Origin: Candidatus Methanoperedens sp.
Lineage (GTDB): Archaea; Halobacteriota; Methanosarcinia; Methanosarcinales; Methanoperedenaceae
Assembly (NCBI GenBank): GCA_028715885.1
Contig: JAQUQX010000013.1
Coordinates: 1 to 44,979, forward strand
DNA length: 44,979 nt
Reading direction: 5' to 3'
Positions 1-44,979 of this stretch are shown here, one piece after another. The notes beneath the pieces were generated by a model. It was given only the letters and a program-made list of their open reading frames with translations, was not told the origin of the DNA and did no database searches. The stretch's first letter is position 1, and every line of letters begins with the position of its first letter. A program made the translations under genes and the position numbers.

Positions 1-528
1 AATACTATTATTCGCAGGAATTATGTGGTTATTTGAGAGTTTGTATGCAGTTGCTCCTCCGGCATAGTTTTTACTGCTTTTTAATTCCCCGGTAAGTTTC
101 GTATAACAAAATCTATCACTCTGAGTGTAATTTATGTTCGACTCGGCAGCCAGTTCTCCCCATGTAACGCATATATCCACCGGAGAAATTTTGCTTTTAT
201 CATCGTTGTAGTACATTTTTACACTTTCCACCTTTGCGGATATTTCATAGGACGCCACAGGCATAATTGTGTATTTGTGACCGCTGCTTTCCTTAATAAT
301 CGGCTCGCCCGTGTAAGGAATTTGTATCGGGTCATTGGAAATGTCAATCCCGGATGTGTTGATTTCCAGAGTGTTTATTTCCTGACTCTGACCGCCCAAC
401 CCCAGTACAAGCGTTCCAGCAATTAGCACAGCCAGTGCTATTAAAGAAATCGCCAGCACAATGGGAAGTATGTTCCTTTTTCTTTCCGACGGTTTGTCTG
501 GAGCGTTATAGTAATAGTATCCCATCAT
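1..528 (-). CDS. Partial membrane-anchored exported protein, unknown family
   Basis: An open frame on the minus strand runs from the ATG at 528 (a second ATG at 525) to the window edge: 176 codons without a stop, so the C-terminus lies outside. The N-terminus is tyrosine-rich (MGYYYY), then a lysine/arginine patch, then one strongly hydrophobic segment at about residues 20-45 (leucine, isoleucine, alanine, valine), then a polar extracytoplasmic region rich in Ser, Thr, Asn and Tyr. This fits a protein anchored by an N-terminal helix with an outside domain; the helix could also be an uncleaved signal. I do not recognise the domain. An AT-rich TATA-like element at about 547-556 puts the predicted transcript start almost at the ATG, which supports this start. 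Confidence 0.65.
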   Translation of the reverse strand, partial: MMGYYYYNAPDKPSERKRNILPIVLAISLIALAVLIAGTLVLGLGGQSQEINTLEINTSGIDISNDPIQIPYTGEPIIKESSGHKYTIMPVASYEISAKVESVKMYYNDDKSKISPVDICVTWGELAAESNINYTQSDRFCYTKLTGELKSSKNYAGGATAYKLSNNHIIPANNSI

Positions 529-752
529 TCCTTAAGTTTCAAAGCTCATATATATTTCAATTTCTACATCTGCTTTTCTTCTTGAACCGCCCTTTCCTCT
601 CTCTCGGACACTGGCGCTTCCTGAGTCTGCGCTTATGCGCCCTTCCCTCGGTTTAAACCACAAATTATAAAAGAGCCTGTGTGGAATATGAAAAAGTTTT
701 ATTCAGGCTTTTGGTGGCTTGAAATAAAATATGTTTAGGATGAAAAATAACA
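529..752. other. Divergent intergenic region
   Basis: This region separates the divergent exported-protein and DUF1646 genes. It holds a TATA-like element for each. Between them is a purine-rich (minus strand) stretch with a short palindrome GGTTTAAACC near 650-660 and a small GCGC-ATAA-GCGC hairpin near 627-640. A minus-strand frame of about 50 codons, rich in Arg, Ser and Gly, stays open here up to just before 528. It has no good start or ribosome-binding site, so I do not call it a gene. Confidence 0.4.
547..556 (-). promoter_or_regulatory. TATA box for the partial exported protein
   Basis: Read on the minus strand the site is AAATATATAT, about 25 nt upstream of the ATG pair at 525/528. 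This is the usual spacing for an archaeal leaderless transcript. Inferred from position and composition only. Confidence 0.45.
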
Positions 753-1934
753 ATGGATATAGGAATAGCAATAGGGCTTTTCATAATATTCCTGATTGTA
801 TTGATAGGTCCTTTCAAAATTAAGATAATTGAACAGAATCTTGAAGTATTTCTTTTCATTTGTGGAATTCTTGCACTCACGATATCGGGCTTTGCACAAC
901 TTGTTGACGCAGCCGGACAGATTATAGAAACCGGCTGGAGATGGTCAATAATACAAGAGGCATTGGTCGCTCCAGTGTATATAAATAATACGATTAATAC
1001 CGCAAGTTTGGCGCAGATTGCACCGCAGTCTATACCAAAAGAATTTCATTTACCCGTAGGCATCGTGCAGGTTGTACTGTTTGTCGGATTGATTATTTAC
1101 AAATGGCACGAACCCATCCATGGCGTGATAAGGACAATGACCGAAAAACTTTCATTAAAGGTCATGGCTTTCATACTCATCGCAGTCCTTGGTCTATTTT
1201 CGAGCGTGATTTCCGCCATTCTTGCAGCCATCATACTCGTTGAGATAGTCAATGCCCTGCCGCTTACAAGGAAATCCAAGGTTGACCTTACGGTCATAGC
1301 ATGTTTTTCAATCGGTCTTGGCGCCGCGCTCACGCCTCTTGGCGAGCCTCTTTCAACAATAGCCATTTCCAAGCTGTCAGGTCCGCCATACTTTGCCACT
1401 TTCACTTACCTTTTCGAACAGCTGGCTGTTTACGTTATCCCTGGAATAATTGCATTTGGTCTGGTGGGAATGTTCTTCCTTGGAAAAGTGGATACAAATG
1501 ACCCGGGCATGAAAGCTGAGGATTATAAGGAGACATTGAAGGATGTAATAATGAGAGCCGTCAAAGTATATGTGTTCATTATGGCGCTTGTTTTCCTCGG
1601 CGACGGCTTCAAACCGATAATCTTTGAATACATCACAAAAATGCCCCCCGAGGCGCTCTATTGGATAAATACAGTGTCCGCAATCCTTGATAATGCAACA
1701 ATGACAGCAGCAGAAATCGGGCCGACCTTATCACAGCTTCAGATTAATGCCGCATTAATGGGGCTGCTGATAGCTGGAGGCATGCTGATACCCGGAAACA
1801 TCCCGAACATCATCTCAGCAGGAAAACTTGGCATCACAAGCAAGGAATGGGCAAGGCTTGGAGTCCCGCTAGGATTTGTAACCATGGCTATCTACTTCGT
1901 CATCCTGTTTGCGCCAAAATATCTGGGATACTGA
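753..1934 (+). CDS. DUF1646 family predicted cation transporter
   Basis: The 393-residue protein is hydrophobic throughout, with about ten to eleven predicted membrane helices. It starts directly in a helix (MDIGIAIGLFIIFLIVLIG). Conserved-looking loops include GLGAALTPLGEPLSTIA near the middle and DNATMTAAEIGP and GNIPNIISAGKLGI near the C-terminus. These Asn/Gly/Pro-rich hairpins are typical of ion-transporter superfamily folds. Overall it matches my memory of DUF1646, annotated as a predicted cation transporter in methanogenic archaea; the substrate is unknown. A TATA-like element at about 723-733 lies some 25 nt upstream of the ATG, so the message is probably leaderless. A hairpin with a U-rich tail follows the stop, suggesting a monocistronic unit. 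Confidence 0.8.
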   Translation: MDIGIAIGLFIIFLIVLIGPFKIKIIEQNLEVFLFICGILALTISGFAQLVDAAGQIIETGWRWSIIQEALVAPVYINNTINTASLAQIAPQSIPKEFHLPVGIVQVVLFVGLIIYKWHEPIHGVIRTMTEKLSLKVMAFILIAVLGLFSSVISAILAAIILVEIVNALPLTRKSKVDLTVIACFSIGLGAALTPLGEPLSTIAISKLSGPPYFATFTYLFEQLAVYVIPGIIAFGLVGMFFLGKVDTNDPGMKAEDYKETLKDVIMRAVKVYVFIMALVFLGDGFKPIIFEYITKMPPEALYWINTVSAILDNATMTAAEIGPTLSQLQINAALMGLLIAGGMLIPGNIPNIISAGKLGITSKEWARLGVPLGFVTMAIYFVILFAPKYLGY

Positions 1935-1949
1935 AGATTAAACTTCAAT

Positions 1950-1980
1950 GCAGGCGCTAAATTAGTGCCTGCTACTTTTT
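1950..1980 (+). terminator. Hairpin plus U-tract downstream of DUF1646 gene
   Basis: GCAGGC at 1950-1955 pairs with GCCTGC at 1967-1972, extended by a G-U pair and part of CTAA/TTAG. The run TACTTTTT follows immediately. It begins 15 bases after the transporter stop and looks like an intrinsic-type terminator. Confidence 0.6.
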
Positions 1981-2062
1981 ATTTATACACATCATCTTAA
2001 TTCCCGGAATTTCGCACATTTCACCGGAAAAGATAATTACCCATAAAAAACGTGTGTAAGCT

Positions 2063-2869
2063 ATGAGAATTGCCGTGGTTTTTGACAGCGCAGGAACTTT
2101 GCTTCGCATGTACCGCGTGGCAAAGAACATAGAAACAGGCGAGTATCTCGAGGAAGTAGTTACCACCGAGCTTGTCGGGAAAAAACCATACTGCGCCATC
2201 CTTGTGATGCAGGTGGATTCAAACAGGCTCGTAGATTGCCCTCCTCAAATGTTGATTTCCGGGTTCATTAAAGAATATAATATTGACCTTGAAGTGGGAT
2301 GCTCAAGAGCGCAGATAGATAAACAAACCGCATTTTCCGCAGTCCAGAATGACGCCAGGGCAAAAATGAAAGACCTTCAGGACGTGATGGCTGCGGTTAA
2401 AAAAAGATGCAAGGATATTTTTTACATGGGTGTTGGTTTGATTATCGATGTTGAGAAAAAAAATATACCTTATGTTATTTGCACGGGCGGGAGAGTGTAT
2501 TCGAGCAGCCCTTCCGTTATAAAAACACTTAACGAAATGAGTGTGGACGCGTACATTGCCTCGGGCGACAGCATGCGAAACCTTGGCGCGCTTGCGAATA
2601 AAGTCGATGTGCCCATCGAAAGGGTGTTCGAGATAGCCACGCCGCATAAAAAAGAAGAGATTGTGAAGAACTTAAAAAAACAATACGATAAGGTGGTAAT
2701 GGTAGGGGATGGAATCAATGATATTCTTGCGATGCGCGCCGCGGATCTGGGGGTGCTTTCCATACAGCAGAGCGGGGAATGCCTGCCGATGCTTCGCGAG
2801 GAGGCGGATGTGGTGATAAGGGATATTAAGGAGATAGTTGGGGTTGTGGAAAAATTAGCTAAGCCGTAA
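2063..2869 (+). CDS. HAD-superfamily hydrolase (soluble P-type-ATPase-like phosphatase)
   Basis: The 268-residue protein has the haloacid dehalogenase signature: motif I FDSAGTL with the nucleophile Asp8, motif II SGDS at about 167-170, a lysine-rich motif III around 196-210, and motif IV GDGIND at 215-220. Motif I is D-S-A-G-T rather than the D-x-D-G-T of ordinary HAD phosphatases. The GDGIND region, followed by MRAADLGV, resembles the P domain of P-type ATPases, but there are no membrane segments. This fits the soluble 'P-type ATPase-like' phosphatases of archaea (COG4087-like). The substrate is unknown. An insert of about 100 residues (40-140) carries most of the family-specific sequence. 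A truncated second copy of the C-terminal quarter lies at 4281-4505. Confidence 0.75.
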   Translation: MRIAVVFDSAGTLLRMYRVAKNIETGEYLEEVVTTELVGKKPYCAILVMQVDSNRLVDCPPQMLISGFIKEYNIDLEVGCSRAQIDKQTAFSAVQNDARAKMKDLQDVMAAVKKRCKDIFYMGVGLIIDVEKKNIPYVICTGGRVYSSSPSVIKTLNEMSVDAYIASGDSMRNLGALANKVDVPIERVFEIATPHKKEEIVKNLKKQYDKVVMVGDGINDILAMRAADLGVLSIQQSGECLPMLREEADVVIRDIKEIVGVVEKLAKP

Positions 2870-2907
2870 ATATCTTTTCCAGATACGCAGAAGCAGCGAA
2901 CGATATC

Positions 2908-4203
2908 TCATTCCAGCAGCCATTTCCACAGCGCCATATAAATTATTTTTCTCCCTTCAACCATTTCCTCCCCCTCAAAATCCTCAGTTATCATAAACCC
3001 TTTTTCAAGCTCAAACTCCCTCATTGCCTCCATCAATCCTTCAATTTCCCTTTTTTTGGTTTTTTCATCATCCAAACTCCAGCAAACCTGTATAGCCTGC
3101 GCGATCTTCATACCTTTCCTGATCACAAAATCAGTTTCTCTCTGGCGCCCGTTCTTCCAGTAATATACTTCTTCTCCACGCCTTGTTAATTCAAGGAATA
3201 CTATGTTTTCAGCGATCTTCCCCATATCTTCGCTTACCCTGAAAGATATCGCATTTCGCAGCCCTGCATCTATGCAGTAAACCTTTCTTGGATTTTTTTC
3301 CTGTTCTTTTAAGGAATATGCATGCTTTTTTACAAAGAAAAACAGGTACGAATACGAAAGGTAATACGAAAATCTTTCAATCGTATGTAAAGGAATATCT
3401 AAAAACCCCTTTATGCTGTTAAAGCTAACTGGCGAAGAGATATTTGTAATGTAAAATTTTGAAAGTGCCATCAACTTTCCATGAGACTTTATTCCGTGTT
3501 TTACAATAACATCTTTTGAAAGAATGTCATCATAATAATCTCTCAACATCGAGCTTTTGTCTTCAGAAAGGACTACCTTTGGAAAAGCGCCAAATCCCAT
3601 GTACTCGCGAAGAAAACGCTGTATAGCGTGGCGGTGTGAAATCATATCAAGATTTGTTTTTATTTCAACGCCCTTGAATTTCAAGAATTCATCAAAACCC
3701 AATGGAAATACCTGGATGGTTATATGTCTTCCAGTAAGCGCAGTCCCGAATTCTTCACTCAGCAGTTTTGATGAAGACCCGGAAACAATCGAATATGCCG
3801 CATCACGTTCATGAAGAGACCTTACGAACTTTTCCCAGCCTTTGATGTGCTGCACCTCATCTAAAAAAACATACGGCTTACCATCCGGCTCGAGAAATTC
3901 GATATAAACTTCGTATATTTGTTGTAATATTTCAATCGAAAGGTCGGCGCCAAACCTGGGATCCTCAAAATTCACGAAAAGAGTATTTTTTTTATTAACG
4001 CCGTTTTTTACAATCTCTTTAAGATATTGTTTCATGATTGTGGACTTCCCTGAGCGGCGCGCCCCCACAATTGTCGCCACCTGTCCGGATTTTAAAGCAT
4101 TATTAACCTTTTCAATATATGTTCTCCGTTCTATCCCGGTAGTGATCTCTTTATCCCAGAAATTCCAATCTGACAATATTTCTATTAACCTTGCCTTTTC
4201 CAT
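2908..4203 (-). CDS. AAA-family ATPase with DUF4143 C-terminal domain
   Basis: The 431-residue protein has a P-loop GARRSGKST at about 47-55 and a Walker B YVFLDEVQH at 111-118, followed by sensor-like VSGSSSKLL. The C-terminal half has the DUF4143 pattern: a short alpha-helical region, then the ENIVFLELTRRG...YYWKNGRQRETDFVI block at about 335-362. That block resembles an Archaeo-Holliday-junction/PD-(D/E)XK-like fold and is commonly attached to this ATPase class. These proteins are widespread and scattered in archaea; their role is unclear, though mobile or defence-related roles have been proposed. It lies between the intact HAD gene and the HAD relict on the opposite strand. A TATATAAA box (minus strand, 4226-4233) sits about 26 nt upstream of the ATG, indicating a leaderless message. 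Confidence 0.8.
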   Translation of the reverse strand: MEKARLIEILSDWNFWDKEITTGIERRTYIEKVNNALKSGQVATIVGARRSGKSTIMKQYLKEIVKNGVNKKNTLFVNFEDPRFGADLSIEILQQIYEVYIEFLEPDGKPYVFLDEVQHIKGWEKFVRSLHERDAAYSIVSGSSSKLLSEEFGTALTGRHITIQVFPLGFDEFLKFKGVEIKTNLDMISHRHAIQRFLREYMGFGAFPKVVLSEDKSSMLRDYYDDILSKDVIVKHGIKSHGKLMALSKFYITNISSPVSFNSIKGFLDIPLHTIERFSYYLSYSYLFFFVKKHAYSLKEQEKNPRKVYCIDAGLRNAISFRVSEDMGKIAENIVFLELTRRGEEVYYWKNGRQRETDFVIRKGMKIAQAIQVCWSLDDEKTKKREIEGLMEAMREFELEKGFMITEDFEGEEMVEGRKIIYMALWKWLLE

Positions 4204-4225
4204 GATGAATTATATAGTTTAATTG

Positions 4226-4233
4226 TTTATATA
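4226..4233 (-). promoter_or_regulatory. TATA box of the DUF4143 ATPase gene
   Basis: TATATAAA on the minus strand, centred 26-27 nt before the first base of the ATG at 4203. This matches an archaeal core promoter with little or no 5' leader. Confidence 0.6.
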
Positions 4234-4235
4234 TT

Positions 4236-4267
4236 CATGGGTTACTTTTCCAACTTAGTAACCCATG
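4236..4267. repeat. Perfect inverted repeat next to the ATPase promoter
   Basis: CATGGGTTACT at 4236-4246 and AGTAACCCATG at 4257-4267 are perfect 11-bp inverted arms with a 10-nt spacer. The repeat lies just upstream of the ATPase TATA box, where a B-recognition element or operator would be, and just before the HAD relict. It could be an operator, a hairpin or an insertion scar. Confidence 0.7.
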
Positions 4268-4280
4268 GGCTTAATATTGT

Positions 4281-4505
4281 GTGATTCAGGCTCTCACCGA
4301 ACGATTGAAACAGCAATACGATAAGGTGATTATGGTGGGCGATGGGATTAATGACCTGCTTGCGATGCGCGCAGCGGATCTGGGGGTGCTTTCCATACAG
4401 CAGAGCGGGAAGTGCCCGAAGCTTCTGTGCGAGGAGGCGGATGTGGTGATTAGGGATATTAAGGAGATTGTTGGGGTTATTGAAGAGAGGGTTCTCAAGA
4501 GTTGA
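4281..4505 (+). pseudogene. Truncated HAD hydrolase paralogue (C-terminal fragment)
   Basis: A GTG-initiated frame of 74 codons reproduces the last 65 or so residues of the HAD protein at 2063-2869. The shared parts include QYDKVxMVGDGIND, the MRAADLGVLSIQQSG block, and EEADVVIRDIKEIVGV. DNA identity over about 170 bp is roughly 85-90% by eye, and many differences fall at third codon positions. The N-terminal three quarters, including the motif I nucleophile, are missing, so this cannot be a working phosphatase. I read it as the relict of a diverged paralogue. It has no convincing promoter of its own, though it could still be translated. Confidence 0.75.
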
Positions 4506-4659
4506 TTTGCTATTCAACGGCCAAGATTTCGCTTTACTCAAATCAGGGGCATCTCGATTGTGCATTAATTTCGGTTGTAGGCAGTTGTTTGATAAAGTCT
4601 AGCAAGAAAGGAATTAGAAACCTCAAGACTCAGCCAAAAAGTATATTTGAAAACACTAT

Positions 4660-7134
4660 TCATTTCTCATTATCTTCTCCTGAAAAAAAAGAAAGATACA
4701 TTTGCTGGAGATCATGAGGGATTATATTGATAGCACTATATATTCTTTCCAGTATTTTGTCTGGATGCCCCTGAATCCCAACAACATTTCCATCTTTATC
4801 TATGAAACCAGGAATAAACGTTTTCAAACTTTCAATTAATGATTCTAATTCCTTAATAGATAAATGAATAGATTTACGGCGCAATTCATTTCTTACAACT
4901 GCAATTTCAGGAGGTTCAGTATCATTCTTTTGAAGATCATAAATTGTTTCAATGATTTCTCTGATAGGAGGAAACGTCACCACTTCATTTTGTATTTTGT
5001 TCACCCATTCAGTAACTTCATAAGGCGAATGGCATGTTTCAAACAACTCTCGAATTTTTGACAAGCCAATTTGTTTTGGTGCAACAAGTAATATCAATCT
5101 CATCAAGTCTTTTGCTCTCATAACCGTTACTTTTTGTTGTATTGCTTCTTTAGATATTGCACTTTCAGGATCATTAGACCCTGCATAATCAACAGCAATT
5201 ACCACTGAAAAATCAGCATTATAATCCTTCTGATGACGCTTTATACCAGAAAGTTTGGCGGTTGCAGCTTGTATTTTAGTCTCTTGGGTACTTTTAGCAT
5301 CATAAGTAAGTGAATAATTATTGCTTCTTTCACCGCTACCAAATCCTAAAATGGCATCGGCTCTCCCATCAGGTGTTCCAGTGCCACCAATTTTTGTTGT
5401 CTCAAATCCTAGTGCAAGAAACGCATTATAAACTGCGTCTTCAAGCCCGGTTTGGTCAACAATTGCCTCTTTTAACATTTGAGCAACCACGGGAGCTGCT
5501 ACACGATCCGACAACGATAATTTTCTCAAAGTTTCATCGCGTCGTCTCATTATTGCATTAATTTTTGATTCGTCTATACCAAGTTCATACAAATGGGCTT
5601 CCGTCAAAACTTCCGTTATAGCAAGGTACTCAAGGGGCTGGCCGCTTTTTTTGTAAGCTTCGTGATAATTTGCGATATATGGATGAAGCATATTGATCTT
5701 CATCTTGCCTTGTACTAAGTCGAGCTTGGCAATAGGATCACCTGAATTTAATAGCAACCATTCTACTTTCTTTATTATAGAATCCTCACTTGATAACTCT
5801 TCTTTTAGCCGATCGAGTAATTCTGATTTAAGATTATTGGGAGGTTTTTCAATAAGAATTGGATTTACAATATCTCCATCAAAAAATTTCTGAGCAAATA
5901 CATAAAGAGGTCTTTTAGATTGGGTAAAGGAAGTTTGTGATAGGCGATAAGATATACTTCTCTCTCTGTTTTCTTTATTTTCTTCCTCGAAATAAAATTT
6001 CTTCACTTCATTATTAAATTTGCTTTTCAAATAATCTTTCAACTGCCATAAAGGCTCAGACTCTTTTATTGATTCACGAGTTGAAGTTAAATTTTCATCC
6101 AACCCATCGGCATGTATAACTATTCTAGATCTGTTGAATGCACCATGTGAAAAAGCTTCCATCCCTAAAAGTGAATCATCAAGATTAACTAAACGCCCAC
6201 GAACCATTAAAAAAATTCCATGACTCCTTGATAGATATGACGCTTTATCATTAGCAAGAAGCGAATCTTCAAACAAATCAATCTGACCATAAACACCTTT
6301 TAAATTATCAAAATCGATAAAGTATTTGTCTCCCTCTTGCCTGGAAACTGCATAATCTTTTGAATTTACAGTAGGATCATCCTTCCCAAGTATCCATGTT
6401 TTTCTAATTGGCTTTGATATCTTTGAAGAGTATATTTCATTGCCATTGTAATAGAGTTTAAACCTTGGATTAAGAGGTAGTGCCGTACTCAACACCCATT
6501 TTAACCGCCCGTCTTTTATTTCAGAAGATTTTGGTTTCAAGCTAGTAAGAATCGAAAAAGTCCAACTTTCAGCTGCATCTTCTCCAAAAAGTTTGAATGG
6601 GAGTGGGTTATTACCTGCAGAATGGATATAAGGATTTAACACTTCTTGGACTTCGGTTTCTTTAATCTCTCTTTCATCAAGTTTAAATTCATCATTTTCA
6701 TCAGAAATCTCATTATAGTCCATAGTTGTTGCTAGATAACGACCATCTTTTTTACAAAAATACGTCAACTTGTTAGCTAAAACATAGGTTGCTAACTTTC
6801 CTATTCCAAATCTTCCAATTTGAAGGCGTTTAGCGTCTCTTTTGGGGTCACCTCTTTTAGGAGACTTTCCAATATTCCATAGGGCCTTTAATCCTTGTTG
6901 ATCCATACTTTCACCGTCATCACATACCCAAATATATGCACCATCAACCTTTAAATCGGATGGGACATACACAGCTACGTTATTGGCAAAAGCATCGTAT
7001 GAGTTACAAACGAGTTCCTCAAATGCCTTATTAGGGCTCGAATATAAACCCCCTGAAAACAACTCAATTATTTTATAACTGATTTTTACATCAATAGTAT
7101 CAATTTTCACACCACAAGATTCAATAGACATCAT
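4660..7134 (-). CDS. MORC/MutL-like GHKL ATPase fused to a PD-(D/E)XK nuclease domain
   Basis: The 824-residue protein opens with a GHKL (HSP90/MutL/MORC-type) ATPase: N-box FEELVCNSYDA at about 38-48, DDGESM at 72-77 (D-x-G-x-x-M) and GRFGIGKLA at 107-115. A transducer-like middle region follows. Near residues 565-615 there is a nuclease-like block: Glu565 in a helix, then PDGRAD (588-593), then YDAKS with Asp612 and Lys614, i.e. the PD-(D/E)XK core. The C-terminal ~200 residues are helical. Bacterial and archaeal MORC-like ATPases tied to restriction systems are known (Iyer, Abhiman and Aravind's work). The start overlaps the methyltransferase stop (ATGATG; the second ATG at 7131 is better spaced from GGGAGG), so the two genes are translationally coupled. 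Probable role: ATP-dependent restriction of unmodified DNA. Confidence 0.8.
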   Translation of the reverse strand: MMSIESCGVKIDTIDVKISYKIIELFSGGLYSSPNKAFEELVCNSYDAFANNVAVYVPSDLKVDGAYIWVCDDGESMDQQGLKALWNIGKSPKRGDPKRDAKRLQIGRFGIGKLATYVLANKLTYFCKKDGRYLATTMDYNEISDENDEFKLDEREIKETEVQEVLNPYIHSAGNNPLPFKLFGEDAAESWTFSILTSLKPKSSEIKDGRLKWVLSTALPLNPRFKLYYNGNEIYSSKISKPIRKTWILGKDDPTVNSKDYAVSRQEGDKYFIDFDNLKGVYGQIDLFEDSLLANDKASYLSRSHGIFLMVRGRLVNLDDSLLGMEAFSHGAFNRSRIVIHADGLDENLTSTRESIKESEPLWQLKDYLKSKFNNEVKKFYFEEENKENRERSISYRLSQTSFTQSKRPLYVFAQKFFDGDIVNPILIEKPPNNLKSELLDRLKEELSSEDSIIKKVEWLLLNSGDPIAKLDLVQGKMKINMLHPYIANYHEAYKKSGQPLEYLAITEVLTEAHLYELGIDESKINAIMRRRDETLRKLSLSDRVAAPVVAQMLKEAIVDQTGLEDAVYNAFLALGFETTKIGGTGTPDGRADAILGFGSGERSNNYSLTYDAKSTQETKIQAATAKLSGIKRHQKDYNADFSVVIAVDYAGSNDPESAISKEAIQQKVTVMRAKDLMRLILLVAPKQIGLSKIRELFETCHSPYEVTEWVNKIQNEVVTFPPIREIIETIYDLQKNDTEPPEIAVVRNELRRKSIHLSIKELESLIESLKTFIPGFIDKDGNVVGIQGHPDKILERIYSAINIIPHDLQQMYLSFFSGEDNEK

Positions 7135-8393
7135 TTCCTCCCAATTAATATAAATTCTTCACTGTATATTTTACGACCTCTACCATCCTTAGTAAAGCGC
7201 CCTTGTTGATCCCGATACGGTGTTAAAATTTTCTTGCTGATTTTACGTTTTGTGACGAGTACTTCACTGAATCCACTATTTTGTAGTGACTCTGCTAGGT
7301 GACATGCATTATCAATTTTAACTCCTTTGAATTCGGTGTTTCCGATAACAAAAAGTGCCATTCCACCATTTGAAAGCATTGAATAACAGGTTGCTGTGAC
7401 ATGTTGCATATCTAAATAATATTTTGCTACGGAATGAGCCTTCGAACTATTATTGTCCAATAATCTAAACACAATATGAGTACCGGTATTGTTCAGGTGT
7501 TTAAGTTCTCTTTCAAAATTATAAACATGATGCCTGCTTCCTATAGAGCCTTCACGTAGTTCACGGTAGTCTTTGACAAAACCAAGCCACAGCGATGAGA
7601 GTTGGTGCAGATCTGCATATTCATATGAAGTCACATAAGGGGGACTGGTAATTATCATGTCTACTTTTGGCATATTAATCGAAGAATCTAGAAAGCTTCC
7701 CGTAATGATGTCGGTGCTGGATTCACCTGTAACATCGCTTTCATTATTTGCTGACATCATGAATTTACATTGTTTTTTAAAAGCGTCCATTACATCTGCA
7801 ATTTGCTTGTTTGGATCAACCTGAGGCTTGATTGATTTCGTGAGCCAACGAGAAGTTGATTTGAGAATATTGGAAAATGCACAAGTGAAGAACAGACGGT
7901 AATCGCTTTTTAAAGGCGTTGATTCGTCAATTGCAACCTTCAGGCGAAACAAATCGTCATAGTGTGCCTTATCATACCAGTATCTAATACGCTCATTTGA
8001 GGAGTCGTAATCAATCTCACTAATATTTTTATGGGCAAATGTATCTAAAATGTCTTTATAATATTTTTTTAGTCGTTCGGGCTGGTATTTTCGACTTTTT
8101 ACCTTTGCTATCATTGTTGCCACAGGATTTATATCACATCCCCAGAAGTCGATATCACAGCGTTTGGCTTCAAATGCCACAGTCCCGCAGCCACAGAAGA
8201 CATCAGCAATCTGGTTCGTTTTAATAGAATTTTTTCTGGCGTAGTCAAGCGCCTTAGTGGTTATGAAGGCAGGAAACTTCGCTGGATATGCGTGAATCTT
8301 ATGCATTTTAAGTTCTTTTTCACCAGTATTCCAAAAGGAATCAATTGGAATGGAGTCAAAGTCTATATTTTTTATATCAGTGATTTGTATCAT
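7131..8393 (-). CDS. DNA methyltransferase of the GHKL-nuclease unit
   Basis: This 420-residue protein carries the SAM-binding motif I DVFCGCGT at about 64-71 and, later, the catalytic motif TSPPY at 249-253. The order is motif I before motif IV, as in alpha/gamma-class amino-methyltransferases. TSPPY suggests an N4-cytosine or N6-adenine enzyme; the target base cannot be decided here. The N-terminal HKIHAYPAKFPAF block (about 31-43) is a feature I associate with a subset of restriction-linked methylases. The product would protect host DNA from the nuclease encoded by the next gene, with which it overlaps by 4 bp. Base composition is AT-richer than the aminotransferase gene upstream, in keeping with a laterally acquired cassette. 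Confidence 0.85.
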   Translation of the reverse strand: MIQITDIKNIDFDSIPIDSFWNTGEKELKMHKIHAYPAKFPAFITTKALDYARKNSIKTNQIADVFCGCGTVAFEAKRCDIDFWGCDINPVATMIAKVKSRKYQPERLKKYYKDILDTFAHKNISEIDYDSSNERIRYWYDKAHYDDLFRLKVAIDESTPLKSDYRLFFTCAFSNILKSTSRWLTKSIKPQVDPNKQIADVMDAFKKQCKFMMSANNESDVTGESSTDIITGSFLDSSINMPKVDMIITSPPYVTSYEYADLHQLSSLWLGFVKDYRELREGSIGSRHHVYNFERELKHLNNTGTHIVFRLLDNNSSKAHSVAKYYLDMQHVTATCYSMLSNGGMALFVIGNTEFKGVKIDNACHLAESLQNSGFSEVLVTKRKISKKILTPYRDQQGRFTKDGRGRKIYSEEFILIGRK

Positions 8394-8517
8394 TGTGTAG
8401 TGTCCGAATACGTTTTTTCGAATTAATCTTCTTTTGGAAATTTAGGTCATTCATATCAAAATATCTCATTAGATCTTCAAGTTGTTGCCTGTTATATAAC
8501 TCTGCCACAGCACCCAC
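8377..8517 (-). other. Possible short ORF ahead of the methyltransferase
   Basis: A GTG-initiated frame of 46 codons (another GTG at 8523) fills the gap between the aminotransferase stop and the methyltransferase, overlapping the methyltransferase start by 17 bp. The product would be charged (ELYNRQQLEDLMRYFDMND, then a lysine/arginine-rich tail). I recognise no family and no helix-turn-helix. It could be a small regulator of the unit, a gene remnant or chance. Confidence 0.25.
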
Positions 8518-8519
8518 AT

Positions 8520-9620
8520 TCACCCAAGCACCCTCTCCATCACCCCAATCGCTTTCCTCAAATTCCCCTCAGAAACTGCATACGAAATCCTGATATGCCC
8601 CTTCCCGTTCTCCCCGAAAGCCGAGCCTGGAGTAACAATCACGCCTTTTTCCAGCAATTTCTGCGGCGCATCCCCATCCGCAACCTCAGGGAATGCATAG
8701 AAAGCCCCCTGCGGCTTCACGCATTTAATACCCATTGAAGCAAATCCGGAAAGTAAGATATCCCTTCTTGCCCTGAAACTTGCGCGCATCTCGCTCACGC
8801 ACTCCTGCGGTCCTTCAATCGCAGCCAGCGCCGCCTTCTGCGCTATCGAGCAGGCGCATGCCTGGATGTACTGGTGAATTTTGAGCATCTGCTCGATATA
8901 TTCCTTTCGCGCGGCTGCGTAGCCAATGCGCCAGCCTGTCATGGCATAGGTCTTTGAGACTGCGTTGATGGTAATAACATTATCAGTGAACTGCGCGGGG
9001 CTGACATGCTCGCCCTCGTAAATGAAATGTTCATACACCTCATCCGAAATTATGGTAATATCGTTATCCTCGGCAATCTCTGCCATCGCTTTAATCTCCT
9101 CCCTCGTCTGGACAGTACCTGTAGGGTTTGAAGGTGAATTGAGAAATAATGCAACGGTTTTAGGGGTTATGCATTCATTCACGGCATCGGGAGTCAATGT
9201 CAGCTCTTCGCCAAGGGGCACGCCCACGACTTTTCCCCCAGCCATCTTTGCCAGAGACGAATACGATACAAATCCGGGGTCTGGTATCAGAACATCATCG
9301 CCTGTATCTACCAGAGCCTGCAGCGCAAGATGAAGTGCCTCCGATGCACCGGATGTTACAATTACCTCGTCGGACTTAACAGTAAACTGGTTCTCAGTCT
9401 CAAACTTCCTGCACAGGGCTTCCCGAAGCTCAGGAATCCCAAGATTCGCCGTATAGCCTGTGAAGCCTTTATTGATAGCGTCGATAGCTGCCCTTTTAAT
9501 ATGCTCCGGAGTGTCGAAATCCGGCTGACCCAATCCCAGGTTTATGGCATTGGGACCCGCGCCTTCAAACATTTTGCGGATTCCCGATATGTCTATACCC
9601 TTTACCCTTTGCGAGAACAT
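8520..9620 (-). CDS. PLP-dependent aminotransferase, class I/II
   Basis: The 366-residue protein is a fold-type I aminotransferase of the aspartate aminotransferase family. It shows the N-terminal INLGLGQPDFDTP block, NSPSNPTG for substrate and cofactor binding, ISDEVYEHF with the PLP-binding Asp and Tyr, SKTYAMTGWRIGY with the Schiff-base lysine, and a C-terminal HIRISYAVSE arginine that would hold the substrate carboxylate. Length is typical. The exact substrate (aspartate, aromatic or branched-chain amino acid) cannot be told from sequence alone. It follows the hexuloisomerase gene by 2 bp on the same strand, so the two are probably co-transcribed. Confidence 0.85.
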   Translation of the reverse strand: MFSQRVKGIDISGIRKMFEGAGPNAINLGLGQPDFDTPEHIKRAAIDAINKGFTGYTANLGIPELREALCRKFETENQFTVKSDEVIVTSGASEALHLALQALVDTGDDVLIPDPGFVSYSSLAKMAGGKVVGVPLGEELTLTPDAVNECITPKTVALFLNSPSNPTGTVQTREEIKAMAEIAEDNDITIISDEVYEHFIYEGEHVSPAQFTDNVITINAVSKTYAMTGWRIGYAAARKEYIEQMLKIHQYIQACACSIAQKAALAAIEGPQECVSEMRASFRARRDILLSGFASMGIKCVKPQGAFYAFPEVADGDAPQKLLEKGVIVTPGSAFGENGKGHIRISYAVSEGNLRKAIGVMERVLG

Positions 9621-9622
9621 AA

Positions 9623-10228
9623 TTATTCAAACACCGTATGCCTTTTCTTTAACTCCGCTTCACTGGCGCCCGTCCTGACCATCAATTCCGAGATAACGGC
9701 ATCGAGGAAAACCAGCGCAGTAATCTCAAAAATGGTTCCAAGCGGTGCTAACTGGGGATACCCTATCATCCTTCGTTCGTGATAATCCTCGTAATCAGTA
9801 TCTTCCTTGGTTCTACCCGGAACTATAACAACAATATCTGAAATATTCCCAAGAGTAGACTCTTTATTTGAGGTAATGACTGCCAGTTTTGAGCCTATTT
9901 TTTTTGCTATTGCGCCAAGACTTGCGATGGATGGTGTCTCTCCCGAACCAGATACTGCTATCACAAGGTCTTCGGGCTGCACAGCCGGTGTCGTAGTTTC
10001 TCCTACCACATAGACGCTAAATCCCATATGCATCAACCTCATTGCGAAAGCCTTTGCAGCAAGCCCCGACCTTCCCGCGCCAATCAGAAATATTCTCTGT
10101 GACCCCATTATACCGTCCACAAGAGATTTTACAGAACCGGCATCCAGTTTTGATGCGACCTTTTTAATATGCCCGGCAATAAGATTCATGGATTCAATAG
10201 TAGTTTTGCATTCTTCCTCTCTCACCAT
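9623..10228 (-). CDS. hxlB: 6-phospho-3-hexuloisomerase (SIS domain)
   Basis: This 201-residue single SIS-domain protein has IFLIGAGRSGLAAKAFAMRL near residues 45-65 and VIAVSGSGETPSI near 90-105, the sugar-phosphate binding loops, and the APLGTIFE segment typical of phosphohexuloisomerases. The enzyme interconverts hexulose 6-phosphate and fructose 6-phosphate. In archaea without a classical pentose phosphate pathway the reverse ribulose monophosphate route uses it to make ribulose 5-phosphate and release formaldehyde. The partner hexulose-phosphate synthase is not in this window. The start ATG overlaps the upstream stop (TAATG), so it lies in an operon with the unknown upstream gene and the aminotransferase. 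Confidence 0.88.
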   Translation of the reverse strand: MVREEECKTTIESMNLIAGHIKKVASKLDAGSVKSLVDGIMGSQRIFLIGAGRSGLAAKAFAMRLMHMGFSVYVVGETTTPAVQPEDLVIAVSGSGETPSIASLGAIAKKIGSKLAVITSNKESTLGNISDIVVIVPGRTKEDTDYEDYHERRMIGYPQLAPLGTIFEITALVFLDAVISELMVRTGASEAELKKRHTVFE

Positions 10229-10740
10229 TATGTCACCTTTTCTTCTTCGCCCTTATATTCAATCCGCTTAATCTCCCAGCCGTCGAGTCTTTTTAACTCA
10301 TTGTGCATCAGAATCATACGGTCAATGCTTCCGTCCCAGTGGAGTGTTTTTCTTACATCCTTCTCGCGAAGCTGGTTCACGATGGATTTTACGAAATGTG
10401 CAAGAGCAGGTTTCTTCGAAAACGGGATATTGAAAATAACCCTGTACCCGCCTTTGGTTTTTGCGTATGATGTCAGTACATAGCCCATATTCTCATACTC
10501 TGAGATGTTATTGAAATTACATATCACTTCCTGTTCATAATTTACAGACGAGTCTATTTCCGAAACTCCAAAAATTACTTCGTGTATTAATGATTCTCCG
10601 ACCTTCCTGCCAAACCATAATATGATTTTACCCGGGGTTAATGAAACAGTTACGTCATCACACCCCAGCTCCACCATGGTTATATCTCGCGCATCCTTTA
10701 AAAGATTTGTACCATCCTTTACCTCTTTGACCACAGCCAT
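10228..10740 (-). CDS. Conserved-looking hypothetical protein, operon leader
   Basis: A protein of about 170 residues, mixed alpha/beta and soluble, that I do not recognise. The N-terminal half is strand-rich (ITMVELGCDDVTVSLTPGK), a GYRVIFNIPFSK segment lies in the middle, and a helical C-terminus ends in a very charged tail (YKGEEEKVT). I prefer the ATG at 10740 over the in-frame TTG three bases upstream; an AGGTGG motif lies about 12 nt before the ATG. It shares TAATG with the hexuloisomerase start, so it is probably translationally coupled to sugar-phosphate metabolism, but no function should be assumed. Confidence 0.7.
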   Translation of the reverse strand: MAVVKEVKDGTNLLKDARDITMVELGCDDVTVSLTPGKIILWFGRKVGESLIHEVIFGVSEIDSSVNYEQEVICNFNNISEYENMGYVLTSYAKTKGGYRVIFNIPFSKKPALAHFVKSIVNQLREKDVRKTLHWDGSIDRMILMHNELKRLDGWEIKRIEYKGEEEKVT

Positions 10741-10839
10741 CAATCATTCATCCACCTGAAAGCATATAACTATTTTGAACTGAATGAAAAAACCAAAGTT
10801 CATCCTCATCGGACTTCAAGAGTGAAATACCGGGCCGAA

Positions 10840-11691
10840 TTATAAATATTTTCCAATCAGGTCATTCAGTTTTCTTTTCGTCTCCACAGGAATCTTATCG
10901 GGGGCAGTAATTATTGCCCTGGCTAACGCATTAGAGCAAATGCAATTCCGCTCAAGCGATATTCGCGGGACAGCCTCTTTAATGATATTGCGAACAGCCT
11001 CCTCGTTCTTCATCGCATTTGCGATTACTGTTTCGATATTAACATCCTCTTCATGCCAGACATCATAGTCAGTCACGGTTGCAATCATGCTGTAACATAT
11101 CTCTGCCTCACGCGCCAGTTTTGCTTCTGGAAGCGCGGTCATTCCGATTATGTCAAACCCGAGGTTCTGGTAAACTCTTGATTCGGCCCGCGTGGAAAAC
11201 TGCGGCCCTTCCATGCAGACATAGGTTCCCTTACTGTGGACAGAGTACCCAAGTTCGTTTGTAATATCAGCCAGCAGGGAGGACATTTCAGGACAGAAAG
11301 GGTCCGCAAAGCCGATATGGACAACAATCCCGTCTTCAAAGAATGTGCTTTTGCGCATCCTAGTCCGGTCGAAAATCTGGTCAGGGATTACGATATCAAG
11401 AGGCTTGTGTTCAAGCTTCAGGCTGCCCACGGCAGAAGCTGATATAATCCGTTTTACGCCGAGTTTCTTAAGGGCAAGAATATTGGCGCGGGAATTCAAT
11501 TTGCTGGGAGATATCCTGTGCCCTTTGCCGTGCCTTGGCAGGAATGCAACATTCGTCTCCCCGAAAGACCCTATTGTGATGGCATCAGAAGGCTTGCCAA
11601 AAGGCGTGTCTATTTCAACATCCTTTACATTATCCAGCATGGAGGCGTCGTAAACTCCGCTGCCGCCTATTATTGCTATGTCAGCATGCAT
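10840..11691 (-). CDS. mtnP: S-methyl-5'-thioadenosine phosphorylase
   Basis: The 283-residue protein belongs to the purine nucleoside phosphorylase/MTAP family. IGGSGVYD near the N-terminus and PRHGKGH bind phosphate. SASAVGSL and TYVCMEGPQFSTRAES form the purine and ribose site. GMTALPEAKLAREAEICY and ATVTDYDVWHEE are diagnostic; the TDYD aspartates favour 6-aminopurine substrates. The reaction is MTA plus phosphate to adenine plus 5-methylthioribose 1-phosphate, recycling the by-product of polyamine synthesis and other SAM reactions. It begins 4 bp after the phosphoribosyltransferase stop, with AGGAG inside the end of that gene, so the two purine-salvage genes form an operon. The polyamine gene speA lies about 13 kb away. 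Confidence 0.88.
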   Translation of the reverse strand: MHADIAIIGGSGVYDASMLDNVKDVEIDTPFGKPSDAITIGSFGETNVAFLPRHGKGHRISPSKLNSRANILALKKLGVKRIISASAVGSLKLEHKPLDIVIPDQIFDRTRMRKSTFFEDGIVVHIGFADPFCPEMSSLLADITNELGYSVHSKGTYVCMEGPQFSTRAESRVYQNLGFDIIGMTALPEAKLAREAEICYSMIATVTDYDVWHEEDVNIETVIANAMKNEEAVRNIIKEAVPRISLERNCICSNALARAIITAPDKIPVETKRKLNDLIGKYL

Positions 11692-11695
11692 GATT

Positions 11696-12400
11696 TCACG
11701 CTCCTGTATAAACCCAGGTTTTCTTGCCGGATACGGTTTTTGCCCTGACTCCTCCTCTTTTTACCATCTCGTCGAGTATCTCTTCCATCCGGTCAGGCTG
11801 GGCAATCTCAAAGCTGATGGGGTCGATATTATGGTACTTCAATAACCCCGACCTTATTTTATCAACGTTCCATTCATCGAGTTTTTCCTTTGCCATAAGG
11901 CGTGAGATTATATCTATCATGTCCTCGATAAAGTTCCAGGGATATACAATCCAGCCCCATTCCTCCACAACCTCGCCGCAATAATCAGGCTTAATCTCGG
12001 ACGTGTATAAATACTGGAGGACAGCGGTTCTCACTTCTATGGGATTCTGTTTGCTTACATACTCTTTCGCATGCACGATACTTTTACCTGTATCAGTAAT
12101 ATCATCCACTATCAGTACTTTCTTTCCTGCCACTGCATTGTTAGCGAGAGGGTATCTTATCGCAGGTCCGCTGCCGGCGTTTGCGGTGCCTACATAATGT
12201 TCAATTTTAAGGCTTGTCAGGTCGTTAAGCCCCAGGAAATCGCAGAGCACCCTGCCTGCGAACCAGCCGCCACGCGCCAGGGCGATTATGGTATCGGGTT
12301 TATACCCGGATTTTTTAATATCATTTGCAACATGCCTGCACAGGTCATAGATATAGTCCCAGTTGGTTATAACACACTTGAATTTATCAGGAAGTACCAT
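11696..12400 (-). CDS. Purine-type phosphoribosyltransferase
   Basis: The start chosen is the ATG at 12400 (MVLPDKFKC), preceded by GGTGG at a good distance; the frame extends another 16 codons upstream but without a ribosome-binding site. The product of 234 residues is a type I PRTase with the PRPP-binding signature VLIVDDITDTGKS near residues 100-112 and IIALARGGWFAG earlier for pyrophosphate binding. An extra C-terminal domain of about 80 residues (from roughly 150) is typical of archaeal members annotated as phosphoribosyltransferase or xanthine/hypoxanthine PRTase. Next to MTA phosphorylase, the obvious role is re-conversion of the released base to a nucleotide; which base is not determined. 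Confidence 0.8.
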   Translation of the reverse strand: MVLPDKFKCVITNWDYIYDLCRHVANDIKKSGYKPDTIIALARGGWFAGRVLCDFLGLNDLTSLKIEHYVGTANAGSGPAIRYPLANNAVAGKKVLIVDDITDTGKSIVHAKEYVSKQNPIEVRTAVLQYLYTSEIKPDYCGEVVEEWGWIVYPWNFIEDMIDIISRLMAKEKLDEWNVDKIRSGLLKYHNIDPISFEIAQPDRMEEILDEMVKRGGVRAKTVSGKKTWVYTGA

Positions 12401-12555
12401 AGTTCCACCGCATCGAAAATGTATTATACAGACATATATTTTTTGCAACTATTTTTAACATGTAGTATCCTGGAAAGTATGTTTTCCTGGAAATTGCATC
12501 ATAATGATAAGAATAAGTATTTATATAGTAAACGAATATTATATATCCTGGTTGA
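12401..12555. promoter_or_regulatory. Divergent promoter region (PRTase / KaiC-like ATPase)
   Basis: TTTATATA at 12520-12527 is a strong TATA box for the ATPase gene, predicting a start a few bases before its ATG. Two copies of TCCTGGAAA at 12468-12476 and 12485-12493 (17 bp apart) and a third TCCTGG at 12546-12551 may be a regulator site. The PRTase side is AT-rich, with no single clear box. Confidence 0.5.
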
Positions 12556-13329
12556 ATGGCAATGATGAACAAACAGCAGAAAACTGAAAAAAATAACTCT
12601 AAACGCGTTCCCACGGGAATCGTTGGGTTTGATGAATTATGCGGAGGAGGTTTGATCAAGAATCGAACTTATCTTGTTTCAGGGGCTGCGGGTGCGGGCA
12701 AAACCATATTCGGGCTTCAATACATTTACAATGGCATTACTAAATTCGGAGAAAATGGTATTTATATAGCGACAGAAGAACGTCCTGAACAACTAAGGGA
12801 AAATGTTAAGAAGTTCGGATGGGATCTGGAAGCTTTGGAGGAGGAGGGTAAACTTGCAATAATTGACGCCTGTTCCACTAAAATCGGCATACCTTCGCAC
12901 GAAAAATACGTGGATGTCAGACCTTTTGATATGCGTTCCATGATGGACCAGATTATAGCGATACAGGACACTATAGATGCAAAAAGAGCTGTGGTTGATG
13001 GAACCACATCTATCGGTTTTTATTTACAGGATCCGGCAAAGATAAGGGTCGAGCTTCTTAAATTAAGCACAACGCTCGAAATCCTTGGATTGACATCCTT
13101 AATGACATGCGAAATACTCGATGAGAGCAATCCCAGCAGGTTTGGTGTAGAGGTATTCGTTACTGAAGGAACCATCTTGATGTATTATAAACGCACGAAC
13201 AGCGTCAGGGTGCGCAGTATTGAGATATTCAAGATGAGAGGGTCGGATCACAGCAAGAACATTCATCCATACGATATAACTCCGACCGGCATAGTGGTTC
13301 ATCCCCATGAAGAAGTCTATACAGCTTAA
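12556..13329 (+). CDS. KaiC/RadA-like ATPase (RecA superfamily)
   Basis: The 257-residue protein has one RecA-type domain. It starts with the KaiC-like VPTGIVGFDELCGGGLIKN entry motif, then Walker A SGAAGAGKT at about 42-51, IYIATEERPEQLREN (catalytic Glu region) and a Walker B-like RAVVDGTTSIGF near 140. The C-terminal GIVVHPHEEVYTA tail matches single-domain archaeal KaiC-like proteins of the GvpD/RAD55 group. These are probably ATP-dependent signalling or regulatory proteins; no autophosphorylation or clock role should be assumed. The next gene, tpiA, starts 19 bp downstream on the same strand and may be co-transcribed. Nearby ATGs at 12562 and 12565 are possible alternative starts. Confidence 0.82.
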   Translation: MAMMNKQQKTEKNNSKRVPTGIVGFDELCGGGLIKNRTYLVSGAAGAGKTIFGLQYIYNGITKFGENGIYIATEERPEQLRENVKKFGWDLEALEEEGKLAIIDACSTKIGIPSHEKYVDVRPFDMRSMMDQIIAIQDTIDAKRAVVDGTTSIGFYLQDPAKIRVELLKLSTTLEILGLTSLMTCEILDESNPSRFGVEVFVTEGTILMYYKRTNSVRVRSIEIFKMRGSDHSKNIHPYDITPTGIVVHPHEEVYTA

Positions 13330-13347
13330 AATTTTCAGGGGTGCCAG

Positions 13348-14019
13348 GTGAAAGAAAAACCGTTAATTGTATTGAATTTTAAAACCTATGCCGAGGGCAT
13401 GGGTGAGAAAGCGATCATGATGGCGAAATACTGCGAGGAAGTGAGCGATGATTCTGGAGTGGATATTATCGTCTGCCCGCAGACACCCGATTTATACAGG
13501 GTAGCATGCTCAGTCAAAATACCTGTTTTTGCGCAGCATATCGATGCAGTCGGCGCGGGAAGTTACACCGGGCATATTACGGCTGATTGCGTGCGTTCTG
13601 CAGGAGCCACGGGAACTCTTATCAACCACTCGGAACGCCGCCTTCTGCTGGCTGATATAGACGCGGCGCTTTTATCTGCAAAAAAAGCCGGATTGACCAC
13701 GATTGTCTGCACAAACAATATCGCTGTTACCTCGGCTGCATCTGCGCTTTCTCCGGATTTTGTAGCCATTGAACCTCCGGAGCTTATTGGTTCAGGCATT
13801 CCAGTTTCAAAAGCCAGCCCAGAAATAGTCAGGGGCTCGGTCAGGGCTGTTAAAAGCATAAATCCTGGTGTTAAAGTCCTCTGCGGCGCAGGCATTTCCA
13901 CCGGAGAAGATGTTGCGGCTGCGCTTGAACTTGGCGCTGTGGGCGTGCTTCTGGCTTCGGGCGTTATCAAAGCAAAAGCCCCCAAGGCTGCGCTTTTTGA
14001 CCTTGTGAAAAAGATTTGA
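13348..14019 (+). CDS. tpiA: Triosephosphate isomerase, archaeal type
   Basis: The 223-residue TIM barrel is the short archaeal form. NFKTY at 10-14 holds the catalytic lysine (Lys12), NHSERR at 93-98 the electrophilic histidine (His94), and IEPPELIGSG near 141-150 the catalytic glutamate (Glu142) and flexible loop. CGAGISTGEDV and GVLLASGVIKAK near the C-terminus bind the phosphate. It interconverts dihydroxyacetone phosphate and glyceraldehyde 3-phosphate in glycolysis and gluconeogenesis. The start is GTG with GGGGTGCCAGG just upstream. Confidence 0.93.
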   Translation: MKEKPLIVLNFKTYAEGMGEKAIMMAKYCEEVSDDSGVDIIVCPQTPDLYRVACSVKIPVFAQHIDAVGAGSYTGHITADCVRSAGATGTLINHSERRLLLADIDAALLSAKKAGLTTIVCTNNIAVTSAASALSPDFVAIEPPELIGSGIPVSKASPEIVRGSVRAVKSINPGVKVLCGAGISTGEDVAAALELGAVGVLLASGVIKAKAPKAALFDLVKKI

Positions 14020-14058
14020 TGTAACGTTTATTGCGTTATACGTTGTATTGAATCCTGA

Positions 14059-15669
14059 ATGACCGCCATCGAATCAGCATCCAGGGAACTTATAGAACAG
14101 CTACTGCGAAAAGAGATAACGGATGAGAAAGGATTGAACGCAGCCAAAAAAGCAACCAGCATCCGCTACAAACTTTCATCCCTTTTAAGCAATTCCCAGA
14201 TACTCGCAGCCGCAAAGGATGATGATGAAAAAGAGCGGGTTCTTGAACTCCTCCAGTTAAAACCTGTCAGGACAATATCAGGTGTGGCTGTGATTGCTGC
14301 AATGACTTCACCTGCCCCCTGCCCTCACGGATTATGCGTCCCCTGCCCCGGCGGTCCGTCTTCCAAATTCAACTCGCCGCAGAGTTATATGGGGGCAGAG
14401 CCTGCGGCGCGGCGGGCGTTCGAGAACAATTTTGACCCCTACATGCAGGTGTCCTCTCGTCTTTCGCAACTTTCACAGATAGGTCATTCTCTTGAGAAGG
14501 CAGAACTCATAGTGATGGGGGGCACCTTCACATCACGCGAGCTGTGCTACCAGGAGTGGTTTGTGAAGCGCGCTATCGAGGCGATGAATGATTTTTACGG
14601 GACAGAATGGAGGAAAAACAGGAAAAGCTACTGTTCAACCGAAGAAGTCCAGTCAGCCAATGAGAGCGCACGCATAAGGAACGTGGGAATCACTATCGAG
14701 ACAAGACCAGACTGGACAGAAAAGGAGCACATAGATGCCATTCTTGGTCTGGGGGCGACAAAGGTGGAGATAGGGGTACAGAACACATACGATTTCATAC
14801 TTGCAGGCATACAGCGCGGGCATACAGTGGCAGATAGCGTAAATGCAAATACGAGACTTCGGGACAGCGGGCTGAAGGTTGGTTTCCATATGATGCCGGG
14901 GCTTCCAGGCTCTTGCGTGGATTCAGATTTTCGCATGTTCAGAAAACTGTTTGAGGATGAGCGCTTCATGCCGGATTATCTCAAGATATACCCGACGCTG
15001 GTGACGGAGGGCACGCGACTTCACGGCATGTGGGAAGTCGGTAATTACGCGCCGCTTGAGGTTTTGGATGCTGTCGAATTGCTTGCAAGAATCAAATCAA
15101 TCCTGCCAAAATGGGTTCGTTTGCAGAGGATACAGCGCGACATACCCGCCTACCAGGTGCTTGCGGGGATAAAGAAAAGCAATATAAGGCAGCTGGCGAA
15201 AGAACGGCTTCTTGAAATGGGAGGAAAGTGCCGTTGCATCAGGTGCAGAGAGGCTGGGCACAGGTTGCTTGAAGGAGTTGAACCTGAGAACATCGAACTG
15301 GCTGTGGAAGAATACACTGCCTGCGGCGGGAAAGAGCACTTCATTTCATTTGAAGATGTGGAGAAGGACATATTGATAGGGTTTATCAGGTTGCGCTTCC
15401 CGTTCGCACCGCACAGGAAAGAGCTTCTCGATGCGGCGCTGGTGCGCGAACTGCATGTTTACGGCTCGATGGTTCCTCCCGGCGCGAGCGCGGGGGTGGC
15501 GCAGTGGCAGCATCGCGGGTATGGCGAGGAGCTTCTGGCGCAGGCGGAAGAGACCGCAAGGGCGGCTGGATATAAAAGGATTGCTGTTACAAGCGGCGTA
15601 GGGGTAAGGGATTATTACAGGAAGTTCGGGTACGAAAGAGATGGTCCGTATATGACCAGGAAATTATAG
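14059..15669 (+). CDS. elp3: tRNA uridine(34) acetyltransferase Elp3 (radical SAM plus GNAT)
   Basis: The 536-residue protein has the Elp3 architecture. The radical-SAM cysteines are in CPHGLCVPCPGGP (Cys88, Cys93, Cys96), the archaeal CX4CX2C spacing. GITIETRPDWT and VEIGVQNTYD follow in the SAM domain, then the GGKCRCIRCREAG zinc-binding cluster near 390-402, and a C-terminal GNAT acetyltransferase fold with the QHRGYGEELL acetyl-CoA loop near 490. Elp3 makes the carboxymethyl-type modification on wobble uridine in certain tRNAs; in archaea it works without the other Elongator subunits. The last codons overlap the convergent nif3-like gene by 6 bp. Confidence 0.94.
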   Translation: MTAIESASRELIEQLLRKEITDEKGLNAAKKATSIRYKLSSLLSNSQILAAAKDDDEKERVLELLQLKPVRTISGVAVIAAMTSPAPCPHGLCVPCPGGPSSKFNSPQSYMGAEPAARRAFENNFDPYMQVSSRLSQLSQIGHSLEKAELIVMGGTFTSRELCYQEWFVKRAIEAMNDFYGTEWRKNRKSYCSTEEVQSANESARIRNVGITIETRPDWTEKEHIDAILGLGATKVEIGVQNTYDFILAGIQRGHTVADSVNANTRLRDSGLKVGFHMMPGLPGSCVDSDFRMFRKLFEDERFMPDYLKIYPTLVTEGTRLHGMWEVGNYAPLEVLDAVELLARIKSILPKWVRLQRIQRDIPAYQVLAGIKKSNIRQLAKERLLEMGGKCRCIRCREAGHRLLEGVEPENIELAVEEYTACGGKEHFISFEDVEKDILIGFIRLRFPFAPHRKELLDAALVRELHVYGSMVPPGASAGVAQWQHRGYGEELLAQAEETARAAGYKRIAVTSGVGVRDYYRKFGYERDGPYMTRKL

Positions 15670-16389
15670 AACCTTCACCACTGGCTTATCCTCAATAAAA
15701 ACCGATTCTACCGGCAGCCGCTCGCATAATCTTTTCATGGCAGGCGCTTCCGTGGCATAATGTGTCGCATCGAACAGGCAAAGCTCACCTGCATAACGGA
15801 GCACATCATGGCGAAGCTCTCCCGATACAAGCGCATCGGCGCCGTGTTCAAGGGCGATATCGATGTATTCCCTCCTGAAACCGCTCCCGCCTACGACCAT
15901 GACTTTTCTTATTTTGCGGTCTCCAATATACTGCACATGCGTATCCAGCTTTTTTGCTATGAATGAGGCAAATTCCGGCGCAGTTATCGGTTTAATTTCA
16001 CCAATCCTTCCAAACGCAAGCGGTGTGATGTTGTTTAATCCCAGTAATTCCGCAAGCACATCGTTAACGCCGCCTTCTGCTTTGTCATAGTTGGTGTGCA
16101 TTGTATATATTGAAATATCGTTATCTATAGCGAGCTTTAATGTGTCGGATAACTGTTTCGATATGAGGTTCACAGGGTCAAAGAGCAGCGTGTGATGCGT
16201 GATGAGCAGGTTAGCGCCGAGGCGCGCCGCTTCTTTCAGCACATGGTCTGTCGGGTCAAGCGCTACTGCGATTTTCCTGATGTCTGCGGCGCGGTCAAGA
16301 ACGAGACCGATTCTGCCGGTGTCGAAGTCTTCGGCTAACTCCGGGGGCGCGATGGATTCGAGGATGGGGATGAGTTCGCGGAGGTTCAT
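15664..16389 (-). CDS. Nif3-like dinuclear metal-centre protein
   Basis: The protein of about 241 residues belongs to the Nif3/DUF34 (YbgI) family. ITHHTLLFDP near residue 65 and YTMHTNYDKAEGGVND near 100 contribute histidine and aspartate metal ligands, and the HGADALVSGELRHD and DATHYATEAPAM blocks near the C-terminus add further ones. The family forms toroidal hexamers; annotations as GTP cyclohydrolase I type 2 are not well supported and I do not use them. I start at the ATG at 16389 rather than the TTG two codons upstream. GGATGA, which contains the stop of the HEPN gene, lies just before it. The gene therefore sits directly behind the HEPN operon and may be read through from it. Confidence 0.85.
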   Translation of the reverse strand: MNLRELIPILESIAPPELAEDFDTGRIGLVLDRAADIRKIAVALDPTDHVLKEAARLGANLLITHHTLLFDPVNLISKQLSDTLKLAIDNDISIYTMHTNYDKAEGGVNDVLAELLGLNNITPLAFGRIGEIKPITAPEFASFIAKKLDTHVQYIGDRKIRKVMVVGGSGFRREYIDIALEHGADALVSGELRHDVLRYAGELCLFDATHYATEAPAMKRLCERLPVESVFIEDKPVVKVL

Positions 16390-16396
16390 GATCAAT

Positions 16397-17323
16397 TCAT
16401 CCTATACAAAAAAGCAAATCTTTAGAGTAGAGCACAAGCTTCTGAATTTCTTGGTGTTTTAGCTCTCTGGAATGCGCGATGTTATTCCTAATATGTTCAA
16501 GTTCTTTCAACTTTGCAGAAACGATTTCTTTATCTTTAAATACTTTAGAAAAAATCTGCTCCCAGTTGTCTTTTCGGAGAATAATTTTTGAATAATCCGT
16601 AAAATCCACATAAAAAATTAGATGTAAATCTCTTTGTTCATACCATGGATACAGTCCCTCATTCCTATTTTTTCTTTCTTGTGCTCTTTGTTGGACATCT
16701 GAGGGTATTCTTTCCTTCCACCAATTATTTGAGAGGGGAGAAAGTTTACTTTGGATTAAACCTCTTAACCTTGTTTCTAGATGCTTTAATGCTGAATATG
16801 CCTCTTCTTGCTTGATTTCTCCCTCTTTTTGCAAAAGCTGAGGTATATCTATGTTATATACTAGCTGTTCACATTCAAGTTCCTCTAAAAATGCAATACC
16901 ATGCCGAATCTTTGTTTCAACTTTTGAAAAATGTTGTGTTACAAGGAACTTTTTAAGCAAGATACGACTATTTCCTTTTATATTAACTCCTTTTTTACAA
17001 ATCGATATCGAGGAAATCAATGATTTTACTTCATCTGCCCAGCTTATATAATAAGCTTCTAAAGTTTTAATTATTCCCTGTCTTTCTGCAACTTTTTGTT
17101 TTTGATTTTTCAATTTTATATATTTCCTGGCAGTTTTACCAGCAAAAGAGGTTTCGAATAAATCGGTAGCCATATCTCCCCAAAAGGTAGATTTTACGTC
17201 TTGTACTAATTCTCTCAGCGGTTCCGATTGCGATTTGCTTGTATCTGATTGATATTGCCAGTCTAAAATGGAGTTTCCTTTCTGAATTAAATATTCAATC
17301 TTGGGTTTTAGCGCGTCAGACAT
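16397..17323 (-). CDS. Swt1-type HEPN domain protein in a restriction-modification operon
   Basis: In the 308-residue protein the last ~110 residues fit the Swt1-type HEPN domain: WWKERIPSDVQQRAQERK near 201-218, a DLHLIFYVDFTDYSKII segment, DNWEQIFSKVF, and RNNIAHSREL at 279-288. RNNIAH (Arg279, His284) is the RX4H motif that forms the RNase active site in HEPN toxins. The N-terminal ~190 residues are helical and lysine-rich, without a family I recognise. It follows the methyltransferase by 19 bp with GG-rich spacing ahead of the ATG and forms the third gene of the operon. A plausible role is RNA cleavage as a second layer of defence, but the target and trigger are unknown. Confidence 0.75.
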   Translation of the reverse strand: MSDALKPKIEYLIQKGNSILDWQYQSDTSKSQSEPLRELVQDVKSTFWGDMATDLFETSFAGKTARKYIKLKNQKQKVAERQGIIKTLEAYYISWADEVKSLISSISICKKGVNIKGNSRILLKKFLVTQHFSKVETKIRHGIAFLEELECEQLVYNIDIPQLLQKEGEIKQEEAYSALKHLETRLRGLIQSKLSPLSNNWWKERIPSDVQQRAQERKNRNEGLYPWYEQRDLHLIFYVDFTDYSKIILRKDNWEQIFSKVFKDKEIVSAKLKELEHIRNNIAHSRELKHQEIQKLVLYSKDLLFCIG

Positions 17324-17342
17324 TCCTATTAACCTTTTTACT

Positions 17343-18377
17343 TTATTCCTGAGCTTGCTGCAATAATTGGAAATCTTCAGAATTTTGTACTATTGAAACC
17401 AATCTGCTCTGTGTTTTCTTTATTTCAACATTAAAAACATTTTCATTCAATAGTCTGTAATACAAACTTTTAATCTCATTTTCATCTGTTATATTAATAA
17501 ATCTGAATACAGATGCAGCCGAGTATTTCCTTTCAATTTCAATAGATATCCATTTGCGTTGATTTTCTTCTGCTGCCTCACCTGTTGTATTTGACCCAGC
17601 AAAAATATCTAAAACTGTGTCGTCCGGTTCGGTGAGAAATTTAATAAAAAATTCCGGTAATTTTTTTGGGAATCGTGCAGGATGTCCTTCAGCATTTACA
17701 ATCTTGCAATACCGCAGATATTGAGAATTGCTTTCCGTATTTGGGATTTGTAATAAATTCGATGGAATAGACCCACCTCTATCAACATCAAAGCCATCTG
17801 ATATATCATGACCAGAGGGTCGCATTTTTGGCGTATAATATTTATTTCCATTTTTTAACAATTCCTTCATCCGATTGGAGTAAGGAGCCAAAACCCTCTT
17901 TACATCTGCCTTGGGAAAATCACTTTTTGAGAACCACCACACAGTATTTACCGCGTCCTTTACTCTCATTTTCCTTTTATTAACCCATTCGATGGGAGAG
18001 GGCAACTTGGCAGGATTAAACCAAAAAAATTCTTCTGCTAAATTAAATCCAATCTCTTCACAAAATTTTATTAAAACCTTATAGTTATATATTGACCTTA
18101 CAGGTCTCCCTTTTTCATAGGCTCCTCCCAAGTCTAAAACAAAACTACCATCTTCTGCCAGAACATCTTTTACCTTTTTTGCGAATTGGGCAAGCCAATC
18201 AACATATAGCTCTTGTACCACATTTCCATATTCTTTTTGTCTTTGTAATGAGAAAGGTGGTGATGTAACTACAAGATTTATTGAATTTTTTGGCAGAGTA
18301 TCCAGCAAGTCCAATGAATTGCCAACAAATGCCTGTCCACAATCTGTCGTATATAGGGGTTGGATAATTTTATTCAT
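17343..18377 (-). CDS. Beta-class DNA methyltransferase (probable N4-cytosine or N6-adenine)
   Basis: The 344-residue protein has the catalytic motif TSPPF at 38-42 and, later, the SAM-binding motif I DIFAGSNTTG at about 257-266. Motif IV before motif I is the beta-class order. Serine in the SPPF motif is frequent in N4-cytosine methylases such as the PvuII type, but does not prove it. An intervening DRGGSIPSNLLQIPNTESN and HPARFPKKLPEFFI block is also typical of type II enzymes. The ATG follows the stop of the HEAT-repeat gene directly (TAAATG), so translation is coupled. Its job is presumably to protect host DNA from the nuclease of the same operon. Confidence 0.88.
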   Translation of the reverse strand: MNKIIQPLYTTDCGQAFVGNSLDLLDTLPKNSINLVVTSPPFSLQRQKEYGNVVQELYVDWLAQFAKKVKDVLAEDGSFVLDLGGAYEKGRPVRSIYNYKVLIKFCEEIGFNLAEEFFWFNPAKLPSPIEWVNKRKMRVKDAVNTVWWFSKSDFPKADVKRVLAPYSNRMKELLKNGNKYYTPKMRPSGHDISDGFDVDRGGSIPSNLLQIPNTESNSQYLRYCKIVNAEGHPARFPKKLPEFFIKFLTEPDDTVLDIFAGSNTTGEAAEENQRKWISIEIERKYSAASVFRFINITDENEIKSLYYRLLNENVFNVEIKKTQSRLVSIVQNSEDFQLLQQAQE

Positions 18378-19868
18378 TTAATAAACCTCCAGCCCATTTA
18401 TCCAACTGGATAAAATCTTCCATAAAACAGTTACTGCAAAATAAACCTCAGCATCTTTATTTTTCAGTTCTTCTATTTGATTAATATACCTCTCTTCTTT
18501 TTGTGTTCCAATTATCCAAGCAATCCATTTTCTGGCGTCATCATCAATCATTAGAGGCAGTAAATCTGGTATTGAAAAGTTTCCACTTTTACTTAATGAC
18601 CACGAAATACCAGCTCTTTGCTGTTCATTACTCTTCAAAATAAATTTCATTACCTCTTTTGCAAATGAATCATTAAGCTTTACTAAAGCCCTTGCAGCTT
18701 CGATTTTAATGTTTATTTCTACATCATTAAAAACATTTACCAAAGCATCCAGAGCTTGTTTATTTCCTAATTCTCCTAAAGACCATGCAGCCCCTGCTCT
18801 TATTTCAGGATGCTGATTTTTATCCAGCAATGTTTTAACTAAAAGGTCGCATGATTCGTCTCGGTTTATTTCGCTCAGAATTATCACACACTCTAAGCGA
18901 TTTGCTAAATAAGAATCATTTAACACTTTTTCAAAGAACGATATGCTATTCCGTTGTCCCATTTTTAGGAGGCTTGAAGCCGCCTCCAATCGAATATATA
19001 TGTGCTCTCTTTCATCATTCATCTTCTCGATTAAATCTGCGATTGAATCTTTTGATTCAAAATAAGGTAATGCTTTTGCTGCTGCATATCTTTCACTCAA
19101 AGAAGGGCTATTTAGCATTTCTATATAATTTTTATCGTTATGGTCTTTATTACAACCGAATTCTCTAAAAACAGGAGATATGCAAGCTATAATTTGACTC
19201 TCTCGGATTTGTTCATCCAATTTTACTGTTGGTGATAACCTAACATTAGTATCATTTATCTTTTTAACGAGTTTTAAAGTAACTATCCTATTGTCCTTTA
19301 CACGCTTGAATTGGATTTTTTCTTCATTAATATTAGAGATTACACCATCTGAATTTGCAATTGCTGACGGCCATGTTAATCTAACCTCAAACCCTTCTGT
19401 TGCCCCTTTCGGTTTTTCAGAAGTTACTTTACCTTCGTTAAATGCTTTTCGTAATTCACTAACTGGGAGATACTGTATCAAATCGTATGCAAGCCAATCA
19501 ATAGGTCTATCTCCCGTTTTTACACATTTTACTAAAGCAACAAAATCAGTGTCTTGTAATCCAAAATCCCAGCCTCTTTCTTGATTCGAAAGTGAATGTG
19601 ACATAGACATTTCTAATTTCGTTTTTGCTCTCGATTCAACTCTCGTACCACAATTTATACAAAGAATATCTGGAACCCTTACTCGTTTTATCTTAATTTC
19701 TTTCCAAATCTTAAAACTAGTAGAGCCTCTTTCTAATTCGATGGGAAAATGACCCCGATTTACTAAATCTTGATAAACTTTTTTTGTTCCAATTGCACCA
19801 ATAGATATCTTTTCAAGAAAGCTCTCATCGGTTTTAAACGCTCTTTTGTTATTCATGATGTCTTTCAT
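18378..19868 (-). CDS. HEAT-repeat protein with putative N-terminal restriction nuclease domain
   Basis: In the 496-residue protein, residues ~245-480 form about seven HEAT-like helical repeats (for example RYAAAKALPYF, IRLEAASSLLKMG, IRAGAAWSLGELGNKQALDALV, IKIEAARALVKL). Residues ~1-230 look different. VPDILCINCGTRVESRAKTKLEMSMSHS at about 65-92 has a PD...E-x3-K arrangement (Asp67, Glu78, Lys82) that could be a PD-(D/E)XK-type nuclease core with a CxxC pair, and ERGWDFGLQDTDFVALVKC follows. I infer that this is the restriction component paired with the adjacent methyltransferase; the catalytic assignment is tentative. The second ATG (19856, MNNKRAF) is an alternative start. Confidence 0.65.
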   Translation of the reverse strand: MKDIMNNKRAFKTDESFLEKISIGAIGTKKVYQDLVNRGHFPIELERGSTSFKIWKEIKIKRVRVPDILCINCGTRVESRAKTKLEMSMSHSLSNQERGWDFGLQDTDFVALVKCVKTGDRPIDWLAYDLIQYLPVSELRKAFNEGKVTSEKPKGATEGFEVRLTWPSAIANSDGVISNINEEKIQFKRVKDNRIVTLKLVKKINDTNVRLSPTVKLDEQIRESQIIACISPVFREFGCNKDHNDKNYIEMLNSPSLSERYAAAKALPYFESKDSIADLIEKMNDEREHIYIRLEAASSLLKMGQRNSISFFEKVLNDSYLANRLECVIILSEINRDESCDLLVKTLLDKNQHPEIRAGAAWSLGELGNKQALDALVNVFNDVEINIKIEAARALVKLNDSFAKEVMKFILKSNEQQRAGISWSLSKSGNFSIPDLLPLMIDDDARKWIAWIIGTQKEERYINQIEELKNKDAEVYFAVTVLWKILSSWINGLEVY

Positions 19869-20038
19869 TTAAATATTTTGTTCCCATGATTTTATTTTAT
19901 TGACAATTATTTAGTATTTTTCTGATTATACGAATAGTATCACTAAGACTTAGTACTTTTCTAAGCAATATGAAAGTATTCATATTGCAGGTTATTAAAG
20001 ATTGGTTTTTAAACAATGGAGAAGCTATCAGCATCATC
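19869..20038. promoter_or_regulatory. Divergent promoter region (HEAT-repeat gene / asparagine synthetase)
   Basis: TTTTTAAA at 20006-20013 lies about 27 nt upstream of the MCGIAG start at 20039, indicating a leaderless asnB message. For the minus-strand operon an AT-rich TTTAAATATTTT lies at 19868-19879; it would place a transcript start near the internal ATG at 19856. No strong ribosome-binding site is visible for either gene. Confidence 0.45.
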
Positions 20039-21385
20039 ATGTGCGGCATAGCAGGCGCGGCAGGAAAAGACTCGGAAGCACTCGTCAAAAAGATGCTCGA
20101 AGCAATCAAGCACAGGGGACCTGACGGCTCCGGCATTTTTTCCATCGGCGATATCACGCTCGGCAATGTCCTGCTCAGAATCACAGGCGAAAGACACCAG
20201 CCTATTCATAATAACGGCGCGCTCACGTACAACGGGGAGATTTACAATTTCAGGGAGATTGCAGAAAGGCTTCGCATCACAACGGATTCGGACAGTGAGG
20301 CGCTTTTTGCCCTGATTGGCTCAAAAGGCATAGAAGCAGCGATTCAAGAGTTAGATGGCGATTATGCTTTTGCGTATACCAAGGATGAAATACTCTATCT
20401 TGCGCGCGACCCCGCGGGCGTAAAACCGCTTTATTACAACACAGGCGCAGGTTTTGCTTTTGCGTCCGAGAAAAAGGCGCTGTATGCAATCGGGATAAGG
20501 GAGATTCGTACTCTCAAGCCCGGATACATGCTTATTTACAGCGCCGGAAAGCGTGCTGAAAAAAAAGTGACGGGTTTCGCTGTGGGTGAGCGGATAACAG
20601 ATGAGAACACAGCTTCAAAGATGCTGTATAATGCAATTGAAAAAGCTGTAAAAAAACGGCGCTACACTCCCTGCGCCATCGCATTCTCAGGCGGTCTTGA
20701 CAGCTCCATAATTGCCGCGCTGTGTCCTGAGGCGGAGTTGTATTCTGTGGGCATGGCAGGCTCGCATGATATAATGCAGACAAAAAAGGCGGCGCAGCTT
20801 CTTGGAATGGAAGATAAACTGCACCTGCATGAGCTTACAATAGACGATGTGGAGTCGGCTCTTCCCGATGTAATAAAAGCCACTGAATCCAGCGACCCCT
20901 TAAAAGTAAGCATTGCCATGCCCCTGTTTTTTGCTTCGAGAGACGCCCACAACGAAGGCATTCGCGTGATGCTTTCAGGTCAGGGCGCGGATGAACTTTT
21001 TGCAGGGTACAAACGGTATGAATCCATGAAGCCTGATGAACTGGAACTGGCGCTGCGCAAAGACCTCGATAACATAGCTGAAAACAACCTTGAGCGCGAC
21101 GACGCCGTGACAATGGCGAATGCTGTTGAGCTTCGCGTTCCTTATCTTGACAGGTGGGTTGTGGAACTTTCTCTGCGGATTGCTCCCGAACTTAAGGTGC
21201 TCAACGGCATACGCAAATACATCCTGCGGCAGGCAGCAAGGGATATCATGCCGCATGAGCTTGTTTTTAAAGAAAAGAAGGCGGCACAGTACAGCAGCGG
21301 GATTTATTCTGCGCTTGGGAAGCTTGCCAGGAAAAACGGATACAGGGGAGAACGGGCAGTGGGAAGGTATCTGGAAAAATTTTGA
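20039..21385 (+). CDS. asnB: Asparagine synthetase (glutamine-hydrolysing)
   Basis: I start at the ATG at 20039 because the class II glutamine amidotransferase nucleophile must be Cys2 (MCGIAGAAG); the frame runs 23 codons further upstream but that part is not family-like. The 448-residue protein has the N-terminal amidotransferase domain (KHRGPDGSG, LTYNGEIYN, DGDYAFAY) and then the PP-loop synthetase domain with AIAFSGGLDSSI, MLSGQGADELFAGYKRY and RVPYLDRWVVE. It makes asparagine from aspartate, glutamine and ATP. It is shorter than bacterial AsnB (about 550) but normal for archaeal forms. Confidence 0.9.
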   Translation: MCGIAGAAGKDSEALVKKMLEAIKHRGPDGSGIFSIGDITLGNVLLRITGERHQPIHNNGALTYNGEIYNFREIAERLRITTDSDSEALFALIGSKGIEAAIQELDGDYAFAYTKDEILYLARDPAGVKPLYYNTGAGFAFASEKKALYAIGIREIRTLKPGYMLIYSAGKRAEKKVTGFAVGERITDENTASKMLYNAIEKAVKKRRYTPCAIAFSGGLDSSIIAALCPEAELYSVGMAGSHDIMQTKKAAQLLGMEDKLHLHELTIDDVESALPDVIKATESSDPLKVSIAMPLFFASRDAHNEGIRVMLSGQGADELFAGYKRYESMKPDELELALRKDLDNIAENNLERDDAVTMANAVELRVPYLDRWVVELSLRIAPELKVLNGIRKYILRQAARDIMPHELVFKEKKAAQYSSGIYSALGKLARKNGYRGERAVGRYLEKF

Positions 21386-21392
21386 CAGCGAA

Positions 21393-22751
21393 CTAATTCC
21401 TCATGCTCGTAATCGGGCTGGGCATCCTGCCCCCGCGCAGTATGAAATCGTAGGAACTGAATGTACTTATATCCATCACATAAGTCTCGCCGAGCAATCC
21501 CCCGAAATTCACGTAATCCCCCGCATATTTCCCAGGCACGGGAATGAGCCTCACCCCGGTGGTCTTATTGTTCACCATGCCTATGGAAAGCTCATCAGCA
21601 ATGATTGCTGATATTGTTTCAGCAGAAGTATCGCCGGGGATGGCAATCATGTCAAGCCCGACTGAGCAGACCGCTGTGAGTGCTTCAAGTTTCTCTATGG
21701 AAAGCGCGCCCGCCTTCACTGCGGCGTTCATGCCCGAATCCTCGCTCACCGGGATGAATGTGCCGCTTAAGCCGCCCACATTGCCCGATGCCATGGCTCC
21801 CCCCTTCTTTACCGCATCGATAAGCAGCGCAAGAGCGGCGGTGCTTCCCGGCGCGCCCATTTTCTCAACGCCCATGAGTTCCACTATCCCGGCTACAGAA
21901 TCCCCAACTTTCGTGGTTGAAGCAAGCGATATATCCACAATGCCGAAAGGCACGTTCATATTGGAGGCAAGCTCCCTTCCTATCAGCTCGCCGGCTCTTG
22001 TTATCTTGAACGCTGTGCGCTTGATGACACCGGAAAGCGCGGTCAGGTCGCAGTCCCTGTTCTTCTCTACCACGCTTCGCACGACGCCGGGACCGCTTAT
22101 GCCTATGTTAAGGGAGAAATCAGGCTCTCCAACACCATGGAATGCGCCTGCCATGAACGGATTGTCCTCCGGGGCGTTTGCAAATACCGCGAACTTCGTG
22201 CATCCGATGCCGTTTTCTGTCCGGTTCGCAATGTCCTTGATGATTTTTCCAAGCCGTATTACAGCATCCATGTTCATGCCCGAAACCGTAGAGGCGACAT
22301 TAAGAAAACCGCACACTCTTTCCGTGCTTGAAAAGACTTCGGGAAGCGAGTCGATGAGCTTTGCGTCCGCGCGGGTCATGCCTTTCTGGACAAGCGCGCC
22401 GTAGCCGCCGATGAAGTCGATACCTGCATCCTTAACAGCCCAGTCAAGCGTTTTTGCAATCTGGATGGGCGCATCTTCCTCGGCGCAGGCTTCGATTATC
22501 AGGGAGATTGGGGTTACTGAAATCCTTTTGTTGATTATGGGAATACCGTATTTCTCTTCGAGTTTCTCTGCCGCTGCTACAAGTTTTTTCCCGTAATTCG
22601 TGACGCGGTCATACAGGTTTGATTTGAAAACATCAATGTCCGAATGTATGCAGTCTTTCAGGTTGATTCCAAGCGTTACCGTCCTTATATCAAAATTATG
22701 ATAAAGGGTCATTTTCACTGTTTCCATGACCTCTTCAATAGAATATTCCAT
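21393..22751 (-). CDS. UPF0210 / PFL-like family protein (DUF711)
   Basis: The 452-residue protein is recognised from its overall sequence as UPF0210 (DUF711). Features are an N-terminal region with NFDIRTVTLGINLKDC, an internal FGGYGALVQKGMT-like GGYGALVQKGM segment, the GAFHGVGEPDFSLNIGISGPGV block, and a conserved glycine-rich GKYAGDYVNFGGLLGE close to the C-terminus. It resembles formate-acetyltransferase-like folds but has no glycyl-radical site that I can see. The function is unknown. It follows the ACT-domain gene by 2 bp. The two families are found as neighbours in many bacteria and archaea, so they probably act together. Confidence 0.88.
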   Translation of the reverse strand: MEYSIEEVMETVKMTLYHNFDIRTVTLGINLKDCIHSDIDVFKSNLYDRVTNYGKKLVAAAEKLEEKYGIPIINKRISVTPISLIIEACAEEDAPIQIAKTLDWAVKDAGIDFIGGYGALVQKGMTRADAKLIDSLPEVFSSTERVCGFLNVASTVSGMNMDAVIRLGKIIKDIANRTENGIGCTKFAVFANAPEDNPFMAGAFHGVGEPDFSLNIGISGPGVVRSVVEKNRDCDLTALSGVIKRTAFKITRAGELIGRELASNMNVPFGIVDISLASTTKVGDSVAGIVELMGVEKMGAPGSTAALALLIDAVKKGGAMASGNVGGLSGTFIPVSEDSGMNAAVKAGALSIEKLEALTAVCSVGLDMIAIPGDTSAETISAIIADELSIGMVNNKTTGVRLIPVPGKYAGDYVNFGGLLGETYVMDISTFSSYDFILRGGRMPSPITSMRN

Positions 22752-22753
22752 GA

Positions 22754-23032
22754 CTACACCCGGTGCATCGCCTTGAAGATGTCCTCATGCTGCACCTGGA
22801 TGGAAAGACCCATTTCCTTCTCTATTACCGAAAGTTCCTTTTTTAATTCCGGTATAGTCATCGCAGAATCCGACATATCCACAAGCATGGTCATAACGAA
22901 ATAACCCTCCATCACCTTCTGGTTCAGGTCTTCGATATTGATGTTGTGCCTGAAAACCGCGTTTGAGATGCGGGCGATTATTCCTTTCTGGTCTTTGCCG
23001 ATTACTGTTATGAATACGAGATATTTGGACAT
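22754..23032 (-). CDS. ACT domain protein (UPF0237 family)
   Basis: The 92-residue protein is a single ACT domain of the type seen in glycine-cleavage regulators: FITVIGKDQKGIIARISNAVFRHNINIEDLNQ at the start and YFVMTMLVDMSD in the middle. ACT domains bind small ligands such as amino acids, so it may sense a metabolite for the UPF0210 partner encoded 2 bp downstream. GGAGG precedes the ATG, and a TTTAAATA box lies about 45-50 nt upstream, so this gene is probably the first of a two-gene operon. Confidence 0.88.
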   Translation of the reverse strand: MSKYLVFITVIGKDQKGIIARISNAVFRHNINIEDLNQKVMEGYFVMTMLVDMSDSAMTIPELKKELSVIEKEMGLSIQVQHEDIFKAMHRV

Positions 23033-23073
23033 TGAAGAGCCTCCGGTTTTATGCTGTCAATATCTTTGAGGGA

Positions 23074-23085
23074 TGGTTTAAATAT
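23074..23085 (-). promoter_or_regulatory. TATA box for the ACT/UPF0210 operon
   Basis: AATATTTAAACC-like sequence on the minus strand, about 40-50 nt before the ATG at 23032. It would give a leader of roughly 20 nt carrying the GGAGG ribosome-binding site. Confidence 0.5.
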
Positions 23086-23256
23086 TGTTATCATTTATAA
23101 CATCTTGAACCAGAATAACAATAGTGACACTAAAAAATGGGGTAATGATAAAACTAAAAATATGGTGTAGAAGTGTTACCTTCTCCGAAGCGCCAGCGCC
23201 GCCGCAAGTACAAACATTTCTATTCCCCTTCTTACCCAATCAGAGCAGAACTTACC

Positions 23257-23514
23257 TCAAGCAACGACTCCTTCGTAGGCATACGTATGCCCGATCAAGC
23301 GGTAATCTTTTGTAGACCCATGCTCAAGCTCCTTTCTGATTTTCTGCATCTTCTCGTGAGTATCTTTTGTATAGTAGCGCTCGCCGCATTTTATGCACAC
23401 GCCTGCCTCTACGGTAAGCACTGCCGCATTGCAGCCGCCTTTCACGAGCTTCTCTACTTTTTTCTCTACCACATCGCCTCCGCAGTTAGGACAGACAGGA
23501 ATAATGCTTTTCAT
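23257..23514 (-). CDS. YgiT-type zinc-finger antitoxin-like protein
   Basis: I use the ATG at 23514, preceded by GAGGTGA, rather than the GTG three codons upstream. The 85-residue product has two CxxC knuckles (CPNCG near residue 8 and CIKCG near 41), with the YYTK segment after the second, matching the YgiT-type zinc-finger domain of MqsA-like antitoxins. It lacks the DNA-binding helix-turn-helix domain of full MqsA. It overlaps or abuts the DUF4258 toxin-like gene upstream, in the toxin-first order of MqsR/MqsA pairs. The two are best read as a toxin-antitoxin module. Confidence 0.8.
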   Translation of the reverse strand: MKSIIPVCPNCGGDVVEKKVEKLVKGGCNAAVLTVEAGVCIKCGERYYTKDTHEKMQKIRKELEHGSTKDYRLIGHTYAYEGVVA

Positions 23515-23519
23515 ATCTC

Positions 23520-23837
23520 TCACCTCTTTGGTTTTCTTATCTTATAATTTATCCACTTTTCAGGGTCTGGCACATACGCTGTTATCAGAACTGCAATTTT
23601 ATGCTCATCTGAATACGCCCAGACGCTATGAATGTGCCTATTATTTTTATCCCTGCCGTATATCAAACAGCTTGGAAATGGTTTATCATCAGCGTAGTCT
23701 TCTATCACCTCGCCATGCGATACTGAATGATATAGTTCATCATCATTAATTGCGTCGTTTTCCAGTTCATCATCAGCATGCTCGCTTATGTTTACATTTC
23801 CCTTTTTTATTGCTACCCGTATCTTTACAATATCCAT
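23520..23837 (-). CDS. DUF4258 family toxin-like protein
   Basis: The 105-residue protein has the DUF4258 pattern: an N-terminal SEHADDELENDAI histidine-containing segment, VIEDYADDKPFPSCLIYGR in the middle and a strand-rich VLITAYVPDPEKW near the end. DUF4258 proteins have a RelE/MqsR-like fold and are usually partnered with a YgiT-type zinc-finger protein, as here (the antitoxin-like gene begins at the end of this one). Probable role: an mRNA-cleaving toxin neutralised by the zinc-finger partner. The toxin activity is inferred, not seen. Confidence 0.8.
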   Translation of the reverse strand: MDIVKIRVAIKKGNVNISEHADDELENDAINDDELYHSVSHGEVIEDYADDKPFPSCLIYGRDKNNRHIHSVWAYSDEHKIAVLITAYVPDPEKWINYKIRKPKR

Positions 23838-23867
23838 TGAACTTCTATCCTATAAGTATCACGGTTC

Positions 23868-23972
23868 TCAATCCAGTACATCGCCAGTTGCAGCAACGCT
23901 CACAATAACCAGCGCCGCCACCACACCCATCGCAAGGGCGCGCGCAGCTATCGGAATCCTTAAGTTATTCAT
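23868..23972 (-). CDS. 34-residue single-span membrane microprotein
   Basis: An ATG at 23972 begins a short frame, MNNLRIPIAARALAMGVV... to ...GDVLD, 34 residues. It is one predicted membrane helix (about residues 11-28) with a small basic N-terminus. GGTGG lies four to five bases upstream of the ATG, and a TTTTATATA box at about 24016-24024 predicts a leader of around 20 nt containing it. Both signals support a real expressed gene. It lies directly behind the toxin-antitoxin pair in the same orientation, but its own promoter suggests independence. I recognise no family. Confidence 0.55.
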   Translation of the reverse strand: MNNLRIPIAARALAMGVVAALVIVSVAATGDVLD

Positions 23973-24015
23973 GAAACCACCTTTTTTAATCGTGATAGTT
24001 GAGTTGCGCGCACAG

Positions 24016-24024
24016 TATATAAAA
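24016..24024 (-). promoter_or_regulatory. TATA box for the 34-residue membrane protein
   Basis: TTTTATATA on the minus strand, about 46 nt upstream of the ATG at 23972, so a leader of around 20 nt is expected, with GGTGG inside it. Confidence 0.55.
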
Positions 24025-24220
24025 GTTGTTTTTTGTAGGTGAAATCTATCCTGCAATTATTAATAAAATAACTCAAACGACATCGAGAGAAACCAGTATT
24101 AACTTTCGTATCCGTCCTATCGATAAAAGTCAAAAAAATCTTTTCAACGGAAACCTTTAAACCTAATCAAGTATTCTTTTACTGGATTTATCATTTGAAA
24201 AGGACGTGAAATTTACTTAA

Positions 24221-26107
24221 ATGTGGAAAGTTGAAGACTCAACAGAGCTATACGGTATCGAACGCTGGGGAAGTGGTTATTTCTCTTTTAATAAAAACGG
24301 CAATCTGGTCGTCAAACCCACAAAAAACGATGCACAGGTCATAGACCTGAAAAATGTTGTGGATAGTCTTGTTACAAAAAAAATAAATTTTCCTGTACTG
24401 TTCAGGTTCCCGCAAATCCTTGAAGCCCAGATTAAAACATTGAACGGCGCGTTCTCCAGTTCGATTTCCGAGTACAAATACAACAGCACCTACCAGGGCA
24501 TATTCCCCATGAAGGTTAACCAGCGAAAAGAAGTGATAGAGGAAATCGTAAAATCTGGCAAGAAATACAATATGGGGCTGGAAGCGGGAACAAAAGCAGA
24601 ACTTCTTGCGGCGCTGTCGTTTGATTTGAGTACTGACGCCCTCTTAATTTGCAATGGTTTCAAGGACGATGAATACCTCAGGCTGGCGTTGAACACCATC
24701 AAGCTGGGGAATAAGGTGGTAATTGTAATCGATGAATTCAGCGAGACAAAACGGTTACTGGAAATTTCAAAACAGATGAATGTCAAGCCATTGATAGGCA
24801 TAAGGGTAAAACTATATTCAAAAGGAAGCGGAAGATGGGTCGAATCCGGGGGAGAATCTGCAAAATTCGGGCTGACAACCACTGAAATACTGGAATGCAT
24901 CAAGGTTATTGAAGAATATGGCATGCTTGAACAATTGCAGATGCTTCATTTCCATATAGGCTCCCAGATAACGGAGATAAGAAGAATCCAGAAAGCTGTC
25001 AAAGAGGCGGCAAGGGTATATGCCAAAATAAAGATAAAGCACATCAACATCAAATATTTCAATATCGGTGGAGGTCTCGGGCTTGATTATGACGGCAGCA
25101 AGACATCATCCGACGCAAGCGCCAATTACTCTATCCAGGAATACGCCAACAACGTGGTCTATTCGTTAAAAGAAGTATGCGACGAGGAAAATGTATCTCA
25201 CCCGGTCATTTTATCTGAAAGCGGCAGGGCAATTTCCGCATATCATTCGGTGCTGGTTATCAACATTAAAGGAAATAAGAACGGCGACGTTAATAAACAG
25301 GTAGAGATCCTCGGAAATGAACCTCATATAATAAAAGAACTGTACGACGGTTTAAAGGAAATAAACATTAAAAACTATGAGGAGTTTTATCATGATGCCC
25401 TCCTGCACCGCGAGGAGCTTCTTTCCCTGTTCAATCTCGGCGAACTCGAACTTGAGGATAAATCCAAAGGAGAGATTCTATTCTGGCAGATATGTGAAAA
25501 AGCCGCAGCGTTTGCCAAAGAAACCCAGAACAAATCCGACGATTTCGAAGACCTGAATAAATTGTTATCTAAAAAATATATCGGCAATTTTTCGGTTTTC
25601 CAGTCCGTTCCTGATTTCTGGGCAATAAAGCAATTATTCCCCGTCGTTCCTGTAAGCAGGGCGAATGAAAAACCTACCGAATACGGCACCATAGTGGACA
25701 TAACATGCGACTCTGATGGCGAAATCGACAAATTCGTGGACTTAAAAGATGTCAAGGAAGTACTTGAACTCCACGAATTGAATAACGGTTCTTATTATCT
25801 TGCGGTACTGATGATAGGGGCGTACCAGGATACCATCGGGGATTACCATAATTTATTCGGCGCGGCAAACGAGGCACATATAATCGTGGACGAGAGCGGG
25901 GGATGGCATATAAAACAGCTTGTCAACGGCGACAGGATTTCCGATGTTCTCGGCTATGTCAAATATAACAATAATTATCTTCTGGCAGCATTTGAATCCG
26001 AGGTAAACCAGGCGATGAGGGAAAGCGGATTGTCCAAATCGGATGCCGATGATATAATGAATAATTACAAAAATGTCATGAACAGGTACACGTACCTGGA
26101 TTTATAG
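24221..26107 (+). CDS. speA: Arginine decarboxylase, PLP-dependent (SpeA type)
   Basis: The 628-residue protein begins with the SpeA-like entry ELYGIERWGSGYFSFNKNGN and has the PLP lysine in IFPMKVNQRKEV (near residue 92), LGLEAGTKAELL-like glycine-rich substrate elements, the FHIGSQITEIRRIQKA block and FNIGGGLGLDYDGS (about residue 285) for PLP phosphate binding. This is fold type III, the biosynthetic enzyme that makes agmatine from arginine for polyamine synthesis. Many archaea use a small pyruvoyl-dependent enzyme instead, so a full-length SpeA is notable. Length (about 630) is normal. A CCTTTAAACC element near 24152-24162 is the most likely TATA box. Confidence 0.9.
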   Translation: MWKVEDSTELYGIERWGSGYFSFNKNGNLVVKPTKNDAQVIDLKNVVDSLVTKKINFPVLFRFPQILEAQIKTLNGAFSSSISEYKYNSTYQGIFPMKVNQRKEVIEEIVKSGKKYNMGLEAGTKAELLAALSFDLSTDALLICNGFKDDEYLRLALNTIKLGNKVVIVIDEFSETKRLLEISKQMNVKPLIGIRVKLYSKGSGRWVESGGESAKFGLTTTEILECIKVIEEYGMLEQLQMLHFHIGSQITEIRRIQKAVKEAARVYAKIKIKHINIKYFNIGGGLGLDYDGSKTSSDASANYSIQEYANNVVYSLKEVCDEENVSHPVILSESGRAISAYHSVLVINIKGNKNGDVNKQVEILGNEPHIIKELYDGLKEINIKNYEEFYHDALLHREELLSLFNLGELELEDKSKGEILFWQICEKAAAFAKETQNKSDDFEDLNKLLSKKYIGNFSVFQSVPDFWAIKQLFPVVPVSRANEKPTEYGTIVDITCDSDGEIDKFVDLKDVKEVLELHELNNGSYYLAVLMIGAYQDTIGDYHNLFGAANEAHIIVDESGGWHIKQLVNGDRISDVLGYVKYNNNYLLAAFESEVNQAMRESGLSKSDADDIMNNYKNVMNRYTYLDL

Positions 26108-26257
26108 TTTTTTCACATTGGTTGACATACATCCCGGGCAACGGATTTTCTTTCCGAACGCCTTGAATTTGCTCTTGCACTCATTGCAGTAATATTCAGT
26201 CGCGCCAAGTTCACCGGATGCTATGTCGATGCTTGTTGAGGAATCCACAAGGCACAT
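26102..26257 (-). CDS. 51-residue zinc-ribbon protein
   Basis: A short frame starting at ATG 26257 has AAGGTGATA just upstream as a ribosome-binding site. The product (MCLVDSSTSIDIASGELG, then YYCNECKSKFKAFGKKIRCPGC) has two CxxC pairs, NECKSKF and CPGC, typical of a single zinc ribbon. Its last codons overlap the speA stop by 6 bp on the opposite strand. The role is unknown; such small ribbons often serve as nucleic-acid or protein adaptors. Confidence 0.65.
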   Translation of the reverse strand: MCLVDSSTSIDIASGELGATEYYCNECKSKFKAFGKKIRCPGCMSTNVKKL

Positions 26258-26349
26258 ATTATCACCTTATTTTTAAGAATGGTTTTGGCACTAATAAGGC
26301 TTGTGGGGAATGTTAAGGTTTATTGCCATTCATAACTTAAGAAAATAGT

Positions 26350-26877
26350 ATGCTGACGCTCGGAATTGTGAACACCTATGATAAAATAAAAATTCATGAG
26401 GCGCATTACCGGAGCATTGCCAGGGCTGCGCCGGTTGCTTACGCTTTCGGCTTCAATCTTGCTTTGTTCGATTATTCTTTCAAGATGAACGCAGAGGAAC
26501 TTGTGAATTTCGTAAAGGATAAAACCACTATCGGAGAGTCGGGGAAATATCTTGAAGAGTTGTTCAACTCAGGCAGGTTTTTTGTTTTTGAACTTCCTGA
26601 AAAAGGATTCCAGCCCCAGTTCGGTTCGGTTGTCGTTACAACATCGCATCCCGCAAAAGAAAAAAAGATTCATGTGCAGGAGCTTTCGGAATTGATAAAT
26701 AAACGGAAATCTTTTCTTTTCCTTATCGGGCTGGGGCATAAAGGACTTCCCAGAGAATTATTTGAGATGGCGCAGTATCATCTCGATATAACCTCGAAAG
26801 GGATTTCTCTTGAGACATGCACTGCGATAGGGGCTGTTCCTGCGATTATTTCGGGGTGCCTGGGAAAAAAGGGATGA
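26350..26877 (+). CDS. DUF531 family protein
   Basis: The 175-residue protein matches my memory of archaeal DUF531. It starts LTLGIVNTYDKIKIHEAHYRSIARAAPVAYAFGF, has an SVVVTTSHPAKEKKI segment and ends in FLIGLGHKGLPRELF...AQYHLDITSKGISLETCTAIGAVPAII. The C-terminal GLGHKGLP and SLETCTA region resembles the knotted SAM-binding site of SPOUT-type RNA methyltransferases, so an RNA-modifying role is possible. It is confined to archaea as far as I know. Confidence 0.85.
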   Translation: MLTLGIVNTYDKIKIHEAHYRSIARAAPVAYAFGFNLALFDYSFKMNAEELVNFVKDKTTIGESGKYLEELFNSGRFFVFELPEKGFQPQFGSVVVTTSHPAKEKKIHVQELSELINKRKSFLFLIGLGHKGLPRELFEMAQYHLDITSKGISLETCTAIGAVPAIISGCLGKKG

Positions 26878-27001
26878 TCTGATTTGTACTGCTTTAACCT
26901 GCACTGGCGTCTGGCATAATCTGATTAACCTTTACCCTTTAATTCTGTCCCAGCCATACTCTCCAAAAGATTAAATAATTCCACGCTCTCAATAAGCCCT
27001 C

Positions 27002-28270
27002 ATGTCACAAACGCTTTCAGAAAAGATTTTCGGAAAAGCCTGCGGCAAAAAAGTAAAAGCCGGCGAATTTGTCCTTGCGAATATAGACTGCGCCATGACT
27101 CACGACATCACAGGACCGCTTGCTGTTGAGGGCTTCAGGGAAATAGTAAAAGGCAAGAAAAAACAGAAAGTATGGGACCCGAGCAAGATTGTTATTCTTT
27201 TTGACCACCAGGTGCCTGCGGATTCATTGAATGCAGCCGCAAACCACATTTTCCTGCGCCAGTTCGCAAATGAGCAGGGAATCCTGAATTACGATGTTTT
27301 CGAGGGCGTATGCCACCAGGTGATGCCGGAAAAGGGGCATGTAAAGCCCGGCGACCTCATCGTGGGTTCGGACTCGCACACATGCGCATACGGGGCGCTC
27401 GGAGCCTTCTCCACAGGCATAGGCAGCACAGACATGGCTTTTGTTTTTGCTACGGGAAAGCTGTGGTTCCGTGTGCCGCAGACCTTCAGGTTCGAGGTCG
27501 AAGGAAAGCTTCCCAGATGCGTTTATCCCAAGGATGTCATACTCCATCTCATAGGCGATGTGGGTGTCGAAGGAGCAAGATACATGGCTGCGGAATTCTG
27601 CGGCGGAACGGTCAGGGAAATGGACATCTCAGGCAGGATGACCATGTGCAACATGGCAATCGAGATGGGCGGGAAAGCGGGGATTGTAGAGGCAGACAAA
27701 ACCACGGAAAAATATCTCAGGGAACGGATACCGGATTTCAAATCAGACCCGAAGTGGAAAAGCGATAAAGATGCTACGTTTGCCGAAACAAAAGAATACG
27801 ATGTAAGCGATCTTTCTCCGCAGGTAGCCTGCCCGCATAATGTTGATAACGTAAAGTCCGTGGAAGAGGTTGAAGGGATAAAGCTCAACCAGGTGTTCGT
27901 GGGCTCATGCACCAACGGCAGGTTCGAGGATATTGAAATAGTCGCCAAACTGATGAACGGCGAAAAAGTGGCAAAAGGTGTCAGGCTGTTGATAATACCT
28001 GCATCGCATACCGAGTACATGAAAACCCTTCGCGCCGGGTATATCGAGCAGTTCATGGAGGCGGGTGCGATTGTGGAATCGCCGTGCTGCGGACCGTGCA
28101 TGGGCGGCTCTTTCGGGCTTCTTGGCAAAGGCGAAGTGGGACTCTCAACGTCGAACCGGAATTTCAAGGGAAGGCAGGGAAGCCCCGATGCTTTCGTGTA
28201 TCTTTCGTCTCCGGCGACGGCGGCTGCAAGCGCGCTTTACGGCGAGATAACAGACCCGAGAAAAGTTTAA
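27002..28270 (+). CDS. Homoaconitase / 3-isopropylmalate dehydratase large subunit
   Basis: The 422-residue protein is an archaeal-type aconitase-family large subunit. The [4Fe-4S] ligands are Cys303 (GSCTNGR) and Cys363/Cys366 (CCGPCMGG); [13 protein letters not shown] and [12 protein letters not shown] are further active-site blocks. It would hydrate or dehydrate a 2-alkylmalate intermediate for leucine synthesis or, for the homoaconitase (HACN) type, for coenzyme B. These two activities cannot be separated by eye. The small subunit gene is not next to it here. A TTAAATAATT box near 26970-26980, about 26 nt upstream, implies a leaderless message. The next gene starts 1-2 bp after the stop. 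Confidence 0.88.
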
Positions 28271-28271
28271 G

Positions 28272-29207
28272 ATGATATCTAAAGGCGCAGAAAAAGTACT
28301 GGACTGTTTCGGGGCAAAACGCGGGGAAAGCGTTCTTATCGTAGTGGATACCTCTACTCCCTTGTCGATTGGCAGAAGCTTATTCGAGGCTGCCAGAGAC
28401 CGATGGTGCGATGCGATGATTGTGACCATGCTTCCAAGAATGCGCCACGGGGAAGAGCCGCCTATTTCGATAGCAGAAGCCATGAAGAACGCTGACGTGG
28501 TTATTGCTCCGACCACTTTTTCCCTTACACATACACAGGCGAGGATTAATGCCTGTAAAGCAGGGGCGCGAATCGCTTCCATGCCGGGAATCACCGAGGA
28601 GATGATGGCATCAGGCGGTATGACCGCGGATTATAATAAGGTCAATGATATCGCCATAAGGTTGAATAAACAGCTTGAGAAAGCCCGCAAAGTGAGGGTT
28701 ATTACAGAATCTGGTACGGATATCGTGTTCAACCTTGAGGGATGCAAATGGATGATGGACACGGGAATATGCCATGAACCCGGATGCAGCGCCAACCTTC
28801 CAGCAGGAGAGCTTTACATTGCGCCGGAGGATGCAAACGGCGTTTTTGTGGTGGACGGTTCAATGAGCGGGTTTGGTATCCTCGAATCTCCTCTTGAATT
28901 TACTGTCGGGAACAGGCATGTGGCAGGGATTAAAGGCAAACAGGCGGGGAAACTGAATTCAATGCTCGATGCAGTCGGGGATAAAGCGCGAAATATCGCC
29001 GAATTCGGCATCGGTATCAATCCGCAAGCCCGGCTTATAGGAAATGTTCTGGAGGATGAGAAAGTAGGAGGCACGGTGCATATAGCTCTGGGGGATAACA
29101 GTACCTTTGGCGGGGATGTGGTGGCAGGGATTCATCTCGATGGTATTATAACAAAACCGAAAATTTTTTTGGATGGCAAAGAATTTATATTAAGTGATTA
29201 CATTTAA
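28272..29207 (+). CDS. Aminopeptidase-like protein, M29/AmpT-related
   Basis: The 311-residue protein resembles archaeal proteins annotated as leucyl aminopeptidase (aminopeptidase T family, M29-related). TDIVFNLEGCKWMMDTGICHEPG near residue 155 includes the EPG acid pattern; GELYIAPEDANGVFVVDGS and NIAEFGIGINPQARLIGNVLEDEKVGGTVHIALGDNSTFGG carry the Glu/His/Asp residues expected to bind two metals, with a final HLDGIITKPKI. It follows the dehydratase gene with almost no gap, suggesting an operon, though a link in function is not obvious. Confidence 0.82.
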   Translation: MISKGAEKVLDCFGAKRGESVLIVVDTSTPLSIGRSLFEAARDRWCDAMIVTMLPRMRHGEEPPISIAEAMKNADVVIAPTTFSLTHTQARINACKAGARIASMPGITEEMMASGGMTADYNKVNDIAIRLNKQLEKARKVRVITESGTDIVFNLEGCKWMMDTGICHEPGCSANLPAGELYIAPEDANGVFVVDGSMSGFGILESPLEFTVGNRHVAGIKGKQAGKLNSMLDAVGDKARNIAEFGIGINPQARLIGNVLEDEKVGGTVHIALGDNSTFGGDVVAGIHLDGIITKPKIFLDGKEFILSDYI

Positions 29208-29213
29208 CTTAAC

Positions 29214-29342
29214 ATGGAGGAGGTAAACCAGTCGGCTGTATTCTTTATATGCAAAGTGTGCAGCTTTGAGTTTGAGGCAGACCCCAACTTTATCCCGATA
29301 CCCTGCCCGCAGTGCGGGAGCGAGGACACGGAGAGGATTTAG
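29214..29342 (+). CDS. 42-residue zinc-ribbon protein
   Basis: An ATG at 29214 opens a 42-codon frame: MEEVNQSAVFFICKVCSFEF, then EADPNFIPIPCPQCGSED. Two CxxC pairs (CKVC, CPQC) form a small zinc ribbon. It lies 6 bp behind the aminopeptidase stop on the same strand and probably belongs to that operon. The stop overlaps the convergent pilin-like gene by 4 bp. I know of no specific family. Confidence 0.6.
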   Translation: MEEVNQSAVFFICKVCSFEFEADPNFIPIPCPQCGSEDTERI

Positions 29343-29920
29343 GCATCTTTTACTGTTGCTTGGGAAACGGCAATTACTCCATTTGTTGTGGTGTCGATTA
29401 TTGTTACTGTGACTGTGGAGCCATCGTCTATTTTCCATTTACTGTCTACGGTATTGTGATAAAAACCAAACGGGGCAACTCCATCAGACCCATAGATTGT
29501 TATGGTTTCACCTGTATCCCAAGAAGCGCCATCTACAATCTCACCGTCGTAACTTTCAATATAATTCTCTCCAATTAAGTCAGTATAAGTAACTCGCATG
29601 TTCTGGGCAGACGAGAGATGCGGGTCTTCTCCTGCGGTGTACGTATACCCTTTACCTGTGACGATAATTTTAGTGTCGTTCTCATTTAATGAATCTCCGC
29701 CTTTATGTTTCAACACAATAAAATTATCATGTAGTGCAGTAGTGCCTATATCCCCCCTCGCCTCCACAATCACAATCTTAGCCTGCGGCGCGCTCTCGGG
29801 AAGCGCAAAAGAAAAAACAGATAGTGATACAATCGAAATCATAATCACTGTCAGTCCGAGCATTGAGGTAACACCAATCACTTGCGATACCGCCTCATCG
29901 CTTTCCCCGAATTTTTTCAT
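29339..29920 (-). CDS. Archaeal type IV pilin-like protein
   Basis: The 193-residue product (start ATG 29920) has a class III prepilin-type N-terminus: a charged leader MKKFGESDEAVSQVIGV, then a continuous hydrophobic helix TSMLGLTVIMISIVSLSVFSFAL, a layout seen in archaeal pilin N-terminal-domain (DUF1628) proteins. Processing by an EppA/PibD-like peptidase would be near SDEAVSQV, but the exact site is not certain. The rest is a strand-rich, Thr/Asp/Gly-rich outside domain. Such proteins build adhesive pili or other surface filaments. No assembly ATPase is in this window. Confidence 0.8.
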   Translation of the reverse strand: MKKFGESDEAVSQVIGVTSMLGLTVIMISIVSLSVFSFALPESAPQAKIVIVEARGDIGTTALHDNFIVLKHKGGDSLNENDTKIIVTGKGYTYTAGEDPHLSSAQNMRVTYTDLIGENYIESYDGEIVDGASWDTGETITIYGSDGVAPFGFYHNTVDSKWKIDDGSTVTVTIIDTTTNGVIAVSQATVKDA

Positions 29921-29995
29921 GGCGCACAAGGCAATTTTTTCAGTATTAACTCTTTCGATTTTATTCTGGAATTGCTGAAAAAAATCTCTTTAAAT

Positions 29996-31741
29996 TCAAA
30001 TCTTTTTGCCCGCGTCCTCAAAAGATTTGCCGTTGTAGATTAATTCGTGAATATTGTCGGCAATATTACTCATGCCCGCGCGCACCTGTTTCATCGAATC
30101 CCTGTCCCGTATCGTCACAGTTCCGTCATCAAGCGTCTGGTAATCCACTGTTATAGAATACGGCGTGCCGATTTCATCGTTCCTGCGGTACCGCCTGCCT
30201 ATGGTTCCCGAATCGTCAAAAGAAACGAGTATGCCGGTTTTACGAAGCATTTTAACTATCTCATTAGCAGGTTTTATCAGTTCCTCGCGCGTGAGAAGGG
30301 GCAGCACAGCCGCCTGTACAGGTGCGACCTCAGCAGGGAGGCGCAGCACAATCCTTGTTTTGTCTTCTTCCCCTTCCTCTTCCGCCTCTTCTTCGGAATA
30401 TGAGTGTTCAAGAAGAGAATATACTATCCTGTCAATGCCGAAGGACGGCTCTATCACATGGGGTATGATATTTTCGCCATGAACTTCCTCACATACGGTT
30501 TCAAAAGTTACGGCATTCTTTTCTATTTTTATTTGCTCGCCGTCAATTGTCAATTCAATCGCATCAGCCGATAATTCTTCAGGTTTCAACGCCTTTAAAG
30601 CATTTGCAATCTTTCCCGCTTTTCCTTTGAACATGGGACCGAGAATCCCCATATCAGGTTTGACTGCAAAGCGCTCGATTTTTTTGGGGGTATCGTACGA
30701 GACATATACCGTCAATTCGGTCTCGCTCTGTTTTGCGTGGGCTTTTAAATCGTAATCCGTGCGGTCTGCAATGCCCACCACCTCAACCCACCCGAACCGC
30801 TCGCTCAGTATCTCGGCGTCCCAGCAATCCGCTGCATAGTGCGCCATTTCGTCCTTCATGTGCTGCCTGAACCTCAATTTATCAGGCGACACCCCGACGC
30901 GCATGAGGAATCGATAGGTCATGGCAAGGCAATATGCAAGGAACTCATGGGCGATTATCCCCTTCTTTACAGCCTCGTTGATGCTCATTTTTTCAGAGCT
31001 GCCCTCAGCCTGTCCCTCCTGCGAGTAAAGATTCAGCACGATATCCGCAACTTCAGCAAATTTCGGATGCGTTTTGTCCCTGGGGTCAATGAATATCTCA
31101 GCCTCTGCCTGCGTGAACTCCCGCAGGCGTATGACGCCCTGGCGCGGGGATATCTCGTTGCGGTAGGCTTTGCCTATCTGGGTGGCGCCGAAAGGCAGGT
31201 GGTCGCGGTAGAATTTGAGGAGGCGCTGGAAGTCCACGAACATCCCCTGCGCTGTTTCGGGGCGAAGGTACCCGGCGCGCTTTCCACCCGGACCGATTGA
31301 GGTCTTGAACATGAGGTTGAACTCATAGACGTTACCGAGTTTTCCTCCGCATTCAGGGCATTTGATGTTGTTCTTATTCAGGACTTTGGTAAGCTCATCA
31401 GCGCCCAGTGTGTCCGGGTTGTCCATAATGTCCTTGACGAGATGGTCTGCCCTGAAGGCTTCGTTGCATTTCTGGCACTCGGTCAGGGGGTCTGAGAATC
31501 CGCCCACGTGCCCTGATGCGATAAAGACATCCTCTATACCGATTGTGGGCGATTCTATCTCGTAATACCCCTCGTTTATCACGAATATGTCGCGCCAGAT
31601 ATTCTCAACGCGGCGCTTGAGCATCGCCCCGAGGGGACCGTAATCGTAAAAACCCGCAGTTCCGCCGTATAACTCAAATGAATTCCAGATAAATCCCCGG
31701 CGCTTTGCCAGTTCAAGCACCTGTTCGTATTTGTCAGCCAT
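29996..31741 (-). CDS. glyS: Glycyl-tRNA synthetase, archaeal/eukaryotic type
   Basis: The 581-residue class II synthetase begins with VLELAKRRGFIWNSFELYGGTAGFYDYGPLGA (motif 1 region). It has FEVSDPLTECQKCNEAF- and CPECGGKLG-like CxxC zinc knuckles (CQKCNEAF near 90, CPECG near 130), the TAQGMFVDFQRLL and YRNEISPRQGVIRLREFTQAEAEIF motif 2 block, and PSFGIDRIVYSLLEHSY (motif 3). The C-terminal anticodon-binding domain contains RYRRNDEIGTPYSITVDYQT. This is the alpha-2 form of archaea and eukaryotes. It is essential and charges tRNA-Gly. Confidence 0.95.
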   Translation of the reverse strand: MADKYEQVLELAKRRGFIWNSFELYGGTAGFYDYGPLGAMLKRRVENIWRDIFVINEGYYEIESPTIGIEDVFIASGHVGGFSDPLTECQKCNEAFRADHLVKDIMDNPDTLGADELTKVLNKNNIKCPECGGKLGNVYEFNLMFKTSIGPGGKRAGYLRPETAQGMFVDFQRLLKFYRDHLPFGATQIGKAYRNEISPRQGVIRLREFTQAEAEIFIDPRDKTHPKFAEVADIVLNLYSQEGQAEGSSEKMSINEAVKKGIIAHEFLAYCLAMTYRFLMRVGVSPDKLRFRQHMKDEMAHYAADCWDAEILSERFGWVEVVGIADRTDYDLKAHAKQSETELTVYVSYDTPKKIERFAVKPDMGILGPMFKGKAGKIANALKALKPEELSADAIELTIDGEQIKIEKNAVTFETVCEEVHGENIIPHVIEPSFGIDRIVYSLLEHSYSEEEAEEEGEEDKTRIVLRLPAEVAPVQAAVLPLLTREELIKPANEIVKMLRKTGILVSFDDSGTIGRRYRRNDEIGTPYSITVDYQTLDDGTVTIRDRDSMKQVRAGMSNIADNIHELIYNGKSFEDAGKKI

Positions 31742-31937
31742 GTGTTATCTGCTGCTTAATACATGTTTAGATTATTATACTTTCTCGGATTGGGTATATT
31801 TTTAGCTTTAACATCGATAAACCGCTGGATTTTGGATAAATTCGAGATTTTTTATTATCGTCTGGTTTGAAAAAAAAACCACGGAGGGCGCAGAATAGAA
31901 ACCATTATTATATTCTGGGTGTAAGAATAACAAGTAT
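31742..31937. promoter_or_regulatory. Divergent promoter region (GlyRS / DUF433)
   Basis: TTATTATATTC near 31904-31914 is a probable TATA box for the DUF433 gene, about 28 nt upstream of its ATG. GlyRS has an AT-rich GTATAATAATC on the minus strand near 31773-31783. I see no other signal in these 196 bases. Confidence 0.4.
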
Positions 31938-32162
31938 ATGACTCTTAATAGAATCACCATAGATCCTGAAGTCATGTCAGGACAGCCCTGTATAAGAGGT
32001 TTAAGAATTCCAGTTCCCTTCATATTAAGATTACTTGCAAGTGGTAAAACTATCGTTCAAATTTTAAAAGATTATCCCGAGCTGGAAGAAGAAGATATAA
32101 GGCAGGCATTGGGTTTCGCTTCCTGGGCAACCTCAGAAAAAACGATCCCGGTGACTGCATGA
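31938..32162 (+). CDS. DUF433 family antitoxin-like protein
   Basis: The 74-residue protein matches DUF433: LNRITIDPEVMSGQPCIRGLRIPVPFILRLLASGKTIVQILKDYPELEEEDIRQAL. The family is a small helix-turn-helix-like VapB-type antitoxin, nearly always next to a DUF5615 PIN-like gene as here (4-bp overlap, ATGA). The C-terminal ATSEKTIPVTA tail would contact the toxin. A leaderless start is likely. The pair lies just upstream of the type I restriction cassette. Confidence 0.88.
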   Translation: MTLNRITIDPEVMSGQPCIRGLRIPVPFILRLLASGKTIVQILKDYPELEEEDIRQALGFASWATSEKTIPVTA

Positions 32163-32530
32163 AGTTTCTGGTGGACATGCCATTGTCCCCAAAGACAGTC
32201 AATTTTTTAAAGAATATGGGATATGAGGCGATCAGGGTCAGCGAGCTTGGCATGGCAAAATCAAAGGATAGAGACATTTTTGATTATGCAGAAAAGCATG
32301 ATATGATTATTTTGAGTGCTGATCTGGATTTTGGAACAATACTGGCATTTACTCATTCCATCAAGCCTTCCGTAATTATTTTTCGATTAAATGATCCTTC
32401 CCCTGAGCATGTTAATTCGCTTATTTCATCCAATCTTTCAAATATTGAAGAGGAACTTATGAAAGGGGTTATCGTTATTATCGAAGATGCGGAAATCCGT
32501 ATCAGAGAACTACCAATTGACAAAGATTAA
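32159..32530 (+). CDS. DUF5615 PIN-like toxin
   Basis: The 123-residue protein starts MKFLVDMPLSPKTVNFLKNMGYEAIRVSELGMAKSKDRDIFDYAEKH and continues with IILSADLDFGTILAF. The acidic residues (Asp6, the EAI..D region and the DLDFG block) match a Mut7-C/PIN-like nuclease, and DUF5615 is the family name. Overlapping the DUF433 gene by 4 bp, it is the presumed toxin. The relict of a DUF1016 gene begins within its last codons. Confidence 0.88.
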   Translation: MKFLVDMPLSPKTVNFLKNMGYEAIRVSELGMAKSKDRDIFDYAEKHDMIILSADLDFGTILAFTHSIKPSVIIFRLNDPSPEHVNSLISSNLSNIEEELMKGVIVIIEDAEIRIRELPIDKD

Positions 32531-32597
32531 TGAAAATACCAGTATTATGCTTTACGGCAATTTATTAAGCGATATTAAACTCACCTTTCAAAGATGA
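32529..32597 (+). pseudogene. Relict of a DUF1016 (YhcG-like) gene start
   Basis: Read in frame from 32529 this gives NENTSIMLYGNLLSDIKLTF before a stop, close to residues 6-24 of the intact DUF1016 protein at 35240 (NEKTGIVLYGNLLNDIKTR). The shared DNA word TTTACGGCAATTTATTAA occurs in both. Similarity stops abruptly afterwards. It is a decayed piece of a second or earlier copy, embedded at the end of the toxin gene. Confidence 0.7.
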
Positions 32598-32856
32598 ACG
32601 AAAATCCGCAATCTACCGTCCACATACGTGTTAGCCTAACAAACAGTTAGTCCTATGCTTATAGATTTTTAGTCCTGATTCCTGAGCTTGCGAAGGATGC
32701 GGGCTTGGACTGCGCGGCTGGCGGGGCGCGCGTGGGGGGGGGCGCTCGCGTATTGGGGCGTATAGAATAATTGATACACTTTTTTAATACTATAGTAAAA
32801 AGTGTCGTAAGCAAAAGCTAATTCTTAAATATGATTCAATAATAAAGGAATTAAAA
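32598..32856. other. Gap before hsdM with GC-rich patch and inverted repeat
   Basis: This 260-bp gap holds no gene I can support. A markedly GC-rich patch at about 32690-32765 contains a run of nine G at 32736-32744 and alternating CG steps, unlike the AT-rich flanks. A perfect inverted repeat lies at 32776-32805. Near 32820-32832 there is a TATA-like TTCTTAAATATG and, at 32844-32849, AAAGGA as ribosome-binding site for hsdM. Confidence 0.5.
32776..32805. repeat. Inverted repeat upstream of hsdM
   Basis: ACACTTTTT at 32776-32784 and AAAAAGTGT at 32797-32805 are perfect 9-bp arms with a 12-nt loop. The position about 50 nt before the hsdM start suggests an operator or a transcription terminator read from either side. 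Confidence 0.6.
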
Positions 32857-35249
32857 ATGGCAATTAAGAAGAGTGAATTATACAGCTCTCTCTGGAAAAG
32901 CTGTGATGAGTTAAGGGGTGGAATGGATGCCTCACAATACAAAGACTATGTACTGGTATTGTTATTCGTAAAATATGTATCAGACAAATATGAAACAGAT
33001 GCTCGTATTTTAATTCCCGAAGGTGGCGGCTTCAAAGATATAATTGCTTTGAAGGGGAAAAAAGAAATTGGCGATGGCATCAATACTATTATAAAAAAGC
33101 TGGCAGAAGCCAACAACTTGAAGGGTGTAATTGACGTAGCTGATTTCAACGATGATGACAAGCTGGGTAAAGGAAAGGAAATGGTTGACAGGCTCACCAA
33201 CCTTGTAGCTATTTTTGAAAATCCTTACCTTGATTTCAGTAAGAATAAAGCCGAGGGTGACGATATTTTAGGCGATGCCTACGAATACTTGATGAGGCAT
33301 TTTGCAACTGAATCGGGTAAAAGCAAAGGGCAATTTTATACACCGGCAGAAGTGTCGAGAATATTGGCTAAGGTAATCGGCATCAATAAAGCCAAGAGCC
33401 AGGAACAAACCATTTACGACCTTACCTGCGGGAGTGGATCGCTGTTAATAAAAGCCGCTGATGAATCCGAAACAGGTGTGACTATCTATGGTCAGGAGAT
33501 GGATAATGCCACGGCTGCACTGGCTAAAATGAACATGATTTTGCATAACAACCCAACGGCTGAGATTTGGAAGGACAATACGCTTTCAAATCCTTATTTC
33601 AAGAATCCGGACGGAACGCTTAAAACCTTTGATTTTGCAGTCGCTAATCCTCCCTTTTCCAACAAAGCATGGAGCAATGGCTTTGACCCTGCAAATGATT
33701 TGTACGACCGTTTCAAAGGATATGGCATACCTCCAAGAAAAATGGCGATTATGCTTTTCTTTTGCATATGATCCGTTCACTAAAAAGCAAAGGCAAAGGC
33801 GCCATCATTTTGCCGCATGGCGTGCTTTTTCGCGGGAATGCAGAGGCAGAAATACGCAAAAACATCATTCGCAAAGGATTTATCAAAGGCATTATAGGCT
33901 TGCCTGCAAACCTGTTTTACGGTACCGGTATCCCTGCATGTATAATTGTTCTTGATAAAGAAAATGCCGACAGCCGCAGAGGTATTTTTATGCTCGATGC
34001 CAGCCGCGGCTTTGTAAAAGACGGCAATAAAAACCGCTTGCGAGAGCAGGATGTACACAAAATCGTTGATGTATTCAACAAACAAACAGAAGTACCTAAA
34101 TATGCCCGTATGGTATCAGTAGAGGAGATCGAACGGAACGAGTACAACCTGAATATCCCTCGTTATATTGATAGCCAGGAAGCTGAAGATATACAGGATA
34201 TTAAGGCACATTTGTTGGGTGATATTCCCAACAGGGATATTGAAGATTTAGAAAATTACTGGAAGGTATATCCTTCACTTAAAAATGTGCTATTTGCCGA
34301 AAGCCCGAGAGCAGGGTACAGCAAGCTAAAAATACCACAGGAAGAAATTAAGCATGTTATTTTTTCTCATCCCGAATTTACAAGCTATACTCAGGAGATA
34401 GATGTTGTTTTTGAAAATTGGAAAGAAAAACACGCACCCATACTGAAAAGTCTGGCTGTGGGTGCCAAGCCAAAAGAAATTATACACAACTTATCGGAAG
34501 CTATACTTACATCATTTGCGGATAAAAACCTGATCGACCAGTACGATATATATCAGCATATCAGGACCTACTGGATGGAAACCATGCAGGATGATGTTTA
34601 CCTGATCGTTGTGGATGGCTGGAAGGCTGAACTGACTCTTGTTAAAGGAAAGAAGGATGAATGGGACAGCGACCTTGTGCCGAAGCAACTGGTGATCAAC
34701 CGGTATTTTGCCGAAGAACAAAAAGCTATAAAGCAACTGGAAACAGACCGCGATGTCATAACCCGCCAGATGGAAGAATTGGAGGAAGAACACGGCGGAG
34801 AAGATGGTTTGCTGGAAGAAGCAAAAACTGACAAAGGCAAGGTTACAAAAGCTCTTATTCAAAAGCGTGTCAAAGAAATTAAGAATGATGCAGATGCTTC
34901 CGAAGAAATGAAAGTGTTAGAGGGATATTTGAAGCTGATAGAGAAAGAAGCTGATGCCAATAAGAAAATAAAAGATGCCCAGACAGCGCTGGATAAAAAA
35001 GTAATAGCCGGATACAAAGCGCTTACAGAAGATGAAGTGAAAACCTTAGTTGTGGACGATAAATGGATGGCTGCCATCAGCCAGGATGTAAAAACCGAAT
35101 TGGAACGCATCTCCCAGCGCCTTACACAGCGCATTAAAGAACTGGCAGAACGCTATGCTGCGACATTGCCGGAATTGAATACAAAGGTGGAAGGGCTGGA
35201 AGCAGAAGTGGGTAAGCATTTAGAAAAAATGGGGTTTGTATGGAAATAA
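32857..35249 (+). pseudogene. hsdM: Type I restriction system methylase HsdM, split by a frameshift
   Basis: Frame one (32857-33771) gives residues 1-304 with motif I DLTCGSGSLL at 188-197 and NPPF at 264-267, ending abnormally after GYGIPPRK. Frame two (33762-35249, 495 residues) continues with HMIRSLKSKGKGAIILPHGVLFRGNAE, the expected sequence. Adding one A in the A-run at 33738-33742 (five As; six would keep frame) joins them into a protein of about 800 residues with a long coiled, lysine/glutamate-rich C-terminus. So one base is lost, either truly, by sequencing error, or bypassed by slippage. The gene starts the type I operon. HsdM would methylate adenine together with HsdS and is also part of the restriction complex. 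Confidence 0.88.
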
Positions 35250-36355
35250 TACCTAATGAGAAGACCGGAATTGTGCTTTACGGCAATTTATTAAACGATA
35301 TTAAAACCCGCATTCGTCAGGCACAGGTGAAGGCAACACTTTCAGCAAATGCCGAGATGATAATGATGTATTGGGATGTAGGCAGGATGATACATGAACG
35401 ACAGCAACAGGAAGGATGGTCAGCTTCAATTATTCCCCGTCTTTCCAGAGACTTAAGAAACGAACTGCCTGAAGTAAAGGGTTTTTCTGAGCGCAACCTT
35501 GGGCGTATGCTTGCTTTTTTTCGCAATTATCAAAATATCGAATCATTTTTGCCACAGCCTGTGGCAAAAAGTGAAATTTTGCACCAGCCCGTGGCAAAAT
35601 TGCCATCGTCAGACCTGATCCGGAACATTCCATGGGGGCATCATGCGCTTTTAATGGAGAAAATAAAAGAGAATTCCGTACGATTCTGGTATATGACACA
35701 AATTATCCAGAATGGATGGAGCAGGGATACTCTGGGGTTGATGATTAAAAGCGGCATCCATGAACGGCAAGGGAAATCCATCACCAATTTCAGATCTACT
35801 CTTCCTGATTCGCAGTCCGACCTTGCCCGGCAATCCCTGAAAGACCCGTACATTTTTGATTTTATGACATTGACCGAACCTTTTAATGAACGGGAACTGG
35901 AAACAGAACTGATTAAACATCTTGAAAAATTCCTGCTGGAGCTGGGCACCGGTTTTGCCTTTGTCGGAAGGCAGTATCATCTGGCAATCAGCGATAAAGA
36001 TTTTTATATCGATCTGCTGTTTTATCATCTGAAACTGCGCAGCTTTATTGTGATTGAACTGAAAAAGGGGGACTTTAAGCCTGAATACGCAGGCAAGATG
36101 AATTTTTACTGTTCCGCTGTTGATGATCTTCTCAGACACCCTACTGACAATGCTACTATAGGGCTGATATTGTGCCAGACCAAAGATAGGATACTTGCCG
36201 AGTATGCCCTGTGGGACATACATAAACCCATCGGCATATCCGAGTATGAACTGACCCGCGCCCTGCCTGAAAACCTCAGGTCCAGCCTGCCGAGCATTGA
36301 GGAGCTTGAAGCAGAACTGGGCGGGATACATAAAGAGGATAGCGGCGATGAGTGA
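35240..36355 (+). CDS. DUF1016 (YhcG-like) nuclease-domain protein
   Basis: The 371-residue protein has an N-terminal DUF1016 winged-helix part (SANAEMIMMYWDVGRMIHERQQQEGW, SRDLRNELPEVKGFSERNL) and a C-terminal nuclease domain: DKDFYIDLLFYHLKLRSFIVIELKKGDFKPEYAGKMNFY with Asp258 and Glu273/Lys275 as a PD-(D/E)XK core. A QPVAK repeat in the linker (about 106-120) occurs twice. Family members are often found in or next to type I restriction loci and other defence clusters. It starts inside the last codons of hsdM and ends inside the hsdS start, so it is a true operon member, perhaps an accessory nuclease. Confidence 0.87.
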   Translation: MEIIPNEKTGIVLYGNLLNDIKTRIRQAQVKATLSANAEMIMMYWDVGRMIHERQQQEGWSASIIPRLSRDLRNELPEVKGFSERNLGRMLAFFRNYQNIESFLPQPVAKSEILHQPVAKLPSSDLIRNIPWGHHALLMEKIKENSVRFWYMTQIIQNGWSRDTLGLMIKSGIHERQGKSITNFRSTLPDSQSDLARQSLKDPYIFDFMTLTEPFNERELETELIKHLEKFLLELGTGFAFVGRQYHLAISDKDFYIDLLFYHLKLRSFIVIELKKGDFKPEYAGKMNFYCSAVDDLLRHPTDNATIGLILCQTKDRILAEYALWDIHKPIGISEYELTRALPENLRSSLPSIEELEAELGGIHKEDSGDE

Positions 36356-37574
36356 TATACCGGAAGGCTTCAGGCAAACAGAGGTTGGTGTTATTCCTGA
36401 GGAGTGGGAGGTGAAGAAGTTGGGGGAGATTGTCAGGAAATTTGTAAATGGAGGTACACCTTCAACACAATTTGAAAATTATTGGAATGGAAATATTCCT
36501 TGGATAACAGGTGCCGATATTTTAAACCAAGAAGTTTCTGCAATTAGAAGATATATTACAAATGATGCAGTAAAGAACAGTTCAACAAATGTTATTGAAA
36601 AGGGAAACCTCTTGCTTGTATCAAGAACTGGGGTCGGGAAGATAGCAATTGCACCATTTGATGTAGCAATAAGTCAGGATTTCACTGGAATTTATGTCAA
36701 AAACGAAGAATTACTTGCAGAATATCTTTATAGGTATTTTGATTTCAACCAATCTACTTTACAAAGTCAAAATCAAGGGACTTCAATACAAGGAATAACC
36801 AGAGATACTTTATCATCAATTACAATACCGCTCCCACCCCTCCCCGAACAGCAAGCCATAGCCTCCGCCTTAAGCGATGTGGATGCACTCATTACCGTAC
36901 TGGAGCAACTCATCACCAAAAAGCGAAACATCAAACAGGGCGCCATGCAGCAGCTCCTCACAGGCAAGAAACGCCTGCCGGGGTTTAGTGGGGAGTGGGA
37001 AGTGAAGAAAATAAAGCAACTGGGCGAGGTTATTACTGGTGGAACACCCTCAACACAGATTAAAGAGTTTTGGAATGGAACTATTCCTTGGGTTACACCA
37101 ACCGATATTTCAAACAAAAAAGATATTTACCAAACGGAGAGAGAAATTACTTCTTTTGGTTTGTCATCTATCCGAAGGCTCCCTAAAAATTCTGTGCTTG
37201 TAACTTGTATTGCAAGCATAGGAAAAAATTCGATTTTGAGAATTGATGGCGCTTGTAATCAACAAATAAATGCCATAGTTCCAAGTACGGAAAATAATGC
37301 TGATTTTATTTATTACTTAATGGAAAATAAAAAATCATATTTATTAAGTAATGCAGGTAAAACTGCAACGAATATTATTTCAAAAAAGGATTTTTCAGAA
37401 ATGTCTTTTGCAACACCTAAAATCCCAGAACAACAAGCTATCGCCCAAATCCTCAGCGATATGGATACCGAGATAGAAGCCCTGGAACAAAAACGGGATA
37501 AGTACAGAGCGCTCAAGCAGGGGATGATGCAGGAATTGCTCACCGGTAAAACGAGGTTATTATGCCAACAGTAG
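36348..37574 (+). CDS. hsdS: Type I restriction system specificity subunit HsdS
   Basis: Starting at ATG 36348 (8-bp overlap with the nuclease gene), the 408-residue protein has two target-recognition domains. Both open with the same phrase: GGTPSTQFENYWNGNIPW and, after a spacer, GGTPSTQIKEFWNGTIPW. The conserved helices PLPEQQAIASALSDVDALITVLEQLI and IPEQQAIAQILSDMDTEIEALEQKRD divide and close them. The domains thus arose by duplication, and the protein recognises a split DNA site. The DNA target cannot be predicted from sequence alone. It overlaps hsdR by 13 bp. Confidence 0.93.
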   Translation: MSDIPEGFRQTEVGVIPEEWEVKKLGEIVRKFVNGGTPSTQFENYWNGNIPWITGADILNQEVSAIRRYITNDAVKNSSTNVIEKGNLLLVSRTGVGKIAIAPFDVAISQDFTGIYVKNEELLAEYLYRYFDFNQSTLQSQNQGTSIQGITRDTLSSITIPLPPLPEQQAIASALSDVDALITVLEQLITKKRNIKQGAMQQLLTGKKRLPGFSGEWEVKKIKQLGEVITGGTPSTQIKEFWNGTIPWVTPTDISNKKDIYQTEREITSFGLSSIRRLPKNSVLVTCIASIGKNSILRIDGACNQQINAIVPSTENNADFIYYLMENKKSYLLSNAGKTATNIISKKDFSEMSFATPKIPEQQAIAQILSDMDTEIEALEQKRDKYRALKQGMMQELLTGKTRLLCQQ

Positions 37575-40500
37575 GGCAGATAGAACGCCTCACACAGAAC
37601 CGTCTGGTAGCCCTGTTCCAGAAACAACTGGACTATGAATATCTCGGCAACTGGGAAGAGCGTGAGAACAACAGCAACATAGAAGAGGACATTTTACGTA
37701 AATACCTGACTGGGAGAGGCTATAGCCAGGCGCTCATCGGCAAAGCCATTTACGAACTTACTCAGGCAGCCACCAACCAGAGCAAGAGCCTGTACGACAT
37801 CAATAAAGATGTTTATACCCTGCTGCGCTATGGCGTAAAGGTGAAGGAAGATGTGGGAGAGAACACCCGGACTGTATGGCTGATAGACTGGGAAAATCCG
37901 GGCGAAAACCATTTTGCCATAGCCGAAGAGGTTACAATAAGAGGCGAAAACAAAAAGCGCCCCGATGTGGTGCTTTATATCAACGGTATTGCGCTGGGAG
38001 TACTGGAGCTTAAACGCAGTACCATATCCGTTTCCGAAGGCATCCGCCAGAATCTCGACAACCAGAAGCAGGTTTTTATTCGTCCATTTTTTTCCACCAT
38101 TCAACTGGTAATGGCAGGGAACGACACCGAAGGCGTTCGTTATGGCGCCATAGAAACCCCTGAAAAATACTACCTCGCATGGAAAGAAGAAAGCGATATA
38201 GAAAACGCTCTTGACAGGCATATTGTCCAGTTGTGCAGCAAAGTTCGATTTCTGGAGATGCTGCACGATTATATTGTTTATGACCGGGGCATCAAAAAGC
38301 TCTGCCGCCACAACCAATATTTTGCAGTCAAAGCCTCGCAGGAGAGCCTGCGCAAACGCGAAGGCGGCATTATCTGGCATGCTCAGGGCAGCGGCAAAAG
38401 CCTGATCATGGTCTGGCTGGCAAAATGGATACGCGAAAATATCAGGGATTCCAGGGTGCTCATCATTACCGACCGCGATGAACTGGACAAGCAGATAGAA
38501 AAAGTGTTCAAAGGCGTTAGCGAAGACATTTATCGAACTAAAAGCGGAATGGACTTAATTGGAAAATTAAATGCGACAACGCCGTGGCTGCTCTGCTCGC
38601 TTATCCATAAATTCGGCAACAAGGAAGAAGCCGATTATGATGCATTTATTGAAGACCTGAAGAAAAGCCTTCCCAAGGACTTTAGAGCCAAAGGCGATAT
38701 CTATGTATTCATAGATGAGTGCCACCGCACACAGTCGGGCAAGCTGCACGAAGCCATGAAAAAAATCTTGCCCAATGCTTTGTTGATAGGTTTTACAGGC
38801 ACGCCCCTCCTAAAAAAAGACAAGAAAAAAAGCCTTGAAGTTTTTGGCAAATACATCCACACCTACAAATTCGATGAAGCCGTTACTGATAAGGTTGTGC
38901 TTGACCTGCGCTACGAGGCGCGAAATGTTGACCAGAACATCACCTCGCAGGCAAAGATCGATGAGTGGTTTGAGGCAAAAACCAGAGGATTGACCGACTA
39001 CGCTAAAATAGAACTCAAAAAGAAATGGGGAACCATGAAGCGTGTCCTCAGCTCACAATCCAGATTAGAAAAAATAGTGGCTGACATTTATTTTGACATA
39101 GAGACAAAAGACAGATTGCAAAACGGGCGGGGTAATGCCATGTTGGTGTCGGGCAGCATTTATGAAGCATGTAAATATTATGAACTGTTTCAGAATGCCA
39201 GTTTGAAAAAATGCGCCATTGTTACATCATACACACCCAAAACAAGCGACCAGAAAGGCGAAAGCACAGGCGAAGAATCACCTACCGATAAACTGAAAAA
39301 ATACGAGGTTTACCAGAAGATGTTGAATGGTAAAGATCCTGAGAAGTTTGAAGATGAAGTAAAAAAGAAGTTCGTAGAAGAGCCTGCCCAGATGAAGCTG
39401 CTCATTGTGGTGGATAAGCTGCTCACTGGATTTGATGCGCCTTCTGCCACTTATCTCTATATTGATATAAGCATGCAGGACCACGGGCTGTTCCAGGCGA
39501 TTTGCCGGGTGAACCGTCTGGATGGCGAGGATAAAGAATATGGTTATATCATTGATTACAAAGACCTGTTCAGGAGTCTTGAAAAATCAGTGGATGATTA
39601 TACTTCTGGCGCATTTGATGCTTACGATGGGGAAGATGTTAGTGGATTGTTAAGCAACCGTTTGAAGGAGGCAAAAGGACATCTTGACAATACGCTTGAA
39701 AGTATCAAAGCATTGTGCGAACCAGTGGCGCCGCCAAAAGATTCTCTGGCTTACTCTCGTTATTTCTGCGGCAATACAGAAAATAAGAATGAATTAAAAG
39801 AAAATGAACCAAAACGCATTGCCCTGTATAAACATACATCTGCGCTTGTCAGGGCGTATGCTGCAATTGCCAGTGAAATGGAAAAAGCTGGTTTTACGCC
39901 AGAAGAGATCGAACAGATAAAAAAAGATGTTAAATATTATGAAGATGTTCGCGCAGAGATAAAACTTAAAAGTGGCGATTATATTGATCTTAAAGCCTAT
40001 GAGCCAGCCATGCGTCATTTGATAGACACATATATTAGCGCAAAAGAAAGCCAGAAGATTTCTGCATTCGATGACATGACGCTTATACAGTTGATAGTAA
40101 AACGAGGAGGCGATGCTGTAAAAGCATTGCCGGATGGCATAAAACGAAACAAGGAAGCCGTAGCTGAAACCATTGAAAACAATATACGCAAATTGATCAT
40201 TGATGAAATGCCAACAAATCCGAAGTATTATGAGAAAATGTCTACGCTTCTTGATGAATTGATCAAGGAAAGAAAAGAGGAAGCCAGAAGTTATGAAGAA
40301 TACCTTGCCAGGATCGTTGAATTGACAAAAAAAGTAAATAATCCTGCCACTTCTTCAACTTATCCTGTAACACTGAATTCCAGCGCAAAAAGAGCCCTGT
40401 ATGATAATTTAAGCCACGATGCAGAACTTACGATGGCTCTTGATGCTGAAATTTGCCATACGAAAAAAGACGGATGGAGAGGCAATATAATAAAGGAACG

Positions 40501-40591
40501 CGAAGTAAAATATGCCATAAAAAAACACATCAAAGATGATGCAGAAGCGGAACGTGTTTTTGAATTAGTAAAAAATCAGAAAGAGTATTAA
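37562..40591 (+). CDS. hsdR: Type I restriction system endonuclease/translocase HsdR
   Basis: The 1009-residue protein has the N-terminal PD-(D/E)XK nuclease block RPDVVLYINGIALGVLELKRS (Asp135, Glu149, Lys151), then an SF2 DNA-translocase motor: Walker A AQGSGKS at about 274-280, DECHRTQ at 385-391, FTGTP at 411-415 and the motif VI region FQAICRVNRLDGEDKEYG. A long helical C-terminus links to HsdM. It cuts DNA far from unmodified sites after ATP-driven translocation. Frame and motifs look intact. The next gene, the YgjP-like metallopeptidase, starts 2 bp after the stop. Confidence 0.94.
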   Translation: MPTVGQIERLTQNRLVALFQKQLDYEYLGNWEERENNSNIEEDILRKYLTGRGYSQALIGKAIYELTQAATNQSKSLYDINKDVYTLLRYGVKVKEDVGENTRTVWLIDWENPGENHFAIAEEVTIRGENKKRPDVVLYINGIALGVLELKRSTISVSEGIRQNLDNQKQVFIRPFFSTIQLVMAGNDTEGVRYGAIETPEKYYLAWKEESDIENALDRHIVQLCSKVRFLEMLHDYIVYDRGIKKLCRHNQYFAVKASQESLRKREGGIIWHAQGSGKSLIMVWLAKWIRENIRDSRVLIITDRDELDKQIEKVFKGVSEDIYRTKSGMDLIGKLNATTPWLLCSLIHKFGNKEEADYDAFIEDLKKSLPKDFRAKGDIYVFIDECHRTQSGKLHEAMKKILPNALLIGFTGTPLLKKDKKKSLEVFGKYIHTYKFDEAVTDKVVLDLRYEARNVDQNITSQAKIDEWFEAKTRGLTDYAKIELKKKWGTMKRVLSSQSRLEKIVADIYFDIETKDRLQNGRGNAMLVSGSIYEACKYYELFQNASLKKCAIVTSYTPKTSDQKGESTGEESPTDKLKKYEVYQKMLNGKDPEKFEDEVKKKFVEEPAQMKLLIVVDKLLTGFDAPSATYLYIDISMQDHGLFQAICRVNRLDGEDKEYGYIIDYKDLFRSLEKSVDDYTSGAFDAYDGEDVSGLLSNRLKEAKGHLDNTLESIKALCEPVAPPKDSLAYSRYFCGNTENKNELKENEPKRIALYKHTSALVRAYAAIASEMEKAGFTPEEIEQIKKDVKYYEDVRAEIKLKSGDYIDLKAYEPAMRHLIDTYISAKESQKISAFDDMTLIQLIVKRGGDAVKALPDGIKRNKEAVAETIENNIRKLIIDEMPTNPKYYEKMSTLLDELIKERKEEARSYEEYLARIVELTKKVNNPATSSTYPVTLNSSAKRALYDNLSHDAELTMALDAEICHTKKDGWRGNIIKEREVKYAIKKHIKDDAEAERVFELVKNQKEY

Positions 40592-40592
40592 T

Positions 40593-41306
40593 ATGCACCA
40601 AATTACGGTAGGTAACATATCAATAGATGTGGTAAGAAAGGATATTAAAAATCTGCATCTTGGAGTGTATCCGCCCAGCGGCAGAGTGCGCATTGCTACA
40701 CCTTTAAAAATAGATGATGAGGCTGTTCGCCTTTTTGCCATCTCAAAAATGGCATGGATAAAAAAACAGAAAATAAAATTTGAAACTCAAGAACGTCAAT
40801 CAGAGCGCAGATTTGTATCCGGTGAAAGCCATTATTACAGGGGGAGACGCTACTTATTAAATGTTATTTATCACAAAACTGCACCCAGAGTAGAAATACG
40901 AAAAACCAGTATTGACTTGTACGTTAGAGAAGGCAGCGCCAGAGAGCAGCGAGAAAAAGTTCTTACAGAATGGTATCGCAGGCAGCTCAAAGAGCAAATA
41001 CCGGAGCTTATTGATAAATGGCAAAAGATGATGGGAATTGAAGTGAGTGATTGGGGGATTAAACGAATGAAAACAAAATGGGGAACCTGTACTAATGCAG
41101 CGCGCCGAATCTGGTTAAATCTTGAATTAGCAAAAAAGCCACAACATTGTCTTGAATATATTATCGTGCATGAAATGGTACACCTTTTAGAGCGAAACCA
41201 CAATGATAGTTTTGCAGCTTATATGGATAAATTCATGCCGCAGTGGCATTTCTATAAAGATGAGCTGAATCGCGGAATTTTGAGCCATGAAATTTGGAGT
41301 TACTAA
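40593..41306 (+). CDS. YgjP-like zinc metallopeptidase (DUF45) of the type I cassette
   Basis: The 237-residue protein has KTKWGTC (family pattern WG.C) near residue 163 and the zinc motif HEMVHLLERNHNDSF near 191 (HExxH plus a downstream His), the signature of the YgjP/SprT-like DUF45 metallopeptidase family. The gene follows hsdR by 2 bp, so it is co-transcribed. DUF45 genes are frequent neighbours of type I restriction genes; the role is not settled but could be proteolytic control of the restriction subunit. Confidence 0.88.
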   Translation: MHQITVGNISIDVVRKDIKNLHLGVYPPSGRVRIATPLKIDDEAVRLFAISKMAWIKKQKIKFETQERQSERRFVSGESHYYRGRRYLLNVIYHKTAPRVEIRKTSIDLYVREGSAREQREKVLTEWYRRQLKEQIPELIDKWQKMMGIEVSDWGIKRMKTKWGTCTNAARRIWLNLELAKKPQHCLEYIIVHEMVHLLERNHNDSFAAYMDKFMPQWHFYKDELNRGILSHEIWSY

Positions 41307-41620
41307 AATAAAAGCACAGATTAGAGGGGCTTTTTAATCTAATGGGATCAAGGGGTGAGCAATTCCCTGCCCTTCAGGGTTAGGAGCCTCATTTCAGATA
41401 AACGTATTAACTATTCATTAGCGCCAGAAAATCCTGCGGCATGGTATCCCTCTGCTTCCCCCTTTTCCCATACCTCAAATACAACTTCACCAGCGCATCC
41501 TCCACTCTCGTCAGTTTCTCGCCCTCGAACCCCCCAAGATTAATTTTTACCGTGGGTTAAATAAATATTGCGGTTCAACCAAAGAGAATATCAATCAAAC
41601 ATGATGCAGGATGATAGCTT
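41307..41620. other. Gap after the type I cassette, relict ORF and leader
   Basis: A weak AGATTA/TAATCT hairpin (41318-41340) closes the operon. On the minus strand 41407-41556 a 49-codon frame is open without a start (NLGGFEGEKLTRVEDALVKL... ending LALMNS), which looks like the tail of a lost gene. A TTAAATAAATATTG box near 41556-41570 should drive the DUF362 gene. No RNA gene seen. Confidence 0.45.
41407..41556 (-). pseudogene. Possible C-terminal gene relict
   Basis: An open frame of 49 codons with no ATG, GTG or TTG at its beginning. It encodes a helical, charged sequence (GEKLTRVEDALVKLYLRYGKRGKQRD) ending in a stop at 41407-41409. It reads like a real protein tail but has no visible upstream part. 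The family is unknown. Confidence 0.3.
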
Positions 41621-42664
41621 TTGACTAAAATAATATTTAAAGACGCAAAAATCACAAAGCCGGAAGATAACCAGCCTGAACAGGTAAAGAAGATTTTTCC
41701 TTATATTTCACCGGTAAGAGAAGGAGATATCGTAGCAATAAAGATACACCCCGGCGAATACGGGAACACAACCCACGTAAGACCCGTGGTAGTAAGAACC
41801 GTGGTTGACCTTGTGATAGAGGCGGGAGGAATACCTTTTGTCACCGATACCACCACCTTATACAAAGGCATGAAACTCAATGCGGCAGACCTGATAAAAG
41901 GAGCAGCCATGAACGGCTTTACCCATGCAAGCATGAATGCCCCTATTATCGTTGCTGACGGATTAAGAGGCGGAGACGGGAAAGAAATACGAATCAACGG
42001 GGAGGCTCTTGAAAGCATCACAGTCGCGTCTGCAATCGCAGAAGCCGATTCCATGATAGTAATATCCCACGGAAAAGGGCATCCAGCATCAGGTTTCGGA
42101 GGTGCGGTAAAGCACCTGGGCATGGGATGTCTTGACCGCGCAGGCAAAATAAAGGTTCACGAGGTGGGCAAGCCTTCCATCGACCCTGAAAAATGCATAC
42201 AGTGCGGCGATTGCGTGGAAGTATGCCCGTGGGGCGCCATCACTCCGCCGGAGATTGACCATTCAAAATGCTGCGGCGAGCTGTCATGCGCTGATGCATG
42301 CCAGCAGGAGGCTATCATCCCGCCGCCTGATGCCCCGGAAAAAATGCAAAAAAGGCTGGGCGAGGCAGCTCTGGGTCCGATAAAGGCTCTGAAAGGGCGG
42401 ATTGGCTATATTAACTGGGTCTATGACCTCACGCCGGGGTGCGATTGCTTTAATTTTTCAGGCGAAACGTTCGTGGAGGATATCGGGATACTCGCAGGAA
42501 GCGACCCTGTGGCTATTGATGCCGCGACGCTTGACCTGATTAATGAAAGAATGAAACCAGACGCAAAGTCGATAAATCATGTGTGGGGCGTGAATCCGTG
42601 GGTACACATCGAAGCCGCTGAAAAAATAGGATGCGGAAAAAGGAAATATGAATTCGGGAATTAG
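41621..42664 (+). CDS. DUF362 protein with two 4Fe-4S ferredoxin clusters
   Basis: A TTG start at 41621 is chosen; AGGATGAT lies about 9 nt before it. The 347-residue protein has a DUF362 domain (KIHPGEYGNTTHVRPVVVRTVVD, SHGKGHPASGFGGAVKHLGMGCLDRAGK) into which a ferredoxin segment is inserted around residues 190-230, with CIQCGDCVEVCPWGAI and CCGELSCADACQQEAI. DUF362 ferredoxin proteins occur widely in methanogens, probably as electron-carrying enzymes; the substrate is unknown. A 7-codon ATG frame (41601-41624) overlaps the start, which may matter for translation. Confidence 0.85.
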   Translation: MTKIIFKDAKITKPEDNQPEQVKKIFPYISPVREGDIVAIKIHPGEYGNTTHVRPVVVRTVVDLVIEAGGIPFVTDTTTLYKGMKLNAADLIKGAAMNGFTHASMNAPIIVADGLRGGDGKEIRINGEALESITVASAIAEADSMIVISHGKGHPASGFGGAVKHLGMGCLDRAGKIKVHEVGKPSIDPEKCIQCGDCVEVCPWGAITPPEIDHSKCCGELSCADACQQEAIIPPPDAPEKMQKRLGEAALGPIKALKGRIGYINWVYDLTPGCDCFNFSGETFVEDIGILAGSDPVAIDAATLDLINERMKPDAKSINHVWGVNPWVHIEAAEKIGCGKRKYEFGN

Positions 42665-42809
42665 GAATAACGATACATAAAGTTAATAAATAAAAGAATC
42701 CTAGTATGCATTAGAGAAGAGGGTAACGTTAAGACCTGTTCAGTAAATTATTCCAAAGACAAATTGTAGGGAAAAGACTAAATCGAAAAATGAAGATGCG
42801 AGGTAAACC
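42665..42809. other. Intergenic region before the small-protein/moaD/moaA operon
   Basis: This short AT-rich stretch separates DUF362 from the next operon. TTAATAAATAAAAG near 42681-42694 could be a promoter, and GAGGT at 42800-42804 is the ribosome-binding site for the 46-residue protein. Nothing else stands out. Confidence 0.35.
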
Positions 42810-42950
42810 ATGTCAAAACTGAAAAAGCGGGAACTTGAAAGAAAAGGAGAAAAAAAACAGAAGATTCTGGAGGATAAATTGTTGGGCGAGCATCTTGAGT
42901 ATTTAACAAAAACAAAAGGGGAACCGGAGGAATTGCCTGAGGAAGTATAG
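42810..42950 (+). CDS. 46-residue charged protein, first gene of the moaD/moaA operon
   Basis: The ATG at 42810 follows GAGGT at a normal distance. The product is almost all charged (MSKLKKRELERKGEKKQKI, then LEDKLLGEHLEYLTKTKGE, PEELPEEV), with heptad-like leucines, and predicted to be one or two helices. The stop overlaps the GTG of the MoaD-like gene (TAGTG), a strong sign that it is translated and operonic. It might be an adaptor in cofactor synthesis. Family unknown to me. Confidence 0.6.
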   Translation: MSKLKKRELERKGEKKQKILEDKLLGEHLEYLTKTKGEPEELPEEV

Positions 42951-43156
42951 TGAAGATAAAAGTAAAAATCCTGTCAGGCGGTGTTAAAGAGCAAAACATG
43001 GAAGTTTCACCGGATTCCACGTATGAAGAACTGCTTAAGGTTCTTCATATCAATCCTGAAATCGTTCTCGTGTTCCGAAATGGCACACCTGTGCCGCTGG
43101 ATGAGACGGTGGCACAGGATAATGTGGAAATCCTGCGGGTTGTGACCGGAGGATAA
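42950..43156 (+). CDS. MoaD/ThiS-like sulfur carrier protein
   Basis: The 68-residue protein has the ubiquitin-like MoaD/ThiS fold pattern and ends in VEILRVVTGG, the C-terminal diglycine that becomes a thiocarboxylate. PVPLDETVAQDNVEIL near the end is typical. Start GTG overlaps the previous stop. It would carry sulfur for molybdopterin (or, less likely here, thiazole or tRNA thiolation). The following moaA gene supports the molybdopterin role. Confidence 0.85.
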   Translation: MKIKVKILSGGVKEQNMEVSPDSTYEELLKVLHINPEIVLVFRNGTPVPLDETVAQDNVEILRVVTGG

Positions 43157-43168
43157 TTTTTTACAGCA

Positions 43169-44056
43169 ATGCAGTTAACAGACGCTTTTGGAAGAACGAT
43201 AAAGAGCCTCAGGATATCCCTCACCAACCGGTGCAACCTGAATTGCATTTATTGCCATCGTGAAGGCGAGACGCGGGATATCAAAAACGAGATGAGTGCC
43301 GGGACTATTGCAAATATAGTCAGGGCATCGCAGGTATTCGGCGTCCGCAGGGTAAAATTCTCAGGCGGGGAGCCTTTAATGAGGGATGATTTTGAAGAAA
43401 TCATCAAAGCACTTCCCGACCTCAAGGACATCTCGGCTACAACCAACGGAACCCTTCTTGCGCCGAGGGCACAAAGCCTTGCCGAGAGCGGACTTTGCCG
43501 TATCAATATCAGCCTTCCATCTCTATCCCCTGAAAAATACAGGAAAGTCACAGGAGGGGAAATCAGCCGGGTTTTAGCAGGAATCGATGCTGCTGTTGAT
43601 TGCGGGCTGGTTCCTGTCAAACTGAATATGGTTTTACTCAAAGGGATAAACGATGCTGAAATAACAAAAATGATGGATTTTATCTGCAGGTATGAGGGGA
43701 AAATCATCCTGCAATTAATAGAGTTGATGGATTTCCGGGAAACAGGCAATTATAAGGTCAATATCAACGAAGTGGAAAAGTTCCTGGAATCGAAAGCCTC
43801 GGAAATAAAAGAGCGGGCAATGCACAGGAGAAAGAAATACTTTATAGACGGGGTTGAGGTGGAACTCGTCCGCCCAATCGATAATTCGCATTTCTGCGCC
43901 AATTGCAACAGGCTGCGCGTCACTTCAGACGGAAGGCTGAAACCGTGTCTTTTGAGGAATGACAATCTTGTGGATGTGAATAATAAAGAGCCGGAAGAAA
44001 TCGTGGAATTGCTGAAGCTTGCGATGGATAAAAGAGAACCGTTTTATAAAGGCTGA
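43169..44056 (+). CDS. moaA: GTP 3',8-cyclase MoaA
   Basis: The 295-residue protein has the radical-SAM cluster CNLNCIYC (Cys22, Cys26, Cys29), KFSGGEPLMRDDFEEII for SAM binding, and a second [4Fe-4S] cluster in CANCNRLRVTSDGRLKPCLL near residue 250, which distinguishes MoaA. It converts GTP to the 3',8-cyclo intermediate, the first step in molybdopterin or tungstopterin synthesis. It follows the MoaD-like gene by 12 bp. The last 13 bp overlap the convergent substrate-binding-protein gene. The length is slightly short compared with bacterial forms (about 330), as usual in archaea. Confidence 0.94.
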   Translation: MQLTDAFGRTIKSLRISLTNRCNLNCIYCHREGETRDIKNEMSAGTIANIVRASQVFGVRRVKFSGGEPLMRDDFEEIIKALPDLKDISATTNGTLLAPRAQSLAESGLCRINISLPSLSPEKYRKVTGGEISRVLAGIDAAVDCGLVPVKLNMVLLKGINDAEITKMMDFICRYEGKIILQLIELMDFRETGNYKVNINEVEKFLESKASEIKERAMHRRKKYFIDGVEVELVRPIDNSHFCANCNRLRVTSDGRLKPCLLRNDNLVDVNNKEPEEIVELLKLAMDKREPFYKG

Positions 44057-44976
44057 TTATAATGCGGCGGCTCTTTATGGATTTTTTTGATAAAACAATA
44101 TTCAAATATTTCGTTTTCAGCCAGGTGTCTTCCGATGTATTTTAACCTGTGAAGAACAGGCACAAAAGCCATAGTCGAGCGTACAAACCCGGAGGACAGC
44201 GCCGCGCAGTATTTTGGTGAAACCCGATAGGCGTCAAGTACAAAATCCTCATCCACGATGCCGGTCAGGTTTGAAACCAGCCTTGCAGCATCATGAGGCT
44301 TTGTCCTGATGAAATTGCTTGCTTTTTCATGCATCTCCAGGAATTGCAGAATCACATCGGGAGTTTGCGCCATCTCCTTCCTGATGACTATCCCGTAGCT
44401 CGGGTTATCTTGCCAGAGGGCGTGCGGCGGGATGATTATTTTTGCGCCGCATGCGCGCGCGGAAGCCACCGCAAGAGAGGGCGTGCCCACAGCCGCTTCG
44501 ATTTTCCCGTCCACCAGCGCCTCAAGAACAAAATCCGTCCATGCAAAGTTCTTCACTTTGATATTAAGCCCCGCCTCCTGTATGGCATTATTGATAATCA
44601 CATCATGGATAGAGCCTTTCGGGGGAGAGCCTATAATCTTTCCTTCAAATTGCGACAGAACGGCATTGAAAGCATCGGATTCATCAAGCGCCCGGTATTC
44701 CTTCCGGGCAACAAGCACCGTCCCTTCCACATGCCCGCCTGCCACGCATATTATTGGAACGCCGCGGTCGATGCCGATAATGGCAGGAGGGAGACCGATA
44801 TACCCGATATCGATTTCATCGTTTGTAAAAGCATTCACAATATCGGGACCTGATGCGAAAAGTTTCCAGTTTGCATGGATGCCGGATTTCTCCAGCCAGT
44901 CCGTGCCCATCAGGATAAATGAGGTATGATATACGGTTGAAAGATGACCGATGTTGATGAGCTTTTGGTTAGGCAT
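44044..44976 (-). CDS. NitT/TauT-type ABC transporter substrate-binding protein
   Basis: The 310-residue protein resembles the NMT1/ThiY/SsuA-like periplasmic-binding fold: INIGHLSTVYHTSFILMG at the start, IVNAFTNDEIDIGYIGLPPAII, and the EAAVGTPSLAVASARACGAKIII segment near 165. As called, the protein has no signal peptide or lipobox, unlike normal binding proteins. The ATG at 44976 is only 3 bp from the window end, so a longer N-terminus with a signal may lie outside. If this start is right the protein is cytoplasmic and may be a ligand-binding enzyme or regulator. Ligand unknown. Confidence 0.75.
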   Translation of the reverse strand: MPNQKLINIGHLSTVYHTSFILMGTDWLEKSGIHANWKLFASGPDIVNAFTNDEIDIGYIGLPPAIIGIDRGVPIICVAGGHVEGTVLVARKEYRALDESDAFNAVLSQFEGKIIGSPPKGSIHDVIINNAIQEAGLNIKVKNFAWTDFVLEALVDGKIEAAVGTPSLAVASARACGAKIIIPPHALWQDNPSYGIVIRKEMAQTPDVILQFLEMHEKASNFIRTKPHDAARLVSNLTGIVDEDFVLDAYRVSPKYCAALSSGFVRSTMAFVPVLHRLKYIGRHLAENEIFEYCFIKKIHKEPPHYNQPL

Positions 44977-44979
44977 GAT

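Follow-up and report, generated by a model that had tools for sequence, protein, structure and literature searches.

Two overlapping genes in an archaeal genome, one for a DNA methyltransferase (MTase) and one joining a GHKL ATPase to a nuclease, raise the question of whether they form a single system and, if so, of what kind. The pair occupies positions 4660-8393 of a 44,979-nucleotide stretch of contig JAQUQX010000013.1 from Candidatus Methanoperedens sp. (assembly GCA_028715885.1; hereafter the window), where both genes lie on the minus strand with the MTase gene first, and where the stop and start of the two open reading frames overlap by 4 bp (7131-7134). A first-pass annotation made from the letters alone had described this overlap with a TSPPY methylase, and the motifs that it quoted for the second gene were all found in the same order in one 824-residue chain, with FEELVCNSYDA, DDGESM and GRFGIGKLA near the start and PDGRAD...YDAKS at residues 588-615 (Table 1). 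The pair is not a chance arrangement of reading frames, because Pfam recognises HATPase_c_3 in the 824-aa protein (2.4e-19, the sole match above the cut-off) and N6_N4_Mtase in the 420-aa protein (6.9e-12). Relatives of the GHKL-nuclease protein were sought in archaeal genomes, in one genome from each of 84,980 species, which added 80 loci from bacteria and archaea, and in viral contigs, and 73 full-length chains were aligned. Archaeal homologues are full-length, free of internal stops and 47-68% identical to the window protein, the 68% identical one being that of Methanolobus profundi, which also has the accompanying methylase. The archaeal emphasis of the first-pass annotation is misplaced, as most of the relatives found are bacterial. 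We dismissed the idea that a 46-codon frame, upstream of the MTase gene and overlapping its start, encodes a controller, its best counterpart among the fetched loci having an E-value of 1.0.

Table 1. Features of the MTase and GHKL-nuclease genes and their surroundings, in window coordinates.
Feature	Residues	Position	Strand	Basis
DNA methyltransferase, 420 aa		7131..8393	(-)	Pfam, PADLOC and PHROG matches
MTase motif I DVFCGCGT, SAM binding (predicted)	64-71	8181..8204	(-)	D64 and G68 in 76/76 partners with residues there
MTase motif IV TSPPY, catalytic (predicted)	249-253	7635..7649	(-)	partner alignment
GHKL ATPase-PD-(D/E)XK nuclease fusion, 824 aa		4660..7134	(-)	Pfam, homologue alignment, AlphaFold2 model
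GHKL ATPase domain: E40/N44/D47 N-box, D72/G74, ATP-lid G107-K113	1-200	6535..7134	(-)	HATPase_c_3, conservation, Foldseek
S5/transducer-like domain, R314 and R353 invariant	201-358	6061..6534	(-)	model, Foldseek over GHKL+S5, conservation
Long helices after S5	359-424	5863..6060	(-)	model secondary structure
Middle region, mostly helical	425-555	5470..5862	(-)	models
PD-(D/E)XK nuclease core	556-690	5065..5469	(-)	conservation, Pfam, Foldseek, hhalign
Nuclease codons	E565; D589; D612; K614	5440-5442; 5368-5370; 5299-5301; 5293-5295	(-)	
C-terminal helical and winged-helix-like region	691-824	4663..5064	(-)	model, weak winged-helix matches
Repeated 3' end from the HAD-type gene (2063-2869), 86% DNA identity, lying past the 3' terminus of the nuclease gene		4305..4484	(+)	

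An AlphaFold2 monomer model of the whole 824-aa chain (mean pLDDT 87, pTM 0.61) was used to set the domain borders. The N-terminal part carries the motifs of the GHKL superfamily, namely the N-box (E-x3-N), DxG and an ATP-lid of the GxxGxGK type: E40, N44 and D47 are conserved in 72 of the 73 homologues, the remaining one having a gap, D72, G107, G110, G112 and K113 in all 73, and G74 is also (nearly) invariant. A search of the PDB with the single sequence gave no match, and a Foldseek search of the PDB with the full-length model returned TRAP1/Hsp90 (1.5e-15) followed by the ATPase cassettes of MORC2, MORC3 and MORC4 (1e-13 to 4e-12). The label 'MORC/MutL-type' applied in the first-pass annotation is not supported, since MutL is absent from the best 50 PDB matches of the model, the TIGR00585 MutL profile reaches an E-value of only 0.071, and the MORC S5 motif GhXhhpXXRhl (Iyer, Abhiman and Aravind 2008, PMC2292703) is strictly present in none of the 73 members. 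At least 10 of its 11 positions agree in 48 of them, and its polar position is occupied by V in 56 members and by I in 17. On the strict motif we rejected membership of MORC for the family, and describe the GHKL+S5 module as resembling the paraMORC group, of the Hsp90/MORC kind.

The near-invariance of the GHKL residues and of R314 and R353 indicates a selected ATPase function, and it is this that makes us regard as unlikely the reading in which the locus is an ordinary type II restriction-modification system, with a GHKL part that is structural or regulatory and with cutting that proceeds without ATP hydrolysis, as may hold for BbrUII/HgiDII. That reading draws its strength from the closest curated model, which describes a type II restriction enzyme family sharing the GHKL+S5 half, and from NCBIfam, which names BbrUII/HgiDII simply as restriction enzymes; on the other side, ATP-binding and catalytic residues, together with the two S5 arginines, are kept almost without exception.

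The full-length Foldseek result was dominated by the ATPase half, and the C-terminal part was therefore folded and searched apart. Folded alone it has a pLDDT of 90, and its closest structures are HindIII (4.3e-5), FokI (3.3e-4) and AspBHI (3.5e-4), with the nickase Nt.BspD6I next; even the best of these scores is modest. Among the C-terminal halves of the 73 family members Pfam finds Mrr_cat in 24 (best 8.8e-6) and the FokI cleavage domain in four, and an archaeal HARE-HTH/Mrr_cat protein aligns with the nuclease region in hhalign at a probability of 99.2; a profile of the C-terminal part against the PDB gave chance-level matches only, for example troponin C (E 0.03). E565 is conserved in 72 of 73 members, position 589 holds D in 64 members and E in the other nine, and D/E612 and K614 are present in all 73. 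These putative catalytic residues fit the modelled fold, E565 lying in helix one, D589 immediately ahead of strand two and D612-x-K614 where strand three ends. On conservation and modelling, then, the region is a FokI/HindIII/Mrr-like PD-(D/E)XK fold with a predicted E-D-(D/E)xK site. The first-pass annotation had staked its interpretation on a nuclease fold for the PDGRAD/DAK region, and Pfam, the models, Foldseek and hhalign all point to one; conservation, model and Foldseek likewise uphold its proposal that one chain joins GHKL ATPase motifs with a PD-(D/E)XK nuclease. The PDG...DAK spacing recalls the PDG...DTK of FokI. FokI, HindIII and Mrr have the nuclease fold and the E, D and (D/E)xK residues in common with the 824-aa protein but, unlike it, are not fused to a GHKL ATPase. 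The least conserved part of the chain is residues 691-824, with the lowest mean pairwise identity (0.25), and this variable C-terminal region is a candidate for DNA recognition.

The partner protein is a predicted exocyclic-amino MTase (N6-adenine or N4-cytosine) with motif I preceding motif IV. In addition to the Pfam match, PADLOC assigns it to MTase_II (PDLC03322, 8.3e-40 over residues 19-418) and PHROG 18146 matches it at 8.8e-36; in the partner MTases S250 and P251 of motif IV are present in 75 of 78, and P252 and Y253 in 78 of 78. Co-occurrence was assessed in 73 loci with enough flanking sequence. An MTase lies within 250 bp of the GHKL-nuclease gene in 66 of these and within 1.5 kb in 68, on the same strand in 59 of the 66 close pairs and often overlapping or abutting. 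MTase matches account for 74 of the 157 genes directly adjacent and for 10 of the 565 (1.8%) other genes of the same loci. The coupling of ATPase and methylase genes suggested by the window therefore recurs elsewhere, as the first-pass annotation had expected, and its restriction-modification reading is supported by the same linkage of MTase and nuclease genes.

The type of MTase is not constant. In the window's clade it mostly lies upstream (TSPPYVTSYEY) and elsewhere mostly downstream (TSPPYLNAIDY), while a few partners are in convergent orientation or belong to different types (LPYWN among small archaea; on viral contig L114, a beta-class N6_N4 enzyme); mapped on the nuclease tree, the MTase types need six changes. 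A methylase is thus retained beside the nuclease through such exchanges, as restriction-modification predicts. No MTase was found close by at loci L051 and L100, and in three others (L065, L093 and L099) it lies 2.8-3.4 kb from the nuclease; some members without a nearby MTase may work by themselves or be modification-dependent. As a side observation, the window's MTase type also occurs away from the GHKL-nuclease: a relative on an Allorhizobium plasmid adjoins a kinase-like GHKL protein, and a more distant relative on an Azobacteroides plasmid adjoins an MvaI/BcnI-type enzyme.

The pairing also bears on whether the 824-aa protein could instead be a Shedu type I-D effector like VcSduA, sensing phage DNA ends or structures, with the MTase a loosely linked passenger or regulator. 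VcSduA has the same order of GHKL and PD-(D/E)XK domains and is proven anti-phage (PMC12137116), and five relatives in our set have no MTase within 1.5 kb. Against this, VcSduA is described as a single gene, with a DUF4263 nuclease and no methyltransferase described (PMC12137116), whereas here a methylase is adjacent in most loci and is retained through replacement. Pfam returned no DUF4263 or Shedu match for the 824-aa protein at E<=1, and DUF4263 is not among the 25 Pfam families listed for the 73 family C-termini. We rejected membership of Shedu type I-D on the missing DUF4263 match, and consider such an effector role decidedly improbable.

Among the 31 genomes of the genus, the GHKL-nuclease gene is present in two; the other copy (G337) shares 47% identity with that of the window, and its contig is not the one that holds the junction occupied in the window. 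On one side of the window copy is a HAD-type gene (2063-2869), on the other an aminotransferase gene (8520-9620). Matches to these two genes are about 45 bp apart in a sister genome (L135), and in four other genomes the gap between them is filled by different genes. The duplicated 3' end of the HAD-type gene (Table 1), also found beside the insert in L129, is likely a scar of integration at the HAD-aminotransferase junction. Across many bacterial and archaeal phyla the pair recurs sporadically. Its best reading is spread by lateral transfer, because the window's clade on the nuclease tree mixes Methanolobus with Kiritimatiellota (Kiritimatiellales) and Verrucomicrobiota and because the gene is so rare in the genus. 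This setting weighs on a further possibility, that the protein is a repair or DNA-topology enzyme, nicking like MutL and tied to methylation marks. MutL is among the GHKL-nuclease fusions, and repair roles have been suggested for some stand-alone paraMORC3 proteins (Iyer 2008, PMC2292703), but the sporadic, laterally transferred distribution and cargo-like position, the constant pairing with exchangeable methylases, the type II restriction-like nuclease and the poor score of the MutL profile leave a repair role very remote in our judgement.

The gene pair is probably a two-gene ATP-dependent restriction-modification system. We prefer a restriction-modification reading because the catalytic residues are kept across 73 homologues, because of the fold class of the nuclease and because the MTase pairing persists; ATP-gated restriction with self-protection by the methylase is favoured by the parts present together with the precedents of paraMORC3, BbrUII/HgiDII and VcSduA. 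In the mechanism that we infer, the MTase would methylate an amino group (N6-adenine or N4-cytosine) within a short sequence of host DNA, and the 824-aa protein would be the restriction enzyme. Its GHKL+S5 module would bind ATP and close as a dimer like the Hsp90 and MORC modules, and closure would pair two FokI/HindIII-like nuclease domains on unmethylated DNA, leading to a double-strand break, with much of the sequence recognition given by the variable C-terminal region; the enzymatic activities, dimerisation, ATP gating, protection by methylation, C-terminal recognition and anti-phage role are all putative. The ATP clamp of the first-pass annotation, in which dimerisation would control cleavage, belongs to this putative part. 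A more specific proposal, to which we give less than even credence, is that the GHKL clamp, in closing round the DNA, triggers cutting by two nuclease domains, that sites are checked or linked by topological capture, and that the pair represents a broad bacterial and archaeal restriction-modification family with exchangeable methylases, missing from the curated libraries tested. Types I and III restriction enzymes use a helicase motor. If ATP gating is true, the pair would offer a non-helicase route to ATP-dependent restriction, and a simple two-gene test bed for the proposal that MORC-like ATPases ancestrally worked together with nucleases and methyl marks.

Several known systems resemble parts of this arrangement, and none of the curated models tested spans the full length of the 824-aa family. 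A literature search found no paper describing the gene pair, although subscription journals could hold one. Eukaryotic MORC2, MORC3 and MORC4 have the same GHKL+S5 cassette fold as the 824-aa protein, but unlike it are without a nuclease. PADLOC, run on nine family representatives and the window protein, sees the nuclease only through weak, partial type II matches, where the alignment of 73 diverse members names a conserved family. VcSduA, for which phage defence requires both ATPase and nuclease residues (PMC12137116), matches in domain order. The best curated NCBIfam model, NF050001 (BbrUII/HgiDII), scores 75.0 bits against a curated cut-off of 550 and covers residues 18-389 only. The GHKL+S5 halves are homologous (hhalign 99.6% over 331 columns, window residues 13-388), but no alignment extends to the C-terminal halves (hhalign 0.1%), and the characterised partners M.HgiDII and M.BbrUII are 5-methylcytosine enzymes (PMC5867850), whereas here the partner is a TSPPY amino-MTase; on score, C-terminal halves and type of partner we rejected membership of BbrUII/HgiDII. 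A phage protein annotated ParaMORC3 (L017) is a BbrUII member, and it aligns with the 824-aa family over GHKL+S5 only.

Among the closest descriptions is that of paraMORC3, the nuclease-fused GHKL ATPases in restriction-modification loci, where paraMORC-type ATPases were proposed to loop or link DNA (Iyer 2008, PMC2292703). Like paraMORC3, the 824-aa family combines GHKL+S5 and, at the C-terminal end, a restriction-endonuclease-fold nuclease (E-D-(D/E)xK), an architecture supported by model, Foldseek and conservation, and has lateral mobility, restriction-modification neighbourhoods and no strict MORC motif. The paraMORC3 nucleases were found through RecB-family matches and a subset stand alone, whereas the present family is Mrr/FokI/HindIII-like and nearly always beside an amino-MTase. 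We treat the family as a variant because only GHKL+S5 is common with BbrUII, Pfam detects no DUF4263, the strict MORC motif failed, and the PADLOC matches are weak and partial. The kind of system is thus already known from paraMORC3, BbrUII/HgiDII and VcSduA/Shedu type I-D, and the present family differs in its nuclease subtype and its methylase partner.

Comparison of the window with five further Methanoperedens loci (L128, L129, L131, L135 and L136) shows that the junction between the HAD-type gene and the aminotransferase (window 2063-9620), in which the restriction-modification pair lies, carries variable cargo across the genus. It spans approximately 45 bp in L135, while other genomes hold differing genes there, and duplicates of the HAD 3′ end were found at the junction in the window and in L129. 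In the window the pair shares this site with an AAA_14/DUF4143 ATPase. By eye we also noted the octamer TTATATAA, a candidate TATA-box-like element, approximately 100 bp upstream of where the methylase gene starts.

Features identified in the window and in loci from other genomes, plasmids or viral contigs (L-numbers)
Feature	Position	Strand	Remark
AAA_14/DUF4143 ATPase	window 2908-4203	-	variable junction
TTATATAA, resembling archaeal TATA box	window 8492-8499		
Second DNA-methylase locus	window 16397-19868	-	
Beta-class N6_N4 methyltransferase	window 17343-18377		within second methylase locus
Type I restriction-modification locus	window 32857-40591	+	hsdM, YhcG/DUF1016 nuclease, hsdS, hsdR
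HARE-HTH + nuclease fusion	L032:8991-10475	-	archaeal, 495 aa
HATPase_c_3 + C-terminal HATPase_c proteins	L042:9489-11714, L057:9496-11721, L148:6221-8491		
Distant methylase relative with split restriction enzyme	L149:3935-5859		

Two other loci in the window encode DNA methylases. The beta-class enzyme of the second methylase locus has a Swt1-like HEPN protein on one side and a HEAT-repeat protein on the other, and this locus is possibly another defence unit. In the type I locus hsdM is broken into two frames near position 33765; the N6_Mtase profile match reaches profile position 164 in the first ORF and resumes at 167 in the second, so the split would represent a frameshift or an assembly error.

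MvaI/BcnI methylases have N4 chemistry. In L149 a split MvaI/BcnI-type restriction enzyme adjoins a methylase distantly related to that of the window, which hints that N4-cytosine methylation may occur in this methyltransferase group. The nuclease type of the pair is joined in L032 to a HARE-HTH domain without the GHKL part, which suggests that the nuclease module moves independently. In two Flavobacterium genomes the nuclease gene is followed by a gene for a HATPase_c_3 protein with a C-terminal HATPase_c domain, and a protein of this kind occupies the position of the nuclease on an Allorhizobium plasmid, where it adjoins a methylase related to that of the window. These HATPase_c_3 and HATPase_c proteins resemble the HEF_HK proteins (PMC8011034).
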